DNA from: Lacrimispora saccharolytica
Lineage (GTDB): Bacteria; Bacillota; Clostridia; Lachnospirales; Lachnospiraceae
Direction: 5' to 3'
DNA length: 64,000 bases
Assembly: GCA_021531795.1 (NCBI GenBank)
Contig: JADYUL010000002.1
Coordinates: 309,987 to 373,986 of the forward strand
Shown: positions 1-64,000 of the stretch, piece after piece
How positions within the stretch are numbered: the stretch's first letter is position 1
How the letters are laid out: each line of letters starts with the position of its first letter
Translations under genes and position numbers: made by a program
The notes under the pieces: model-generated
Told to the model about the DNA's origin: nothing
What the model saw: only the letters and a program-made list of their open reading frames with translations
Database searches by the model: none

Positions 1-290
1 TATAACCCAAGCTCTGTGGCCCATCTTATTACCCTATCCAATTTGTCAATCAGAGCGTTTTTGCCGGCGTCATCGGACAGGAAATATTCACTTGATACAG
101 AATCAGACAGGGTAATTATTACCCCGTCTGACTTTTTCTCAATCACTATTGCTTCCAGGTCGCTTCTGTCTGCATTTTCCCACGACACAAGCTCAGTGAA
201 CACAGGATTCACATCAGCGCCGAGATAATCCTTAGGCAGGCACCTGGAATTCAGGTGGATCATACCATGCTTATCATATAGAGTCTTCAT
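1..290 (-). CDS. Partial uncharacterised protein (C-terminus off window)
   Basis: An open frame starts with ATG at 290 and runs off the left edge without a stop (96 codons visible). It begins 2 bp after the stop of the GH9 cellulase gene, with a GGAGA ribosome-binding site 8 nt before the ATG, so it is the last visible gene of the rluF-ligA-metA-cellulase operon. The visible N-terminus (MKTLYDKHGMIHLNSRCL) is soluble and charged, with no signal peptide. I do not recognise the family. A plus-strand ORF over the same bases is taken to be a shadow, because this frame has a ribosome site and operon context. Confidence 0.6.
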   Translation of the reverse strand, partial: MKTLYDKHGMIHLNSRCLPKDYLGADVNPVFTELVSWENADRSDLEAIVIEKKSDGVIITLSDSVSSEYFLSDDAGKNALIDKLDRVIRWATELGL

Positions 291-292
291 AG

Positions 293-2701
293 CTAGTCTC
301 CATTAATCATGGTGCTGAGCAGGTAGATAAGAGGTGAATTCCAGTAAATCGTGACCTCGTTTGTCGAATAGCTCTGCTCATTGTCAACATAGCACTTGGC
401 AGGACTTACACCCTGAAGTGTGGACTTGGCGAACGGATCCTCAATGTTCTTGTTGGGACCTCCCGCAACCATACCGGGAAGGGCATACTGCTTTACTATC
501 GCAACTCTGTGATGCGGATGCTCGGTTCTGACTGTACCGTAGCCCGTAACATAGCTTTGTGACAGGGTATTGGCTCCGAGCAGATAGCTTAGCTGCTGGT
601 AAGCCTTGTTCTTGTCTCCGCCGTTCACAGCGACACTGTCAAGGATCATTCTTGCCCTGTTAAGTACATCCATGTTGCTGCCCCAGATATAGTCCTCGCC
701 CAGATCACACATGTATCCGTCTGAATCAATAAAGCCTGTCAGCTCCTGTGCCCTGTTCTTAAGGTGTTCACTGATTAGCTTCACATACTTCTCGTCCTGC
801 TTAGACTTATCCATACTGAGATATGCTCTATTTCCATAGCTTGAAACATCTGCCCAGCCATAGCCATCCTTGACATACTGATCAAGGATGCTTCTGTAAT
901 ATTTCGCATAAGTCTCATCACCCGTTGCAGAATAGAGCTCCACAGATGCCCAGTATCTCTCATCCGGGTCACGCATGTCAGGATATTCTCCGGTAACGAT
1001 ATCATCCGGATTCTTAAATCCCTGTCCGACCGGTGCCGTCTCCAGATACTTCCATGCCTTCTTAGCTGCCGAAAGACAATTACTTGCAAACTTAGGTTCA
1101 ATATCCTTATATATTACCGAAGCCTTGGCCATTACAGCCGCGAAATCAGCTGTTGCGGTATTACTGATGGGTGAAAGGACAAGTTCCTCCGTCTCCTCCT
1201 CGGGCATAACGAAGCCCGGGAATTCCCTACAGGTGATCTTATGATATACACCGCCGCTTGCTTCATCCTGCATCATAAGCATCCAGTCAAGCTCATATTT
1301 AGCCTCATCAAGAATATCCGGAATACCGTTACCGCTCTCCGGGATATCCATTGAATCGCCCCACTTGCTATCCCACAGCTCACGTGCATCCTCATATGCA
1401 AGGAACAGATCAGCCACAGTTACGGCGCCGGGAACAACATATCTTCCATAGTCGCCCGCATCATGCCATCCGCCGATTATCTTCTTCTTATTATTCGTTC
1501 CGTGGATTGTCGCCTCCCCTGTATGGCAAGGCTTGTGGGCGTAGCTTCCCGCATACTTTTCCTCAATCTCGATTCCACATCTCTGTGTATAGAGGAACCT
1601 GAAAGCATCCTTTAGCAGGTCGTTGTATACCTTATCGTCTACCTTAAACTCGTATGACGAATCTGTCGCATCTTCTATTCTGTAGGTGCCTTCTTCCTTC
1701 ACTGCGGAAAAATCGCCCCTGACTACATTTTCTCCGGCTCCCCTGGAATAGACCTCAGTATCATATTTGCCTTCAAAGCAGGTCTTCCCACTCTTAACAT
1801 CCACTACCTTAAAGCTGTCTCCAAGCTTAGAACTGTTGCTCATTGCTATTTTTACAGAATCTTTGAGGTAACCAACCTGATTTATATTTATACTCACTGT
1901 ATGATCCTCCACAACCGCTTCCTTTATTCCCGAAGCGTCAACAAGTTTAAGTGATACATCATCTATTCGTACAACATGTTCTCCTAACTCATCCGCTCCC
2001 TCCGGAGTTCCAAGATTAAAGCACAGTCTCGGTGCCGGATCAGAGCCTTCCTCCATAGTGAAGGTAGTACTGTAGGTATTCATATTCTCGTCTATATCCT
2101 CAAACACATCTACATAGGCGTGATAATCTCCGCCGTTAATCTGAATACGTGCTTCAATATTTCTGGGCTTGTCAGAGCTCATCTTAAAGGAGAATTCATA
2201 TACTCCGCCGTTCTTAAGTTCAAAGCCGTCATAGAAGGCCTGAACGGCATAGTTAACATTGCCGGAATTGGTAATACTTACCTTACCTTCACCTCCCGGA
2301 GCCGTAAATACACAATTGCCGCCCTTAGCAGTGTATGTACCCCAGTGAGCCATATCACTGTGAAAGTCACCGTTGTCAAGAAGGTTCTCATTAATTACCA
2401 AGCCCGAAGAAATCCCCGATGAGTCCGTCTCAGAATTGTCGTTCTCATCTTCTGTTTCATTCTCTTCATCGGATACAGCTACAGCTTCATCAGATGGAGC
2501 TGTATCATCCTGCATAAGTTCTGACGCCAGATCTTCTTCATTTACACTCGTCTCACTCTCTGACCCATTCGTCTGATTCTTATCTGCAGCATCGTCCGCA
2601 GACGCACAGGCACACAGATTAAATGCAAGCACCAATATCAGAAATATAGATACTGTTTTTCTTAATCGTTTAAGTAACATGTTAACCCAATCCCCATTCA
2701 T
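293..2701 (-). CDS. GH9 cellulase (endoglucanase), lipoprotein with CBM4/9-like and CelD_N domains
   Basis: Probable surface-anchored endo-beta-1,4-glucanase of 802 aa. Residues 8-32 form a lipoprotein signal ending in LCA-C (29-32), followed by an acidic/Ser linker to about residue 95. Residues 103-255 look like a CBM4/9 carbohydrate-binding module (DNGDF at 109-113). Residues 268-345 are the Ig-like CelD_N domain, and residues 358-800 the GH9 catalytic domain. The GH9 landmarks are the Asp pair in GWHDAGDYGRY (411-421), the HHR motif in TEHPHHR, and the C-terminal acid Glu in NEVTIYWNSPL (Glu at about 782). Members cleave cellulose or mixed-linkage glucan with inversion. ATG 2701 and ATG 2680 (MLLKRLRK) are both possible starts. 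It lies 10 bp behind metA in an otherwise housekeeping operon. Confidence 0.93.
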   Translation of the reverse strand: MNGDWVNMLLKRLRKTVSIFLILVLAFNLCACASADDAADKNQTNGSESETSVNEEDLASELMQDDTAPSDEAVAVSDEENETEDENDNSETDSSGISSGLVINENLLDNGDFHSDMAHWGTYTAKGGNCVFTAPGGEGKVSITNSGNVNYAVQAFYDGFELKNGGVYEFSFKMSSDKPRNIEARIQINGGDYHAYVDVFEDIDENMNTYSTTFTMEEGSDPAPRLCFNLGTPEGADELGEHVVRIDDVSLKLVDASGIKEAVVEDHTVSININQVGYLKDSVKIAMSNSSKLGDSFKVVDVKSGKTCFEGKYDTEVYSRGAGENVVRGDFSAVKEEGTYRIEDATDSSYEFKVDDKVYNDLLKDAFRFLYTQRCGIEIEEKYAGSYAHKPCHTGEATIHGTNNKKKIIGGWHDAGDYGRYVVPGAVTVADLFLAYEDARELWDSKWGDSMDIPESGNGIPDILDEAKYELDWMLMMQDEASGGVYHKITCREFPGFVMPEEETEELVLSPISNTATADFAAVMAKASVIYKDIEPKFASNCLSAAKKAWKYLETAPVGQGFKNPDDIVTGEYPDMRDPDERYWASVELYSATGDETYAKYYRSILDQYVKDGYGWADVSSYGNRAYLSMDKSKQDEKYVKLISEHLKNRAQELTGFIDSDGYMCDLGEDYIWGSNMDVLNRARMILDSVAVNGGDKNKAYQQLSYLLGANTLSQSYVTGYGTVRTEHPHHRVAIVKQYALPGMVAGGPNKNIEDPFAKSTLQGVSPAKCYVDNEQSYSTNEVTIYWNSPLIYLLSTMINGD

Positions 2702-2711
2702 TTTATTTTAG

Positions 2712-3638
2712 TTACTCCTTCCAATCGGCCTGCTCAAGGTCATAGAAGGTTGCCTGATATACATAATAATTAAGCCAGTTAGTGTATAATAGCTGGCCCG
2801 CACTTCTCCAGTTAACCACAGGCTCCTTAGTCGGGTCGTCATCGGGGAAATAATTAACCGGTATCTTAGGATTCATTCCCTTGCTAAGGTCTCTGTAGTA
2901 TTCCTGAGACAGTGTATCCCTGTCATATTCCGCATGGCAGGCAATAAAGAATTTTCTTGAATCCGTAGTCTTAACTATGGCCACTCCCGCCTCGTCAGAA
3001 TAAGCCATAAGTTCAAGCTCCGGAACTGATGCGATTTTCTCAGGAGCAATACCCATTGCACGTGAGTGCGGCGCATAGAAAATGTCATCAAAGCCTCTAA
3101 ACAGTGGCGAAGTCGGCTTCAGCACCTTGTGTGCATATACGCCGGACAGCTTCTCTTCCCTGTCGAAGCGCTCCAGACCATAGTGATGATAGAGTCCGGC
3201 AAAGCATGCCCAGCACAAATAAAGGGTGCAGTGAACATGTCTCTCCGCCCAGTCCATAATCTTGGTAACCTCTTCCCAATATGCTACATCCTCAAACTTC
3301 ACATAATCGAGAGGCGCGCCGGTGATTATCATTCCGTCGTATTTCTTATCCTTAATCTTGTCAAAGGTCGTGTAGAACACATCAAGGTGGGACGCATCCA
3401 CATGTGTGGGCGTATAACTTGATGTCTGTAAAAATTCAACGTCCACCTGAAGAGGGCTGTTGGATAATTTACGAAGCAGCTGAGTCTCCGTGACCTCCTT
3501 GTTGGGCATCAGATTAAGCATCAGTACCTTAAGGGGTCTGATGTCCTGGTGCAAAGCACGAAACTCAGTCATAACGAATATATTCTCATTCTCAAGCACT
3601 GCCTGCGCAGGCAGAGAATCCTTGATTTTTATTGGCAT
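2712..3638 (-). CDS. metA: Homoserine O-acyltransferase MetA (probably acetyl-CoA dependent)
   Basis: Cytosolic enzyme that acylates L-homoserine, the first committed step of methionine synthesis. Its 308 aa match the usual MetA length. The nucleophile Cys142 lies in LCWACFAG and the His235/Glu237 pair in ACHAEYDR, the numbering known for this family. Residue 111, which in characterised MetA proteins separates succinyl users (Gly) from acetyl users (Glu), is Asp here (TGAPLDYV). The acidic residue suggests acetyl-CoA, but this is inference. The gene has a GGAGGAATT ribosome site, starts 8 bp after ligA and ends 10 bp before the cellulase gene. Confidence 0.95.
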   Translation of the reverse strand: MPIKIKDSLPAQAVLENENIFVMTEFRALHQDIRPLKVLMLNLMPNKEVTETQLLRKLSNSPLQVDVEFLQTSSYTPTHVDASHLDVFYTTFDKIKDKKYDGMIITGAPLDYVKFEDVAYWEEVTKIMDWAERHVHCTLYLCWACFAGLYHHYGLERFDREEKLSGVYAHKVLKPTSPLFRGFDDIFYAPHSRAMGIAPEKIASVPELELMAYSDEAGVAIVKTTDSRKFFIACHAEYDRDTLSQEYYRDLSKGMNPKIPVNYFPDDDPTKEPVVNWRSAGQLLYTNWLNYYVYQATFYDLEQADWKE

Positions 3639-3646
3639 AATTCCTC

Positions 3647-5596
3647 CTACATACCCAGGTATTCTCTGTTGAAATCCTCCTCGGAAATAATACGAACACC
3701 CAGTTCCTTGGCCTTCTTATTTTTGGACGAGGTCGAAGCAACATCATTATTAATCAGGCATTCGCACTTGGCGGATACGCTGCCCGTAACCTTACCGCCC
3801 AGACTCTCAATCTTCGCCTTCAGTTCATCTCTGTTGGCATAGGTATTGAGACTGCCGGTGATAACGAAGCTCCTGCCATTCACCATATCATTGCTTCTGT
3901 CGACCTTCACTTCCTCAAGCCTAAGTTCTTTAAGTATATCACAGAATAGTTTTTTATTCTTCTCTAAAGAAAAATAATCCACTATACCTTTTGCCAATAT
4001 TTCGCCGATACCTTCAACCTCTGATAGTTCATCAGCATCCGCATTAATGATATATTCCGGATTGTATTCGAAATGTCTGCAGATCACCTTGGCATTGGCA
4101 ACACCAATTCCCGGAATCCCAAGGGCATAGAGCACCCTCGGCAGTGTTGTGTTCCTTGATGCCTCAATAGAATCTATCATCTTCTCATATGACTTTTCAC
4201 CAAAGCCTTCAAGAGCTACTATCACGTCCTTATGATCACTCAGTTTATACAAATCCGTAAAATCACTGAGAATACCCGTGGCGAGCAATTTTTCCAAAGT
4301 ATTCTCACTTATGCCCTCCATATTCATGGCGTCCCTGCTTGTAAAAAGCGCGAAGGACTTAATCTGCTTGGCAGGGCAGTCAGGATTGGTACAATTGAGT
4401 GTCCAAGCCATCGAATCCTTGATAAGTTTCGTCTCACCGCCGCAGGCAGGACAGGTGCCGGGAATCGTAAAATTACCCGAGCGCGTCAGGTTCTGTGCAA
4501 TCTGCGGAATAATCATGTTGGCCTTGTAGACTGTGATATGGTCGCCTATTCCAAGTTTGAGTTCGCGGACAATGCTTACGTTGTGGACAGAGGCTCTGGA
4601 CACAGTGGTACCCTCAAGCTCAACGGGATCAAATATTGCCACGGGGTTAATAAGACCTGTTCTGCTGGGGCTCCATTCAATCTGTCGAAGAACGGTCTCC
4701 CTGATTTCATCCTGCCACTTGAAGGCGATGGAATTGCGTGGGAACTTGGCAGTTCTGCCCAGACTCTCTCCGTATGCAATGTCATCATAGGTAAGCACCA
4801 GACCATCCGAGGGAATGTCATATTCTGTGACCAGTTTCGAATAATTCTCGATTTCTTCAAGAATATTGCTGCTGTCAACCCTCACATAATGAACCACATC
4901 GAAGCCCTGCTTCTTAAGGAAATTAAACTGGCACTCTATGCTGTTATTAAAGTCTTCATCCGCGGCCTCAACCAGACTGAAGGCGTAGAGATAAACGTTT
5001 CTCTTAGCAGTTATTTCATTGTTCAGCTGACGTACCGAACCGGAGCATAGGTTTCTGGGATTCTTGTATTTGGCATCAGCATCCTCTATTTCCGAGTTAA
5101 TCTTTTCGAAATCCGAGTATTTAATTACAGCCTCGCCTCTAAGAATAAGTCTGCCTTTGTAGCTTATTTTATGCGGAACATTCTTAAATACCATGGCATT
5201 GGCGGTAATCACTTCACCCACCTCGCCGTTGCCTCTTGTTACAGCCTTTTTGAGTCTGCCATCCTCGTAGGTGAGGACAATGGTAAGTCCGTCAAGCTTA
5301 AAGCTAAGCAGACCTTCCTTATCTCCAAGCCAATTCTTAAGCTCCTCTCTGTCCTTAGTCTTACCAAGAGATAGCATGGGCTTGTCATGACGCTCCTTGG
5401 GAAGCTCGTCTACAGAGCTGTAGCCGACATTGACAGTCGGTGAATCAGACATTGTGATACCGGTACTCTCCTCCAGTTTCACAAGCTCGTCATAAAGAGC
5501 ATCATATTCATAGTTGCTCATTATCTCCCTGTCTTCGGCATAATATGCCTTATTAGCTTCATTCAGTTTATCAATTAATTCACGCATTCTGTTCAT
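3647..5596 (-). CDS. ligA: NAD-dependent DNA ligase LigA
   Basis: Seals nicks in replication and repair using NAD+. The 649 aa are slightly short for the family (about 660-670). Visible in order: NAD-binding domain Ia with AYYAEDREIMSNYEYDALYDEL (15-36), the adenylated Lys100 in SFKLDG, the OB domain, a four-Cys zinc site (CPACG and, further on, CTNPDC), helix-hairpin-helix repeats (LGIPGIG, VEGIGEILA) and a C-terminal BRCT domain from about residue 570 (SFVITGSLNTYANRDELK). It sits between rluF (13 bp upstream) and metA. No strong ribosome site is seen before the ATG, so translational coupling to rluF is possible. Confidence 0.97.
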   Translation of the reverse strand: MNRMRELIDKLNEANKAYYAEDREIMSNYEYDALYDELVKLEESTGITMSDSPTVNVGYSSVDELPKERHDKPMLSLGKTKDREELKNWLGDKEGLLSFKLDGLTIVLTYEDGRLKKAVTRGNGEVGEVITANAMVFKNVPHKISYKGRLILRGEAVIKYSDFEKINSEIEDADAKYKNPRNLCSGSVRQLNNEITAKRNVYLYAFSLVEAADEDFNNSIECQFNFLKKQGFDVVHYVRVDSSNILEEIENYSKLVTEYDIPSDGLVLTYDDIAYGESLGRTAKFPRNSIAFKWQDEIRETVLRQIEWSPSRTGLINPVAIFDPVELEGTTVSRASVHNVSIVRELKLGIGDHITVYKANMIIPQIAQNLTRSGNFTIPGTCPACGGETKLIKDSMAWTLNCTNPDCPAKQIKSFALFTSRDAMNMEGISENTLEKLLATGILSDFTDLYKLSDHKDVIVALEGFGEKSYEKMIDSIEASRNTTLPRVLYALGIPGIGVANAKVICRHFEYNPEYIINADADELSEVEGIGEILAKGIVDYFSLEKNKKLFCDILKELRLEEVKVDRSNDMVNGRSFVITGSLNTYANRDELKAKIESLGGKVTGSVSAKCECLINNDVASTSSKNKKAKELGVRIISEEDFNREYLGM

Positions 5597-5609
5597 GATT
5601 TAACACCCA

Positions 5610-6353
5610 TTATCTTCCTGAAAGTCTATACAGTTCATTCAGTTCGTCGCCGGTAATCCTTCTGCTGCTTCCCGTAGCAAGTTTTCCCAGTCTGATATTC
5701 AGTACTCTAATTCTTGTTAACTTAATTACTTTAAGATCGAAACACTCGCACATTCTTCTAATCTGTCTGTTGAGACCCTCGGTCAGCACAATATTGAAGG
5801 TAGTCGTATTGTCGCTGTTATAAATAATATTAAATAATCTGCAGGGCTTTGTTGTCCTGTCAAGTTCACTAATATATATACCTTCCTTCATTTTATCACA
5901 TATATCTTTGGTAAGCCTTCCGTTAACCTTAACAACATATTCCTTCTCGTGACCGTTAGCTCCCCTCATCATGGAATTTATCAAATCTCCGTCATTGGTT
6001 AACAGAATAAGTCCTTCCGAATCCTTATCAAGCCTCCCCGCATAGGTCACTCTCTGAGGATAATCTATCAGCTCATTGATTGTAATTTCGGCATGTTCAT
6101 CCCTCTCGCTGCAGGTAACTCCCTTAGGCTTATTAAAAGCGAGAACAACCTTCTCTTTTGCGAGTGATACCGGTATATTATCAACCATTACAGAATCGTT
6201 TTCTGTGACGGTTGCTCCGAGAATTGCTATACTACCGTTAATCCTTACTCTTCCCTGTTCAATTAATCTGTCTGCCTCGCGCCTCGAGCAGGTGCCACAC
6301 ATAGCGATGAATTTGTTTAATCTTATTTTCTCTACAGACATATCTTTATCCAT
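5610..6353 (-). CDS. rluF: 23S rRNA pseudouridine synthase, RluF/RluB type
   Basis: Isomerises uridine to pseudouridine in 23S rRNA. The 247 aa contain an N-terminal S4 RNA-binding domain (about residues 9-60, with RREADRLIEQGRVRING) followed by a RsuA-type catalytic domain with the catalytic Asp109 in AGRLDKDSEGLILLTN. NRQIRRMCE near residue 200 and HEKEYVVKV are typical, and the overall pattern is closest to RluF. It is the first gene of the operon that continues with ligA, metA and the cellulase. ATG 6353 has only a weak GGGAT site; the in-frame ATG at 6341 (MSVEKIRL) is an alternative. A terminator hairpin lies just upstream. Confidence 0.9.
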   Translation of the reverse strand: MDKDMSVEKIRLNKFIAMCGTCSRREADRLIEQGRVRINGSIAILGATVTENDSVMVDNIPVSLAKEKVVLAFNKPKGVTCSERDEHAEITINELIDYPQRVTYAGRLDKDSEGLILLTNDGDLINSMMRGANGHEKEYVVKVNGRLTKDICDKMKEGIYISELDRTTKPCRLFNIIYNSDNTTTFNIVLTEGLNRQIRRMCECFDLKVIKLTRIRVLNIRLGKLATGSSRRITGDELNELYRLSGR

Positions 6354-6365
6354 TATCCCTTAGTT

Positions 6366-6396
6366 ACAAAAAGGTTGCCCTTTCGGACAACCTTTT
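6366..6396 (-). terminator. Rho-independent terminator after gdhA
   Basis: A 9-bp perfect stem (6369-6377 with 6388-6396, AAAAGGTTG/CAACCTTTT) extends inward by two more pairs around a short loop and is followed on the minus strand by a T-run. It lies about 130 bp beyond the gdhA stop and 13 bp before the rluF start, so it probably ends gdhA transcription. The rluF promoter would then have to lie in or very near it. Confidence 0.7.
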
Positions 6397-6524
6397 ATTC
6401 CAGTTCTAGAAACCATTATATGAACTGCCATATTTTATGTCAAGAAAATCACGCTTACAATTACCTATCTTGCAGTGATTATTTCCACAAAAATCCCATT
6501 GGGATCCTTTTCCTGACGCAAGTA

Positions 6525-7958
<1,434 letters not shown>

Positions 7959-8033
7959 TTATTTGATAGTAGCACGTTGTATACAATTATGCAACTACTT
8001 TTTCATAAAACCCAATCCTTACCGGTTCAGTTA

Positions 8034-9308
8034 CTACTCAAGGAATTCGCTCTTGATATAAGCAGTCTTTCCCTTGTAATTAATCTTGGTCCAACCGTCA
8101 GACTGTTTGCTTACGATTTCAACTGTATCACCTGCGTACAATGTTGCCAAAGCTTCAGAATCTGTACTTGCCTTGCTTCTGACTCTTACCGACTCCTTCA
8201 CCTTGCCCGTGCCGGATGAAGGCGAATTCAAAACAGCTTCACTGTCGTCCTCATCATCTGTCTCTGCTGCACTCTCGGTATCGGCTTCAGTTTCATCCAT
8301 AGTCTCGACCTCAGCGGGCTCTAAGAATTCCGTCTTAATATAGGCTTCCTGTCCCTCATAGATAATCTCAGACCAGCCATTCAACTTCTCTTCCACGAGC
8401 TCATATTCTGCTCCGGCATCAGCTCTTCCAAGCTTATCAGCCTTCTCACTGTCGGAAGCTCTGACGTTAACAACGGTAGTTGTCTTAACAGTCTTCACTT
8501 TAGCAGTCTCTTCTTCATTGGAGATTTCAGGAGTAATTACAGGCTCATCCTCGACACCTGTCTCAGCCTTGGCAAGTTCATCTCCTACCTCAACCTTCAT
8601 CTGACTGGTCAGATTCTGCATAAAATATCCCAAATCGGGATTGGATTCAATAATCTCATTGTACTTAACATTAACAGTATTGCTTAAGTCCACAACGTCA
8701 TCCTGAACGGAGAGAACCTTGCAGTACTCAACTATACTTTCATCCTGTGTATCCTCATTGATGTAGTAAGAACCATTTTCATCCTTGCATACATACCATA
8801 CATTCAGTGCCGGGATCTGTTCCTCAAAGCCCTTCAGAACAACCTCATAATACACATATACAAGATAAGAATCCTCTGTCGGACCTTTCTTGGTATAACA
8901 GGTGATTACCGGATAAGACTGAACATATTCAGACTTCTTCTCAATTACAATTCTCTCCTTCTCATCAATACCCTTACGAAGTGAGCTTGCAGTCAGTACA
9001 TCTCCTGATGCAATTGAATTATAATACTTCTTCATAAGTTCATTGATCTCAGGATAAGCATCTGTTTCGAGCGGAGTCTGTTCAATCACCACTTCTGAGG
9101 TATCTGTTGTTTCAACGGTCTGAACAACAGCTTCCTTCACCTCAGTCGACTTGCCTGCCAGGAAATTGGTAATAACAATTGCTGCAGCGATTGCTACAAC
9201 AAAAATCACAACAACCAGCAGAATCTTCCTATTCTCCTTCATCAACGCGAATACATCTTCGAACCATTCCAGGATTCTGTTCCTTGTATTCTTCCATTTC
9301 TTAGCCAC
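8034..9308 (-). CDS. Membrane-anchored protein with two C-terminal bacterial SH3 domains
   Basis: From GTG 9308 the protein is 424 aa: a short basic cytoplasmic N-terminus, one transmembrane helix at about residues 30-55 (LLVVVIFVVAIAAAIVI), a globular extracellular region (roughly 90-235), an acidic linker, and two SH3b repeats of about 60 aa. Each repeat ends in a near-identical sequence (AYIKTEFLE and AYIKSEFLE). SH3b domains usually bind peptidoglycan, so a cell-surface role is inferred. GTG is chosen because AGGAG stands 7 nt before it; the longer ORF would run into the tRNA-Arg gene, which ends only 15 bp upstream. No catalytic domain is seen. Confidence 0.85.
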   Translation of the reverse strand: MAKKWKNTRNRILEWFEDVFALMKENRKILLVVVIFVVAIAAAIVITNFLAGKSTEVKEAVVQTVETTDTSEVVIEQTPLETDAYPEINELMKKYYNSIASGDVLTASSLRKGIDEKERIVIEKKSEYVQSYPVITCYTKKGPTEDSYLVYVYYEVVLKGFEEQIPALNVWYVCKDENGSYYINEDTQDESIVEYCKVLSVQDDVVDLSNTVNVKYNEIIESNPDLGYFMQNLTSQMKVEVGDELAKAETGVEDEPVITPEISNEEETAKVKTVKTTTVVNVRASDSEKADKLGRADAGAEYELVEEKLNGWSEIIYEGQEAYIKTEFLEPAEVETMDETEADTESAAETDDEDDSEAVLNSPSSGTGKVKESVRVRSKASTDSEALATLYAGDTVEIVSKQSDGWTKINYKGKTAYIKSEFLE

Positions 9309-9323
9309 TAGACTTCTCCTATA

Positions 9324-9395
9324 TGTGCCCGACAGGAATCGAACCTGCATTAAAGGCGTCGGAGGCCTCCGTTCTATCCATTAGACTACGGGCAC
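9324..9395 (-). tRNA. tRNA-Arg (anticodon CCG)
   Basis: The minus strand folds into a full cloverleaf: acceptor GTGCCCG with CGGGCAC, D-arm around AATGGAT, anticodon stem GAGGC/GCCTT with loop CTCCGAC (anticodon CCG, reading CGG), and T-arm GCAGG/CCTGT with loop TTCGATT. The discriminator is A and no CCA is encoded. It lies immediately upstream of the SH3-protein gene on the same strand. Confidence 0.97.
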
Positions 9396-9463
9396 GTGGC
9401 CCCATTGGGCACCGTAAAATATTACGAAAATGTTACAACCTACATATATTACCATAGCTTGAG

Positions 9464-11020
9464 CTAATTGTCCACTTTTACAAACAGGGTGTATTCATCG
9501 GTCCTTGCAACAATATCATAATTTCCTTCTATATAATCCACCAGCTCCTCTGAATACCCTATGAGAATCGGCCAGTCATAACAAGCCTCCTTCTTGCTCA
9601 TACATTCCCTTGGCGCCAGAATATAATGCGCCTCTGATATCGGCACCTCCGCAGGTGTCGCATCATAATAAAACTTAAGTACAAGCTTCTGATAATCATC
9701 CAGATAACAGATACTGTCAATACTGCTTACATCAACCATATCCATGATCTTCTTAATATCATTCTCCCTATCCGCTAACGGTGCCCTGTACTCATATCCG
9801 GTAAACCTATACAGAATTATCACTGTCAAAAGTGCGAATACTGAGATTTCCGCTATTTTCTTAATCTTAGCGTTTTTTATAAGATCAAATAATAAATACA
9901 AACTATGGGATATGCCTATGCTGAGCGGAACCATCACAAAGGCAAGCACGCGCTTATACGGGTGAACGCTTTGGATAATGAGAAGGAGTGGGACAGCCAG
10001 AAGCATCAGCCCAACGTAGAGATTGGACAGCATGTTAATCCTGTTGTTCTTAAGCTTTGATATTGCAAGAATAATATTAACAACGATAAGGAGGACTGAT
10101 ACGAGGCAAAGAACCCCCGGCAATGCTCCATAGCACAGTGCGAAGAAGGCCCTAAAGTACCCGTATAGTCCGTCTATGGTCTCGCCTCTGTCAATGCTCT
10201 GGATGTAGGGTGTCGCAAGCATATAGTCGATACCCGTCTTAAGTGCCTCAAATGGAGCCTTAAGGATGATATTCACCTGGTATATGCCGAAATATGCGCT
10301 CTTATCATCCTTACTCAGGAGATTCGAACCGATGGCAAGCCAGATGATTGCATACAGAAAAAGAGTTCCTGCTGCAGCTATTATTGATGCACTTATTAGT
10401 TTAACAAGAGGCTTATCCGCTCTGTTCAACAGAAGAAATATACCCGCTATCAGGCATAGCGGCAGCACCCAGTACACTGAGCTCGGTAAAACATAGAGTC
10501 CCAGAACAAGCGCAACCGCATACAACGCAAACTGCTTTCTTTTGATATGTCCCTTGCAGATATTACATACGGTTATTGATGCTACAAGCATACAGGTTAT
10601 TGCAAGAGTATAGCCTCTGCCCTGAATAGCCAGGCTATAGATCAGGTTTGCTCCGAAGTAAATCACAGATGCAAGAGTTGCATACATACTGTTCATGAAT
10701 CTGCGGGCCAGGACATATACAAGCACAACATTGGCCACACCCGCTATACATGATATTCCCCTAAGTGAGATAAAGCTGTTGCCGAATATATTGAGAAGTG
10801 AACTTATTACCGAGTATCCTACATGGTTATTGGGTACAGGCCAGTGTATGGCTGCGTATACAGGTCCTCGGCTTACAAAATAATAATAGGTATAGAGCTC
10901 GTCATACCACGGGCCGTTTAAGAACATTCCTTGTACATAGATTACAGCGGCAAGAACAGCCAGTATGATAATCATTATGTTATTTCTTATTAACACTAAT
11001 CCCTTCTTCAAGCCAATCAC
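9464..11020 (-). CDS. Polytopic membrane glycosyltransferase, GT-C/PMT-like
   Basis: The 518-aa protein has about ten hydrophobic segments. An acidic pair lies in the first extracytoplasmic loop after helix 1 (WYDELYTYYYF, Asp40-Glu41), the arrangement of GT-C enzymes (GT39/GT83) that use polyprenyl-phosphate sugars, and a short soluble domain ends the protein. A likely role is transfer of a sugar to a surface glycan or lipid; donor and acceptor cannot be read. It starts with GTG at 11020 overlapping the stop of the upstream GT-C gene by 4 bp (GTGA), so the two are translationally coupled and related in layout. Confidence 0.75.
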   Translation of the reverse strand: MIGLKKGLVLIRNNIMIIILAVLAAVIYVQGMFLNGPWYDELYTYYYFVSRGPVYAAIHWPVPNNHVGYSVISSLLNIFGNSFISLRGISCIAGVANVVLVYVLARRFMNSMYATLASVIYFGANLIYSLAIQGRGYTLAITCMLVASITVCNICKGHIKRKQFALYAVALVLGLYVLPSSVYWVLPLCLIAGIFLLLNRADKPLVKLISASIIAAAGTLFLYAIIWLAIGSNLLSKDDKSAYFGIYQVNIILKAPFEALKTGIDYMLATPYIQSIDRGETIDGLYGYFRAFFALCYGALPGVLCLVSVLLIVVNIILAISKLKNNRINMLSNLYVGLMLLAVPLLLIIQSVHPYKRVLAFVMVPLSIGISHSLYLLFDLIKNAKIKKIAEISVFALLTVIILYRFTGYEYRAPLADRENDIKKIMDMVDVSSIDSICYLDDYQKLVLKFYYDATPAEVPISEAHYILAPRECMSKKEACYDWPILIGYSEELVDYIEGNYDIVARTDEYTLFVKVDN

Positions 11021-12522
11021 CTCGGTGTCAGTCTGTATATCCTAAACCAGTATCTCTCAACAAGACAGTCATCCATTTCTTCTATCTTAATATTCAGCTT
11101 ACTCCACTTATCCACGATCTCTTCTCTCTGATTGAAGCTGCCAAGGAAGTAAACCTCTCCCTTTGAGTTCACCAGTTCTTCCATATCACCAAGTTCTATC
11201 ACTCCGCTAATGTTTGTCAGTAATTTAGGCACCAGTTCATCCATAGTGTTCTCAAACAGATATATGTCGGAATCCGGCATATAATATGCACTGAGCATGG
11301 TCATATGGTCGAAGTTTGTTATAATCGTAGATCCGTTCAGACTCTCGAAGGCTTCACTTACCTCAGGCATGTGCTCCACCTTCTTAATCTCCTCATAATA
11401 CATTCCCTTGGTTTGGAAGTATATACACAAAATAAAGGCAGGAAGCAGTGCAAAGCCTGCCCACATTTTCTCGGTAAATAGATTTAAGCCTACTGCTATC
11501 GCAAAGAACAGCAGCCCAAGAACCGGTATCATATATCGGTATACAAAGATTGGTCTTCCAATTGCAGAAAGCACAAATCCGCTTATTATAACTGTGGCTA
11601 TTGGCACAATTCCTACAATCAGTTCCTTATATACAGCCTTATAATTTCTCTTATGTATCAAAAGTATGGCTCCTGATAAGAGCGACAATACCAGCAAAAT
11701 TGCTGAAATACTGACTATAATACCGTCTCCACAGATGGGTAATACTATGTATTTGATACATCCGCCTACACTTCTTATGTTGAGCGGTTGAATCCAGTAA
11801 TTGCTGCTAACCCTTGTAATCTGACCAAGCAGGGTCGGAATCCAGGGCAAAAACAGGACCACGCAGGCAAGTATCATAAATACAAAATGCTTAAGTAAAC
11901 TGCCCTTCTTCTTTCCCGACATCAGTATAAGTATGAAAAGAGCGATACATACTCCAACAGCCGCAATCAGAGCATAATACTGGGTATAAGCAGCCAAAAC
12001 CACCAAAGTGCCAAGCAATAACCACTTGTGGTTCTCTTCTCTTTCAATAATTGACAATGTTTCCCAGCCCGCGAGAGTAATAATGGCAAGCGCAAGAGAA
12101 TACATTCTTATTTCAATATAGTAATTACCTATCTGAGGCATTCCTGTAATCATAAGCATGAAAATGCCATAGGTAAAGTACCCGTATCTCTTCTTTATTA
12201 CGGTATAGCCTGCAATAAGGATAAAAAGCCATGGGACAAGGGATGCAAGCTTACACAGAGGTATTACTGCCTCAGGATAAAATAATATGGCAAGCTTATT
12301 GAAAAGGATCAGATAGATGTAATACAGTGGTGGATGAACATCCATACCGGTTAATCTTATAGCATCTGATATACCTCCACTCGAGAATACCAGTGAGAAT
12401 ACCTCATCATACCAGATGTCCGTCCCTCTGCCTTCATATGCATACAGAACTATCAGGGCAATTGATGATACAAGTGCTATAATACCTATCCAATTTTTAA
12501 TGATTTTCTTATTTTTAGCCAT
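11017..12522 (-). CDS. Polytopic membrane glycosyltransferase, GT-C/PMT-like
   Basis: The 501-aa integral membrane protein has the GT-C layout: one N-terminal helix, then GTDIWYDEVFSLVF with Asp39-Glu40 in the first outer loop, MDVHPPLYYIYL, and about ten further helices with a C-terminal soluble tail. It belongs to the same broad family as the downstream gene at 9464, with which it overlaps by 4 bp. No ribosome site precedes the ATG. Instead a -10 hexamer (TATACT) stands 6 nt upstream, predicting a leaderless transcript. It is divergent from a third GT-C-like gene at 12575. Confidence 0.75.
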   Translation of the reverse strand: MAKNKKIIKNWIGIIALVSSIALIVLYAYEGRGTDIWYDEVFSLVFSSGGISDAIRLTGMDVHPPLYYIYLILFNKLAILFYPEAVIPLCKLASLVPWLFILIAGYTVIKKRYGYFTYGIFMLMITGMPQIGNYYIEIRMYSLALAIITLAGWETLSIIEREENHKWLLLGTLVVLAAYTQYYALIAAVGVCIALFILILMSGKKKGSLLKHFVFMILACVVLFLPWIPTLLGQITRVSSNYWIQPLNIRSVGGCIKYIVLPICGDGIIVSISAILLVLSLLSGAILLIHKRNYKAVYKELIVGIVPIATVIISGFVLSAIGRPIFVYRYMIPVLGLLFFAIAVGLNLFTEKMWAGFALLPAFILCIYFQTKGMYYEEIKKVEHMPEVSEAFESLNGSTIITNFDHMTMLSAYYMPDSDIYLFENTMDELVPKLLTNISGVIELGDMEELVNSKGEVYFLGSFNQREEIVDKWSKLNIKIEEMDDCLVERYWFRIYRLTPR

Positions 12523-12528
12523 AGTGAC

Positions 12529-12567
12529 AGTATATCATTTGCCACTATATTAGTAAAATGATATACT
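12529..12567. promoter_or_regulatory. Face-to-face overlapping divergent promoters inside an inverted repeat
   Basis: Arms 12530-12540 and 12556-12566 (GTATATCATTT/AAATGATATAC) are perfect 11-bp inverted repeats. Plus strand: TTGCCA (12539-12544), 17 bp, TATACT (12562-12567), with ATG at 12575. Minus strand: TTTACT (12557-12552), 17 bp, TATACT (12534-12529), with ATG at 12522. Each -10 lies inside an arm, and predicted start sites fall on or next to the start codons. The palindrome may also be an operator. Confidence 0.7.
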
Positions 12568-12574
12568 TTTTACC

Positions 12575-13879
12575 ATGAAAACTAACAAAATTATTACTGC
12601 ACACGAAATAGCCAAAGAAAACAGGGCACGCATGATGAACATGGGTGTTATTGTTTTGTCTGCCATAATCAGATTATGGTATATTCTTATAACCGATGTG
12701 GGTGTAAGACAGCATGATCTCGGTACTTCTACCAATCTGTATGACAATGTCATTAATCCCGGACACTTGGGATATGTTGAATACCTGGTGAAATTTAGGG
12801 CTTTGCCGGATTTTAATCCCTTTAGCGTATTCTCATACTATCATCCGCCTCTTCATCACATAGTTGCCGCGTTTTTCCTAAAGGCTGCTGATATGCTGGG
12901 CTTTAGAGAACCCGGAGTCTATGAAGCCATCCAGATTCCCACCTTTATCTACGGTGTGCTTACTGTAATAATCACATATCTCATTCTCAAGGAGCTGTGC
13001 GATAAGGAAAGAAGGATTACACTTCCTCTTCTTCTTGTTGCCGTTCATCCGGGACTGGTATATATGACCGGTTCAATTAACAACGATATGATGGGAACCA
13101 TGTTCACCTTCCTGTGCATATTCTTCACAATAAGGTGGATCAAGTCAGTTTATCAGCTTTCCTATCTTATTCTCATGGCTCTGTCAGTAGGCTTTGGTAT
13201 TATTGCCAAGCCCAATGTCGGTGTTATGGCTATTCCAATGGGTATCATTATGCTTATGCATATGATAGATATGATTAAGACCGGGAATACAGGTAAGATT
13301 ATCGGTCAGTATGTGCTGTTCGGTGTCCTTTCTCTTCCCATTGGTTTGTCATGGACTATCAGGAACTTCATACTGTTTAGAGAGCATCCGGGCATCCCGG
13401 CTCCGGGCGCACATCAGTATATTGCAGACTATCCCCTGCATGAGATCTTTGGACTACCGACATCTGCAGCCTTCAGGTATCCCTTTCATGCCGAGAATGC
13501 AGTCTATTGTCACAACGCATGGCAGATAATGTTTAAGACCTCTCTGTTTACAGAGATCTGGCCCGATGAAATCTCGCCGCTTGCATTGTTCTTCTGTCAG
13601 CTTCTGTATGTATTTGCAGTAATCTTAGGCCTTACTCTTGCAGTTCTTACGGTTGTTAAGTCTGTTCGTATGATAAGGCAGGGCAATACCATGCTAGGTA
13701 CCTTCATATTATCAGGATACGCAAGCATAGTATTAACCTATATTGCCTTCGTAATCAAATATCCTTATACCTGCAGCTGCGATTTCAGGTATATCGCAGT
13801 ATCGCTTCTCTATGCCTCAATTGCAATGCTGCCTATTGGTTCTACATCAAATTCAATTAATTCAGATGTAAAGGCCTGA
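12575..13879 (+). CDS. Polytopic membrane glycosyltransferase, GT-C-like
   Basis: The 434-aa membrane protein has roughly ten helices. After the first helix comes ITDVGVRQHDLG (Asp41, His47-Asp48), then YYHPPLHHIVAAFFL, a pattern seen in ArnT/PMT-type GT-C enzymes, and a short C-terminus without a large soluble domain. The donor is probably a polyprenyl-phosphate sugar, by family inference only. It is the only plus-strand gene in the first 55 kb and is divergent from two GT-C-like genes, suggesting a shared glycan-decoration role. No Shine-Dalgarno precedes ATG 12575. TATACT ends 7 nt upstream, so the mRNA is predicted to be leaderless. Confidence 0.72.
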   Translation: MKTNKIITAHEIAKENRARMMNMGVIVLSAIIRLWYILITDVGVRQHDLGTSTNLYDNVINPGHLGYVEYLVKFRALPDFNPFSVFSYYHPPLHHIVAAFFLKAADMLGFREPGVYEAIQIPTFIYGVLTVIITYLILKELCDKERRITLPLLLVAVHPGLVYMTGSINNDMMGTMFTFLCIFFTIRWIKSVYQLSYLILMALSVGFGIIAKPNVGVMAIPMGIIMLMHMIDMIKTGNTGKIIGQYVLFGVLSLPIGLSWTIRNFILFREHPGIPAPGAHQYIADYPLHEIFGLPTSAAFRYPFHAENAVYCHNAWQIMFKTSLFTEIWPDEISPLALFFCQLLYVFAVILGLTLAVLTVVKSVRMIRQGNTMLGTFILSGYASIVLTYIAFVIKYPYTCSCDFRYIAVSLLYASIAMLPIGSTSNSINSDVKA

Positions 13880-13897
13880 TAGATAAACATTAACGGT

Positions 13898-14875
13898 TTA
13901 TGCCCTCATACTGTGAACCGGCTCCAACACCCGGTTTACTCTGTGATATCGATACAAATGGTCTGAGAGGACCTCTTCGGGTGACAAATGTTCAGAATTA
14001 ACAGTTCTTATCATTTTATTCATCACTTCCTCATTGACATTACCGTTGTCAGGGATGATGATAATCTCATGAATCGAACTTGGAATCAGATAAAAGTCCG
14101 TATTCAGTGCACTACCCACCTTATTTAGAGTATCCGGGTAAAGAATGGTTGATGCTCCAAGATTATGGCTTTCATTGGTAAGAACATACAGTTGTCTGTC
14201 ATATGTACTTAGTGATGTCAGTTGCTCTACAATATCCTTAATATCTTCTCTTTGGATATTATTCTCATCCTCAAACCTGTACTTATACTCCCTTATCAAA
14301 AGATCAACCAATGATGTGAATTCCACGGGATAATTCTTATTCATATTCTCTGTGGCATCCCTAAGCAGGGTTTCCGTATCAATATCCCACATAGATAACA
14401 TATCCGGTGTCACACCGATAATCCCCTTACCTATACTCATATCTTCATACTCAAGAAAGAATACAATAATAAGATCCATATATTCTACATATACCTTCTT
14501 CTCTATATATGAACTGTTTAGTGACCTGTTAAGCAGCTTTACCCCAAGCCTTTTTTTAACCGCCTCATAATTATCTATTTCGTCAAGATTAAGATCCGGA
14601 ACATTAACATATATCCTAAAGTGATCAATAACGCTTTCCGCAATCTGCTGAATGCTCTCACCATTACTGTAAATCTGATACAATTCATCAAGATAGATTA
14701 TCGGGGCAATATTACTGTCTTTCTCACGAAGTGATATACCATGATAGGTTGTGTCATTATTCTTAACACAATCAGTCTCATCAACAGTATAAGCATCACC
14801 GAAATGATCGCTTACATAACCAATAATCTTTCTTTTAAAGTTTTCAAAATCATAAGTAAATCCGTAGTCTCTCAT
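13898..14875 (-). CDS. DUF5688 family protein
   Basis: The 325-aa soluble protein has no signal peptide or membrane segment. The layout (N-terminal half with regularly spaced aromatic/acidic helices, C-terminal LYVLTNESHNLGASTILYP and SSIHEIIIIPD) is that of the DUF5688 proteins common in Lachnospiraceae. Members are often multicopy; no biochemical role is known to me. GAGGG stands 7 nt before the ATG. It is convergent with the GT-C gene that ends 18 bp away, and lies downstream of efp behind a strong terminator, so it must be transcribed from the 14880-14920 interval. Confidence 0.75.
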   Translation of the reverse strand: MRDYGFTYDFENFKRKIIGYVSDHFGDAYTVDETDCVKNNDTTYHGISLREKDSNIAPIIYLDELYQIYSNGESIQQIAESVIDHFRIYVNVPDLNLDEIDNYEAVKKRLGVKLLNRSLNSSYIEKKVYVEYMDLIIVFFLEYEDMSIGKGIIGVTPDMLSMWDIDTETLLRDATENMNKNYPVEFTSLVDLLIREYKYRFEDENNIQREDIKDIVEQLTSLSTYDRQLYVLTNESHNLGASTILYPDTLNKVGSALNTDFYLIPSSIHEIIIIPDNGNVNEEVMNKMIRTVNSEHLSPEEVLSDHLYRYHRVNRVLEPVHSMRA

Positions 14876-14921
14876 TCAATACCCTCTTTTCTTTCTAAAA
14901 ATGTCCGGGGGTATTACGCAC

Positions 14922-14949
14922 AAAAAAGGCAGAGACAAATGTCTCTGCC
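14922..14949 (-). terminator. Rho-independent terminator after efp
   Basis: A 9-bp GC-rich perfect stem (14928-14936 with 14941-14949, GGCAGAGAC/GTCTCTGCC), a 4-nt loop, and six T on the minus strand, 17 bp beyond the efp stop. Confidence 0.9.
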
Positions 14950-14966
14950 AAAAGTAAACTACTAAA

Positions 14967-15524
14967 TCAGACTCTGGATAAATACTCGCCTGTACGTGTA
15001 TCGATCTTGATCGTCTCACCCTGGTCAACAAAGAGAGGAACCTGTACTGTAGCACCTGTCTCAACCGTAGCAGGCTTTGTAGCACCTGTTGCTGTATCTC
15101 CCTTGAATCCGGGCTCTGTCTCTGTGATCATAAGTTCTACGAATAAAGGTGCCTCAACAGCGAATACATTGCCGTTATGTGAGCAAACCTTGCACATCTC
15201 GTTCTCCTTGACGAACTTAAGTGCATCGCCGATTGCATCCTTTGCAATGGCTATCTGCTCATAGCTCTCATTATCCATGAAGTAGAATAAATCACCGTCG
15301 TTGTAAAGATACTGCATATCTTTTCTATCTATACGAGCAGTTGGACACTTCTCTGTAGGACGGAAAGTCTTCTCAACTACGCCACCTGACTTAATATTCT
15401 TAAGCTTGGTACGTACGAAAGCAGCGCCCTTACCAGGCTTTACATGCTGAAACTCGATAATCTGAAAAATGTTACCCTCGAGTTCGATAGTAACGCCATT
15501 TCTGAAATCACCTGCTGATATCAT
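14967..15524 (-). CDS. efp: Translation elongation factor P
   Basis: Binds between the P and E sites of stalled ribosomes and helps form peptide bonds in polyproline stretches. The 185 aa are the standard length, with three OB-like domains: KOW-like N-terminus with the tip loop PGKGAA (Lys32, the residue modified in many bacteria), a central domain, and a C-terminal EF-P domain ([24 protein letters not shown] region). The ribosome site AGGAGGATATTTT precedes ATG 15524. No modifying enzyme (EpmA/YmfI type) is seen nearby. It is monocistronic, ending at a strong terminator. Confidence 0.98.
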
Positions 15525-15589
15525 AAAATATCCTCCTAATATTTCGACAAAATAATCCTTTAACAGTTTATCCTATTGAAAGAAAATAA

Positions 15590-16102
15590 TCAACTGTTTT
15601 TTTTATTACTTCTGCTTCTAAAGTATGCACAGAGCACCGGCTTTTCAATAAGCCTTTTTAGAACTATCTGAATCTCTTCGTGAGGGTCGATGAATTTCAC
15701 CATAATTGCATGAAGCCCGGCACACTTTGCACCCCAAATATCTGTAAATATCTGATCACCTACAAACATTACCTTTGATTTATCAAGTCCCATCATTTCA
15801 CATGCCCGTAAATAATTCCCGGGGTTCGGCTTACCTGCCTTGCTTATGGTATGGGCATTAATCTTCTCATTGAACATATCGACTCTCGGCTGCTTATTAT
15901 TGGATAGAAGCGTTACATCAAAGCCGATAGCCCTTAGCCTGACAAACAATTCAATTACTCTGTCATCCGCGGGAAAACCGTGAGGAACCAGGGTATTGTC
16001 AATATCGTAAATAATACCTCGATAGCCTTCCTCATACAGCTTCTCATACGGGATTACATATGCACTTTCATAATACTCATCCGGAAATAATTTTCTAAAC
16101 AT
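15590..16102 (-). CDS. yqeG: YqeG-family HAD phosphatase (HAD-IIIA)
   Basis: The 170-aa cytosolic haloacid-dehalogenase protein has motif I DIDNTLVPHG (nucleophile Asp33, acid Asp35), motif II LLSNN, motif III Lys in SKAGKPNP, and motif IV VGDQIFTDIWGA. This is the YqeG family, whose members are putative phosphatases of unsettled substrate. There is no Shine-Dalgarno before ATG 16102. Instead TTGCTA (16137-16132), 17 bp and an extended -10 TGG-TAGAAT (16114-16109) end 6 nt before the ATG, predicting a leaderless message. Confidence 0.88.
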   Translation of the reverse strand: MFRKLFPDEYYESAYVIPYEKLYEEGYRGIIYDIDNTLVPHGFPADDRVIELFVRLRAIGFDVTLLSNNKQPRVDMFNEKINAHTISKAGKPNPGNYLRACEMMGLDKSKVMFVGDQIFTDIWGAKCAGLHAIMVKFIDPHEEIQIVLKRLIEKPVLCAYFRSRSNKKNS

Positions 16103-16108
16103 GTGATG

Positions 16109-16137
16109 ATTCTACCATAGAATAAGTTCATTAGCAA
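16109..16137 (-). promoter_or_regulatory. Promoter of yqeG (predicted leaderless start)
   Basis: Minus strand -35 TTGCTA (16137-16132), 17-bp spacer, extended -10 TGG-TAGAAT (hexamer 16114-16109). Six nucleotides separate the -10 from ATG 16102, so transcription should begin on the A of the start codon. Confidence 0.65.
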
Positions 16138-16151
16138 AAACAACTGCAAAC

Positions 16152-16182
16152 AAAAAGACCATATCAACATTCGATATGGTCT
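16152..16182 (-). terminator. Rho-independent terminator after the 135-aa unknown gene
   Basis: A 10-bp perfect stem (16156-16165 with 16173-16182, AGACCATATC/GATATGGTCT), a 7-nt loop, and a T-run on the minus strand, 16 bp past the stop at 16198. Confidence 0.85.
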
Positions 16183-16197
16183 GATTAGTTCTTTGTA

Positions 16198-16605
16198 TTA
16201 TTTGGCAATTACCGTACCATCCTCAGAGCTGAATATCTTATTGCCTCCGCCAACGAAGTAATTGTACTGGTTGAACAGCGTATCCTGTCTTGCCTCCGAT
16301 ATTGCCTTACGCATATCAAGAGTCGCGATATCGCTGTCAGAGCCTATATAGGAGTAATCCTCTCCCTTATTAAACTTAGGTGAAACTGATTCGGGCGCTG
16401 TGAATCTCGGTCTGTCATCAATCGGTGTAATGGAAATACCGGGCTTATCTTCGCTGTCATCAACCTTAATCTCTGCAGCATTGCTGCTGTCAGTCTGATT
16501 ATTGTTAATCTCGGGCGCTGCCGCTTCACCGGCCTTAGCAATATACGGATTACGTCCTGCATAAATATCATAGCCTGAAGAAAAACCAATATTCATAATC
16601 GCCAT
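16198..16605 (-). CDS. Small uncharacterised acidic protein
   Basis: From ATG 16605 the protein is 135 aa, beginning MAIMNIGFSSGYDIYAGRNP and ending YNYFVGGGNKIFSSEDGTVIAK. The N- and C-termini look conserved-protein-like, while the middle (about 28-85) is Ala/Asn/Asp/Pro-rich and probably disordered. It has no signal peptide, membrane segment or known motif. The start is chosen because AGGAAAGGTGGTGAG precedes it; the ORF extends upstream to 16686 with no better start. Possible promoter TTGTCT (16718-16713)-17-TAAAGT (16695-16690). It stands alone with its own terminator. I do not recognise a function. Confidence 0.75.
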   Translation of the reverse strand: MAIMNIGFSSGYDIYAGRNPYIAKAGEAAAPEINNNQTDSSNAAEIKVDDSEDKPGISITPIDDRPRFTAPESVSPKFNKGEDYSYIGSDSDIATLDMRKAISEARQDTLFNQYNYFVGGGNKIFSSEDGTVIAK

Positions 16606-16771
16606 CAATCTCACCACCTTTCCTATAATCTGTAATTTCGCTTCCGGATAAAACCTCTTGCACTTTTTATATCGGAAAATTTGCACATTACTTTACCGAA
16701 ATCATCAAATTAAGACAATTTTAGTACTCAGTTTACATGGATGCAATAGAAAAAGTGGCTATAATCTAGCA

Positions 16772-17509
16772 TTATATTGTGATTCCCGCACTTTTAAGCA
16801 GTTTTTTAGTATATTCATGCTGAGGATTACGGTATATTTTGTCCCGATCTCCCTGCTCAACAATAAGTCCGTCCTTAAGAATCATTACTTTATCACACAG
16901 ACTGTATACCACTCTTAAGTCATGTGAAATAAACAAAATCGACAGTTTATGCTTTATCTTGAGTTCCCTTATTAGTTCAAGCACCTGAGCCTGAATAGTA
17001 ACATCCAATGCCGAGACCGGTTCATCCATAATAAGGAAATCAGAACCCAGTATCATACTCTGAGCTATACATACTCTCTGACGCTGACCACCTGACAGTT
17101 CTGATGGGTATCTGTCTAAGTATTCCTTGTCAAGACCAACCTCACCAAGTATCCACTCAGCCTTCTTCCTTCTCTCCTCAGACGTCATATCGGTCAGATT
17201 CTTAAGGGGTTCCTCCAGAATAAAGCTTATCCTCTTCTTTGGATTAAGACTGCTGTAAGGATCCTGAAAAACCATCTGTGGATGCTTACAATTTAGATTG
17301 ATTTCTCCTGACTTACTCTTAATAAGTCCAAGAAGTGCCTTGGCAAGAGTTGACTTTCCACAGCCCGACTCTCCGACAAGACCCACAATCTCATTCTCAT
17401 CAATGGAAAACTCAAGCCCCTTAAGTACTTCTTTTTCATCATACTTAAGACTATTCTTTTTTCGATTCTTGTAGGATACATGAAGATCCTTAACAGTCAG
17501 TATCATCAA
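16772..17509 (-). CDS. Oligopeptide/dipeptide ABC transporter ATPase (DppF/OppF type)
   Basis: One of two ATPases of a peptide importer, 245 aa. Walker A GESGCGKST, Q-loop VFQDPYSSLNP, signature LSGGQRQRV, Walker B FLIMDEPVSALD and switch His in SHDLRVV are all intact. It is shorter than typical OppF (about 310-330 aa) because it stops soon after the NPQHEYTKKLL segment and lacks the usual C-terminal OPT extension with its Cys-rich motif. It overlaps the upstream ATPase gene by 20 bp and is the last gene of the five-gene operon. Confidence 0.92.
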   Translation of the reverse strand: MMILTVKDLHVSYKNRKKNSLKYDEKEVLKGLEFSIDENEIVGLVGESGCGKSTLAKALLGLIKSKSGEINLNCKHPQMVFQDPYSSLNPKKRISFILEEPLKNLTDMTSEERRKKAEWILGEVGLDKEYLDRYPSELSGGQRQRVCIAQSMILGSDFLIMDEPVSALDVTIQAQVLELIRELKIKHKLSILFISHDLRVVYSLCDKVMILKDGLIVEQGDRDKIYRNPQHEYTKKLLKSAGITI

Positions 17510-18296
17510 TTTCTACCTTAGGAATTGAACTAATCAGTTTCTTAGTATACTCCATTGCAGGATGTTCAAATACCTGCTTAGTACTTCCGCTTTCAACAAT
17601 TCTTCCCTGCTGCATTACAAGTACTCTGTCACAGAGGCTTCTAACCAGGGACAGATCATGTGAAATAAACAGAATTGAAGTGTTATGCTTCCTGTTAATA
17701 TGTTTTAACAGTTCTATAACCTCAGCCTGTATAGTAACATCCAGAGCTGTTGTAGGTTCATCTGCTATCAGAAGCTTGGGAGTAATAGCCATTGCCGCGG
17801 CTATCATTACCCTCTGTCTCATACCTCCTGACAATTCATGAGGATACATATCATAGAGTTTCTCAGGTTCATCTAAGTCTACGTGAGACATAACCTCGAT
17901 CACTCTTTTTTTCCTATCCTCCGGACTGATATCCGGGCGGTGAAGCATCATGGATTCTCCTACCTGATATCCAATCTTCTTAAGTGGGTCAAGGCTTGTC
18001 ATCGGTTCCTGAAATACTACGCTTAAGGTATCTCCCTGAATACTGCGAAGCTTATCACGTGAACAGTTAAGCATATCCGTTCCGTCGAATATTATGCTTC
18101 CTCTTTTAGTCATATCATGACGGCTTAAGAGACCTGCAATAGCCATTGCAGACATGGATTTACCCGAGCCGGATTCACCTACCAGTCCAACAATCTCGCC
18201 CTGATCAATCTCAAGGTCGAAATCATAAACCACAGTCTCAGGAATAATATGGTCATGAAATTCAATATTTAGATCTTTGACCTGAAGAAGTGACAT
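17490..18296 (-). CDS. Oligopeptide/dipeptide ABC transporter ATPase (DppD/OppD type)
   Basis: The 268-aa ATPase carries Walker A GESGSGKSMSA, Q-loop VFQEPMTSLDP, signature LSGGMRQRVMIA, Walker B LLIADEPTTALD and SHDLSLV. It is the OppD-type partner of the downstream OppF-type subunit; like it, it lacks the long C-terminal oligopeptide extension. It shares one base with the permease gene upstream and overlaps the OppF-type gene downstream, consistent with tight operon translation. Confidence 0.92.
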   Translation of the reverse strand: MSLLQVKDLNIEFHDHIIPETVVYDFDLEIDQGEIVGLVGESGSGKSMSAMAIAGLLSRHDMTKRGSIIFDGTDMLNCSRDKLRSIQGDTLSVVFQEPMTSLDPLKKIGYQVGESMMLHRPDISPEDRKKRVIEVMSHVDLDEPEKLYDMYPHELSGGMRQRVMIAAAMAITPKLLIADEPTTALDVTIQAEVIELLKHINRKHNTSILFISHDLSLVRSLCDRVLVMQQGRIVESGSTKQVFEHPAMEYTKKLISSIPKVEIDDTDC

Positions 18297-19087
18297 TATT
18301 TTATCTCCTTGCTGATAAGGGCTATTCCCAAAATCATAAGTATAAGTGCGACACCGGGGTATACCACCATGGACGGACGACTGAACAGATAGGTCTGCGC
18401 ATCCGACAGCATGCTTCCAAGTGAAGCTTCAGGTGGTTTAACTCCTATCCCGAGGAAGCTTAAGCCGGCCTCCGCAAGAACGGCATTATTGAAGCCGATA
18501 AGTATTGATGAAACCAATACTTTAATTGTATTGGGAAGTATATGTACAAATATAATCCTAAGATTGGATGCCCCCGCAAGTCTGGCAGCCATAACATAAT
18601 CCATGTTCTTGTTTCGAATGAATTCAGCCCTTACCACTCTTGCATAGCTTGGAATAAATGCAATTCCAAGTGCTATTACAAGCTGCAGATTACCGGCTCC
18701 TGTGAGACTGACGAAGACCATGGCAAGTAGGATACTTGGAAATGAAAACAGCACATCATTTACCCTCATGAGCACATTATCTATTAAACCTCCATAGTAA
18801 CCTGTAAGGGCACCGACCATCGTTCCGATGCTGCAGCCGAAGAAGACGGTCCCAATACCGATAATCAGGGTTATCTTGGAGCCTGCCATGAGTCTGGACA
18901 GTATATCCCTTCCATAGTTATCACAGCCGAGCAGATGTCTCATGTCGGGCGCAGATAGTTTAAGTGATACATCCATGGCCTCAGTGCTGTAGGGAGTCCA
19001 GAATATACCGACAAGTGCCGGTATTATAGCTATACCTGCCAGGATAAGTCCGAGTATTAAGTTAATATTCTTCTTACCTTTATTCAT
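18296..19087 (-). CDS. Peptide ABC transporter permease (DppC/OppC type)
   Basis: The 263-aa inner-membrane permease has an N-terminal helix, a short OppC-N-like loop (SAPDMRHLLGCDNYGRDILSRL), then the BPD_transp_1 domain with the EAA loop AARLAGASNLRIIFVHILPN. It pairs with the DppB-type permease that overlaps its start by 8 bp. The family imports di- or oligopeptides, or in some cases nickel chelates; substrate specificity cannot be read here. Confidence 0.92.
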   Translation of the reverse strand: MNKGKKNINLILGLILAGIAIIPALVGIFWTPYSTEAMDVSLKLSAPDMRHLLGCDNYGRDILSRLMAGSKITLIIGIGTVFFGCSIGTMVGALTGYYGGLIDNVLMRVNDVLFSFPSILLAMVFVSLTGAGNLQLVIALGIAFIPSYARVVRAEFIRNKNMDYVMAARLAGASNLRIIFVHILPNTIKVLVSSILIGFNNAVLAEAGLSFLGIGVKPPEASLGSMLSDAQTYLFSRPSMVVYPGVALILMILGIALISKEIK

Positions 19088-20027
19088 TACTTCTGCCCAC
19101 TCTCGGATCTATTACCCTGTACATAATATCAACCAGCAGATTGGATAGGATAACCAATGCTGCAATAATTACAATAATTGCTTCTACCACGGGATAGTCC
19201 CTGTTCTGAATTGATGTAAGAAGTATCCTTCCCAGTCCCGGAATCGAGAATACCTGCTCAATCACAATACTTCCCGCAATCATATCCGCTATCGCCATTC
19301 CAAGGAAGGTGATAACCGGAATACACGCATTTTTTAATATATGATTATAGAATACACCCTTTGTTGAATTACCTCTGCTGTATGCGGTTCTGACATAGTC
19401 CTTCTTAAGTTCGTCGACAATGGATGTATAGAGCAGACTCACTGCCATCGCCGCCTTAGGAAGGGCAAGCGCAAGCGCCGGGAAGAACATATAAGCAAGA
19501 AAAGCGCCCAAATTCTTACTGTAGCTCACATATGCACCCGGAGTAAAGAGCTTAAGGGTCATTCCGAATACTAACGAGATAAGGATTCCACCGAAAAAAG
19601 GTGGAATGCTCATAATCACCTGATTAATAATAGTTACGGTTCTCTCAATTACATCCCCCTTATGTCTTGCGGCAAATACCGCAACAGGAATGGATATTAC
19701 AATCATTATTATAAGGGAATAAAGTGCCAGAATTAAGGTTACCGGTATCTTCTCGGCAATCAGGGAATTGACCGACATGCTGTAACTGTATGAGGTAGAG
19801 AAGTCTCCCCTTACAATTCCTGAAAGCCATAGAACAAATCTCTTAAGTAAGGGTTCATTGAGTCCCATCTTGATTCTGAGTGCTTCGAGTTTCTCAGGGG
19901 TTGCCTGAGTTCCAAGCTTGGCAACAGCCGGGTCACCGGGAATAACACTGAATGCAATGAAAACGAGGCATGACACCACCACTATAGTAATTATTGCGCT
20001 TGCAATTTTCTTGAGTATAGCGATCAT
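19080..20027 (-). CDS. Peptide ABC transporter permease (DppB/OppB type)
   Basis: An approximately 315-aa permease with the N-terminal TM helix and SVIPGDPAVAKLGTQATPEKLEALR region of OppB/DppB, six helices, and the EAA-type loop AYSRGNSTKGVFYNHILKN. ATG 20027 (MIAILKK) is preferred because GAGG lies 8 nt upstream; an in-frame ORF extends to 20051. It follows the substrate-binding lipoprotein gene in the order A-B-C-D-F normal for these importers. Confidence 0.92.
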   Translation of the reverse strand: MIAILKKIASAIITIVVVSCLVFIAFSVIPGDPAVAKLGTQATPEKLEALRIKMGLNEPLLKRFVLWLSGIVRGDFSTSYSYSMSVNSLIAEKIPVTLILALYSLIIMIVISIPVAVFAARHKGDVIERTVTIINQVIMSIPPFFGGILISLVFGMTLKLFTPGAYVSYSKNLGAFLAYMFFPALALALPKAAMAVSLLYTSIVDELKKDYVRTAYSRGNSTKGVFYNHILKNACIPVITFLGMAIADMIAGSIVIEQVFSIPGLGRILLTSIQNRDYPVVEAIIVIIAALVILSNLLVDIMYRVIDPRVGRSNE

Positions 20028-20068
20028 AGTCATACCTCGTTTGATAATCAATAAATCAAATATTAATC

Positions 20069-21577
20069 TTAATCTGCAGGTCTTATCTTGCTGATATCCT
20101 GAGCGTAAAGAGGATAGAATTCGTATCCTGTGAATGCCTTATTTAACGCGATAAGCTCTGACATATCCTGAATATATACATTAGCAGCCTCATTGGTAAG
20201 GATTGTCTCACACTCCTTATAATATTTAGTCTGCTCTGCATCATCAGTGCTGGCTAAAGCCTTGTTGTAGGCCTCATCATAAGCCTCTGACTTGAAGTTA
20301 ATAAAGTTATTACCCGCATCAGATACAAATCTTGAAAGTAATGCCCTTGCAGAAAGTGTAGATGCATCAACACCGACAACCGTTGCCTCGTACTGACGTC
20401 CCGAATATACATCCGAAAGCCATGTATTCCACTCTACAAGCTCAAGTTCAACATTAACTCCAATCTTAGCAAACTGCTCCTTAACAACCTCACCTGTCTG
20501 AACATGCTGCTCATAGTTGGAAGGTATTGTTATCTTCAGATCAAAGCCATTGGGGTATCCTGCCTCTTCAAGCAGTTCCTTAGCCTTGTCGACATCGGTA
20601 GTATATACATCATTAAGCTCTTCCATGTAATACTTACCGAAGGACGGGAACATACTGCTTCCGATCGCTGTACCCTTTCCGTCAGCCATGAAATCCATAA
20701 TCTCCTGCTTGTCAACCGCATAGCAGAGTGCCTGACGAACTCTTACATCATTAAGGGGCTCTACATCGTTATTAAGGTATACTGCCTGAACCAGATTCAT
20801 TGTACCTTCAAGTACATTGAACTTGTCTGAAAGCTGACTGGCCTGAACAGAAGTCACTCTGGGGAACATATCAATAGCTCCGCTCTCAAGGTTCATAACA
20901 ATTGTATCAGGGTCTGCAACAACCTTAAACTCTACATTCTTAATAAACGCCTTCTCACCCCAGTAGCCGTCATAGGCCTCCAGGATGATGTTCTCCTGTG
21001 GACTTCTTGACACATACTTGTATGGGCCTGTACCTATCGGGTCTGTTGCTGTTTCATCCAGGTGATCGGCCGAAAGAATCGCAACCGTCATGTTACTGAT
21101 GAAATCAGTATCCGGTGTAGCAAGTGTAATTACAACCGTCTTGTCATCCGGTGTATCAACGCTCTCTATATTAGAAAACGCTGCTACCAGTGCCTCTCCA
21201 TCACCGATACCAGCGTTACGCTCTATAGAAGCCTTAACATCCTCTACCGTAACCGCTTCACCGTTGTGGAATGTAACACCGTCTCTCAGTGTAAAGGTGT
21301 AAACCTTTCCTTCCTCGTCCACACTGTACTCGCTTGCTATAGCAGGGATTAATTCTCCATTACTATTTGGTTTTACTAAGCCCTCAAAAATATTGAATAA
21401 TACTTCTCTGGTTCCTGCCGCTGCTGCATGATGCGGGTCAAGACTGTCTTCAATATCCTGAGCAATACCAACAGTAATCGTAGATTCCTCCGCTGCCTTA
21501 TCGCTTCCGCATCCGCAGAATGCAATAGCCATTGTGAGTGCAAGTGTAAGGACGAGAACCTTCTTAAACATCTTCAT
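20069..21577 (-). CDS. Peptide/nickel-type ABC transporter substrate-binding lipoprotein (SBP_bac_5)
   Basis: The 502-aa extracellular solute-binding lipoprotein starts MKMFKKVLVLTLALTMAIAFCG, with a lipobox ending at Cys (FCG-C) about residue 22. The family 5 fold is recognised from TFTLRDGVTFHNGEAVTVEDV, FINFKSEAYDE and the C-terminal NVYIQDMSELIALNKAF. It captures peptides for the permease/ATPase set downstream. ATG 21577 is chosen over the longer ORF because GGAGGAG lies 4 nt upstream. A promoter with an extended -10 and a small palindrome precede it. Confidence 0.93.
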   Translation of the reverse strand: MKMFKKVLVLTLALTMAIAFCGCGSDKAAEESTITVGIAQDIEDSLDPHHAAAAGTREVLFNIFEGLVKPNSNGELIPAIASEYSVDEEGKVYTFTLRDGVTFHNGEAVTVEDVKASIERNAGIGDGEALVAAFSNIESVDTPDDKTVVITLATPDTDFISNMTVAILSADHLDETATDPIGTGPYKYVSRSPQENIILEAYDGYWGEKAFIKNVEFKVVADPDTIVMNLESGAIDMFPRVTSVQASQLSDKFNVLEGTMNLVQAVYLNNDVEPLNDVRVRQALCYAVDKQEIMDFMADGKGTAIGSSMFPSFGKYYMEELNDVYTTDVDKAKELLEEAGYPNGFDLKITIPSNYEQHVQTGEVVKEQFAKIGVNVELELVEWNTWLSDVYSGRQYEATVVGVDASTLSARALLSRFVSDAGNNFINFKSEAYDEAYNKALASTDDAEQTKYYKECETILTNEAANVYIQDMSELIALNKAFTGYEFYPLYAQDISKIRPAD

Positions 21578-21620
21578 GTTCTCCTCCTTCTCCCCATTTG
21601 GGACCTGCAATACGATTATT

Positions 21621-21634
21621 GTAACTGTAGTTAC
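21621..21634. promoter_or_regulatory. Palindrome GTAACTGTAGTTAC, possible operator
   Basis: Perfect 6-bp inverted repeat with a 2-bp centre, located within about 15 nt after the predicted start of the peptide importer transcript. The position suits a repressor roadblock. No cognate regulator is identified in the window. Confidence 0.35.
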
Positions 21635-21644
21635 TTACGAATGT

Positions 21645-21672
21645 ATTATATCAGTCATCTTTCTATTTGCAA
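21645..21672 (-). promoter_or_regulatory. Promoter of the peptide importer operon
   Basis: Minus strand -35 TTGCAA (21672-21667), 16-bp spacer, extended -10 TGA-TATAAT (hexamer 21650-21645). The predicted start at about 21638 gives a 60-nt leader that contains the palindrome at 21621-21634. Confidence 0.7.
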
Positions 21673-21730
21673 TGTTTTTTTACGATTGTACTAAAAAAAA
21701 TACCGGCAAAAGTGCGAGTACTGAATTTCA

Positions 21731-23230
21731 TCATGCCTTATGACCGCCTATCTGTGCATTTCTATCCCTGGCAGTCGCTCCCTCAGTCAGGCTAACACCC
21801 TTAAGAATCGCGTTTTTACCATACTTCTTCTTAATGCTTAGGCAGGCCTCCTGCAGACTTCTCTCCTTCTCCTGCTTACTTATATTGTCTGTCTGCTTTG
21901 AATTATCCATAAAATCAAACAGACTCATCTGTTCACATACCGGCTCAGGCTCATAATCCTCTTCGAATATTACATTGTTGGTGGATATGGTAATTCTTCT
22001 TATAAGCAGAATTGAATTAACAATATCATCATACAGTTTAAGAATAGCTTCCACTATTTCACTTGGGGAGGAAGTATAGCCTTTAAGGTTTACCGTTCCG
22101 TGAGTATGCTTGGGAATCAGTCTTCCGTATCTGTCCCTTACAATCTCACCCTTATATTTTGTTCTGATATCAGGATTATCCAGACACTCTCTGTCATAGC
22201 CTACAGTAAGGGTAAGCTGGTTGGTAAGCATTCCCTTTTCAACCAGATCAAGCGATGCCCCATCCGCCATCTCATATACAACAATACGGGCATGCTCATA
22301 GTCATAGGGCTTAGTCAATACCTGTCCGAAGGAGAACGAACTGTTATCGGGCTTATAGGCCTTGACATCGGCAATGGTCGTAGGCTCATATCCCCAGGCA
22401 TGATCTATCAGAAGCTCGGCATTAACACCGAATATTTTATAGAGGAGGTCCTCATCGTCAAGAGAACAGCGTGCCACATCTCCCATGGTGAACATGCCAT
22501 ACTTGGCCAACTTGTCCATGGTGCCTCTGCCCACTCTCCAGAAATCGGTGAGCGGTCTGTGATTCCAAAGCATACGCCTATAGGACATCTCATCAAGCTT
22601 ACCCATTCTCACACCGTTTTCATCAGGCAGGGCATGCTTGGCAACAACGTCCATTGCAATCTTAGCCAGATACATGTTGCTTCCGATGCCTGCGGTTGCC
22701 GTTATACCTGTTGACAGATATACATCCTTAATCATCTTCATAGCTAAGGCTTCGGCATCCATCCTGTATATATCCAGATAGCCTGTTGCATCTATGAAAA
22801 CTTCATCGATTGAATATACATGAATGTCCTCAGGAGCAATGTACTTAAGATATATATCATATATTCTTGTACTGTAATCAATGTAATGAGCCATTCTGGG
22901 CGGAGCCGTAATATATTTGAGTTCCAGCTCAGGATTACAGTTAAGCTCATCGATGTTTACACTGGCTCCCGCAAAGTTACCGGAGGAAGTGTTCTCAAGT
23001 CTTCTCTTATTTACGATATCTACCTTTGATACAACCTCAAACAGCCTTGCTCTTCCGGGTATTTTGAAGCTCTTAAGAGATGGTGATACGGCAAGACAGA
23101 TAGTCTTCTCGGTTTTGCTTTCATCAGCCACCACCAGATTGGTCTTAAGCGGATCCAATCCACGCTCCACACACTCCACCGATGCATAGAAACTCTTTAA
23201 GTCAATCGCAATATAGGATTTATTTCTCAT
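21731..23230 (-). CDS. Y-family DNA polymerase (UmuC/DinB-like)
   Basis: The 499-aa translesion polymerase-like protein has the N-terminal metal site (YIAIDLKSFYASVE), the catalytic SIDE motif in VYSIDEVFIDATGY, the helix-hairpin thumb region (VGRGTMDKLAKYGMFTMGDV) and a little-finger domain. The C-terminal ~60 residues (QEACLSIKKKYGKNAILKG) match the tail of UmuC-like proteins of Firmicutes. It probably copies damaged DNA with low fidelity. No LexA-type operator was noticed upstream, and the start overlaps the ECF S-component gene by 11 bp, an odd operon partner. Confidence 0.9.
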   Translation of the reverse strand: MRNKSYIAIDLKSFYASVECVERGLDPLKTNLVVADESKTEKTICLAVSPSLKSFKIPGRARLFEVVSKVDIVNKRRLENTSSGNFAGASVNIDELNCNPELELKYITAPPRMAHYIDYSTRIYDIYLKYIAPEDIHVYSIDEVFIDATGYLDIYRMDAEALAMKMIKDVYLSTGITATAGIGSNMYLAKIAMDVVAKHALPDENGVRMGKLDEMSYRRMLWNHRPLTDFWRVGRGTMDKLAKYGMFTMGDVARCSLDDEDLLYKIFGVNAELLIDHAWGYEPTTIADVKAYKPDNSSFSFGQVLTKPYDYEHARIVVYEMADGASLDLVEKGMLTNQLTLTVGYDRECLDNPDIRTKYKGEIVRDRYGRLIPKHTHGTVNLKGYTSSPSEIVEAILKLYDDIVNSILLIRRITISTNNVIFEEDYEPEPVCEQMSLFDFMDNSKQTDNISKQEKERSLQEACLSIKKKYGKNAILKGVSLTEGATARDRNAQIGGHKA

Positions 23231-23795
23231 CAGCTGCTTTATTAATGCCCCACATAATCAAAGGAATCAGCGCAAGTTCAAGTATAATGCCGATTATACC
23301 CTTCACATATCCGGGAATAATGGCTGCAATCTCAAGATTGGGATTACCGAAGCCACTAACTGCAATGATTATTGCAAGTGCTCTTATTACTCTTCCCGCA
23401 ATCTGTGCTATCAACACCTTAAGAACCATGTTAAGCTTGGTATTTCTAAGAAGTCCTGCAACCAGACCGTATGCTCCAAGTTCAATCATCATAAAGGGAA
23501 GCTTAACCATCGCAGGCATACCGGTAAGCAGTGAGCTTGCCAGAGGTCCCATAAGACCTGTGATCAGTCCTGCATAGGGTCCTGCAAGCACGCCAACAAG
23601 AATAACAGGGAAATGCATCGGAAGAATAATTTCTCCGATAGCCTTCTCGACACCAAACGCTCTTCCAAGCACATGGGCAATCTGTGGTGCCAGCACAGCC
23701 ATGATAATCGATACAATCGTAGCATAGGTCTGTGGCTTAAGAGCAACCTTGCTCTCACTAAATGCTCCGGCAATACTTCTAATCCTACTACGCAT
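23220..23795 (-). CDS. ECF transporter S component (vitamin uptake)
   Basis: The 191-aa substrate-capture membrane protein of an energy-coupling-factor transporter has about six helices. The motif region LPMHFPVILVGVLAGPYAGLITG followed by SSLLTGMP is typical of the ECF_trnsprt family. The ATPase and T-component subunits are usually encoded elsewhere, and none are in the window. The substrate cannot be read from sequence. Linkage to a riboflavin kinase 11 bp upstream makes a flavin plausible, but the motif also fits S components of other specificity. Confidence 0.85.
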   Translation of the reverse strand: MRSRIRSIAGAFSESKVALKPQTYATIVSIIMAVLAPQIAHVLGRAFGVEKAIGEIILPMHFPVILVGVLAGPYAGLITGLMGPLASSLLTGMPAMVKLPFMMIELGAYGLVAGLLRNTKLNMVLKVLIAQIAGRVIRALAIIIAVSGFGNPNLEIAAIIPGYVKGIIGIILELALIPLIMWGINKAADEK

Positions 23796-23806
23796 AATTT
23801 TTCCTC

Positions 23807-24184
23807 CTATAACACTAACTGTTCCTTAGCACAACTACAGTCATATCTAAGCTGCGCTACCAGTTCATCTATGCTGTTAAACTTATGCAAACCTCTAAGA
23901 TATATCTCAAGAGACACCTCTATCCTCTCACCATAGATATCTCTGTCAAAATCAAGAATATATGTCTCAATTGTAATATCTTCATCATCGTCCACCGTCG
24001 GTCTTCGTCCGACATTGGTTATGCCTCTGTATCTAACTCCGGCAACCATTGCATAGGAAGCATACACACCGATGGGTGGAATAACCTCACATTCAGTTGT
24101 ATCAATATTGGCAGTGGGGATTCCCATCTGCTTGCCCCTGCCCCGTCCATGAATAACGGTTCCGCTTAATACAATTTCTTCCAT
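23807..24184 (-). CDS. Stand-alone riboflavin kinase domain (flavokinase)
   Basis: Phosphorylates riboflavin to FMN. The approximately 125-aa protein corresponds only to the C-terminal flavokinase half of RibF. It has GRGRGKQMGIPTANID, the PPIGVYASYA loop, GITNVGRRPT and ETYILDFDRDIYGERIEV, ending with the usual helix. The FAD synthetase half is absent. ATG 24184 (MEEIVLSG) is used because upstream codons lie in a terminator. A TATAAT hexamer ends 6 nt before it and no ribosome site is present, predicting a leaderless mRNA. A second in-frame ATG lies at 24190. Confidence 0.87.
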   Translation of the reverse strand: MEEIVLSGTVIHGRGRGKQMGIPTANIDTTECEVIPPIGVYASYAMVAGVRYRGITNVGRRPTVDDDEDITIETYILDFDRDIYGERIEVSLEIYLRGLHKFNSIDELVAQLRYDCSCAKEQLVL

Positions 24185-24190
24185 AAGCAT

Positions 24191-24196
24191 ATTATA
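24191..24196 (-). promoter_or_regulatory. -10 hexamer of the riboflavin kinase gene (predicted leaderless)
   Basis: Perfect TATAAT on the minus strand, 6 nt before ATG 24184. The -35 is weak (TCGACG at 16-bp spacing) and lies inside the upstream terminator stem. Confidence 0.5.
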
Positions 24197-24199
24197 CAT

Positions 24200-24226
24200 A
24201 AAAAGAGGCATCCGTCGATGCCTCTT
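24200..24226 (-). terminator. Rho-independent terminator after ybjQ-like gene
   Basis: A 10-bp perfect stem (24203-24212 with 24217-24226, AAGAGGCATC/GATGCCTCTT), 4-nt loop, T5 on the minus strand, 13 bp beyond the stop at 24239. Confidence 0.88.
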
Positions 24227-24238
24227 CACAAAAAACAA

Positions 24239-24553
24239 TTATTCAATTATCTTTACTGCGGTTCCATATGCAATAACCTCAGCGGCTCCCTGCATCACCT
24301 GTGAGGAACCGTACTTGATTCCGATTACGGCATCTGCATTAAGTTCCTTGGCTTCATCAACCATTCTCTTAACAGCCATCTGTCTGGCTTCATTGAGCAT
24401 CTCAGTGTAACCCACAATCTCTCCGCCGACCAGTCCCTTCATACCGGCCATGAAATCGCGACCGATATTCTTAGACTGTACGATGGTTCCCTTAACCATT
24501 CCCAGTGCCTCAATCTTAGTATCAGGAATATAATCAATACTTAGCAGCTTCAT
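24239..24553 (-). CDS. YbjQ/UPF0145-family protein
   Basis: A 104-aa protein from ATG 24553 (MKLLSIDYIPDTKIEALGMV). The compact alpha/beta family is recognised by GTIVQSKNIGRDFMAGMKGLVGGEI, the RMVDEAKELNADAVIGIKY helix-strand and the AYGTAVKI end. It is a pentamer-forming fold sometimes annotated as heavy-metal-binding; its function is not established. It overlaps the 3' end of the MerR gene by about 20 bp and shares its promoter. This pairing suggests it acts in the response the regulator controls. Confidence 0.85.
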   Translation of the reverse strand: MKLLSIDYIPDTKIEALGMVKGTIVQSKNIGRDFMAGMKGLVGGEIVGYTEMLNEARQMAVKRMVDEAKELNADAVIGIKYGSSQVMQGAAEVIAYGTAVKIIE

Positions 24554-25178
24554 CTTCTTCACCTCTGTCAATCTCTTTCATTCTGTTAACCATAGCCACA
24601 ATAATTGCAATCATAGTAATAAGCGAAATTGCAATAAACAATACCAGAATCGGTATGGGCATTGACGGATCACTTATCTTACCCACAATCAATGCTATAA
24701 TGACTATGCACATCAGTAAAATCATTACCGTAGCCCCAAGCAGGGCTCCTGCTTTCTTCTTCATGTGAATATCAGTTTTGTCTATGTTCACAAAACCTGC
24801 TCCCTCCTTTTCCATATTCTCGATTTCGTTAAGAAGCATATCCACATCAAGCTTATCAGGTGAAGAATGGGTACTGAGAATACTATCCGTAATCTTAATC
24901 ATATTCTCAATACTTTTCAAACTGTACCTAAGCGTATCCTTATGTCTGGTGAGACTCACCTCAAGATTAAGTTTCCCCTCAAGTATAAGTTTGATATCCT
25001 CTACCGAAATACCAATCTTTCTCAGAAGCTTAATCTCCTTTAGTCTCTTCACATCATTAAGATCATATTCTCTGTAACCGTTGTCGGCTCTGCCGGGATT
25101 CAGAAGTCCTTTGCTTTCATAGAACCTGATATTCTTCCCGGTGATATCCACCAGCTCTTCCACCTGTTTAATCTTCAT
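24534..25178 (-). CDS. MerR-family regulator with two C-terminal transmembrane helices
   Basis: The 214-aa protein has an N-terminal winged HTH of the MerR type (VEELVDITGKNIRFYESKGLL, YREYDLNDVKRLKEIKLLRKI), the dimerisation helix (~75-110), and then two hydrophobic helices (about 145-165 and 175-195) instead of an effector-binding domain. A membrane tether suggests sensing of an envelope or membrane-soluble signal; this is inference. ATG 25178 has AGGAAGG upstream. It is preceded by a classic 19-bp-spacer promoter with a dyad between the boxes, so it probably autoregulates and controls the ybjQ-like gene. Confidence 0.9.
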   Translation of the reverse strand: MKIKQVEELVDITGKNIRFYESKGLLNPGRADNGYREYDLNDVKRLKEIKLLRKIGISVEDIKLILEGKLNLEVSLTRHKDTLRYSLKSIENMIKITDSILSTHSSPDKLDVDMLLNEIENMEKEGAGFVNIDKTDIHMKKKAGALLGATVMILLMCIVIIALIVGKISDPSMPIPILVLFIAISLITMIAIIVAMVNRMKEIDRGEEDEAAKY

Positions 25179-25224
25179 GGTCAATCCTTCCTAACATCAC
25201 GACCTGTCGACTTGATCTACCTTA

Positions 25225-25255
25225 GGTCTACAGCTTCCACAAGGTGGAAGGTCAA
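25225..25255 (-). promoter_or_regulatory. MerR-type promoter/operator (19-bp spacer)
   Basis: Minus strand TTGACC (25255-25250), a 19-bp spacer, TAGACC (25230-25225). The palindrome CTTCCAC-CTT-GTGGAAG (25234-25250) occupies the spacer. This matches the untwisting-dependent promoters used by MerR-family activators. Confidence 0.82.
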
Positions 25256-25306
25256 GCATTTTTTAATTTTTTTTTGTAAAATCGCTATATTTAAGTCTTT
25301 CGTCCC

Positions 25307-27010
25307 TCATTCTGCATCAATATTAGCTTCAACATTGAAATACTCTATGATGCCCTTCAGTTCATCAGACATATTCTTTATATCTCCTGTTCCGGAAGAT
25401 ATGTTATTAACCGAATTAAGGATATTGGTTACACCTGCTGTAACCTCTTCATTGCTTGCTGCATTTTCTTCAGAAATAGCACTAAGATCCGTTACGCTGT
25501 TAATAATTCCGTTTTTAAGGCTGTCAAGACTCACTGCTCTTTCTTCTATTTCCTTAGCCACAGTCAGTGTACTTCCGATGGCTTCACTAAGTACTCCGAA
25601 GTTCTCCTTAGTCTTAAGTACATCCATCTTTTCTCTGTCTATCAATTCCTTGATATCGGAAGCAAGAGTTACAGAGGTCTCAGAGCTCTTAAGAATATTC
25701 TCTGCTATCTGCTTAATCATCTCAGCGCCCTCAGCACTCTGCTCTGAGAGGTTCTTAATCTCATTAGCTACAACCGCGAAGCCCTTACCCTGTTCACCGG
25801 CTCTTGCAGCCTCAATGCTGGCATTTAGACTTAGCAGCTTGGTCTGACCGGTAATATTCAGAATTAACTGAACCGCATCGTTAATCTCGCTGATAGATTC
25901 GTTGGCTGCCCTAATCTGCTTAGCAATCTCATCAACAGCCTTTGCCGACTTATCAGAACTATCAATTACTGTATTGACCGATACAAGGGCCTCATCATTG
26001 GCATTCTTCATATTATCGGCATTGACGCTCAGTCTGTCTGCCTCACTCCTGATAACGGTAATCTCATTACCCATGTCGATTACAGCACTGTTCACAGATT
26101 CAACATTTTCTGCAAGAGACATGGATGTTTGGGCAAGCTCATCCATGGTCGAACCAATCTGGCTTGCACCCTCAGCACTGGTACTTGCAAGACTGTTAAG
26201 ATCATTTACAGTGATACCAAGAGAATCTGTTTCTTCAGTAACCTTATGAATCACTCCGCCCACCTTCTCACTAAGAAGCGCAGCCGAATCCGTCAGACTC
26301 TTTATCTCCCTTACAGGTGTTACAACTGTTGCCTTGGCAGACAGATTACCCTCCGCAATATCCTCAATAACTACAGTTACCTTTTCAAGAGGTCTCTTAA
26401 TAGCAAGTGCAACCCTTAGGATTACAAGGCCGAATATAATAAGCACAATATTACATATCAGGTACATCCTGTTAATAAGACTACTCTCAGCCTCCTTGAC
26501 AATATCACAGGATTCTCCCGCAAATCCCATTCCGACTACCTTACCGTTATCATCAGTAACCGGAACATAATATACATAATACTTCTTTCCACCGATAAGA
26601 ACATCATCAGCCTTATAATGATTGCCGGCCTTTACAGTCGCCCATATATCCGGGTCTGCCTTAGTATCTTCTATTCTCTTACCGGATTCATCAGTAATAG
26701 ATGATAAGTACCTGACATCTTCAAGAAAGAATGTCATATCCACATTCTGTGACTTGTTGGAATCAATAAATTCATAGCTGACCTCATCCTTACAGAGAAT
26801 CTCTTCCCTGAGATCCCATAAGAAATACTGCTCAACACTTGTTGCACAACTCTGCAACTTGGAGAATGTACTTTCCTCCATATTCTCACGCATTACTTTT
26901 GATGCAAATACCGTAAGTATACTGTTGGCAACAAGCAACGGAATAAACCCCGCCAGGAAAATCGTCAACAGTAAACTCAGCCCCTTCTTCTCCCTCTTTT
27001 CCTTTTTCAT
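25307..27010 (-). CDS. Methyl-accepting chemotaxis protein
   Basis: The 567-aa receptor has TM1 (about 11-35), an extracellular single-Cache-like domain (36-185, with YYVYYVPVTDDNGKVVGMGF), TM2 (about 187-207), HAMP (KRPLEKVTVVIEDIAEGNL) and a long signalling coiled coil. The kinase-contact tip LLSLNASIEAARAGEQGKGF is intact. The ligand is unknown. It implies that the organism is motile or has a chemosensory pathway elsewhere. A promoter with extended -10 TGC-TACAAT (hexamer 27063-27058) precedes it, and GGGAGG lies before ATG 27010. No other chemotaxis gene is adjacent. Confidence 0.96.
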   Translation of the reverse strand: MKKEKREKKGLSLLLTIFLAGFIPLLVANSILTVFASKVMRENMEESTFSKLQSCATSVEQYFLWDLREEILCKDEVSYEFIDSNKSQNVDMTFFLEDVRYLSSITDESGKRIEDTKADPDIWATVKAGNHYKADDVLIGGKKYYVYYVPVTDDNGKVVGMGFAGESCDIVKEAESSLINRMYLICNIVLIIFGLVILRVALAIKRPLEKVTVVIEDIAEGNLSAKATVVTPVREIKSLTDSAALLSEKVGGVIHKVTEETDSLGITVNDLNSLASTSAEGASQIGSTMDELAQTSMSLAENVESVNSAVIDMGNEITVIRSEADRLSVNADNMKNANDEALVSVNTVIDSSDKSAKAVDEIAKQIRAANESISEINDAVQLILNITGQTKLLSLNASIEAARAGEQGKGFAVVANEIKNLSEQSAEGAEMIKQIAENILKSSETSVTLASDIKELIDREKMDVLKTKENFGVLSEAIGSTLTVAKEIEERAVSLDSLKNGIINSVTDLSAISEENAASNEEVTAGVTNILNSVNNISSGTGDIKNMSDELKGIIEYFNVEANIDAE

Positions 27011-27057
27011 TAATTCCTATCCTCCCTTTGTATATTTACCCTTCCAAATATGTGAAT

Positions 27058-27066
27058 ATTGTAGCA
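27058..27066 (-). promoter_or_regulatory. Extended -10 of the chemotaxis receptor gene
   Basis: TGC-TACAAT on the minus strand about 48 nt before ATG 27010, with a TATTGA candidate -35 at 17-bp spacing. No sigma-28-like element is seen. Confidence 0.5.
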
Positions 27067-27127
27067 TATTCGAAGAGAAATCAATAGTAATTTTGTGTAT
27101 TTTTACCACAATTAGGCATTTTTTACC

Positions 27128-27556
27128 TCAAAATAGCCTCTTTATTCTGCTCCCAAAGGTAATTATACTTTTCCTAAAGGGTCTGAGCAGTAACCACATT
27201 CTGCTAAGGAGACAATAAATGGGATTTGAGGCGCTGTGCTTCTTCCCATTCCTTATATAATGAGTCATGATTCCGAGCGCGTCTTTGCTTTCAATCGGAC
27301 CTTCAATTTCAGTCTGATGGTCCCCCACCATATAAAGCATATTCCCCTTACGCTTATATACCCTGTGAATAATAAGATTACCGCTAAGTCCCCTGTAGAG
27401 GCATACATCACCACGCTTAAATCTACCCGCTTCAACAGGAACAACTATGGCTTCATCCTTAGGATAGACAAAGAGCGGCCACATGCTGCTCCCTAAGGGA
27501 TGAAACTGAACAGCATTGCCGTCTCTGAGTAATTGTTCGATATTATACTTCTCCAT
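27128..27556 (-). CDS. S26-family signal peptidase-like serine protease (Ser/His type)
   Basis: The 142-aa protein has the S24/S26 fold: GSSMWP with nucleophile Ser24, KRGDVCLYR, then LIIHRV where His64 takes the place of the Lys of bacterial leader peptidases, and MVGDHQ with Asp79. The Ser/His arrangement is that of the archaeal/ER S26B branch. It lacks a clear N-terminal anchor, and a C-terminal hydrophobic/basic stretch (YCLLSRMWLLL) may bind the membrane. AAGGA stands 7 nt before the ATG. It lies downstream of the PqqD-HPrK, glycosyltransferase and ABC exporter genes, so it may cut the leader of the 152-aa protein encoded at 31712 (inference). Confidence 0.8.
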   Translation of the reverse strand: MEKYNIEQLLRDGNAVQFHPLGSSMWPLFVYPKDEAIVVPVEAGRFKRGDVCLYRGLSGNLIIHRVYKRKGNMLYMVGDHQTEIEGPIESKDALGIMTHYIRNGKKHSASNPIYCLLSRMWLLLRPFRKSIITFGSRIKRLF

Positions 27557-27584
27557 TAGAATATCCTTATCTTTTCACTTTCAA

Positions 27585-27615
27585 TTCGATTATTTCATGC
27601 TGCATAGTAATCGAA
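27585..27615. repeat. Inverted repeat between the PqqD-HPrK and S26 genes
   Basis: Arms TTCGATTA (27585-27592) and TAATCGAA (27608-27615), with an inner ATGC/GCAT pairing. It has no T-run, so it is not an obvious terminator. It lies in the 125-bp gap before the S26 peptidase gene and may be an mRNA processing or regulatory structure. Confidence 0.4.
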
Positions 27616-27681
27616 ATATCATAATAATGTTCGTTAGGATTCCACTAACGTCAGCCCGAAACATCCGACAAATAGTCTATA

Positions 27682-28875
27682 TCACTTACCGTCTAGATAT
27701 TCATCAATATATGACTTCATTAACGTATATGCACTGTCATTAATTGTACAGTACAGCTTGCATATCATGATGTCCTTAGCAATGTCCGAAATAATATCAA
27801 CATTTTTACGGACAAGCTTCTTATCCCACATTGGCGATACACTTCTGCTTAAGATTCCGATCACTCCATCCTCATAGCTCATATCTTCAATATAGTCCTT
27901 GTATCCCTGTCTTAGGATAATGATTCCGCCTAAGGGATAATCCTGAAGCTCATATATTTCACTCGTACCGCACCAGGGCGTTCCGTATACCCAGGGCTCA
28001 CCCGAAGACTCATCTGACCGGTCAACAGAACGATTACATGAACACTCACACGAAGACTCACCTGACCGGTCAATCGATGGTACAGCTAATCCTTTACCTA
28101 CACAGGCTTCTTTTCTACCTATGAGATTCAGGTCGCCGTTAATAATCCTAGCACTCCCGTTCTTCTCCCACATCCTTGCATGTGTAGTCTTACCGGTTCC
28201 CGCAGGAGCTGCGAAGAGCCACAGCCTATCGCGATACAGGATAGACGATGAATGAATGAACACTCTGCCCATCATTAATGCATAATAAGAGAATGGGATT
28301 CTGGTTGCAATCCGCATCTCATAGTCATATCCTGCAATCTCTTCCAAATCATATGTTTGGAATCTGTCGCGAATCGATTCACCTGAAGTAATATATATAT
28401 CCTCTACCAAATCAAATTTGGGAAAAGAGCAGACATATCCTCCATTCTCTGTCTTATCGACCACGATATCCTCAGATTCAAGCAGCCTATCGCGCGCGGC
28501 AGGAATATCCCCCGTAATGTCATCTATCGCGCCATCCGCCATGCTATCAGGTTTATTATTGGCGTCATCCACTCTATCAGTCACACTCATCTCACCGGCT
28601 TCAAGCAGCGCTCCCGCTCTGATAAATGCCGCACATACATTGGAGACATCCACGGAAATAATATTCCTGTCATCCTGATTCTTAGCGCCGTATTCCTCTT
28701 CAATAATACGGAACATATCCACAATTCTATGGTCGGTCTTAAACTTATCCCAAAGAATGGTTGCAAGACCACCCAGACACATAACCTTGCTTCTGCTCTG
28801 AATATCCTGCCCTGACGGCAGCAGATAATCTTTCTCACCTATTCTGTATATGTCAAACCTTGGATTTCTGATCAT
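27682..28875 (-). CDS. PqqD-like domain fused to HPr-kinase-like ATPase
   Basis: The 397-aa protein has residues 1-95 resembling PqqD peptide-binding proteins (YLLPSGQDIQSR, GLATILWDKF, V-ISVDVSNVCAAFIRAGALLE). Residues ~145-390 resemble HPr-kinase/phosphorylase-like kinases, with Walker A APAGTGKTTHA (about 223-233), INGDLNLI (245-252) and YGTPWCGTSE (297-306). In lasso-peptide clusters, HPrK-like kinases phosphorylate the precursor peptide. Here the attached PqqD domain suggests binding of a leader peptide. Residues 268-292 are a Ser/Glu/Cys-rich insert made by a DNA duplication. The gene is 8 bp after a glycosyltransferase gene in the same operon. Confidence 0.78.
   Translation of the reverse strand: MIRNPRFDIYRIGEKDYLLPSGQDIQSRSKVMCLGGLATILWDKFKTDHRIVDMFRIIEEEYGAKNQDDRNIISVDVSNVCAAFIRAGALLEAGEMSVTDRVDDANNKPDSMADGAIDDITGDIPAARDRLLESEDIVVDKTENGGYVCSFPKFDLVEDIYITSGESIRDRFQTYDLEEIAGYDYEMRIATRIPFSYYALMMGRVFIHSSSILYRDRLWLFAAPAGTGKTTHARMWEKNGSARIINGDLNLIGRKEACVGKGLAVPSIDRSGESSCECSCNRSVDRSDESSGEPWVYGTPWCGTSEIYELQDYPLGGIIILRQGYKDYIEDMSYEDGVIGILSRSVSPMWDKKLVRKNVDIISDIAKDIMICKLYCTINDSAYTLMKSYIDEYLDGK
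28003..28073. repeat. Two 23-bp direct repeats, 48-bp period, inside the PqqD-HPrK gene
   Basis: The unit at 28003-28025 recurs at 28051-28073 with one mismatch. The period of 48 bp keeps reading frame and encodes the repeated DRSxESS residues of the insert at 268-292. This is a recent in-frame duplication in a loop. Confidence 0.85.
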
Positions 28876-28883
28876 CCATTCAC

Positions 28884-29873
28884 CTACCTGTCCGTATGGT
28901 TCCTCTTCATCGAATATATCCTAAAGGCCTTCGCTGCAAGCCTTGGACTTAACCCAAACAGTATCGAGGCTACTCTGTACATCCCCTTAATCACCTGTGC
29001 CTCTCTTAATAGCTTAGCGGTTGTCTCCAGTGCATAATCCCACTCCGGGCAGGTTCCTGCCTTACCCGACCTGTCCATCCTGCCAAGCAAAAAGAACGCA
29101 AAATCAAGTGCCGACAACCTGGCAGCATCTGAAAGTTCCGGGTACCTGGTCTCATAGAAGTTCACATTGTCCATTCTGACCTTGAGTCCAACAACCTGCT
29201 TCTTCATATCCTCATCAAACGACGACGACTCTGTATGAATCCTGTAAAAATAATAGGACTCAGCCGTAACCACACACGAACTCAGTCTCTCGATCAATTT
29301 CGGCAAAAACGCGATGTCCTCATACAATTCCACCTTCGGAAATTCAAGCCCAACTAAGACATCCTTTTTTATAAGCTTCCCCCACATATGACCATATCTG
29401 TTGGCATCGGTTAAAAAGAAGTCATGAATGGCACTCCGACTGTCAAGAATACCCTCCTTGACAAATCTTTGTCTGCCCTCTCTGTTCTCACAGGCAAAAA
29501 ACGGAGTATATCCGCACATAGCCATATCATGATCACCGATCAATTTAAGCATATCTTTGACCGCATTAACAGGCAGTGTATCATCACTGTCCACAAAAAA
29601 GATATAATCTCCCCTGCTTTCCTTAAGAAGGGAGTTCCTTGCATCAGCAGGTCCCATGCCGATACACTTTATCAGCCTGATCCTCTTATCCTTCGAACAA
29701 TATTCTGATACAATACTCGCACTTTTGTCCGTAGAGGAATCATCACAGAGAAGAATATCAAGCTTATCATAGTCCTGACTTACTACTGAATCCAGGCAGG
29801 ATCCTATATACTTCTGCGTATTATGAAACGGGATTGCAATAGTAACCAAAGGCAGTGATAAAAAATTAACCAT
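28884..29873 (-). CDS. Glycosyltransferase family 2
   Basis: The approximately 329-aa cytosolic or membrane-associated inverting glycosyltransferase has the GT-A N-terminus VTIAIPFHNTQKYIGSCLDS, LLCDDSSTDKS, the DxD motif FFVDSDD, and a C-terminal acid VELYEDIAFLPKL. The sugar donor and acceptor are unknown. ATG 29873 is chosen because GGAGG stands 7 nt before it; it begins next to the stop of the ABC transporter gene. Being between an ABC exporter and a PqqD-HPrK gene, it could glycosylate the exported product (inference), or belong to the polysaccharide region. Confidence 0.88.
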   Translation of the reverse strand: MVNFLSLPLVTIAIPFHNTQKYIGSCLDSVVSQDYDKLDILLCDDSSTDKSASIVSEYCSKDKRIRLIKCIGMGPADARNSLLKESRGDYIFFVDSDDTLPVNAVKDMLKLIGDHDMAMCGYTPFFACENREGRQRFVKEGILDSRSAIHDFFLTDANRYGHMWGKLIKKDVLVGLEFPKVELYEDIAFLPKLIERLSSCVVTAESYYFYRIHTESSSFDEDMKKQVVGLKVRMDNVNFYETRYPELSDAARLSALDFAFFLLGRMDRSGKAGTCPEWDYALETTAKLLREAQVIKGMYRVASILFGLSPRLAAKAFRIYSMKRNHTDR

Positions 29874-29875
29874 AA

Positions 29876-31603
29876 TCACGCCTCCTCTTTGACTTCAAGG
29901 TTTGATACAGTATACTTCCTGTCACAGATATCCATGACCTCCAGTCTATGAGTGGTCAGTATACAGGTCCTTGGGTATGCACTTGAGGTTATATTCCGAA
30001 GCACTCTTGACGCCGTATCGGCATCAAGGGCCGAGGTTGCCTCATCTAAAAGCAGAATCGGGGAATTGCGAAGCAGGGCTCTTGCAATGGACAGGCGCTG
30101 TGACTGACCCTCAGAGAAGCCGGTGCCCCTCTCCTTAATGGTGGTATTGATGCCGTCGGGAAGCCTGGATACGAAGCTCCAGGCACAAGCCATCTTCAGG
30201 GCATCAATTATCTCTTCATCCGTGGCATCACTTTTAACATTGCGCATATTGTCGGCAATTGTACCCGGAAACATGGAATTTCCCTGGGGAACATAGGCAA
30301 AGAGTTGTCTGGTGGACGCAGTTATTGGCATGACTTCGCCATCACTCTTACCATCACCTGCAATAACCACATTCTCTCCTTCGTAGGCATTGACTATGGC
30401 AAGCATAAGTCTAAGCATTGTTGTCTTACCTTCACCCGATGGTCCAACAAGTCCAACCACCTCTCTGGGAAATGCTTCAAAGTCGGCATTTCGGAAAACC
30501 TCAGTTCCCGACATGTAATTAAAGGAGGTATTCTTAATCTTAACTCCGATACCCCTATTCTTATTCCTATTGTAGAATTCGCCTACCTCCTCACTCATAC
30601 TGTAATCCTCTCTTGGAAGGTCAAGCAGATCCATGATTCTGGCCGCAGCATTGGTAAGATTAATAGTACTGGGAACAAGTCCGATAAGACTCTGGGTAGT
30701 GCCCGATAAGGTATTGGACAGCGCTAAGAACATGGTCATGGTTCCGTAGGTGATATTTCCGCTCCACACTCTGTATACACCCCATCCATAGATTAGATAA
30801 GTAATAACATTGGACACCAGTGTAAGAATAATTGAATTAACAATTGTAACCTTCTGATAGGTTGTTTTAATACCGTTATTCTCCTTCTGCAGTTCCCTCA
30901 GTCTCTCACAGTAAAGACCTATCATGTCGAAGGCCTTAACATTCTGAATATTCGAGAAGGATTCCTGGGTAAATGAAGACATCTTGGCAGAGAATTCCAT
31001 CGCACCCATATTGGCCTTACGCATTCTCTTAAGATTCGTTCTTGATACGAAGAAGGATAACGGAACGCTGGCAATTGCAATAAGTGCAAAGGTCCAGTCA
31101 TATCTGACAACCATATAGAAGGCTGACAAGAACTTGAAGGTATATACAAAAGCATTGGGAATGGTATTAAGTATACCTGATGCCACACTTGAGCAGTCAC
31201 CCGACCATCTGGCCATAATATGACCCGAATGGTATTTGCTCAGTGACTCCCAGTCAGTAATCATAAGCTTATCATATACATCTGCCTTAATCTCATTCTC
31301 AACCTTAAGATTGATAAGCATACTTATATACGAAGACAGATTATTGAGCACAACAATACCCAACTGTACAGTAATAAGCATACAGAAGGTACGTATAAGC
31401 TCACCGGTCTTATGACCTGTTATTATATCAACGAGATCCTTGGATACCAGACTGCCCAGAAGAACTGCTGCCGCTCCGGACATTCCGATTACGGTATATA
31501 TAATAATTGAAAGTAAATGCTTCTTCCCATATCCGTATATCCACTTAATCCTCTTCAGTATTCTGTTCAAAGCTCCCCTATCAAGCTTCCACATGACATC
31601 CAT
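29876..31603 (-). CDS. ABC exporter, fused membrane and ATPase domains
   Basis: An approximately 575-aa half-transporter with an N-terminal six-helix exporter domain (about 30-320) and a C-terminal ATPase: Walker A VGPSGEGKTT, Q-loop AYVPQGNSMFPGTI, signature variant FSEGQSQRLSIARAL, Walker B ILLLDEATSALD, switch His in TTHRLEV. It has no C39 peptidase domain, so leader removal must be done by another enzyme, perhaps the S26 peptidase downstream. ATG 31603 and ATG 31594 are both possible starts (AGGGGA lies close upstream). It has its own promoter just behind the terminator of the 152-aa protein gene, and is the first gene of the ABC-GT2-PqqD/HPrK-S26 unit. Confidence 0.9.
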   Translation of the reverse strand: MDVMWKLDRGALNRILKRIKWIYGYGKKHLLSIIIYTVIGMSGAAAVLLGSLVSKDLVDIITGHKTGELIRTFCMLITVQLGIVVLNNLSSYISMLINLKVENEIKADVYDKLMITDWESLSKYHSGHIMARWSGDCSSVASGILNTIPNAFVYTFKFLSAFYMVVRYDWTFALIAIASVPLSFFVSRTNLKRMRKANMGAMEFSAKMSSFTQESFSNIQNVKAFDMIGLYCERLRELQKENNGIKTTYQKVTIVNSIILTLVSNVITYLIYGWGVYRVWSGNITYGTMTMFLALSNTLSGTTQSLIGLVPSTINLTNAAARIMDLLDLPREDYSMSEEVGEFYNRNKNRGIGVKIKNTSFNYMSGTEVFRNADFEAFPREVVGLVGPSGEGKTTMLRLMLAIVNAYEGENVVIAGDGKSDGEVMPITASTRQLFAYVPQGNSMFPGTIADNMRNVKSDATDEEIIDALKMACAWSFVSRLPDGINTTIKERGTGFSEGQSQRLSIARALLRNSPILLLDEATSALDADTASRVLRNITSSAYPRTCILTTHRLEVMDICDRKYTVSNLEVKEEA

Positions 31604-31636
31604 TCCCCTACCCACAAGGATTTATTCTTAAGCTAT

Positions 31637-31645
31637 ATTATAGCA
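31637..31645 (-). promoter_or_regulatory. Promoter of the ABC exporter operon (extended -10)
   Basis: TGC-TATAAT on the minus strand (hexamer 31642-31637) with a weak TTAGTT -35 at 17-bp spacing. The predicted start is near 31630, about 27 nt before ATG 31603. Confidence 0.65.
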
Positions 31646-31666
31646 TAGTTATTACAGTTAACTAAA

Positions 31667-31695
31667 TAAAAAAGTCCACGGATAACCCGTGGACT
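31667..31695 (-). terminator. Strong terminator after the leader-bearing protein gene
   Basis: A 9-bp perfect stem (31673-31681 with 31687-31695, AGTCCACGG/CCGTGGACT), 5-nt loop, and six T on the minus strand. It lies 17 bp past the stop at 31712 and separates that gene from the exporter operon. Confidence 0.92.
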
Positions 31696-31711
31696 AAAAT
31701 ATCATAATCAC

Positions 31712-32170
31712 TTATAAAACTTCGATGGATACACTTAATCCATTACTTGTTCCGATATTAGTACCGGTCTCAAAGAACGAACCCTGATGCTCTGTAATAT
31801 CATGATTATCCTCACCCGAACCTTCGCACTCAGCATGATTAATTGAGAACTGGAAGCTCTCATTGGGATTGAAGGCTCCGTCTCTGATAAATACAACAGT
31901 ATTGCCATTAACATCACACGACGTATATGGACCTGAGCAGTCCTTAATAAGTCTGGTGCTTCCGGGAAGAGTAACAGTTATCCTAATATAGTTGCCCGGA
32001 ACATTGCCCACACTTGCATTAATTGAAATACAAGAATGTGAACCTGAATTATGATTAGACCATGAAGCTGATACCTGTCCTGTCGGTGGCTCCTGATAAC
32101 CACTCTCAGCATATACAGCTTCAAACAATTCAATATTCTCTAAAACTATTGGCTTTTCGTAACCTTTCAT
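31712..32170 (-). CDS. Leader-bearing secreted-protein candidate (substrate of the PqqD/ABC/S26 cassette?)
   Basis: The 152-aa protein has no Sec signal peptide. It begins MKGYEKPIVLENIELFEAVY (1-20) followed by AESG. This resembles the short conserved leader (K-P-x-V..., E-L-x-E-x-VYA-x-SG) I recall from Lachnospiraceae proteins of unknown function. The rest (25-152) is Ser/Asn/Gly-rich, predicted beta-structured, with four Cys (47, 78, 85, 115), and looks like an extracellular domain. GGGGAA lies 4-5 nt before ATG 32170. It is flanked by a consensus promoter and a strong terminator, so it is probably abundantly expressed as a single gene. The exporter, PqqD-HPrK and S26 peptidase genes follow immediately. 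Function and modification are unknown. Confidence 0.72.
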   Translation of the reverse strand: MKGYEKPIVLENIELFEAVYAESGYQEPPTGQVSASWSNHNSGSHSCISINASVGNVPGNYIRITVTLPGSTRLIKDCSGPYTSCDVNGNTVVFIRDGAFNPNESFQFSINHAECEGSGEDNHDITEHQGSFFETGTNIGTSNGLSVSIEVL

Positions 32171-32229
32171 AATATTCCCCACTTTTCTTCACACACTAAC
32201 CTATAGTACCAATTCCCTAGTATACTTTG

Positions 32230-32259
32230 AATATAATATATTAATTATTGCTGTGTCAA
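32230..32259 (-). promoter_or_regulatory. Promoter of the leader-bearing protein gene (consensus -35)
   Basis: Minus strand TTGACA (32259-32254), 18-bp spacer, TATATT (32235-32230). The leader is about 55 nt to ATG 32170. A consensus -35 plus a strong downstream terminator points to high, independent expression. Confidence 0.75.
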
Positions 32260-32303
32260 CACAATTTTCGATTTTCACTAAAGCTCTGACAATTGACTAC
32301 AAT

Positions 32304-33485
32304 TTATTGTTTCCAGAGTTTCATCCTTCTTATTATTTTACCTCTTCTGTCAGCCTCCCTTAAGATATTCAGTAAACCGGTAGAGCGAACTCTTTTATTG
32401 TTTTTTATAAAATTAATAAGTGTTGCAAGCCAAAGCAGGGGCCAGATAATTACAATACCCGAGGCTGTCGGGAAGTTCTCCTTCATCTGATGATGGAATT
32501 CCTTAACATATCCTTTTATTCCGGCTTCGTCAGGCACCACTATTCTGTTACTGTTATCCTTACCGAACAAACCTGTATCAAATATCTCATCCAGTAGCTC
32601 ATCGACATTACTGTCGGATCTGATTTCCTCAATTCTCGCACTTTTGCCCGTAAGTCTTAAGTAAACTTCTTCGGATAAGCCAAGATAGGCAACGCAGATG
32701 TCAGCCATTGCCGATATGAAGGTTGTAAGTCCAAGTTCTTCAGCATAGGCTTTCAGTTTATCTATGTCGTCGACATCGCTTACGTTTAGTGCCGCAGTGT
32801 AGTCACACAGAAGCTTGATACCGAAGCCAGCATTGCACAAATGCTCTATCATATGGAGTGTCATATACAGAAGCTCAAGGTCTGCGGTCAGCACCGGGTA
32901 TTCACAGCCTATTATTGTTTTATAACTTATCTTGCCATCATCCAGCTTAAAGAGGGCATCGATTCGTTTATTCACAGCCTGTCTGGCGAATGCCCTTACC
33001 ACCTTGCGGTGCAGCTCAATGCATACGCCGTCGTACAGGTATGAGGTATGGTGATGGGAATCCTGATTAACAGTCCTAACAATGCCATGCTCTGCAAGCA
33101 GCTTATCCGCCCTCTCATAGTCACCTTCATCACATAGCAGCAAATCCACATCTCCAAAAGCCCGATATTCAGGAATTGGATAATAGCTGCAGGTCGAAGG
33201 GCCCTTAAGCAGTACCACCTTGATTCCGTTCTGCTTAAGTAGGTCAATCAGGTATCTGGCAACATAGCTTAGCTTATAGAACCTGTTTACAGACAGTTCG
33301 GCAGAGGATGCAATTGCTCTCCCACTCTCAGTATCCACATAATCGGCAAGGGGATAAAGCAGGGAGGTAACCGAGCATCTGCCCGAGAGAGTAAGATTTA
33401 TATCAAGGTTGTCCGTTACCTTAGTTCCACATATGCAGTTCTTTAATGCATTAAGCAGATTAAGTCTGTCCTTATCGTCTATCAT
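32304..33485 (-). CDS. Nucleotidyltransferase-family protein (PF14907-like)
   Basis: A 393-aa protein with the hallmark LLKGPS...YYPIPEYRAFGDVDLLL (93-117): Lys94-Gly95, Arg108 and the Asp112/Asp114 metal pair. Later it has HLCNAGFGIKLLCDY typical of this family. Relatives occur in lasso-peptide clusters of the paeninodin kind and beside HPrK-like and PqqD-like genes; their reaction is presumed nucleotidyl transfer. The C-terminus is basic with a hydrophobic stretch (IVIIWPLLWLATLI). It overlaps the flippase stop/start by 4 bp and is the last gene of the long operon, 134 bp before the leader-bearing protein gene. It may serve either the glycan or the peptide system. Confidence 0.82.
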   Translation of the reverse strand: MIDDKDRLNLLNALKNCICGTKVTDNLDINLTLSGRCSVTSLLYPLADYVDTESGRAIASSAELSVNRFYKLSYVARYLIDLLKQNGIKVVLLKGPSTCSYYPIPEYRAFGDVDLLLCDEGDYERADKLLAEHGIVRTVNQDSHHHTSYLYDGVCIELHRKVVRAFARQAVNKRIDALFKLDDGKISYKTIIGCEYPVLTADLELLYMTLHMIEHLCNAGFGIKLLCDYTAALNVSDVDDIDKLKAYAEELGLTTFISAMADICVAYLGLSEEVYLRLTGKSARIEEIRSDSNVDELLDEIFDTGLFGKDNSNRIVVPDEAGIKGYVKEFHHQMKENFPTASGIVIIWPLLWLATLINFIKNNKRVRSTGLLNILREADRRGKIIRRMKLWKQ

Positions 33486-35023
33486 CGTATACTCAGTTTC
33501 TTCTTTATTATCAGCATGCCTTTGTCATACAGAAGAGCAAAGGCACTGCTCTTACAGTTAAATAACAAATAAATAATGTTAGTAATTACAAAGCCTGTCA
33601 GGGCTCTTATTATCATAGGTATTATGCCTCTGCCTGTTATATGAATGCAGACCCATAGTGATAATGCTAAGGCAAGACCCGTCTCCGATATGAGCAGGAT
33701 CAGCTTTAAGAAATATCCTATAATCGGAAGCTCAAATTTCTTCCTATACAGTATCACAGGATCAAGCCAGATTGAGATGGCTATGGTGCTTACAAGAGTA
33801 CCGAGCATTACACCCACTGCTCCAAGCTTAAGCCCCAGTACAATAGACGCAATCAGGTTAATCGTTGCTGCAATAACAGAGCGGTATCTGTCGAAGTTGA
33901 ACAGTCCCAGAGAATCCCTGAAGAGGTATCCTGCCTGACACATGCCCGTCATATAGAAATTAACGCAGATTAACAGAGTTACACTGCTTTCAAATACATA
34001 TTCACTGCCAAATGCAATTCCCACGAATTCATCCAGAATGATATACAGACAGACCGCGGTCAGACCATATACCCAGTGCCCGAGAAGCAATATTGAATCG
34101 AATGTCCTCTTTATCGAGGTCTTGTCTCCGCTTACTCCAAGATTACCTACACTGGCAGTAATACCTGCAACAATCTGTACATAGATACTCCTTATCGATT
34201 CGACTATGAGATAGTATATGTAATAAATACCTGCAGATACCACTCCGACAATTGCTGATAATATCAGAGTATCGGTATTGTTAACCGCTATATCACCGGC
34301 CTTATGGAGCGTAATTGAATGAAGGTTTGTCTTTAACGACTGCTCTTCCCAAGCGCTTAGTGTTACAACTTCCTTATCGTCTACATAGGGAAACAATTTT
34401 TTAGCTTTTATGGTTGTACATACATTGGCTGCCACGGTTCCAAGCAGCAGACAGATTAAGAACAACAGGTAATTCTGTGTAAGCGTAAGAACCAGAATCT
34501 GAATTACCTGCTGGATCACGCAAGTTATTCCCTGGTACAGCGACCAGAAGCTTGTAAGCTGATGGGCATCCAGTACAATCCTCTTGTATATTCCAAGATA
34601 TGACAGTACCGTATTAATGAGATACAGGATATACACAAGATACAGGTATTCAATCTGTGAATCGGATTCAACGAAGACTCCCATAAAGGGAATAATGGCA
34701 AGCCCTATTATGAATATACATGCAGCCGTCCTGTTTAGATATCTTCGATAATACCTAAGCAGAGACTTCTGTTTCTCTATATCGCCCTTAGCAACCGGCT
34801 CATACATATTGTAAGCCATAGATGTGACCAAACCGAATTCCGGCAGTGTAAGGGCTGTAAGAATCAGATAGAACAGTCCGTTGACTCCGACATAATCCTG
34901 ACTGAGCGTATGCGTGAATACCACTCTTCCAACAAAACCCACAACAAGAATAGCCACCTTTCCACAGGTGGCATAGAATGCATTTCTTGCTGAATGTTCA
35001 GTTCTGGATATCGTATTCTCCAT
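33482..35023 (-). CDS. Polysaccharide flippase, Wzx/MATE-like (MOP superfamily)
   Basis: The 513-aa membrane protein has about twelve to fourteen helices. The N-terminus ARNAFYATCGKVAILVVGFVGR and TLPEFGLVTSMAYNMYEP is typical of polysaccharide_synt/Wzx proteins, which flip lipid-linked oligosaccharides across the membrane. With PelG also in this operon there are two MOP-type exporters, implying two glycans or an added lipid-linked unit. It lies 1 bp after the DUF4832 gene and overlaps the nucleotidyltransferase gene. Confidence 0.88.
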   Translation of the reverse strand: MENTISRTEHSARNAFYATCGKVAILVVGFVGRVVFTHTLSQDYVGVNGLFYLILTALTLPEFGLVTSMAYNMYEPVAKGDIEKQKSLLRYYRRYLNRTAACIFIIGLAIIPFMGVFVESDSQIEYLYLVYILYLINTVLSYLGIYKRIVLDAHQLTSFWSLYQGITCVIQQVIQILVLTLTQNYLLFLICLLLGTVAANVCTTIKAKKLFPYVDDKEVVTLSAWEEQSLKTNLHSITLHKAGDIAVNNTDTLILSAIVGVVSAGIYYIYYLIVESIRSIYVQIVAGITASVGNLGVSGDKTSIKRTFDSILLLGHWVYGLTAVCLYIILDEFVGIAFGSEYVFESSVTLLICVNFYMTGMCQAGYLFRDSLGLFNFDRYRSVIAATINLIASIVLGLKLGAVGVMLGTLVSTIAISIWLDPVILYRKKFELPIIGYFLKLILLISETGLALALSLWVCIHITGRGIIPMIIRALTGFVITNIIYLLFNCKSSAFALLYDKGMLIIKKKLSIR

Positions 35024-35024
35024 C

Positions 35025-36377
35025 TTATTTTCTTATTTCTCCAAGCAGTAGTTCCCCGTCCCTGCAATTGTCGTCATTTCTCACATTGGCCGGATAAACC
35101 GCTCTCTTTGTAGATTCCTTATATATATACAGATATATCGGCCCGTAGAGCTTAGGCATATGAACATTGAAGACGTGAGTCTCACCCGATGCAACAAGGT
35201 TAATCTGCATCCATTCGCTTACATCAAGCTTGACCTCCTGTCCATCCTTATCCTTACCCCTGATTTCAGAGCACGATTTGAAGAAGGCTCTCGAATAGCC
35301 CACATTCTCAATATATATACTTAGAACACAATTATCCGGGTCATCCGTTAACAGCTTATACTCTGTCTTTCTGATGACCAGCCTGTAGCCTAAGTGGCGA
35401 CCGATATATTCATATCCGTCCAGTCCGAAGTAAGGTCCCTTGGTAGCCCATACCATGGTTTTGAGCTTATCTATAAACCTCATGTCATGTACTCTGTTAA
35501 GGTAAGACAAATGAAGGTTTTTCATATAATCAGATATTTTATTCAAGCTGTCCCTGACTGTTGTAAGCTCATCAAGTTCATCTGACCACAATGCTTCGCC
35601 ACCGTAAGGTACTCTGTCACAGAGCTCAGATACATATTCCATCTCTTCATCAGGCTGCCAGGACTGCTCTCTTCTGGCCAGTTTTTTGGACTGACTACCG
35701 AAGGTTCCCATATGAGTCGGAGATGCAAGAATGGCATCATCGAAGAGCCCCACCCTGCACTGTCTTACATCCTCTCCTTCGGGGAACAGAATCCTTACAT
35801 AAGCCGGTCTTCTGACTGCAAGATAAGCTGTATCCTTTAATTCTTCAAGTATTACATCCGCCAGTCTCTTCAGTCTGTTGGGAGATAAGAACTTGGAGGA
35901 ATGCATCTCTCCCCAGTTGCCGATAAGCAGGCCCTGATATACATAGATTTCTCCGGAATACTCCTTAAGTATAGGGCCTAAGGTATTCATATGTCCCGTT
36001 ATCACAGACTCATCATCAGGCTCCGTCTCCATACATCTGCCGACAGTGTCATATACGACTCTGACTATCATATCGAGTCTGTAATCTCTGAAAAAATTGA
36101 AGATCATTCTAAGCTGGCTTACAGCAAGCTCATCAAGCGGCATTGTCCTGTATTTGCTTATGTCTATCAGAAGAAAAGCCAATGTATCCGTGGAATTTAG
36201 GGTATATTCCCTATCCTTCATGGTGAAGTCATCTCCGAGCTTGAAGGTGTGTATCTGATACCATCCTCTGTCGGGATTAATAATCTCATCACCCGTCTCC
36301 ACGAATTTAGCAGGAATAAAATCCTTATCAAACAGTTTGCCTATTCTTGGTATTATTGATTTCTTCGATTCGCTCAT
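35025..36377 (-). CDS. DUF4874/DUF4832 protein, likely glycoside-acting
   Basis: An approximately 450-aa protein. The N-terminal half carries INPDRGWYQIHTF and LLIDISKYRTMPLDE, as in DUF4874 (a TIM-barrel-like glycoside-hydrolase-related domain); GNWGEMHSSKFLS is a possible active-site strand. The C-terminal half has IENVGYSRAFFKS, as in DUF4832 (a beta-sandwich). The pair is common in exopolysaccharide clusters. It has no signal peptide in this reading, which is odd for a glycan hydrolase. ATG 36377 (MSESKKS) gives a 50-bp overlap with the GT2 gene; an ORF extends to 36434. Confidence 0.78.
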   Translation of the reverse strand: MSESKKSIIPRIGKLFDKDFIPAKFVETGDEIINPDRGWYQIHTFKLGDDFTMKDREYTLNSTDTLAFLLIDISKYRTMPLDELAVSQLRMIFNFFRDYRLDMIVRVVYDTVGRCMETEPDDESVITGHMNTLGPILKEYSGEIYVYQGLLIGNWGEMHSSKFLSPNRLKRLADVILEELKDTAYLAVRRPAYVRILFPEGEDVRQCRVGLFDDAILASPTHMGTFGSQSKKLARREQSWQPDEEMEYVSELCDRVPYGGEALWSDELDELTTVRDSLNKISDYMKNLHLSYLNRVHDMRFIDKLKTMVWATKGPYFGLDGYEYIGRHLGYRLVIRKTEYKLLTDDPDNCVLSIYIENVGYSRAFFKSCSEIRGKDKDGQEVKLDVSEWMQINLVASGETHVFNVHMPKLYGPIYLYIYKESTKRAVYPANVRNDDNCRDGELLLGEIRK

Positions 36378-37140
36378 ATTCGTTAACACTTTCCCTATCC
36401 ATTCCGTATGAGGATACTCTGAGTAATACCGCAATAATGGAAAATACCATCCTCACCATATAAATTCCCTGCTTCAGCAGTCCCGTGTGCATGCTGACAC
36501 CACCACTTCTGTCATGCATTACGGCAGGTATTTCCTTAACGTAATAACCTAAAAGGATCATCTGGGTAAGCATGTTGGCATCCGGATACTTATCATCAAA
36601 ATGCTTATATTTTGAATAGTACCATACAGTTCTCTTGTTTAGTCCCTGCAATCCCGAAGTAGGGTCCGTAATCTTCTGTCCTGTTGTAATTCTGATTATT
36701 CCCCTGAACATGCTGATGGCGAACTGCTTAACAAAGGATATAGGGAAGGAACCTGCACCCTCCATGAACCTCGAGCCCACCACAATGTCGGGACATCTTC
36801 CGTTTTCATCGGGTGTAGTCAGTTCGCTGTACAGTTTTAAGATATTGGACGCATCGTGCTGTCCATCGGCATCCATCTGAATGACATACTCATATCCCCT
36901 TCGAATGGCGTATTTGTATCCTACCTGAAGTCCGCTGCCGTATCCGAGGTTGAAGACATGTGTGACCACATTATGTCCTCTGTTCCTTGCGATGAACGGT
37001 GTGATATCAACGGATGCATCATTCATTATAAGCACATCCGCAATATCAGCTATTTCCGGCTCTTCAAGCTTATCAAGCAGCTGTCCTATTGTACCTGCTT
37101 CATTATATGCAGGAATAATAATCAACAATTTCTTTCTCAT
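36328..37140 (-). CDS. Glycosyltransferase family 2, polyprenyl-phosphate type
   Basis: A 270-aa GT-A enzyme: LLIIIPAYNEAGTIGQLLDKL, LIMNDASVDIT, QMDADGQHD (DxD) and the late DPTSGLQGLNKR segment typical of DPM/polyprenyl-phosphate sugar transferases. C-terminal hydrophobic stretch GIYMVRMVFSIIAVLLRV. GT2 genes of this kind are often paired with a DUF2304 protein, which is present two genes upstream. It probably makes a polyprenyl-phosphate-linked sugar for GT-C enzymes (inference). Confidence 0.9.
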   Translation of the reverse strand: MRKKLLIIIPAYNEAGTIGQLLDKLEEPEIADIADVLIMNDASVDITPFIARNRGHNVVTHVFNLGYGSGLQVGYKYAIRRGYEYVIQMDADGQHDASNILKLYSELTTPDENGRCPDIVVGSRFMEGAGSFPISFVKQFAISMFRGIIRITTGQKITDPTSGLQGLNKRTVWYYSKYKHFDDKYPDANMLTQMILLGYYVKEIPAVMHDRSGGVSMHTGLLKQGIYMVRMVFSIIAVLLRVSSYGMDRESVNEYERIEEINNTKNRQTV

Positions 37141-37153
37141 ATTTCCCCTTTAA

Positions 37154-38362
37154 TCAAACAAGCTCAAGCAATCCCCTTATCTCTTCTGCCTTGTCCAATT
37201 CTCCCAAAATACGTACTCCCGCATTGTTGCCGAGAGCTTCTCTAAACGACTCATCTGAAATAAGTCTGCTTAATGCTTCAGCAATTCCTTCTGCAGCAAA
37301 ATCGCATACAACTCCATCTATTCCGTCTCTAATCTGTTCCCTGTTTCCTTCACAGTCACTGACGATGATGGGTTTACCGAGAATTCTTGCTTCCTGAATG
37401 GCTATACTCTTTCCCTCATATTTCGAAGCATGAAGAAAAATGTCGCTCTGTCTGATATACGGATATGGATTGAGTCTGTTGCCATATAATAAGACCGTAT
37501 CGGATAGACCCAGCTTTTCAATATATTCTTCAAGAGCTTCTCTACGATTACCCTCTCCCAGAATATAATATCTAAGCTTAATGCCCCTATCCTTTAATAT
37601 CTTTATTGCATCAATACTGACCTCATAAGCCTTCTGTGCCACCAGTCTTCCCACCGACAGGATTCTGATTCCTTCAAAGTTATCATCAAAGCCGGCATCC
37701 TCAAGTGACCTCTTCTTAATTGCATCAACATTCACAATATTATGGAACACATTAACGATGGGCGCTTTTTCCGGATAAACATTTACAAAGGAATCACAAA
37801 CCTCTTCGGACACTCCATATACTCTGTCATAAAAGTCATATATTCCTTCATCAAGGCGTTTGTTATATCCGGCTATCCCATAGGCTATATGAATCCAAGC
37901 CACCTTCTTTTTTGCATTGACCTTCCTGCCGACGAAATAAGTTGAACCGCCTTCAACGAAGGCGACTGCCAGGTCGTAGGTATCCTTTATGGGATCTAAG
38001 CTTTGTGCGATTGCCTTCCAGAGAAGTTTATCACATTGAACCCTGTGCTCCTTAATCATTGAAATGAGATTACTGACAATATAAGCAAGGCACCTGAATA
38101 AGGTGCCTCTATGTAATAACGCTTTTATTGACCTGCCAAGCAGATGTCGTTGTCCCTCAGCTGTGTGAATCGGACAGGCATCAAAGTCGGAATTAAGGAT
38201 ATTCACGTAGTAAGGGATTTCGCCTATCAGTTCTCCCTGGTTAAGCAACACAAACAAATCAATTCTGTATTTCTTCGGGTCTATACTACGTAATAGCTCG
38301 ATCAAAGCCTTCTCCGCGCCGGCAAGTCCGAGAGTATTAATTACAAATAATATTTTCTTCAT
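37154..38362 (-). CDS. Glycosyltransferase family 4
   Basis: A 402-aa GT-B retaining enzyme with N-terminal ILFVINTLGLAGAEKALIELL, the C-terminal Rossmann half beginning IRILSVGRLVAQKAYEVSIDA, and the donor site LHASKYEGKSIAIQEARILGKP (the E-x7-E pair). It acts on the cytoplasmic side. It lies 16 bp after the DUF2304 gene and 13 bp before the GT2 gene. The sugar is not determinable. Confidence 0.92.
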   Translation of the reverse strand: MKKILFVINTLGLAGAEKALIELLRSIDPKKYRIDLFVLLNQGELIGEIPYYVNILNSDFDACPIHTAEGQRHLLGRSIKALLHRGTLFRCLAYIVSNLISMIKEHRVQCDKLLWKAIAQSLDPIKDTYDLAVAFVEGGSTYFVGRKVNAKKKVAWIHIAYGIAGYNKRLDEGIYDFYDRVYGVSEEVCDSFVNVYPEKAPIVNVFHNIVNVDAIKKRSLEDAGFDDNFEGIRILSVGRLVAQKAYEVSIDAIKILKDRGIKLRYYILGEGNRREALEEYIEKLGLSDTVLLYGNRLNPYPYIRQSDIFLHASKYEGKSIAIQEARILGKPIIVSDCEGNREQIRDGIDGVVCDFAAEGIAEALSRLISDESFREALGNNAGVRILGELDKAEEIRGLLELV

Positions 38363-38378
38363 ACCAACAATCAGTCTG

Positions 38379-38759
38379 TCAGATATCCCTGATATCCCTA
38401 CCCGTAAGCTCGCTTAAGCACTCAAGCATTCTTCTGTTTTCTTCATTAAGCAGGGATACGTTAATCGCAAGTTCCTGCTTCTCCCTCTCAAGCTCCGATA
38501 TCTTTAAGCTCACAAAATATGCCGCATATACCACACTAAAGAAGATTATAAGAATAAGGATGAGTCCAAGATTACTTATATACTCACCAATCTGACTTGG
38601 GTGAAGCATACAGCCTGCTACAATAATTGCCACCGATATTATTCCCCAGGCCAGACAGAAGGACTCATTCATCCTTCTCTTGGCAAGGCTCGAAACAGTG
38701 ATTACAAACATTATTATACCCATTACAAGAATGACTGTTTTAAGTATTATGGCTGCCAT
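38379..38759 (-). CDS. DUF2304 membrane protein
   Basis: A 126-aa protein with three hydrophobic helices (about 1-22, 35-52, 62-85), the R-R-x-N-E-S-x-x-L-x-W motif between helices 1 and 2 (KRRMNESFCLAWGII) and a C-terminal coiled coil. This is the DUF2304 family, usually encoded next to polyprenyl-phosphate GT2 enzymes, as here. It is thought to be an accessory or flippase partner, not demonstrated. It sits in operon between pelG and GT4. Confidence 0.87.
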   Translation of the reverse strand: MAAIILKTVILVMGIIMFVITVSSLAKRRMNESFCLAWGIISVAIIVAGCMLHPSQIGEYISNLGLILILIIFFSVVYAAYFVSLKISELEREKQELAINVSLLNEENRRMLECLSELTGRDIRDI

Positions 38760-38783
38760 AATTCATCCTCCATCCCCTAAATA

Positions 38784-40223
38784 TCAATCTCTTGAATATA
38801 CACAGTTAGAAGGCATTTTGCCTTTTCCGCGCTTCATAATCGAACCCTTACAGAATATATGAATATCCAGAGTTCTCTCGGTTTTCCTGAGTCTGAAGTA
38901 TGCCACGGTAAATCCTACATAAGCTCCTGATACAAGTCCTATTCCGTACCAGATTACGGGAAGGGTTGTCGCAATATAGCTGACTACACCTGTCACAATG
39001 AAGAATAACAGTGACGTTGCGACGGCTCCGTTCAAATCATTGTAGTAATACATAAAGATAATAAGGGCATACATAATAAACATTATGAAATATCCCGCTG
39101 CAAGACACGGATATATTGCCATTGTTTCTCCGCCGAAGCCGAATCTGGGAAGCAGAACCATTGCAATCATAAAGACTACAACCGATACTATGAACTGGAT
39201 TCTTACCAGGTTCATAACCTCCTCCATCAGCTGCTTGAACATTCTGCTCTTGGCCCTGTCAATATCCTGTCCTCTTCCACCGATTACCGCCTCCGAATAC
39301 TGACGGTACTTCTCATGGAAGGCCATCTCGACTCTTGTTAGGAAAATAACACTCGATGAAATATTGGTAAACATGGCAAGACAGCTTGCCATATCATAGG
39401 GTTGCATACATACGAAGCTCTTGGCCACTATCATATGCTCATCAGTAGTCCAAAATACGAAGTTGTGTATATACAGACCGAAGATGTACATGAAGTTGGC
39501 AACGACAAGCTGCCAGTACTTCCTAAGATATGAAAGAATAGCTCCGTATCTGCCTGAATTCTCCTTGAAGTACTGCCTGAACTGAGCGTACTCAAGGGTC
39601 GCAATAAGAAATATTCCTACAACAAGGGATACCAGCATAGCTATATCGCATCTGACACCGAAGCCCCAGTTTAATATAAGACAGAGAATAAGCGTTACAA
39701 GCATTCCCACTATGTAGAACAATGATATCTTCTTATAATCCTTACATATCGAGAGATAAAGCATGATATAGAAGGTATACATGAGACCCATATATCCTGC
39801 GAAGCCGGTAAATACATACCAGATATTAACACCACCCACGATATATTCATGTGCGCAGAACAGTACTCCCGGAATAAAAGAAAATACCGTATTCATCAGC
39901 ATACAGGTATAGAAGCAGGGTGGAATATCATCATATCTCTCTTCATAGATAACATCCGACATGAACCTCGATATTACCGCATTGAAAGGTGATGACGTAA
40001 GCAATGCAAAGATGAAGATATACAGTACCGTACAAGAATACAGTTCCCTGTGGTAGTATCCTAACTTCGAGAAGCCTGTAAGCAGCTGCATCAGAACTAC
40101 AACGCCGATAATGATGAGCATGGGTGCTATTGTTACAACCACACTGTATCCAAATCCAAACAGCTTGGCGGCAATCGAGTTCTTATTAAATATTCTATTT
40201 AATCTAATACCAATACCAGCCAT
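38784..40223 (-). CDS. pelG: PelG-like polysaccharide transporter
   Basis: The 479-aa protein has about twelve helices and the PelG signature N-terminus (MAGIGIRLNRIFNKNSIAAKLFGFGYSVVVTIAPML region). PelG is a MOP-superfamily membrane protein that partners PelF in exporting the Pel polysaccharide, a GalN/GalNAc-rich glycan. The start ATG shares a base with the pelF stop (TAATG). It is followed by DUF2304 and glycosyltransferase genes not present in the classic pel operon. Confidence 0.93.
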   Translation of the reverse strand: MAGIGIRLNRIFNKNSIAAKLFGFGYSVVVTIAPMLIIIGVVVLMQLLTGFSKLGYYHRELYSCTVLYIFIFALLTSSPFNAVISRFMSDVIYEERYDDIPPCFYTCMLMNTVFSFIPGVLFCAHEYIVGGVNIWYVFTGFAGYMGLMYTFYIMLYLSICKDYKKISLFYIVGMLVTLILCLILNWGFGVRCDIAMLVSLVVGIFLIATLEYAQFRQYFKENSGRYGAILSYLRKYWQLVVANFMYIFGLYIHNFVFWTTDEHMIVAKSFVCMQPYDMASCLAMFTNISSSVIFLTRVEMAFHEKYRQYSEAVIGGRGQDIDRAKSRMFKQLMEEVMNLVRIQFIVSVVVFMIAMVLLPRFGFGGETMAIYPCLAAGYFIMFIMYALIIFMYYYNDLNGAVATSLLFFIVTGVVSYIATTLPVIWYGIGLVSGAYVGFTVAYFRLRKTERTLDIHIFCKGSIMKRGKGKMPSNCVYSRD

Positions 40224-41647
40224 TATTCCTCTTCTTCCTGAGCCACGCTCTCATAGAGATCGTCGTAAGCTCGTCTCATTGTATCAATACTGTACTTTCT
40301 TTTCACTCTCTCATAGCCTGTCTGACCCATCTCTTTTCTGAGTTCAGGATCTCTGTACAGTCTAAGAATAGCTTCAGTAATCTCTTCCACATTCATTACA
40401 TGAGTGATGATGCCGGCCGCTCCCAAATCATCATCATTGCCATATATAAGTTCTCTACAGTTGCCGACATCAGTTGCAATAGCCGGAATCTTAGCTGCAA
40501 AGCCCTCAAGAATTGTCAGTGGCTGACCTTCCGAAATACTTGTAAGAATCGTAACATCCAATCTTCCCATATAGCTTGCTACATCTATCTTGCCGGTAAA
40601 TATAACATCCTTTACATCCAGACTGTCGACAAGGTCGAAGCACTCATTGGCATATTCTTCGTCCTCATCTGTGGGGCCAAGAATCCAGAGCTTAAGCTTA
40701 TCCTCCCTCTCCTTGGCAAAGGCAAAGGCCTGAATCAGGGTCTTCACATCCTTAATAGGTGCCACTCTTAGGACTGCACCTATATTGAAATAATTCTCAT
40801 CATTCTCTCTCTTACCCGGAATATCTGCAAATCGGCCTATGTTAATACCGTTTGGAATAACCACAGTCTTCTTGGGTTCGCAGCCCAGCTCAATCTGAAG
40901 CTCCCTGGCATGCTCATAGAGACTGGTGACACGGTTTGCCCTGTCATAGGTAACCTTAGACATCTTCTTGAACTGGTCGATCCAGATTGACTTATATACG
41001 CCCTTAACCCAGTTAGCCTTGATTATCTCTTCCTCACGCTCTCTGGTATAGATTCCATGCTCAGACAATATGAGCTTACCGCCATATTGCTGCTTAGCCA
41101 TAGTACCGATAATTCCGGCATATCCCGTAGATACACAGTGATATATATCAGCCTTAGGGATCCTGGTCTTAAGCATCAGGAAAAGTGGCAGGTAGATTGA
41201 CCTCATGGTCCATAAGAAATCCGAGAAAACCAGTCTTGAATACTTCTTATCGTATATCTCACGGACAATCTTAAGGAAATCCTTACCCATAAGCAGGTCA
41301 TCTATATAGAATCTCTTCTTCTGGAACATTTCAAATATGGTATCCCAGTCAACGTAGTTGTTGATGACCAGACTTCTAAGTGCCCTGTATTCTTTTTTCT
41401 TTAAGGATGTTCTCTTGCCCTCCTTACGTGTGGTACTCCAGTCATAATCATCAAGATATGCTTCATATACATTGATCACATTATCCGGAAGCTCATACTG
41501 GAACTGTCCCCTCTGTGTACGGTTGGCTATTATTCCAAGAATAATGAACTCATGCTCCGGAAAGCTCTTGACCAAATTATGTATCCAACCGGACACACCT
41601 CCTACAACATAGGGGTAACATCCTTCCGCTATAATACAAATCCTCAT
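40223..41647 (-). CDS. pelF: PelF-like glycosyltransferase (GT4)
   Basis: The 474-aa cytosolic GT-B enzyme is recognisable from MRICIIAEGCYPYVVGGVSG, LSEHGIYTREREEEI, VIPNGINIGRFADIPG and SEGQPLTILEGFAA (donor-site Glu pair). It polymerises the Pel chain from UDP-GalNAc in the known systems. The length is slightly under Pseudomonas PelF (507 aa). It is immediately upstream of pelG and downstream of the DUF2194 gene. Confidence 0.95.
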   Translation of the reverse strand: MRICIIAEGCYPYVVGGVSGWIHNLVKSFPEHEFIILGIIANRTQRGQFQYELPDNVINVYEAYLDDYDWSTTRKEGKRTSLKKKEYRALRSLVINNYVDWDTIFEMFQKKRFYIDDLLMGKDFLKIVREIYDKKYSRLVFSDFLWTMRSIYLPLFLMLKTRIPKADIYHCVSTGYAGIIGTMAKQQYGGKLILSEHGIYTREREEEIIKANWVKGVYKSIWIDQFKKMSKVTYDRANRVTSLYEHARELQIELGCEPKKTVVIPNGINIGRFADIPGKRENDENYFNIGAVLRVAPIKDVKTLIQAFAFAKEREDKLKLWILGPTDEDEEYANECFDLVDSLDVKDVIFTGKIDVASYMGRLDVTILTSISEGQPLTILEGFAAKIPAIATDVGNCRELIYGNDDDLGAAGIITHVMNVEEITEAILRLYRDPELRKEMGQTGYERVKRKYSIDTMRRAYDDLYESVAQEEEE

Positions 41648-41662
41648 TCCCCATCTCCGATC

Positions 41663-43495
41663 TTATTTAAAGGTGTTCGTATCAACAAGATGAAGCTTAA
41701 CCTCATCACTGTCTATCGTAAGAATATAGGCATTGTCCTCTATTTTCTCGTAAGTACCGCCCTTCATTTCATCTATCTCTTCCCCATGGGTTCTTAGCAT
41801 GAAGTAGCAGGTATTATCATCACGACCATCAACCTTTATCTTGATCTCATCATTTTTTCTTGAAAAATCATAATCAAGATTTAAGAAGACTCTTACTCTC
41901 TGATCACTTTCAGCAAGTGTGGTTCTGTCAAATACCCTGAACGGTGCCCAGTAAGTGGTGAGCGCACTGGACATGTTGACATATACTATCTGCCATTCAT
42001 CCTCTTCACTCTTAGGATTAAATACCTCGGAGAATATCATTTTTGCATTATCAAAGCCGAGTGCAGTCTCAATACTCTTAAGTCTTAAATCCTTTGTATA
42101 TGTCAGATTCTCCGTATCTGAGGTAAGACTCTGAAGAGTAATGTCGTCATCTATGTAGCTAAGGATTGGAATCATTACATCCTCGGCACAGGCAACAGTT
42201 CTTACCTTTTCCACGCAGGGCATCTGAATAGCTTCATTTAAGCTTTCATAATCCTCCATATTGAGAAATGCACTGGTGGATGTATATTTCTCTTCAAGGC
42301 TGTCAAAGAATTCCTCATCGTATGCAAGCTTGTCTACCAGACTTATTCCCGGTGCATGCTCGAGTGAAATACCTGCCTCTGTATCTCTTTCGTTGAAATA
42401 CATCAGGTACTGATTATACATATCCGCATCAGGAAGAGCCGGATCTGAATAATCGTACTTGGGAGATACGAAAGCTGTATATTTTAGATCATATTTCTCC
42501 GCAAGAGATACAAGCATAGGCCAGATAACATCCGACTGGAATGCCGCAATATCTCTTGAATATATCTTCTTGAACTCCTCCTCATTCTCATTGGCAAGAA
42601 TCGGAAAATCAACAAGCAGTGTATTCTGGGCGTTGACAATTGGATATACCTGATATTCACTAAGTTCATTTATCATGGCACTGAGTAATCCCAGTCCGCT
42701 AGTGGTACTCATATAATCACCGGCTATGCAGAATACCTGTCCGCTTCCGTAGCTCTTCCTCCAGATGACGGCCGGGAAGAATTCATTTTTATTGTCATAA
42801 TCACCGAAATAATCATCAAGCAGACCAACCATATAGGTCTTGGTTCCACCGCCTGTAACATACCAGGGAATTGTCAGATCCATATCCTGACGACGCTCTT
42901 CGGATGCCTTCTTAGGCTGGTATACGGTCTCACCACCTAACAGGAAGCCCGAGAAGAGTTTATATCCCTCTACAGTCACCTCATCCTGTTCTATATGTGT
43001 AATACCCAGGAACTCTCTCACCTCATCATTACTCTTGATTACCTCAAGACCCGGTAAGGTACAGAATACAATGGATACTCCCTTATCAATCATTGACCTG
43101 TAGAAATCAAGCTCAGCAACCAGATCCGTGAAGTTGGAATCCACAATAAGGAATTCCGGAGCGGCATTGCCGGATAAATCAAATTGTGATATGGAATCAC
43201 ATATGCAGATATTTCTCTTTGAATACAGTGTCCACTGAGATACAATACTTCCGACAGCTGTGTTCTCATCGCCAATGAACAGAATATAATCACTGTCCTT
43301 GAAGGAGAACTTATTGCCTGCTGTAAGATTGCATTTCTCCTGTTGCCATTCATGGTTTACAGGCATCTTAAGCTTCTCAAGTTCATTAAATGTATAGTTA
43401 TTACCTTCATATTTGGCAAACTGCGTAAACTGGAACAAGACCAGCACTATCAGCATAACTACACTAATTGTGAAAAAGCTTCTCTTTGAAATCAT
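41663..43495 (-). CDS. DUF2194 protein (possible PelA counterpart)
   Basis: The 610-aa protein has an N-terminal signal anchor (about 7-26) and a large extracellular part. Residues ~30-290 resemble an alpha/beta flavodoxin-like or glutamine-amidotransferase-like fold. The later region (LLVDFPILANENEEEF, YTAFVSPKYDY) recalls a degenerate polysaccharide-deacetylase barrel, and the C-terminus is beta-rich. I assign it to DUF2194. In Pel systems PelA deacetylates and hydrolyses the polymer. No separate PelA is seen, so this gene, in the right place, is the candidate substitute (inference). Confidence 0.72.
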   Translation of the reverse strand: MISKRSFFTISVVMLIVLVLFQFTQFAKYEGNNYTFNELEKLKMPVNHEWQQEKCNLTAGNKFSFKDSDYILFIGDENTAVGSIVSQWTLYSKRNICICDSISQFDLSGNAAPEFLIVDSNFTDLVAELDFYRSMIDKGVSIVFCTLPGLEVIKSNDEVREFLGITHIEQDEVTVEGYKLFSGFLLGGETVYQPKKASEERRQDMDLTIPWYVTGGGTKTYMVGLLDDYFGDYDNKNEFFPAVIWRKSYGSGQVFCIAGDYMSTTSGLGLLSAMINELSEYQVYPIVNAQNTLLVDFPILANENEEEFKKIYSRDIAAFQSDVIWPMLVSLAEKYDLKYTAFVSPKYDYSDPALPDADMYNQYLMYFNERDTEAGISLEHAPGISLVDKLAYDEEFFDSLEEKYTSTSAFLNMEDYESLNEAIQMPCVEKVRTVACAEDVMIPILSYIDDDITLQSLTSDTENLTYTKDLRLKSIETALGFDNAKMIFSEVFNPKSEEDEWQIVYVNMSSALTTYWAPFRVFDRTTLAESDQRVRVFLNLDYDFSRKNDEIKIKVDGRDDNTCYFMLRTHGEEIDEMKGGTYEKIEDNAYILTIDSDEVKLHLVDTNTFK

Positions 43496-43500
43496 TGCTT

Positions 43501-45786
43501 CTACTCCTCGATTTCCTCACGAACCGGATATACTCTGAGGTTGTAATCATAATCTATGGCAAAGTTAAACAGTCTGTACGGATTCTGTACTATCTTATAG
43601 CAGATGAATTCATCAGACTCCCAATATACCGATACCTCGTTGGGGTACAACTCCATAAATTTGTTAGCCCACGCATAGGCTCTGGACATTACTATCCATC
43701 TGTTCTCTCCCTGATAACAGCTGAGACCCTGTGACATAGGCAGTCTGTTCTCGCAGCCGGCTTCGGATATGCTCTGTCCGGAGTTCTCATACGGCTGATA
43801 GTAATCTCCCGGAATCTTCTCAATGAATACGAATACATTCTCGGTCGGAATACATACCCTTCCACGGGCTCCGACATATTCCATATTGTCCAGAAGTCTT
43901 ATTATTTCATAATGGAATCCGCTGTCTCTGGCCATTCTGTTCTCATCATTAGCTGAGATTATGGTCCATGAGAACTTCTTCTCATCATTGATAATCTTGG
44001 TTAGACAGGTTATGGCATCGTTAAGCTCTGCACCGTTAACCTTAAGTCTCTCCCTGACGAAGCCGCCTGATATAAGAAGCACAAGGGTAAATGCCACACA
44101 TAACAGGGATATGGCATTGGAGATTCTCTTCTTATCATTAAGCTTTCCTGCAAATATATACAAAATACTGTCAAGTGTAAACGGTATGGTTATACAGGTA
44201 AAGTAAGCAAAATACACTCTGCTTCGGTTTGTATCCATAACAACCGGAAGACCAAATGTCACCAGCGATATCAGAATACACATGAATATCCACAGTACAC
44301 CGATACTAACTGCTGTCATTCCGTATACGGAATCCTTGTCACGCCTTAGTATAAAGTATATGCCGCAGCCTATTAGGGTCGGAATGATAAGCAGGAATAT
44401 GTACAGTACGTTTATATTATCCCTTTCTATGGAAAATACGTTGTAGAACATATTGTTACGTACTGCCCGAAGAATAAATACAGCACTTCCTATAACCTTG
44501 CCGTATTTCTCTTCGATTTCGTACCTGTTGGTCACAAGTTTTCCTGATTCATCATCGTCGGTTACTGTATCATCAACCTCTACTTCTACGTCATCCCCTT
44601 TTCCGCTAAGAACATTCATTCCCCAGTTAAGAGAGGCCTGAAAGCCCTTGCCCATTATAAGACCCATGGACAATGGTGTTATTGCAATAAGAATACTTAG
44701 AAGTGCAGTAATCAGTAGTCTTCTTAGATTCCTTACCTTGAAGCACCATACGCAGAAGCCAATGGCAACAGCCACACAAATCAGTCCCGCAACAATTGTT
44801 CCGTAAAAATGGATAGTAAAGGTAAGCGAGAAGCTCATGGCCAGAAGCATAAGATACAGCCGACTTCTGTTGCTCACGTCTCCTCTGCTTTCTTTTCTCT
44901 GCTGTCTGAAGAATGCATAGAGGAAATACAATACCGGAACAATGAATATCATTCCGTATTCCTGCGGAAGAGATGCCGCATATCTCCAATAATCCTCAAG
45001 CTTGTACATCTTCGCCAGGGAATAAACAATTATACCAATATATGGCATGTATTTAGACTTACATACAAGCTTAAGGAAACAAAAGGCAATCAGAATAACC
45101 CACAATGTCTCTATCCACGCAAGAAGTCTTAATATTATATAAGTATCTATGCCAAATAAGGATTTCATGAAGAAAACAATACAATGAAATCCGTAAGGAT
45201 AAACTCCGGTACAGAAGATATTGTTATCCGACATCTCGTTTATCCAGTAATTGTGTACTATCTCATCAGATGCCTTATATCCGAACTGTTCAAAATGTGT
45301 CAATCCGAAGGACCAGAAGACAATACCTATAATAAAAATAATACCGATTACATCCGTAAGATTCTTAAAATATACCCTGTAGAAATGAAGCTTTACCTTA
45401 TTCATCCATAGTTTCCATTCAGGTATTCTCTGACTGATATAGGCTTTAATCTTAAGCTGTCCGCCAACCAGTCGTCTCAGTATTTCAATTTTTTCAAGAA
45501 CAATATCCTTTACCGGTATATTTTCGAGTATGATCTTAAGTACGATAATCGGTACAAACGTAAACAGAAAGATTGTCACCGGATAAGCAATATGAAGTAT
45601 CAAAAGAAGATAAACAAGGTTAATTACATAGAAATTGCCTATTACCGTATAAATGATGAATTTCTCATATCTGCTCTTAAGCTTTAGGGTCTTTCCCAGA
45701 ACAAAGTGTGGCATAAAAACCGTTATAAACAGGTATACCGCCAAAAGCTTAAGTAATTGAAAGAATGTAACAAGTGCCATCGACAT
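43501..45786 (-). CDS. Large polytopic membrane protein in the Pel-like operon, unknown
   Basis: The 761-aa protein has roughly twelve to fifteen hydrophobic helices, a His/Asp-bearing outer loop early (EQFGYKASDEIVHNYWINEM, ~170-190), an acidic Asp/Glu/Val-rich loop around residues 400-420, and a C-terminal extracellular domain of about 180 aa. The layout recalls GT-C glycosyltransferases or polymerases, but I see no defining motif. It lies between the PelE-like and DUF2194 genes, 5 bp before the latter, so a role in the same polysaccharide assembly is likely. Confidence 0.7.
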   Translation of the reverse strand: MSMALVTFFQLLKLLAVYLFITVFMPHFVLGKTLKLKSRYEKFIIYTVIGNFYVINLVYLLLILHIAYPVTIFLFTFVPIIVLKIILENIPVKDIVLEKIEILRRLVGGQLKIKAYISQRIPEWKLWMNKVKLHFYRVYFKNLTDVIGIIFIIGIVFWSFGLTHFEQFGYKASDEIVHNYWINEMSDNNIFCTGVYPYGFHCIVFFMKSLFGIDTYIILRLLAWIETLWVILIAFCFLKLVCKSKYMPYIGIIVYSLAKMYKLEDYWRYAASLPQEYGMIFIVPVLYFLYAFFRQQRKESRGDVSNRSRLYLMLLAMSFSLTFTIHFYGTIVAGLICVAVAIGFCVWCFKVRNLRRLLITALLSILIAITPLSMGLIMGKGFQASLNWGMNVLSGKGDDVEVEVDDTVTDDDESGKLVTNRYEIEEKYGKVIGSAVFILRAVRNNMFYNVFSIERDNINVLYIFLLIIPTLIGCGIYFILRRDKDSVYGMTAVSIGVLWIFMCILISLVTFGLPVVMDTNRSRVYFAYFTCITIPFTLDSILYIFAGKLNDKKRISNAISLLCVAFTLVLLISGGFVRERLKVNGAELNDAITCLTKIINDEKKFSWTIISANDENRMARDSGFHYEIIRLLDNMEYVGARGRVCIPTENVFVFIEKIPGDYYQPYENSGQSISEAGCENRLPMSQGLSCYQGENRWIVMSRAYAWANKFMELYPNEVSVYWESDEFICYKIVQNPYRLFNFAIDYDYNLRVYPVREEIEE

Positions 45787-45826
45787 AAATCTTGCTTCCT
45801 ATCCGGAATTGAAATTTGCAGGTATG

Positions 45827-46765
45827 CTATTGAAAGGCCCTGATCAATTCAAGTGTCTCCCTGTCAATAACAATATTTGATTCCTTAAGCTCCTGCATGG
45901 TCTTAAAGAAGTTTTCTCTGTCTCCACAGCTAAAGTACAGTTTGATCAATGTAGTGTATGAAGCCAGAGTATTCGGATATCTCCACAGTGCTCTCTCACA
46001 CCATGAGCGTGCCCTGTCATACTTCTCAGTCTCAATAAGTCTCAGTGCCATAGATTCATACATCTCACTTGTGATGGAAGCACCGGCAAGTCTGTAATAC
46101 TTCTCAAGAAGCTTGTCTAAGATATCGGTATATCCATTCTGTTCAAGCTTAGACAGGATATGCTGCTCAAGTACCTTATTCATATATACAAACAGTTTCT
46201 TGATATCATAAATAAGTTGTTCTCTCTTGCTCTCATCCTCTTCATCAATATCGTAAATTCTTGCATTTTCCTTACGTACCAGCATCCTGAAATCATTAAT
46301 TGCATCCTGTAGGATAGATGCGGCATAGTGAGAGGTCTCCGTATCCTCTGCGTTAAGCGCCATATTGATCGCAGACAGTGACTCACTGTAATCTCCCTGC
46401 GCCATGTTGAGCACAAGTTCTCTAAGCTCTCCCTTGTCAGCAACCTCAATCGCTTCCTCAACGGGAACAAAGTCTCTCTCCTTATCCTCATTGATTCTGA
46501 CAAGTTCCTTGCTCTTCTCCTTGCTGAATACAACGTCAGACAAATCCACCTTCCTGTAGAACAGCAGTCTGTAAAATAAGTAACTGATAAAGAATAGCAG
46601 CGGTCCGATACCCGGAGCATAGAGCATAATCAGGCTTCGCATCGCAACCTTTTTCCTGCTGGTCCTGTTAAAAATCATACCAAACAGCAGATACAGGAGA
46701 CTCACTATTAAGTTAACAATCAGGAAGATGATAAACCATCTCAAATACTTATCCGAATTCATCAT
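45827..46765 (-). CDS. pelE: PelE-like membrane TPR protein
   Basis: The 312-aa protein has two N-terminal helices (about 8-31 and 42-66, with MLYAPGIGPLLFFISYLFYRLLFY), then a helical soluble part with TPR-like repeats (YDRARSWCERALWRYPNTLASY, LIKLYFSCGDRENFFKTMQEL). PelE in Pseudomonas is a small membrane-TPR scaffold that binds PelD. The position directly after the PelD-like gene (4-bp overlap) supports equivalence. It is larger than most PelE soluble parts. Confidence 0.75.
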   Translation of the reverse strand: MMNSDKYLRWFIIFLIVNLIVSLLYLLFGMIFNRTSRKKVAMRSLIMLYAPGIGPLLFFISYLFYRLLFYRKVDLSDVVFSKEKSKELVRINEDKERDFVPVEEAIEVADKGELRELVLNMAQGDYSESLSAINMALNAEDTETSHYAASILQDAINDFRMLVRKENARIYDIDEEDESKREQLIYDIKKLFVYMNKVLEQHILSKLEQNGYTDILDKLLEKYYRLAGASITSEMYESMALRLIETEKYDRARSWCERALWRYPNTLASYTTLIKLYFSCGDRENFFKTMQELKESNIVIDRETLELIRAFQ

Positions 46766-48933
46766 TCAAGTCCCTCAACTATCTGACCGATAAGTCCCTT
46801 CTCCTCAAATCTGCCAATAACCTTACCCGCAGCCTCGGTATTGGTATTTGATAAAAGCGCGAATACTGAGTTTCTGTAGGTTCCCAGATAATCGGAATTA
46901 CGTAGTCCGCCCTGTACTGCAAGAATACCGCTTTCATTGTTTGCTACATTGAACTTAATAAGTGTACATTCGTTAAGATCTGAACTCTTAGCTTTAAGGA
47001 AGGCATTAACCAATCCCTCGAAGCTCTCAGGTGCAAGTGCTCTGGTGCCTGCAACATATCTCTTATCCTGCAATACATCCAGATATCTGTTGGCCCTAAG
47101 AACGGCATTCTGAATGAGCATGCTTACAACACTTAACTGATTTGCCTGACCCAGTGTCATATTCTCCCAGGTAAGACCCCATACCATGATGATAATCTTC
47201 ATCTCGCCTTCTTCAAAGATAGCATTACCCATGAGAGGGTATCTGGCATCCATTCTTCTGTTAATGTATACCTTATTATTGGCAATGGTAGTATAGAACT
47301 CATCCATATCAGTATACTTAACGGAATTACCGAGCATTCTGGCCTTAGGCGAGGTGGATGAGAACAGTCTTGCATAATCTCCGTTGGATACCTGGTAAAT
47401 GGCAACATCTCTGGTCTTCATGATCTTGCCCACAGTCTCTGCGGCATAGAACAATACCTCTTCAGGACTGTACTGTTCAAGTTCTGAGGTAATACTGTAT
47501 ATCTTTCCGATTGAATCGCTCTGATTTACGAGCTGAGTCTCCAGTACATCCTTAACTCTTGCATTGGTTGAGTTGATATCATTGATATCCTCAATCTGCT
47601 GGCTTAAGTATTCATTCTCTTCCCTGCTCTCCTTCTTAAGCTTCACAATCTGGTCTCTCATATATCCGACAGAAAGACCAACTATGAATAACTGTGCAAT
47701 CCACACATAGGTATTACCATCAAGCAGAATCTCAAAGCCGCTTCTTAAGCCCATATTTGTAATGAAATATCCGATAACAGCAAGCAGAGCTGAAACAGTA
47801 GCCTGCTGCTGACCAAATACCATCGCAAATAGCAGTACATACAATAGATACAAATCAAGATTGGCGAAATAATTACTGTTTGCCGTCTTGTCATACAGAA
47901 GGAAACAGGGAATAAAAATAATAATATTCTCAATAAACGGAATAATAGCTCTGAAGAACCATCCACCCTTTTGTCTGATCCTTGCCCAAATGGAGATCTT
48001 CTCATCTTCATCGGTCAAGAAGACATAAGGCTTCTTTTTCATCTCCTTGGTAATCTTCTCAACGATATTCTCGGGAGAGTCGAATCTCGGATTACCGAAT
48101 TCACTTTCGAAGCGTTTGCCCGACAGAACAATACGCTTCTCTTTCTCAACATTCATATCAACTATACTGCACTCGGGATTCATCCTATCCCTGACAATTT
48201 CGGCAAGGTCTGCCTCGTTAATAACATTGCCGCTTGACAGCTGGTATATATCATACTTATGATCCGGACAGGTAATAAGAGAATAGATTCCTTCAACGGC
48301 ATCCTTATCATACAAAAGCGAAATTGTAGACTTCTTATTCATCTCAATCTCGTCATCTGCCATTGCCTGCAAACACATCTCACCACAGATTTCACAGATA
48401 TCCTTATTAACAAGCGGAACACTGACTATATGATCCAGTCTGAGGGTAACGATATCCATTCCCCTGCTGATCCTATAGTTGTCACACTGACTCTCACCCT
48501 GAGCAATAGCCTGTGCCCTGAAGCCATCGGGGGTCACGATATCATCTTCAGTAAAGCTATCCGGATTGTTATCGCTAAATACCGACTCATTTGACAGATA
48601 TATAAAACGGCCCTTGCCATGCATGAGATATCCCATGAGAATATTGGCAAATGATGCAGTATACTTAACCGAATCCGCTTCCACATTCTTCCACTTGAAG
48701 TTTGTATCAAAAGCGCCCATAAAGATGGTTACCTCAGGTGCAGCACTTTCAAATATTTCATTTAAGCATGCAGCATCGTACGGAAACTGATATACCTCGA
48801 AGCACTTATGATAATCATCCTTCGATGCAAATCTGTTTCCGGTAAGTATTGATACCTTATGTCCTTCCTTATTTAATTTGATGATGAGATTATTGATGAA
48901 AACTCCCGAACCACCGGCAATTAGAATATTCAT
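46762..48933 (-). CDS. pelD: SDR-PelD-like fusion: SDR domain, membrane domain, GAF, degenerate GGDEF
   Basis: A 723-aa protein. Residues 1-300 form an extended SDR (MNILIAGGSGVFINNLI), but the YxxxK is YRISR and the third nucleotide-loop Gly is missing, so catalysis is doubtful. Residues ~325-440 hold four or so helices, followed by a coiled coil, a GAF domain (~490-620) and a C-terminal GGDEF-like domain. In the last, the signature is RNSVF (687-691) while the upstream RNSD (Arg678, Asp681) keeps the RxxD cyclic-di-GMP I-site. This is the PelD logic: a c-di-GMP receptor without cyclase activity. It overlaps the pqqD-like and PelE-like genes by 4 bp each. Confidence 0.82.
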   Translation of the reverse strand: MNILIAGGSGVFINNLIIKLNKEGHKVSILTGNRFASKDDYHKCFEVYQFPYDAACLNEIFESAAPEVTIFMGAFDTNFKWKNVEADSVKYTASFANILMGYLMHGKGRFIYLSNESVFSDNNPDSFTEDDIVTPDGFRAQAIAQGESQCDNYRISRGMDIVTLRLDHIVSVPLVNKDICEICGEMCLQAMADDEIEMNKKSTISLLYDKDAVEGIYSLITCPDHKYDIYQLSSGNVINEADLAEIVRDRMNPECSIVDMNVEKEKRIVLSGKRFESEFGNPRFDSPENIVEKITKEMKKKPYVFLTDEDEKISIWARIRQKGGWFFRAIIPFIENIIIFIPCFLLYDKTANSNYFANLDLYLLYVLLFAMVFGQQQATVSALLAVIGYFITNMGLRSGFEILLDGNTYVWIAQLFIVGLSVGYMRDQIVKLKKESREENEYLSQQIEDINDINSTNARVKDVLETQLVNQSDSIGKIYSITSELEQYSPEEVLFYAAETVGKIMKTRDVAIYQVSNGDYARLFSSTSPKARMLGNSVKYTDMDEFYTTIANNKVYINRRMDARYPLMGNAIFEEGEMKIIIMVWGLTWENMTLGQANQLSVVSMLIQNAVLRANRYLDVLQDKRYVAGTRALAPESFEGLVNAFLKAKSSDLNECTLIKFNVANNESGILAVQGGLRNSDYLGTYRNSVFALLSNTNTEAAGKVIGRFEEKGLIGQIVEGLE

Positions 48934-49217
48934 ATGAAATCAGCCCCCTTGCTAACTGAAATATCAAAACCTATAAGTTGGTCTGTAAAATCTTTAATAT
49001 CATTAAGCAGAACCTCTCGGTCAACTGCATAATAATTATGTAATTCATCGACTATCCGGTTAATCCCCATTCCCCGAATCAGTCTCTCGCAGATCATCGC
49101 TCCTACATCGCTTATTACCACCGGCTTAATATACCGTTCCAGACACGGTCCCGTATAAACCAGGTAATTCTTCCCGGCGACGGATCTAACAATATAATCA
49201 CTAATTTTCATATCCAT
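48930..49217 (-). CDS. Small PqqD-like protein heading the Pel-like operon
   Basis: A 95-aa protein from ATG 49217 (MDMKISDYIVRSVAGKNYLV), matching PqqD/RRE-type peptide-binding proteins: ISDYIVRSVAGKNYLVYTG, VVISDVGAMICERLIRG, INRIVDELHNYYAVDREVLLNDIKDFTDQL. Such domains bind leader peptides of modified peptides. No radical-SAM or other maturase is adjacent; it overlaps the PelD-like start (ATGA). No Shine-Dalgarno is present; TATAAT (49230-49225) ends 7 nt before the ATG, predicting a leaderless message that starts the ~17-kb operon. ATG 49211 is an alternative start. Confidence 0.75.
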   Translation of the reverse strand: MDMKISDYIVRSVAGKNYLVYTGPCLERYIKPVVISDVGAMICERLIRGMGINRIVDELHNYYAVDREVLLNDIKDFTDQLIGFDISVSKGADFI

Positions 49218-49224
49218 ACACAAT

Positions 49225-49230
49225 ATTATA
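49225..49230 (-). promoter_or_regulatory. -10 hexamer for the Pel-like operon
   Basis: Perfect TATAAT on the minus strand, 7 nt before ATG 49217, with a very A/T-rich upstream tract. The -35 is weak (TCGCTA at 17 bp). No other promoter was noticed upstream in the 49231-49320 interval. Confidence 0.5.
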
Positions 49231-49325
49231 TTGTTTTTCGTTTTTTTTAGCGACATTTTTTACACCATTTTCGAAATATTTGCTTTTTTGTGATGCTGTT
49301 TGCAAATTTTGCTATTTAAATGCAA

Positions 49326-49360
49326 AATTACCCTTCCAAAAAAACCAGAGAAGGGTAATT
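49326..49360 (-). terminator. Terminator after uppP
   Basis: An 11-bp perfect stem (49326-49336 with 49350-49360, AATTACCCTTC/GAAGGGTAATT), a 13-nt loop, and a short T-run on the minus strand. It lies 57 bp beyond the uppP stop and separates it from the Pel-like operon. Confidence 0.65.
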
Positions 49361-49416
49361 CAATACACATTATTCAAGAATTATATGTTAATTATTTTTC
49401 TTTACAATTTATCACT

Positions 49417-50268
49417 TTACATTATTGCAAAATATGCAAGAACTACAATACCAAGCATGATTCTATACCAGCCAAATACCTTGAAGTCATGCTTCTTGAT
49501 AAAGTTCATCAGGAACCTGATCACAATTATTGATACAACAAAGGCTGTCACCATACCCACAAGAAGAACTGCAAGCTCCATTCCTGTGAAGGCTAAACCA
49601 AACTTGATGAGCTTTAGCATACTTGCGCCCAGCATAACAGGAATCGCCAGAAAGAAGGTGAATTCACAGGCAACTGTCCTTGATACGCCAATCATGAGCG
49701 AACCCAGTATTGTCGCGCCCGACCTAGATGTACCCGGAAAAATCGCAGCAATCAACTGAAACAATCCAATTATAAGTGCTGTCTTATAACTAATCTCCGA
49801 TAAGGAATTAATCTTTGTATGAAAATTCTTGTTACGGTTCTCTATTATTATGAAGCCAATACCGAATACAATTAGCGCAATAGATACACAGATGCTGTTA
49901 TAGAACAGACTCTCAAAGAATTCGTCAAACAGTAATCCTACAACTGCTGCCGGAACACAGGCTACGATTATCTTAAACCACAGTTCAAAGATATCCTTCC
50001 TGCAATAAGACAGAATTCCCGTACTTTTAATCGGACACGGATTTCTGTGACTAAGTGCAAAGGGCCAGATACTCTTAATAAAAAGTACTACCACCGCAAG
50101 TATTGCACCCAGTTGAATGACTACTAAGAACATCTCAAAGAAATCTTCAGATACATTGAGTTTCACGAATTCATCAAGAAGGATCATGTGTCCCGTACTG
50201 CTTATTGGCAGCCACTCTGTGATTCCTTCAACCATTCCGAAAATTATAGCCTTGATTATCTCTATCAT
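49417..50268 (-). CDS. uppP: Undecaprenyl-diphosphatase UppP (BacA)
   Basis: Integral membrane phosphatase that recycles undecaprenyl-PP to undecaprenyl-P, needed for peptidoglycan and surface glycans; it confers bacitracin resistance when abundant. It is 283 aa from ATG 50268. Catalytic motifs EGITEWLPISSTGH and PGTSRSGATI are intact, with about eight helices. ATG 50268 is chosen because AAGGA stands 7 nt upstream; the ORF reaches 50328 inside the citrate synthase gene. It lies 10 bp after that gene's stop. Confidence 0.96.
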   Translation of the reverse strand: MIEIIKAIIFGMVEGITEWLPISSTGHMILLDEFVKLNVSEDFFEMFLVVIQLGAILAVVVLFIKSIWPFALSHRNPCPIKSTGILSYCRKDIFELWFKIIVACVPAAVVGLLFDEFFESLFYNSICVSIALIVFGIGFIIIENRNKNFHTKINSLSEISYKTALIIGLFQLIAAIFPGTSRSGATILGSLMIGVSRTVACEFTFFLAIPVMLGASMLKLIKFGLAFTGMELAVLLVGMVTAFVVSIIVIRFLMNFIKKHDFKVFGWYRIMLGIVVLAYFAIM

Positions 50269-50278
50269 ATCTCCATCC

Positions 50279-51646
50279 TTATCTATCTTCCAAAGAAATA
50301 TAATCCATGTCCTTGCATAAGGTACCATAAGCAGGTCTTATTATCTTACCGTTATTAGCCAGTTCCTCAAGTCTGTGTGCTGACCAACCTGATATTCTTG
50401 CCATTGCGAATATCGGAGTATAGAGCTCTAGCGGAAGACCAAGCATATGGTAGACCAATCCTGAATAAAAGTCTACATTGATGCATACGCCCTTATACAT
50501 CTTTCTCTCAGCTGCAATAATCTGCGGAGCCAGTCTCTCAACCGTACTGTAGAGAAGGTATTCATTCTCCAAACCCTTCTCCATGGCAAGCTGTTCCACG
50601 AAGCCTTTCAGTATCTCCGCTCTTGGATCTGACTTAGAGTAGATTGCATGACCCAGTCCGTAGATTAATCCCTTATTGTCAAAGGCTTCCCCATGCAGCA
50701 GTCTCTTCAGATAATCTGCTATCTCTTCTTCATCAGTCCAGTCATGAAGTTCCTCCTGCATATCCTCAAACATCTGAACAACCTTAATATTGGCTCCACC
50801 ATGTCTTGGACCCTTAAGTGAACCTAGGGCTGCGGCCATAACCGAATATGTGTCGGTAAGTGTTGAGGTCACAACATGGGTTGTGAAGGACGAATTGTTA
50901 CCGCCTCCATGCTCCATATGGATAACCAGGCAGATATCCAGAATCTTGGCTTCAAGCTCAGTATACTTCTGATCCGATCTCAGCATATGCAGAATATTTT
51001 CAGCAACGGATAATTGGGGGTCAGGATTATGTATGATCAGACTCTCTCCGTCATGATAATGCTTATATGAGTTATATCCGTAAATTGATAACAATGGGAA
51101 CAGGCTTATTAACTGCAGGCACTGTCTGAGGACATTGGGCAGACTCACATCATCACAGTACGGATCATAACTATATAAAGTGAGCACACTTCTGGCAAGG
51201 GTATTCATCATATCCTTGCTCGGCGCCTTCATAATAATATCTCTGACAAAGTCTGTCGGAAGGTTTCGATAGCTTGCGAGCAGCTCCGAGAAATCAGCAA
51301 GCTCCTTCTCATTAGGCAGCTTGCCAAACAATAACAGGTATGTACTCTCTTCAAAACCGTACTTTCTTCCGTTTGTTGCAAAGCCTGAACACAGGTCCTT
51401 GACATTGTAACCTCTGTAGAAAAGATTACCGTAATCAGGAATCCTCTCGCCGTTTACATATTTATATGCCCTGACATCCGAGATATGGGTAAGACCTGCC
51501 ATTACACCCTTTCCGTCAAGGTCTCTGAGTCCTCTTTTTACATCATACTTAGTATACAGCTCTGAATCAATCTCACTGCAATCCTTAGTCATTTTGGCAA
51601 GATTCACAAGCTGCGGAGTTGTCTCTGCATAATATTTGTAGTCCAT
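50279..51646 (-). CDS. gltA: Citrate synthase
   Basis: Condenses oxaloacetate and acetyl-CoA to citrate, feeding 2-oxoglutarate (and so glutamate) synthesis in anaerobes. Its 455 aa are long for the short-chain type and match the clostridial form. Catalytic residues: His in HMEHGGGNNSSF, the GPRHGGANIKV loop, YGLGHAIYSKSDPRA, and the acid in NVDFYSGLVYHMLG. AGGAG precedes ATG 51646 by 6 nt. It is co-transcribed with uppP. Confidence 0.95.
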   Translation of the reverse strand: MDYKYYAETTPQLVNLAKMTKDCSEIDSELYTKYDVKRGLRDLDGKGVMAGLTHISDVRAYKYVNGERIPDYGNLFYRGYNVKDLCSGFATNGRKYGFEESTYLLLFGKLPNEKELADFSELLASYRNLPTDFVRDIIMKAPSKDMMNTLARSVLTLYSYDPYCDDVSLPNVLRQCLQLISLFPLLSIYGYNSYKHYHDGESLIIHNPDPQLSVAENILHMLRSDQKYTELEAKILDICLVIHMEHGGGNNSSFTTHVVTSTLTDTYSVMAAALGSLKGPRHGGANIKVVQMFEDMQEELHDWTDEEEIADYLKRLLHGEAFDNKGLIYGLGHAIYSKSDPRAEILKGFVEQLAMEKGLENEYLLYSTVERLAPQIIAAERKMYKGVCINVDFYSGLVYHMLGLPLELYTPIFAMARISGWSAHRLEELANNGKIIRPAYGTLCKDMDYISLEDR

Positions 51647-51738
51647 TATTACTCCTATTCTCTGCTACACTGTCAATTCATCGCGTGAAACTACCTTAAC
51701 AAAGAAGACATGCTTTTTCAAGAAAAACTCAGAATTGT

Positions 51739-51774
51739 TAACAATATTTACACAATGTTAAGAAAATATTGTTA
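51739..51774. repeat. AT-rich inverted repeat at the aminopeptidase P stop
   Basis: Perfect 11-bp arms TAACAATATTT (51739-51749) and AAATATTGTTA (51764-51774), 14-nt loop. It includes the stop codon of the aminopeptidase gene. It could act as a weak terminator or as an operator in the citrate synthase promoter region; no clear T-run follows. Confidence 0.4.
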
Positions 51775-53580
51775 CAAAATTTGCCGCTTTACAAACTCAA
51801 GTTCATCCTCCTCAAGGTAGTCCTTTAGCTTATCGTACACTGCCTGCTGATAGTTCCTCAACATATCAAGTTCATCCGCATTAAGCAGGGAAATATCCAC
51901 AAGCTCCATATCGATAGGAACATAAGTTAAGTTCTCAAAGCATAGGAATTCACCATCCTCATTGCTCAGATATTCCCTGACAAGCAGTGTATTCTCTGTC
52001 CTTATTCCGTACTTATTCTCCACATATACGCCGGGCTCGTCGGTAATTAACATTCCGCTTTCAAGCTCCGCTTCCTTATTCTTCTTATCAGGTGTCCACC
52101 TAATCGCCTGCGGCCCCTCATGTACATTAAGAAAGCAGCCTACGCCGTGTCCGGTTCCGCATTTATAATCAATTCCATGTTGCCACAGCGGTCCCCTGGC
52201 AAGAATATCAAGATTCCTGCCCGTACAGCCCTTGAGCCACCTGGCATTCATCAGTGCCAGAAATCCCTTAAGCACTCTGGTAAAGGCGGTTTTTTCTTCG
52301 CTACTTACATCTCCCATTGCAACTGTTCTTGTAACATCTGTAGTGGCACCCGGGTATTGACCTCCGCAATCTGTTAGCAACATTCCACGTGGCATAACCT
52401 GTACACTTTGCTTCTCATCACAGGAATAATGCATCATCGCGGCATTGCTTCCGTAGGCGACAATTGTATCAAAGGACACATCCATACATCCGTCCTGCCC
52501 TAACCTCAGTTCATCGCATTTTTGCATGCATTCAAACTCTGTAAGCGTATGTTCGCCTGCGCTTAGCGCGCGAGCCTGCTCCTTAAGCCAGAATAAGTAC
52601 TTCGTCATTGCAACCGAATCCCTTAGGAAATATTCCCTTATCCACTTTATCTCAGTCTCGTTCTTTACCGCACGTCTGCGCTCTACAGGCGACGGGGCAA
52701 AGTGCACCAAAGCTCCCGCCTTGAGTATTGCCCTGTAGGCATTGACTGACACATTCCTGTCATCTATAAGCACTCTTCCACTGTACGGATAATCCGTAAG
52801 GAATACATAGACATCCTCATAATCACAGATGATAACGCCGTAATTTGCAAGATAAGCTCTCACCGCCTCGCTTACAGCCTCTTCCTTCAGGAAAATATAT
52901 GCATAATCCATGTCAACGAAGGCAAAGCTGAGTGCAAGCGGACAATGCTTAATATCACTTCCGCGCAGATTGTACAGCCACATTATATCCTCAAGCTTAT
53001 TCAGAAAAATCGCGTGGCACTTATTATCCTTAAGGTCCTCACGAATACATTTTAGCTTCTCTTCAAGGTTCATACCTGTAAAGGCAATATCAATAAGCTT
53101 CACTCTTTCAGCCGGTGCAGATGGACGTCTTCCGGATTCTGTAAACAGGTCACCCGCAAGGTCTGTGTCGGTAATAACTTCGAGCCCGTCCGCACAGTTA
53201 CTCCTAATATCTTCAAACTGTGATACAGTTATCAGATTGCCGTTAAATCCTATGTTTTGAATCTTTCCGTCAGAATACAGCTTCGACACATATTCCCATA
53301 TACCCGGGCAGCCTTCCGTATTCATCTTCATCATCTCTATTCCGGAGCCCTCAAGTTCTCTCATTGCCTGGATGAAATATCTTCCGTCCGTCCAGAGTTT
53401 AGCTTCCGTACCGGTTACAAGCAGCACTCCGTTGCTTCCGGTGAAGCCGGATATATATTCCCTTACTTTATCATAATCCGAAACATATTCGGAATTGTGA
53501 CAGTCACCGGTTGGAATGATATAGCAGTCTATTCCGGCATTCCTCATACTAACCTGTAATTTTTCAACTTCTTTTTTCAT
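51772..53580 (-). CDS. Aminopeptidase P-family Xaa-Pro peptidase (M24B, long form)
   Basis: An approximately 602-aa metallopeptidase that removes an N-terminal residue preceding proline. Two creatinase-N domains (1-150 and ~155-310) precede the pita-bread M24 domain: metal ligands Asp in DCGGQYPGATTDVTRTVAMG (two Asp), His in GTGHGVGCFLNVHEGP, Glu in ITDEPGVY and Glu in YGIRTENTLL. A C-terminal extension (M24_C) follows, as in eukaryote-like long forms. ATG 53580 (MKKEVEK) is preferred since the longer ORF begins inside the upstream terminator. Confidence 0.93.
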   Translation of the reverse strand: MKKEVEKLQVSMRNAGIDCYIIPTGDCHNSEYVSDYDKVREYISGFTGSNGVLLVTGTEAKLWTDGRYFIQAMRELEGSGIEMMKMNTEGCPGIWEYVSKLYSDGKIQNIGFNGNLITVSQFEDIRSNCADGLEVITDTDLAGDLFTESGRRPSAPAERVKLIDIAFTGMNLEEKLKCIREDLKDNKCHAIFLNKLEDIMWLYNLRGSDIKHCPLALSFAFVDMDYAYIFLKEEAVSEAVRAYLANYGVIICDYEDVYVFLTDYPYSGRVLIDDRNVSVNAYRAILKAGALVHFAPSPVERRRAVKNETEIKWIREYFLRDSVAMTKYLFWLKEQARALSAGEHTLTEFECMQKCDELRLGQDGCMDVSFDTIVAYGSNAAMMHYSCDEKQSVQVMPRGMLLTDCGGQYPGATTDVTRTVAMGDVSSEEKTAFTRVLKGFLALMNARWLKGCTGRNLDILARGPLWQHGIDYKCGTGHGVGCFLNVHEGPQAIRWTPDKKNKEAELESGMLITDEPGVYVENKYGIRTENTLLVREYLSNEDGEFLCFENLTYVPIDMELVDISLLNADELDMLRNYQQAVYDKLKDYLEEDELEFVKRQIL

Positions 53581-53604
53581 TTTTTTCAATCTCTTTATCA
53601 AAAT

Positions 53605-53636
53605 AAAAGGGCTCATCAGTTATGATGAACCCTTTT
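53605..53636 (-). terminator. Rho-independent terminator after thrC
   Basis: A 14-bp stem (53605-53618 with 53623-53636) with one G-U pair, a 4-nt loop, and TTTTATTTT on the minus strand, directly after the threonine synthase stop at 53641. Confidence 0.92.
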
Positions 53637-53640
53637 GCTT

Positions 53641-55128
53641 CTACTTAAGAAAGGCAAGAACCGCAGCCTTCATATCATCAACCTCAACAACATCACTGTG
53701 AAGTACGGCTGCATCTCTGATTTCCTCTACAGCCCTGGGTACATCCACATTGGCAAGCTTTGATAAGCTGTCGCACATAGCGAAGTCATCATCGCTTACT
53801 CCTGCCGGGTTAATAGCCTTCATAACATTACCGACAAACTTGAACGGACTTGCCGTTGAAGCAATGATTGTCTTAGTATCGTCTCCGGTGGTCTTCTTAT
53901 ATTCATCATATACCCTGCTTGCTACCGCAGTATGGGTATCAATTACATATCCGGTATCCTTATAGAGCTTTCCGATCTGCTCTAAGGTCTCCTCCTGTGT
54001 GGCAAAGCCGCCATAGAAGTTCTTCAGTCCTTCCTTCATGGAATCGGTTATCTCATATCGGCCTTCTGTAACGAGTTCGTGCATGAATTCCTTATTCTTC
54101 TCATCATCATCACCTGCCAGCATGTAGATTAATCTCTCAAGGTTACTTGAGATAAGAATATCCATAGAAGGTGAATTGGTCAGGGCAAAATCCCTGTTCT
54201 TATCGTATGTGCCTGTCTTAAAGAAATCATAAAGAACCTTGTTCTCGTTGGAAGCACAGATGAATTTATTAACCGGAAGACCCATCTTGGAACCTATGTA
54301 GGCTGCAAGAATATTACCAAAGTTGCCGGTAGGCACTACAATATTAATCTTCTCTCCGAGGGCGATTTTCCCCTCTGATAAAAGCTTAGCATAAGAGAAT
54401 ACGTAATAGCATATCTGAGGAACCAGTCGTCCGATGTTGATGCTGTTGGCTGAAGAGAACTGGAAGCCCTTATTTGACAGGTCGTCTCTAAGTTTGGCAT
54501 CGCCAAAAAGTTTCTTCACACCTGTCTGGGCATCATCGAAGTTACCCTTAATGCCGATGACCTTGGTGTTGGCACCCTTCTGGGTCACCATCTGCTTCTC
54601 CTGGATGAAGCTTACACCTCCCTTGGGGTAGAATACGATTATTTTTGTACCGGGAACCGAATCAAAGCCTGCAAGAGCTGCCTTGCCGGTATCTCCTGAG
54701 GTTGCTGTAAGAATTACAATCTCCTTGTCAATATTATTCTTCTTAGCCGCTGTGGTCATAAGATGAGGCAGGATTGACAGAGCCATATCCTTGAAGGCTA
54801 TTGTTGCTCCATGGAAAAGTTCAACATAGTATGCACCGTCAGCAAAGGTGAGCGGCACAATATCCTCTGTGTCAAACTTGTCATCATATGCATTATTTAT
54901 ACAGTTCTTTAGCTCCTCCTCTGTGTAATCCGTAAGGAAAAGCTTCATCACTTCATATGCTACCTCTCGGTAATTCATCTTGGACAGTTCTTCAAAGCTT
55001 ACATCAAGAGTGGGGATTTCTGTTGGCAGGAACAATCCGCCATCATCCGACAGGCCCTTAAGGATCGCTTCACTGGCCTTCACTCTAAGTTTGCTGTTTC
55101 TCGTGCTTTTATACAATATTTCCTTCAT
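53641..55128 (-). CDS. thrC: Threonine synthase
   Basis: PLP enzyme that converts O-phosphohomoserine to threonine. It is 495 aa from ATG 55128 (MKEILYKSTRNSKLRVKASE), the fungal/clostridial long class. PLP Lys113 lies in HGATIAFKDMALSIL; TSGDTGKAALAGF and VPTGNFGNILAAY bind the cofactor phosphate. AAGGAG is 6 nt before the ATG. A strong promoter (TTGTCG-17-TATAAT) precedes it and a strong terminator follows, so it is monocistronic. Confidence 0.97.
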   Translation of the reverse strand: MKEILYKSTRNSKLRVKASEAILKGLSDDGGLFLPTEIPTLDVSFEELSKMNYREVAYEVMKLFLTDYTEEELKNCINNAYDDKFDTEDIVPLTFADGAYYVELFHGATIAFKDMALSILPHLMTTAAKKNNIDKEIVILTATSGDTGKAALAGFDSVPGTKIIVFYPKGGVSFIQEKQMVTQKGANTKVIGIKGNFDDAQTGVKKLFGDAKLRDDLSNKGFQFSSANSINIGRLVPQICYYVFSYAKLLSEGKIALGEKINIVVPTGNFGNILAAYIGSKMGLPVNKFICASNENKVLYDFFKTGTYDKNRDFALTNSPSMDILISSNLERLIYMLAGDDDEKNKEFMHELVTEGRYEITDSMKEGLKNFYGGFATQEETLEQIGKLYKDTGYVIDTHTAVASRVYDEYKKTTGDDTKTIIASTASPFKFVGNVMKAINPAGVSDDDFAMCDSLSKLANVDVPRAVEEIRDAAVLHSDVVEVDDMKAAVLAFLK

Positions 55129-55153
55129 AATATGCTCCTTTTCTGACATAGGA

Positions 55154-55182
55154 ATTATAACAGACTTTAGATATTGCGACAA
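55154..55182 (-). promoter_or_regulatory. thrC promoter
   Basis: Minus strand TTGTCG (55182-55177), 17-bp spacer, extended -10 TGT-TATAAT (hexamer 55159-55154). The -35 overlaps the candidate -35 of the divergent AP2 gene. Confidence 0.75.
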
Positions 55183-55203
55183 TAATAATTTCTATACTAT
55201 ACT
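55174..55203 (+). promoter_or_regulatory. Promoter of the AP2-domain gene (predicted leaderless)
   Basis: TTGCGA (55174-55179), 18-bp spacer, TATACT (55198-55203). The ATG at 55210 is 6 nt after the -10, and no ribosome-binding site is present. Divergent from, and overlapping, the thrC promoter. Confidence 0.55.
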
Positions 55204-55209
55204 AATCCT

Positions 55210-56028
55210 ATGGGTAGTAACACGAAACAGACTAAAACTTCATATCCGGGCGTATACAGGGCAAAGCGTCAGGACAACACCGAGTACTTCCGAGCCTCCT
55301 TCTATTATCGCAATAAGCATATCTCGCTTGGAAGCTTCGACAATCCGGACGATGCGCATCGGGCTTATCTTAGTGCCACCCTGCTTGTCGCAACCGACGT
55401 AATAGGCATTAATGAATACACAGGCAGGGAGATTCTGCCCTTTGAGAAGTGGGTTGTGATCGTTAACTTCAGGGATAACGGTATATACTTCCCAAATCCA
55501 ATATACATCCGAAAGAAATATTTCTCATATTATTTAAGTCCCATAATCGAGCTTAAGTTTTCCATAGATGATCTGTTTTATTATGCCTCTCATAAGATAA
55601 TGAAGAGAGGCAATCATCTTTTTGTTGCCGACTATGGTATGCAATTGTCCTTAGTTTCAAGATACGGTATCAAGCCGTATTCTGTCATTGACAGGGACTA
55701 TAAGCACATTAACGGCGACAATTATGATTACCGATACGAGAATATCGTTGTTATGAACAATTATCACGGTGTGAGCTATACCACACATTACGGCAAGCCT
55801 GTGTACAAGACTGTAATTCATGTTGTAAGTAATTACGTAGTCGGCTACTATCCCACTGCATTGGATGCAGCAATTGCATACAACAAAGCCATTGACATCT
55901 TAACTGCCAATGGCTTTGATAAGGCATTTATGACCAATTATATCGACTCCATTCCCGCATCAATGTATGCGGAAATCTATTCTCGGGTGAGTATCTCTGA
56001 CAGGATTACTGCGCTGCGTAATCAATGA
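55210..56028 (+). CDS. AP2-HNH-AP2 protein (domesticated homing-endonuclease-like)
   Basis: A 272-aa protein. Residues ~12-56 form an AP2 DNA-binding domain (YPGVYRAKRQ, YFRASFYYRN, ISLGSFDNPDDAHRAYL). Residues ~155-185 resemble an HNH nuclease (YKHINGDNYDYRYENI), and residues ~188-232 form a second AP2 domain (YHGVSYTTHYGK, VVGYYPTALDAAIAY). The HNH keeps H-x-N-G-D-x-x-D-x-x-x-x-N but the preceding His position is Tyr, so nuclease activity is doubtful; a transcription-factor role is possible. The 3' end overlaps the convergent GH25 gene by 23 bp. Confidence 0.78.
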   Translation: MGSNTKQTKTSYPGVYRAKRQDNTEYFRASFYYRNKHISLGSFDNPDDAHRAYLSATLLVATDVIGINEYTGREILPFEKWVVIVNFRDNGIYFPNPIYIRKKYFSYYLSPIIELKFSIDDLFYYASHKIMKRGNHLFVADYGMQLSLVSRYGIKPYSVIDRDYKHINGDNYDYRYENIVVMNNYHGVSYTTHYGKPVYKTVIHVVSNYVVGYYPTALDAAIAYNKAIDILTANGFDKAFMTNYIDSIPASMYAEIYSRVSISDRITALRNQ

Positions 56029-57124
56029 AGCAGATATCCATGTTGACCTCACCGTTTATTCCCTTTACCGCACCCTGCTTACTGTACTGCCACATCACGT
56101 ACTGATACGGATAATCAGGCATCTCATCATCATCAGACAGCCATACTGACACAGACGGCAGATTGGTTAAGTCTATCTTCTTACACAACCATTCCTCGTT
56201 GCCATAGCATATGGTCTTATATCCTGCAGCTGCCATTGTATTTATAAAAGTAGCCGTGATTAAGCTTCTCTCCTCCTTAGTGAGGTTCTGGATTCTGCAG
56301 GTATCATTCGGTACCAGTTCCATATCAAAAGCTACCGGGTATTCCAGTATCCGTCCGTTCAAGGCCTGAATAACAACGTTGGCCTCCTCTGCAGCCTCCT
56401 GTATACTTACAGCCTGTGATGAAAAATACACACCGACATCAAGTCCGGCTTCCTTAGCTGCAGTAATATTCTTCTCGAAATATTCATCAAGTGTCAGCTT
56501 TCCCGTCTGATATCCTCTGGAACCCACCTTGATCATGACAAAATCAATCCCGTCAGCCTTCACAAGTTTAAAATCTATATCTGCCTGATATCTTGAAACA
56601 TCAATCCCGATAAAGGAGGTCTTGTTACCATCCATCTCGTACTTAAGCCTTCCGTCATTGTTGACAAGCTTTGTGAAGTCATAGGTATTCTTTGCTCTTT
56701 TCTCATTGATGGTCAGCCACTCATCGCTTCCGTCAGACAGTTCTATCTTGAAGTGCTTACCGTCTGCGTAGCGTTCTTCATCAGATAATGGGGACAGAGT
56801 CGGTATTGCCGTAACCGATGGAGAAATATCATCAAAGATTTCCTCATCCTCTTCCTCTTCGGGATACATATCCCAAATATCCAGATCGTCCGCAGTAAGC
56901 TTGTCTGAAGAATCTCTATCCGAATCAGTATCCCGGAGTGAATCTGTAACAGAAGCTACCGGTGTCGGTATGTTGCTGCTTTTTTTGCTTCCGCCACCAG
57001 TATCTCTGTTAATGTATATTACAACACCAAGGACTCCAAGAATAAAAAGAGAAACAACTATGGCCATTGCAAGAATGGGAAGCCCGCTTCCGGGGCTGTT
57101 ATCATAATCATCATCTAATCTCAT
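56006..57124 (-). CDS. Membrane-anchored GH25 lysozyme
   Basis: The 372-aa muramidase-type peptidoglycan hydrolase has one TM helix near the N-terminus (about 15-40, LPILAMAIVVSLFILGVLGV), a Ser/Asp/Pro-rich linker, and a GH25 domain (~165-370): FIGIDVSRYQ (first Asp), VMIKVGSRGYQTG, GVYFSSQAV, AFDMELVP (catalytic Asp/Glu) and MWQYSKQGAVKGINGEVNMD. The ATG overlaps the rnfB stop (ATGA), placing it as the last gene of the rnf operon. Confidence 0.92.
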   Translation of the reverse strand: MRLDDDYDNSPGSGLPILAMAIVVSLFILGVLGVVIYINRDTGGGSKKSSNIPTPVASVTDSLRDTDSDRDSSDKLTADDLDIWDMYPEEEEDEEIFDDISPSVTAIPTLSPLSDEERYADGKHFKIELSDGSDEWLTINEKRAKNTYDFTKLVNNDGRLKYEMDGNKTSFIGIDVSRYQADIDFKLVKADGIDFVMIKVGSRGYQTGKLTLDEYFEKNITAAKEAGLDVGVYFSSQAVSIQEAAEEANVVIQALNGRILEYPVAFDMELVPNDTCRIQNLTKEERSLITATFINTMAAAGYKTICYGNEEWLCKKIDLTNLPSVSVWLSDDDEMPDYPYQYVMWQYSKQGAVKGINGEVNMDICFIDYAAQ

Positions 57125-57912
57125 TGTATTATTGCTTTCTTGGGACACTTACTTACACAGGTACCGCAATTGGTACACTTATCATAATCAATGTGTGCCA
57201 CGAAATTCTCAACCTTAATGGCCTCTGCCGGGCAATTCTTTACACAGATACCACAACCAATGCAGGCATTATCACAGGTCTTCATTGCTATAGGTCCCGC
57301 ATCCTTAGAGAAGCATGCAACCTTAGTCTTAGCAGTTGCGGGTATAAGCTCGATCAATCCCTTAGGGCAGGCTTCTATACATTTACCACATGCCTTGCAT
57401 GCATTCTCGTCTACCTTAGCTATTCCGTTAATGATATGTATTGCATCGAAGGGGCAGGCCTTAACACAGTTACCGTATCCCAGACAGCCGTGGTTACAGC
57501 TCTTAGGACCTCCACCCGGAACAAAGGGCATCATACCGCAGTCCTTATTGCCGAAATAATCATAATCCCTGTGACCCTTGTCACAGTCTCCCTGACATCT
57601 GACAAAAGCAACCATCTTTTTGCTTTGTCCTGCTTCAACTCCCATAATTTCGGCGATCGCATTACCTACCGCCTCTCCGCCAACGGGACAGGCATTAACT
57701 TTAGCTTCTCCCTTGGCAATGGCTGCAGCCAGACCTGAACAGCCTGCATATCCGCAACCACCACAGTTATTACCCGGGAGAGCGGCAAGAACCGCTTCCT
57801 CTCTGGGGTCTGTCTCAACCTTGAATTTAATACCGGCCACGCCTAAGAATACGCCTACAAACAGTCCTACAAGACCTATCAGCAGGGTAGCCATTATAAT
57901 TCCCTGAACCAT
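57121..57912 (-). CDS. rnfB: Rnf complex subunit RnfB (iron-sulfur ferredoxin-like)
   Basis: Electron-entry subunit that takes electrons from reduced ferredoxin. From ATG 57912 it is 263 aa: one N-terminal helix, the Fe4 domain (NNCGGCGYAGCSGLAAA ... NACPVGG), then several 4Fe-4S motifs (GYGNCVKACP, CKACGKCIEACP, CIGCGICVKNCP, CTNCGTCVSKCP). Longer ORF to 57945 begins with TTG; AGGAG before 57912 decides the start. Last core gene of rnfCDGEAB. Confidence 0.96.
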   Translation of the reverse strand: MVQGIIMATLLIGLVGLFVGVFLGVAGIKFKVETDPREEAVLAALPGNNCGGCGYAGCSGLAAAIAKGEAKVNACPVGGEAVGNAIAEIMGVEAGQSKKMVAFVRCQGDCDKGHRDYDYFGNKDCGMMPFVPGGGPKSCNHGCLGYGNCVKACPFDAIHIINGIAKVDENACKACGKCIEACPKGLIELIPATAKTKVACFSKDAGPIAMKTCDNACIGCGICVKNCPAEAIKVENFVAHIDYDKCTNCGTCVSKCPKKAIIQ

Positions 57913-57920
57913 AATATCTC

Positions 57921-58505
57921 CTAAATCAATCCACTGAATCCACAAAATGCAATGGCCATAAGCCCTGCAGTAATAAGAACGATTGGCATTCCCTTGAGTA
58001 CCTCGGGTACATCATTGTACTCAAGTTTCTCTCTTATGCTTGCAAGCAGTACGATTGAAATCGTAAAACCGAGCGCTGTCGCAAAGCCGTTAACCACACT
58101 GTAGAGAATTCCATATCCCTTGGTTACATTAGTAAGTGCAACTCCGAGAACCGCACAGTTTGTTGTTATAAGAGGAAGATACACACCGAGGGACTGATAT
58201 AGCCCCTTCATATATCTCTTTAAGAACATCTCAACAAACTGAACCAGAGCAGCTATTACAAGAATAAATACAATAGTCTGAAGATATTCAAGGTTCGTAG
58301 GAACCAGAATAAACTTATAGATACAGGCTGCCACAAATGAAGCTATTGTTATTACAAAAATAACCGCACTTCCCATACCCAGAGCCGTATCCACCTTCTT
58401 GGATACTCCAAGGAAGGGACATAGTCCCAGGAACTGGCTTAGTACAACATTGCTCACAAGTGAGGAAGCCACAAGTATTAATAATAAATCCTTTACTGTT
58501 TCCAT
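57921..58505 (-). CDS. rnfA: Rnf complex subunit RnfA
   Basis: A 194-aa integral membrane subunit with six helices and the NVVLSQFLGLCPFLGVSKK and TNCAVLGVALTNV segments typical of RnfA/NqrE; the conserved Cys residues in these segments hold an intramembrane iron-sulfur centre with RnfE. GGAGG precedes the ATG. It lies 2 bp after rnfE. Confidence 0.96.
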   Translation of the reverse strand: METVKDLLLILVASSLVSNVVLSQFLGLCPFLGVSKKVDTALGMGSAVIFVITIASFVAACIYKFILVPTNLEYLQTIVFILVIAALVQFVEMFLKRYMKGLYQSLGVYLPLITTNCAVLGVALTNVTKGYGILYSVVNGFATALGFTISIVLLASIREKLEYNDVPEVLKGMPIVLITAGLMAIAFCGFSGLI

Positions 58506-58507
58506 CT

Positions 58508-59197
58508 CTATGCCTCCTCTGCCGTTCTGTCCTTGCAGCCTTCAACCCTGCACTTGGTACAGTCGCTGCCACAGCCGGACTGAATCTTACTAACATCCTT
58601 ACCCTTCTTAGCGCCCTTAATCTTGGCATAATTCTGAATTGCCGTAAGTAGTGCCAATACGAAGAAGGCTCCGGGAGCCATTTTGAATATGCCTACCGGG
58701 GTAAACCACCCTAAGTCTGCTCCGAAGGCCTGACAGCCTCCGATGAATTCTCTGAGTAATCCGATAACTGTGAGTGCTATGGTGAATCCAAGACCCATTC
58801 CGATTCCGTCAAAGAGAGATGGAATTACAGGGTTCTTATATGCATAGCTTTCGGCCCTTCCAAGAATAATACAGTTTACAACGATAAGAGGAATATATAT
58901 TCCCAGAGCCGTATAAAGGCTTGGGATATATGCCTGCAACAACAGCTGCATAATAGTAACAAAAGATGCAATTATTACAATAAATGCAGGAATTCTAATC
59001 TTATCCGGTATGACCTTTCTCAGTGCCGAAATAATGACATTACTGAGCGCCAGTACAACCGTAGTTGTAAGTCCCATTCCAAGACCGTTGATTGCCGAGG
59101 TGGTAACCGCAAGAGTCGGACACATACCAAGCATCAGAACCAGAGTCGGATTCTCCTTGACGATACCGTTATATAATCTCTCAATACATCTATTCAT
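58508..59197 (-). CDS. rnfE: Rnf complex subunit RnfE, with Cys-rich C-terminal tail
   Basis: A 229-aa membrane subunit homologous to RnfA, six helices, with LVLMLGMCPTLAV and VNCIILGRAE cores. The C-terminal 25 residues form a Cys-rich tail with CGSDCTKCRVEGC (four Cys), not part of the usual RnfE fold; it could bind a metal or be a family variant. ATG 59197 (MNRCIERLYNG) follows GGAGG by 7 nt and overlaps the rnfG stop. Confidence 0.94.
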   Translation of the reverse strand: MNRCIERLYNGIVKENPTLVLMLGMCPTLAVTTSAINGLGMGLTTTVVLALSNVIISALRKVIPDKIRIPAFIVIIASFVTIMQLLLQAYIPSLYTALGIYIPLIVVNCIILGRAESYAYKNPVIPSLFDGIGMGLGFTIALTVIGLLREFIGGCQAFGADLGWFTPVGIFKMAPGAFFVLALLTAIQNYAKIKGAKKGKDVSKIQSGCGSDCTKCRVEGCKDRTAEEA

Positions 59198-59798
59198 TGC
59201 TGCCACCTCCGATATTCTCAAAATACTTTAAGCAGCAGTTCACACCGTTCACAAATGCATTGGTGGTAATTGTTGCTCCGGAAATTGCATCAATTTCATT
59301 GTCTGAAGTCGAACCGGTCTTAGTATAAGCGAATAATGGTACCTGCTTACCGGCAAACTGAGGAATGAGCACTTTTTCCGCATTCATACCAAGACCTGCG
59401 GTCTCGTTAATCTCAAGAATCGAAACTCCGTTAACCGTTCCGTCATTTTTTATTCCGACCGTGAAGGTAATATCACCTCCGTAGCCTTCGGATGTGGTTA
59501 CATTGAACGCATATCCCAGCTTATTGCCGGCAGTATCACACGCAACAAGCACCTCATTGATGGTCTCTGACGCATATCCGTTGGAATCAAGATAGCTTCT
59601 AACCTCGTCAGCATTGAACCCATCATATGCCGTAAAGTTGTCCGCGTCATTGAATACGCTTACATACGCAGCCTTCTTGTCCTCTTCCTGTCTGGCAGCA
59701 ATGGTATCCTTGGTGAGCTCATACACACCGCCCAGAATAAAGCCGGCAACCAGCGTGATTATTACAAGGACCAGGGCGTTTCTCATACTTTCCTTCAT
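59190..59798 (-). CDS. rnfG: Rnf complex subunit RnfG (FMN-binding)
   Basis: The 202-aa subunit has one N-terminal membrane anchor (about 7-28) and an extracellular FMN-binding domain. FMN attaches covalently to the Thr of SGATITT in DAISGATITTNAFVNGVN. It takes part in electron transfer from RnfB/D to RnfC and NAD+. It overlaps the rnfD stop by 4 bp (ATGA). Confidence 0.95.
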   Translation of the reverse strand: MKESMRNALVLVIITLVAGFILGGVYELTKDTIAARQEEDKKAAYVSVFNDADNFTAYDGFNADEVRSYLDSNGYASETINEVLVACDTAGNKLGYAFNVTTSEGYGGDITFTVGIKNDGTVNGVSILEINETAGLGMNAEKVLIPQFAGKQVPLFAYTKTGSTSDNEIDAISGATITTNAFVNGVNCCLKYFENIGGGSNE

Positions 59799-60727
59799 CG
59801 TCTCTCACCACCCTTTCCAAAAGGCTTGGGAGAAGAATATCTTGTGATTAACGGCACAAGAAGATTGCCGATAATAATCGCATAGCTTACTCCCTCAGCA
59901 GATGCCCCGAATACTCTGAATATACCGGTTAAGATTCCCAGAATAATACCAAAAATAACCTGTCCTGCCCTGGTAACCGGACGTGTAACATAATCCGTTG
60001 CCATGAAGAAGGCACCGAGCATAAGTCCGCCACCGGCAAGATGAGCCGACAGATAATATGGGTCGAAACCGTGTCCGCCAAAGAGACCGATAAAGATTAC
60101 AAAGGTCAGGATGTACGAACCCGGTATCTTAATATCAATTATTCCGATAAGCATCAGAAGCACCGCACCGAGAACAATTGCGACCATACTTGTCTCTCCA
60201 ATTGTACCTGCGGTTTTACCGATTATCATGTTGTATACATTGACGCTCTCTCCTGCCTTAAGAGAAGCAAGAGGAGTCGCACCCGAATATACATCACAGG
60301 TAAAATCAGTCATCAGACTTGGGAAGGATATCAACAGGAAGCATCTGGCAGCAAGTGCCGGATTCATAAAGTTCTGTCCCAATCCTCCGAACATCATCTT
60401 AACTACCATTATGGCAAAAGCACCGCCCACAATTCCAATCCAAAGCGGAGCCGATACCGGCAGATTGAGTGCCAGGAGAAGCCCCGTAACCACTGCAGAC
60501 ATATCTCCTACAGTAATCTTCTTCTTTACAATAAGTTCAAATACCAGCTCCGAAATAACACACGAAGCAATGGTAATCAGCACATGAAACAGTGCTCTTA
60601 TTCCAAAATTATAGATACCAAATCCTGTAGCAGGAAGCAACGCAATCACAACCATGAGCATTATCTTATCCGTGCTGACCTTGGATCTGATATGTGGATT
60701 AGAGGATACCCTCATCATATCACTCAT
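59795..60727 (-). CDS. rnfD: Rnf complex subunit RnfD
   Basis: A 310-aa membrane subunit with about ten helices, homologous to NqrB. FMN is bound covalently at the Thr of SGATPLAS (in VYSGATPLAS). It is part of the ion-translocating core, coupling electron flow to Na+ or H+ export. AGGAGG lies upstream of ATG 60727. It ends in the rnfG start. Confidence 0.95.
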   Translation of the reverse strand: MSDMMRVSSNPHIRSKVSTDKIMLMVVIALLPATGFGIYNFGIRALFHVLITIASCVISELVFELIVKKKITVGDMSAVVTGLLLALNLPVSAPLWIGIVGGAFAIMVVKMMFGGLGQNFMNPALAARCFLLISFPSLMTDFTCDVYSGATPLASLKAGESVNVYNMIIGKTAGTIGETSMVAIVLGAVLLMLIGIIDIKIPGSYILTFVIFIGLFGGHGFDPYYLSAHLAGGGLMLGAFFMATDYVTRPVTRAGQVIFGIILGILTGIFRVFGASAEGVSYAIIIGNLLVPLITRYSSPKPFGKGGERR

Positions 60728-60737
60728 GTTCTACCTC

Positions 60738-62057
60738 CTACTTCTTCTTTCTATTCGCAAGGATAATCTTACGTGCAGACTTAATGGACTGGGTAAGATT
60801 TCTCTTAGCAGGGCATATGAAGCTGCAGCATCCGCATTCGCAGCATTCCATACCGTTGTTCTTCTCAAAGTTCTCATAATCACCGTGGTCTGCGTATACT
60901 GCAAGTTGCTTAGGCATTACTCTTCCGGGACAAACCTCTAAGCACATACCGCAGTTGATACACGCTGACGGCTCGTTCTCAGCCACCATATCCCTCGACA
61001 TGGCAAGCAGCGCGGACGCAGTCTTGGTAGTCGGAACATCAAGGTTAAACAGCGCAAAGCCCATCATGGGACCGCCTGATACAACCTTCTTGGGCTGAAT
61101 CTTGAAACCACCGGCCTCATCAATAAGTTCTCTGTAATTTTGTCCTATATGCACCCTGAAATTCTGCGGCTCACGAACACAGTCACCTGTTACGGTAACA
61201 ATTCTTTCCATAAGCGGAATTCCGTTTATTACGGCATTGTATATTGCACAGAGAGTATCCACGTTATTAACGGTACATCCGGCATCTGCAGGAAGCATGG
61301 TCGAATCTATTGCCCTCTTGGTTGTAGCATATATTAGCTGCCTCTCTGCTCCCTGAGGATACTTGGTCTTTAAGGTCTTTACAAGGATTCTTGGTTCGTT
61401 CTTGGTAAGTTCCTTAAGCTTGGCTATACAATCAGGCTTATTATCCTCAACAGCAAGAATACCTCTCGCGTTATCAAACAGCCTGAGCACCACCTTGAGT
61501 CCTTCGACAACCTTCTCAGGTTCCTCAAGCATCCTTCTGTAATCCGATGTAAGATAAGGCTCACATTCAGCACAATTGGCAATACAGTATTCTATCTTTT
61601 CAGGCTCCTTAGGTGATAACTTGACATGAGTAGGGAAACCGGCGCCTCCCATACCTACAACGCCGCCCTTTCTGATTCTCTCAATGATATCCGCCTTGCT
61701 AAGGCTGTCAATATCATCGCAGGAATCATATTCCACTTCCTTGTATTCGTTGTCATTCTCAATAACAATGCTGTTAACCATATCTCCTGTAACCACTCTT
61801 CTGGGTTCAATGGCAACAACCTTACCGGAAACCGTTGAATAGATTGGCACAGATACAAATCCGTTGGCATCCGCTATCATCTGACCCCTGAGCACATAGT
61901 CACCCTTGGCAACAACCGGAGTTGCGGGGGCACCGATATGCTGTGACAGAGGATATACCAGATTACCGACCGGAAGCACATCCTTTATGGGCTTATCCTT
62001 GGATAAGTCTTTGCCATCATATGGATGTATTCCGCCATTAAATGATAACTTTGACAT
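60738..62057 (-). CDS. rnfC: Rnf complex subunit RnfC (NADH/FMN, 4Fe-4S)
   Basis: A 439-aa peripheral subunit that exchanges electrons with NAD(H). It has an N-terminal barrel-sandwich/biotin-like region (GDYVLRGQMIAD), nucleotide/FMN site KGGVVGMGGAGFPTHVKL, CAECEPYLTSDYR, GAERQLIYAT, and C-terminal 4Fe-4S motifs CINCGMCLEVCP and CCECGCCSFICP. First gene of the operon (GGAGAGAA before the ATG), divergent from the HAD gene at 62196. Confidence 0.96.
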   Translation of the reverse strand: MSKLSFNGGIHPYDGKDLSKDKPIKDVLPVGNLVYPLSQHIGAPATPVVAKGDYVLRGQMIADANGFVSVPIYSTVSGKVVAIEPRRVVTGDMVNSIVIENDNEYKEVEYDSCDDIDSLSKADIIERIRKGGVVGMGGAGFPTHVKLSPKEPEKIEYCIANCAECEPYLTSDYRRMLEEPEKVVEGLKVVLRLFDNARGILAVEDNKPDCIAKLKELTKNEPRILVKTLKTKYPQGAERQLIYATTKRAIDSTMLPADAGCTVNNVDTLCAIYNAVINGIPLMERIVTVTGDCVREPQNFRVHIGQNYRELIDEAGGFKIQPKKVVSGGPMMGFALFNLDVPTTKTASALLAMSRDMVAENEPSACINCGMCLEVCPGRVMPKQLAVYADHGDYENFEKNNGMECCECGCCSFICPAKRNLTQSIKSARKIILANRKKK

Positions 62058-62111
62058 TTCTCTCCTCTTTCCTATCCTACTGATTTAGTGGGATGCGCCC
62101 ACTGCCTCTAT

Positions 62112-62140
62112 TTTACTATTTTTTGAAACTAAAGTATACT
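62112..62140 (+). promoter_or_regulatory. Promoter of the HAD/exonuclease gene pair
   Basis: TTTACT (62112-62117), 17-bp spacer, TATACT (62135-62140), about 55 bp before ATG 62196. The divergent rnfC promoter was not resolved with confidence in the same 138-bp interval. Confidence 0.5.
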
Positions 62141-62195
62141 ATGTTTGGCAATAACTTATTGCTCTATCCATAAATACATTTCAGGGAGTAAACCT

Positions 62196-62813
62196 ATGAT
62201 AAAGAATATTGTTTTTGATGTGGGAAAAGTGCTCATCGACTGGTATCCCTTCGAGACCATGGAACAGCTGGGATTCAGTAAAGATGTAATGGACACAATA
62301 AGAAAGTATATCTTCGATTCCGGTGAATGGTCGAGGGAGGATGAAGGTCTGATGACAAGAGATGAACTTAAGGACTACTTTGCTTCTCTCATGCCAAAAT
62401 ATAAAGAGAACATGCGTCTCTTCTATGACCACGCCACGGATTCCATAAGACCCCGAGACTATGTTAAGCCGCTTATCGGTAAGCTTAAGTCTATGGGGTA
62501 CAAGGTTTATGTTCTCTCCAACTTTGGAGAATCAGCAATGCTTACCGGTGTTAGGATGGGTGGCATCAACTTCTTAGAAGACCTTGACGGCTATTTATTC
62601 TCCTATGAAATCCATAAGGTTAAACCCAATCCCGAGATATATGAAGCATTGTATGAGCGCTATGAGCTTAATCCCGAAGAATGCCTGTTTATTGACGATC
62701 TTAAGGAAAACATTGAAGGTGCACGGGCTACCGGCATGGACGGAATAGTATTCGAATCAATAGAACAGCTTCACTCAGAATTGATATCACGTGGTATTGA
62801 TATAAGATTATGA
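62196..62813 (+). CDS. HAD-superfamily phosphatase, YihX-like (subfamily IA)
   Basis: A 205-aa cytosolic hydrolase: nucleophile Asp in NIVFDVGKVLIDW, YVLSNFGESA (motif II), HKVKPNPEIYEALY (Lys, motif III) and CLFIDDLKENIEGARATGM (motif IV). It resembles YihX/epoxide-hydrolase-N-type HADs acting on sugar phosphates. The second motif-I acid is Gly (DVG), as in that subgroup. GGGAG stands 6 nt before ATG 62196; the longer ORF to 62145 lacks this. It overlaps the next gene by 4 bp (ATGA). Confidence 0.88.
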   Translation: MIKNIVFDVGKVLIDWYPFETMEQLGFSKDVMDTIRKYIFDSGEWSREDEGLMTRDELKDYFASLMPKYKENMRLFYDHATDSIRPRDYVKPLIGKLKSMGYKVYVLSNFGESAMLTGVRMGGINFLEDLDGYLFSYEIHKVKPNPEIYEALYERYELNPEECLFIDDLKENIEGARATGMDGIVFESIEQLHSELISRGIDIRL

Positions 62814-63910
62814 TCGTTACGGATGAATTCTTCGAAAATAACTGCATAACTTACGATGTGAAACGTATTGCAGCACCATCCGATATTCTTTTTCTTGATA
62901 TTGAGACCACAGGACTCACCCCTCGCAATTCATATATATACATGGTGGGCGTGGTTTATTTTTTAGATAACAGATGGTATTACAAGAATCTGTTTGCGAC
63001 CTCTCCTGCTGACGAGGAAGTACTGCTTAAGGAACTGATTCACATTATCTCCACCTTCAGGGTTCTGATCCACTTTAACGGTACCCGGTTTGACCTGCCG
63101 TTTATCACAAACAGGTGCGAAGCCTATGGGATAGATATTAATTTAAGCGCTTTGGATAGTCATGACCTGTACAAGGATTTTAAGCCTCTGCGTTTCATTC
63201 TCGGCACCGGCGACTGCAGACAGAAGACTTTAGAGCAGTTTATTGGTCTTAACAGGGAGGATAAGTATTCCGGCGGAGAGCTCATACCTGTATATAAGCA
63301 CTACTGTTCATTTTGTGATGACGAGAGCTTCTCACTGCTCTATCAGCACAATCGTGATGATCTGTACGGTATGCTTAGGCTCCTTGATATCTTCTCTGTA
63401 TTTGATTTCTTTAATGCTCCGCTTTCAATAACAGATGTTAACATCAATTCATATATAAACTTTACGGGGGAATCAGCCTGTGAATTGCTCATTAGTTTCG
63501 AAAGCAGGGTAACTATACCGGGAAGAATAAGCACCAATAAGTCATCTGTTTTTCTTACTATCGATGGATCTAATGGTCTGCTCAGGATTCCTGTTATTGA
63601 AGCTAAGCTAAATTACTATTACAAGAATTATAAAGATTACTATTATCTTCCCTCGGAGAATATGACAGTCCATAAATCTGTAGGACAATTTGTGGATAAG
63701 GAATTCAGGCAAAAGGCTACGGCCGATACAGCCTATACTTCCAAGGAATCGACCTATATTCTCTGGGATGGCACACTTTCGCTTCCCACCTTTTCAACAG
63801 ATCGTAAATCAAAGGATAAATATATCGAGCTAAACGATGAGCTTATTAATAATAAGGAATTGCTGGCAGAATATACATTAAACATAATAAAAAGACTTAG
63901 GGAAAAATAA
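62810..63910 (+). CDS. DEDD exonuclease-like, RNase_H_2/YprB family
   Basis: The 366-aa protein has an N-terminal RNase H-like exonuclease domain (~25-195): FLDIETTGLTPRNS (Asp, Glu), HFNGTRFDLPF (Asp), LDSHDLYKDFKPL, and HNRDDLYGM (Asp). It lacks a clear helicase partner; the C-terminal ~150 aa are unassigned. The family is predicted to be a 3'-5' exonuclease acting on single-stranded nucleic acid. Translation is coupled to the HAD gene by ATGA. The last codons form part of a hairpin. Confidence 0.87.
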   Translation: MIVTDEFFENNCITYDVKRIAAPSDILFLDIETTGLTPRNSYIYMVGVVYFLDNRWYYKNLFATSPADEEVLLKELIHIISTFRVLIHFNGTRFDLPFITNRCEAYGIDINLSALDSHDLYKDFKPLRFILGTGDCRQKTLEQFIGLNREDKYSGGELIPVYKHYCSFCDDESFSLLYQHNRDDLYGMLRLLDIFSVFDFFNAPLSITDVNINSYINFTGESACELLISFESRVTIPGRISTNKSSVFLTIDGSNGLLRIPVIEAKLNYYYKNYKDYYYLPSENMTVHKSVGQFVDKEFRQKATADTAYTSKESTYILWDGTLSLPTFSTDRKSKDKYIELNDELINNKELLAEYTLNIIKRLREK

Positions 63911-63921
63911 TCCCTAAGTCT
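63893..63921. repeat. Hairpin over the exonuclease stop codon
   Basis: Perfect 11-bp arms AGACTTAGGGA (63893-63903) and TCCCTAAGTCT (63911-63921), 7-nt loop containing the stop codon. It is followed by two further hairpins to 63988. Confidence 0.7.
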
Positions 63922-63936
63922 CAGACTGTAGACAAA

Positions 63937-63964
63937 GTCCACCAAAATTGGTGGGCTTTTCTTT
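63937..63964 (+). terminator. Rho-independent terminator after the exonuclease gene
   Basis: Stem GTCCACCAA/TTGGTGGGC (63937-63955, one G-U) and a T-rich tail TTTTCTTTA. It lies 27 bp beyond the stop. Confidence 0.72.
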
Positions 63965-63965
63965 A

Positions 63966-63988
63966 TTTGTGCCACTTGATGGCACAAA
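63966..63988. repeat. Hairpin at the right edge
   Basis: Perfect 9-bp arms TTTGTGCCA (63966-63974) and TGGCACAAA (63980-63988), 5-nt loop. Third of three stacked hairpins. No T-run follows on the plus strand inside the window; it may terminate a minus-strand gene arriving from beyond the edge. Confidence 0.6.
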
Positions 63989-64000
63989 CTAATTCATTCC

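What the first reader, a model, noticed from the sequence alone, without database searches (positions are those of the whole stretch)
27128..33485. Candidate undescribed maturation/export cassette: leader-bearing 152-aa protein + ABC exporter + GT2 + PqqD-HPrK + S26B peptidase (+ nucleotidyltransferase)
Sequence shows a separately promoted and terminated gene (31712-32170) for a protein without a Sec signal but with a 24-residue KPIV...ELFEAVYAESG head. It is followed by an ABC exporter lacking a C39 peptidase, a glycosyltransferase, a PqqD-like domain fused to an HPr-kinase-like ATPase, and a Ser/His S26-type peptidase, and is preceded by a PF14907-like nucleotidyltransferase. Known: HPrK-like kinases, PqqD/RRE proteins and this nucleotidyltransferase recur in lasso-peptide clusters (paeninodin type). 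Here the lasso cyclase and the B2 protease are absent and the substrate is a full Cys-containing domain. Inferred: PqqD binds the head, the kinase/GT modify, the ABC exports, and S26 cuts near VYAESG.
Basis: partly seen in the sequence, partly recalled or inferred. Interest (0 to 1): 0.85.

Follow-up and report, generated by a model that had tools for sequence, protein, structure and literature searches.

The report
Leader-guided protein phosphorylation and export cassette
A bacterial gene cluster encodes a protein with a short N-terminal tag, predicted to fold as a beta-sandwich, next to a kinase predicted to bind the tag and predicted to phosphorylate the protein, a peptidase that would cut the tag off, and a transporter that likely exports it; very similar tags sit on different proteins in dozens of related bacteria, many from animal guts, so the tag probably marks cargo for a general labelling and export route.

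Summary
Window 27128-33485 encodes an S26 peptidase with Ser/His/Asp, a PqqD(RRE)-HPrK fusion kinase, a GT2, an ABC exporter without C39, a 152-aa protein with promoter- and terminator-like sites, and a PF14907 nucleotidyltransferase. The head is a real module. In 299 family genomes, heads and strong RRE-kinase matches coincide in 16 genomes; 1 has a head only and 4 a kinase only. Of 80 loci fetched with the kinase profile, 69 encode a head protein (reversed-ORF control: 0 hits). The head reads YxKP...E-G-V-Y-A-x-S-G; the bodies differ. Kinase residues 1-94 match a lasso RRE solved with its leader. The cargo model is a beta-sandwich, with CBM2 domains as the top Foldseek rows. GT2 is not core. 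A 2026 paper (PMC13381572) describes related 'LPP' clusters in Bacilli: SipW-like peptidase, discrete RRE, HprK kinase, NTP-transferase, MsbA-like exporter, YxxP leader, polyphosphorylated core Ser. This is therefore a new variant, probably of Lachnospiraceae, with fused RRE-kinase, another leader and protein-sized cargo, not a wholly unknown system. Best prediction: Ser23 is phosphorylated, S26 cuts after FEA18 (or VYA21), and the cargo is exported beside exopolysaccharide genes. All chemistry is inferred.

The parts
32230..32259 (-). promoter-like site TTGACA-18-TATATT in front of the cargo gene
   Evidence: 11 of 12 consensus positions; a consensus match only
31712..32170 (-). cargo gene: 152-aa leader-bearing protein with a predicted beta-sandwich body
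32117..32170 (-). predicted leader, residues 1-18 (MKGYEKPIVLENIELFEA), with Y4-x-x-P7-x-V9; alternative end is A21
   Evidence: head alignments; cleavage position inferred from LppA F-3 E-2 T-1 (PMC13381572)
32102..32104 (-). codon of Ser23, predicted phospho-acceptor (counterpart of LppA core Ser3)
   Evidence: all 110 unique heads counted have an SG 18-20 residues after the Tyr; phosphorylation inferred
31673..31695 (-). terminator-like site after the cargo gene
   Evidence: 10-bp stem, T-rich tail
29876..31615 (-). ABC exporter, MsbA-like half-transporter without C39 domain
   Evidence: homolog in 74 of 80 kinase loci
28884..29879 (-). GT2 glycosyltransferase, accessory (not core)
   Evidence: above 100 bits in 2 of 49 long loci
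27682..28875 (-). RRE (PqqD-like, residues 1-94) fused to a kinase domain of HPrK/PEPCK fold
27128..27556 (-). S26 (Ser/His/Asp) peptidase, predicted leader peptidase
   Evidence: within 500 bp of the kinase in 55 of 64 loci with both
32304..33485 (-). PF14907 nucleotidyltransferase, which may modify the phospho-Ser
   Evidence: homolog in 43 of 80 kinase loci
33482..35023 (-). flippase-like membrane protein overlapping the nucleotidyltransferase start; frequent neighbour
   Evidence: hit above 80 bits in 26 of 49 long loci; no Pfam hit; 'flippase-like' is my label

Best explanation
The locus encodes a protein with a YxxP head beside an RRE-HPrK fusion kinase, an S26 peptidase, a nucleotidyltransferase and an ABC exporter; the kinase's RRE is predicted to dock the head, the kinase would phosphorylate the conserved Ser23, the peptidase would remove the leader, the nucleotidyltransferase may cap the phosphate with a sugar or nucleotide, and the transporter likely exports the predicted beta-sandwich body. 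It is a relative of the LPP clusters of Bacilli, seen here in the Lachnospiraceae; it differs in that the RRE is fused to the kinase, the leader is YxKPxVxxNxELxEGVYAxSG, and the cargo bodies are domain-sized and of several kinds. Shown here: gene content, head conservation, co-occurrence, RRE and kinase folds (models plus profile hits), intact catalytic residues. Inferred: docking, phosphorylation at Ser23, cut after A18 (FEA|VYAESG, by analogy with LppA FET|) or after A21, capping, export, and action at the cell surface or in the exopolysaccharide matrix.
Against: No chemistry was tested. The window's RRE is a divergent one (G35 and V80 where most have N and F). Deleting lppN did not change the LPP products seen, so capping by the nucleotidyltransferase is the weakest step; its homolog is found in only 43 of 80 loci, and S26 in 64 of 80, although some loci are cut short. 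11 of 80 loci show no head; L138 and L168 keep the ABC within full flanks and still show none. G203 has three heads and no strong kinase match. Kinase-only genomes: G277, G042 and G106 show no head. The full LPP leader motif is not matched. hhalign finds no relation between the window body and the commonest cargo body, and CBM2 likeness of the window body rests on fold only, among other beta-sandwiches.
Confidence: 0.72

Rival explanations
1. Secretion signal only: the RRE and S26 peptidase serve leader-dependent export of a matrix protein, SipW/TasA-like, and the kinase domain is regulatory or acts on something else; SG is simply part of the peptidase site.
For: The S26 enzyme is of the Ser/His type; a nucleotidyltransferase homolog was not found in 37 of 80 loci; lppN deletion had no visible effect in LPP.
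Against: Kinase residues H208, K229 and D248 are kept in 81 of 81 proteins. In LppA, substitutions at core residues 1-5 did not impair LppS cleavage, so a conserved Ser-Gly on the core side points to the modifying enzymes.
Confidence: 0.15
2. Bacteriocin or toxin export: the diverse bodies are secreted antagonistic proteins with a common leader.
For: Two or more body clusters in 15 of 70 loci; patchy distribution (of 19 other genomes of the genus only G010 has a cargo match); ABC exporter.
Against: No immunity-like gene was seen among the 22 most frequent neighbour families printed for 49 loci (judged by eye and by Pfam for ten of the neighbour proteins); polysaccharide genes are common there.
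Confidence: 0.08
3. An unrecognised lasso-type RiPP cluster whose cyclase is encoded elsewhere.
For: YxxP leader, RRE, HPrK-like kinase and nucleotidyltransferase are shared with paeninodin-type clusters (PMC9266682, PMC13381572). The genome has one match to PF13471 (B2-type fold), just over its cut-off, on another contig.
Against: No cyclase or B2 among the nine proteins scanned; the PF13471 match covers only positions 57-96 of 117; a body of about 130 residues predicted to fold is unlike a lasso core. A cyclase was not searched genome-wide.
Confidence: 0.03

Closest known systems
LPP (linear polyphosphorylated peptide) clusters of Bacilli, lppA-K-B-S-D-N (PMC13381572, 2026)
   Same: SipW-like S26 peptidase, RRE, HprK-like kinase, NTP-transferase, MsbA-like exporter; precursors of 35-200 aa with a conserved YxxPxV head and variable C termini; often beside polysaccharide genes; conserved Ser 18 residues after the Tyr (here 19)
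   Different: RRE fused to the kinase instead of discrete; leader YxKPxVxxNxELxEGVYAxSG instead of YxxPxVLxHQxIxFETxxS; cargo predicted to hold whole domains; found here in the Lachnospiraceae; that paper's main text holds neither 'Lachnospir' nor 'Clostridi', and its supplements could not be read here
Paeninodin-type lasso peptide clusters (PadeK, PsmK/PsmN; PMC9266682 passages)
   Same: HprK-like kinase, nucleotidyltransferase, RRE, Y/WxxP leader
   Different: no lasso cyclase or B2 protease in the cassette, S26 peptidase instead, large core, predicted Ser near the N terminus instead of the C terminus
SipW/TasA matrix protein secretion of Bacillus (recalled; SipW is named in PMC13381572)
   Same: Ser/His S26 peptidase and a secreted beta-sandwich protein beside exopolysaccharide genes
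   Different: RRE, kinase and dedicated ABC exporter present; leader is not a Sec signal by its sequence
C39 peptidase-containing (double-glycine) ABC exporters
   Same: leader-bearing substrate with an ABC exporter
   Different: exporter has no C39 domain; a stand-alone serine peptidase instead

Membership tests
LPP (PMC13381572) | SpI/S26 SipW-like peptidase with Ser/His/Asp | tested here: met
   Ser24, His64, Asp79; kept in 65 of 65 aligned; similarity to LppS itself was not measured
LPP (PMC13381572) | discrete (stand-alone) RRE | tested here: not met
   RRE is the N-terminal 94 residues of the kinase; two family relatives, G277 and G104, do have it in a separate frame
LPP (PMC13381572) | HprK-like kinase | tested here: met
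LPP (PMC13381572) | NTP-transferase and MsbA-like exporter | tested here: met
   PF14907 121 bits; best NCBIfam hit of the ABC is MsbA_rel, below its cut-off
LPP (PMC13381572) | leader motif YxxPxVLxHQxIxFETxxS | tested here: not met
   YxxPxVL part kept; HQ and FET replaced (window: NI and FEA)
LPP (PMC13381572) | polyphosphorylation of a core Ser and RRE-dependent cleavage | not testable with these tools
   needs expression and mass spectrometry
LPP (PMC13381572) | RRE falls in the LPP clade of the RRE tree | not tested
   no tree built; PDB profile scores of TbiB1 and LppB are nearly tied
lasso peptide | macrolactam cyclase and B2 protease in the cluster | tested here: not met
   none among the nine proteins scanned, 27128-37140
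RRE (PqqD-like) domain | winged-helix RRE fold with leader-contact residues | tested here: met
CBM2 carbohydrate-binding module | CBM2 sequence family match for the window cargo | tested here: not met
   no Pfam hit for the window body; a different cargo body (L118) hits PF00553 at E 1.1e-3, below cut-off
CBM2 carbohydrate-binding module | CBM2-like fold | tested here: inconclusive

The most novel reading that the evidence does not exclude
A general tagging and export route of gut Lachnospiraceae: a YxxP leader read by an RRE-kinase fusion sends whole folded domains out of the cell with a phosphate-linked sugar on an N-terminal Ser, joining matrix proteins covalently to the exopolysaccharide made by the neighbouring genes.
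Probability: 0.22. Interest if true: 0.87.

Novelty: new variant of a known kind. Interest (0 to 1): 0.63.

Why it matters
RRE-guided modification has been studied mostly for small peptides (from general knowledge). Here the same logic sits on domain-sized proteins, with one leader on unlike bodies, in a family of gut bacteria. It makes the open question of what LPP-type clusters are for directly testable: the leader, the predicted phospho-site, the predicted cut sites and the cargo are named, and the cassette abuts exopolysaccharide genes. If export and tagging are confirmed, the leader could also be used to send chosen proteins out of such anaerobes.

Full report
What is there. The window segment 27128-33485 carries, on the minus strand, an S26 peptidase, a PqqD-HPrK fusion, a GT2, an ABC exporter, a 152-aa orphan protein and a PF14907 nucleotidyltransferase. 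The orphan's gene has a promoter-like site (32259-32230, 11 of 12) and a terminator-like site (31695-31673), so it is probably expressed apart from its neighbours. Upstream on the same strand lies a run of polysaccharide genes that includes PelG (PF16933, 473 bits) and PelF-like DUF3492 (274 bits) proteins; a Gram-positive Pel cluster is known from print (PMC7112168, search listing only). Its family is probably Lachnospiraceae: the family's G041 has a contig of the same length (95156) as a record titled Acetatifactor sp., and Acetatifactor is placed there from general knowledge.

The head is a module. Nineteen of 28 candidate database proteins match the orphan; of the ten read, all but the fragment P0018 start with the head. 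A profile of five heads, 28 positions, searched in 299 genomes of the family found 21 genomes at E<=0.05 and 17 at E<=1e-3. The bodies behind the heads are mostly unlike the window body: an alignment of 25 head proteins has the invariant columns Y4, P7, E17, V19, S23 and G24, all in the head. The same 299 genomes searched with a profile of the RRE-kinase gave 74 genomes at E<=1e-10, which include all 17 head genomes, and 20 at E<1e-50, of which 16 are head genomes. The second line was drawn after seeing the list: it parts the long RRE-kinase matches from the many weaker HPrK-like or PqqD-like ones. G104 and G277 among the 20 have RRE and kinase in separate frames. Kinase-only genomes are G153, G277, G042 and G106; G153 has a head-like protein (DTAEGIYAGSG, no YxxP) with a window-like body beside its ABC (L087); G042 and G106 kinases are distant (24-25% identity) with no ABC or S26 homolog in the stretch at the thresholds used. 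Head only: G203, a 68% complete genome. Fisher p 6e-22; because most kinases in the profile came from head loci, this number flatters the link.

Reverse test. A scan of GTDB species contigs with the kinase profile gave 199 stretches, 161 relatives, of which the best 80 were kept. By title most are Lachnospiraceae or genera such as Acetatifactor, Roseburia, Blautia, Coprococcus (C. catus) and Eubacterium (E. plexicaudatum); some are titled otherwise (Gastranaerophilales, Oscillospiraceae, Clostridiaceae, Bacillota). Many titles name gut or rumen samples. Of these 80, 69 have a head protein, 74 the ABC, 64 the S26, 43 the nucleotidyltransferase, and 58 have ABC, S26 and head together; 24 have two or more heads. 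Seven of the 80 lie on contigs of the same length as contigs read before (L096, L106, L115, L129, L158, L162, L173; six of these gave heads to the model); without them it is 62 of 73. In 49 loci longer than 19 kb: ABC 48, S26 40, nucleotidyltransferase 29, head 46, GT2 above 100 bits 2, flippase-like protein above 80 bits 26. The head model hits 96 of 9731 ORFs in the 80 loci and none of the reversed ORFs. Heads lie a median of 170.5 bases from the ABC gene, 76 of 96 within 1 kb. Of the 11 loci without a head, L097, L147, L148, L150 and L161 are short or cut at a contig end; five others (L117, L138, L152, L168, L174; L117 and L174 also cut on one side) were looked through and none was seen; L153 was only pattern-scanned. 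In a phylum sample the head was found in 1 of 398 genomes, the window's own; in an order sample in 7 of 295, of which 5 are the same family and 2 marginal.

Ser and cut site. 121 head proteins gave 110 unique heads. All 110 have [YFW]xxP (Tyr in all but one, Phe in one) and an SG 18-20 residues later, 19 in 104, 20 in 4 and 18 in 2. Within the 104 of spacing 19 (chosen by that spacing, so Ser and Gly are fixed there) Glu17 is invariant and a small residue follows it in 103. The heads were found with models containing these residues, which favours conservation. In LppA the leader ends F-3 E-2 T-1 and the phosphorylated residue is core Ser3, 18 residues after the Tyr by my count. The window type reads F16-E17-A18, then V-Y-A-E-S23. 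The best reading is therefore a cut after A18 and phosphorylation of Ser23; a cut after A21 (V-Y-A; 83 of 104 fit a simple -3/-1 rule) is the alternative. LppS does not need core residues 1-5, so the conserved Ser-Gly is more likely read by the kinase or the nucleotidyltransferase. PsmN, annotated as a nucleotidyltransferase, is needed for one or two hexoses on the phospho-Ser of a lasso peptide, though the review leaves open that a host enzyme adds them (PMC9266682, passages). In LPP, deleting lppN changed nothing that was seen. That our enzyme caps the phosphate is thus the weakest step.

What is known. PMC13381572 (read: abstract and sections 4, 6, 7, 8, 9, 11, 12, plus passage searches) describes LPP clusters of Bacilli with the same kinds of enzyme, found in capsular polysaccharide loci, with precursors of 35-200 aa. 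Its main text holds neither 'Lachnospir' nor 'Clostridi'. Literature searches listed no paper that I recognise as describing an RRE-HPrK fusion of this kind or this head; only four of the listed papers were opened. PMC12710340 (passages) reports new RRE fusions, but the word kinase is not in its main text. PMC7533575 (passages) finds HPr kinase, PqqD and nucleotidyltransferase genes in lasso clusters of rumen bacteria. Papers outside the held library were not searched. The system is thus not filed as an LPP member, since discrete RRE and full leader motif are not met, but it most likely works like one.

Noticed in passing
window 33482-48933: Pel-like exopolysaccharide gene run (PelG PF16933 473 bits, PelF-like DUF3492, DUF2194, DUF4874/DUF4832) directly upstream of the cassette on the same strand; 46762-48933 was not scanned against Pfam.
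   Followed up: partly
window 28000-28089: The kinase carries a low-confidence insertion with an imperfect repeat (SIDRSGESSCE / SVDRSDESSGE), absent from the 11 relatives aligned.
   Followed up: no
L088 and L092 (G277, G104): LPP-like clusters in the same family with RRE and kinase in separate frames plus S26 and ABC; both lie beside a gene that I read by eye as a histidine kinase whose protein carries a YQKP stretch near its N terminus.
   Followed up: partly
L052 9822-10067 (G104): A small Cys-rich protein whose head reads YNKPIISENEELFFEPVLAAYS, closer to the LPP motif (F-E) and a possible link between both leader types.
   Followed up: no
L045 and L049 (G203): Head proteins with weak ubiquitin-family hits (PF00240 E 1.5e-3 and 1.3e-4, below cut-off) in a 68% complete genome without a strong RRE-kinase match.
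   Followed up: partly
22 of 80 kinase loci, e.g. L108 16638-17642: Stealth-family genes (sugar-phosphate transferase type, recalled) near the cassette.
   Followed up: partly
L108 14618-16687: One open frame runs from the flippase-like protein into a partial PF14907 domain, hinting that the two act together.
   Followed up: no
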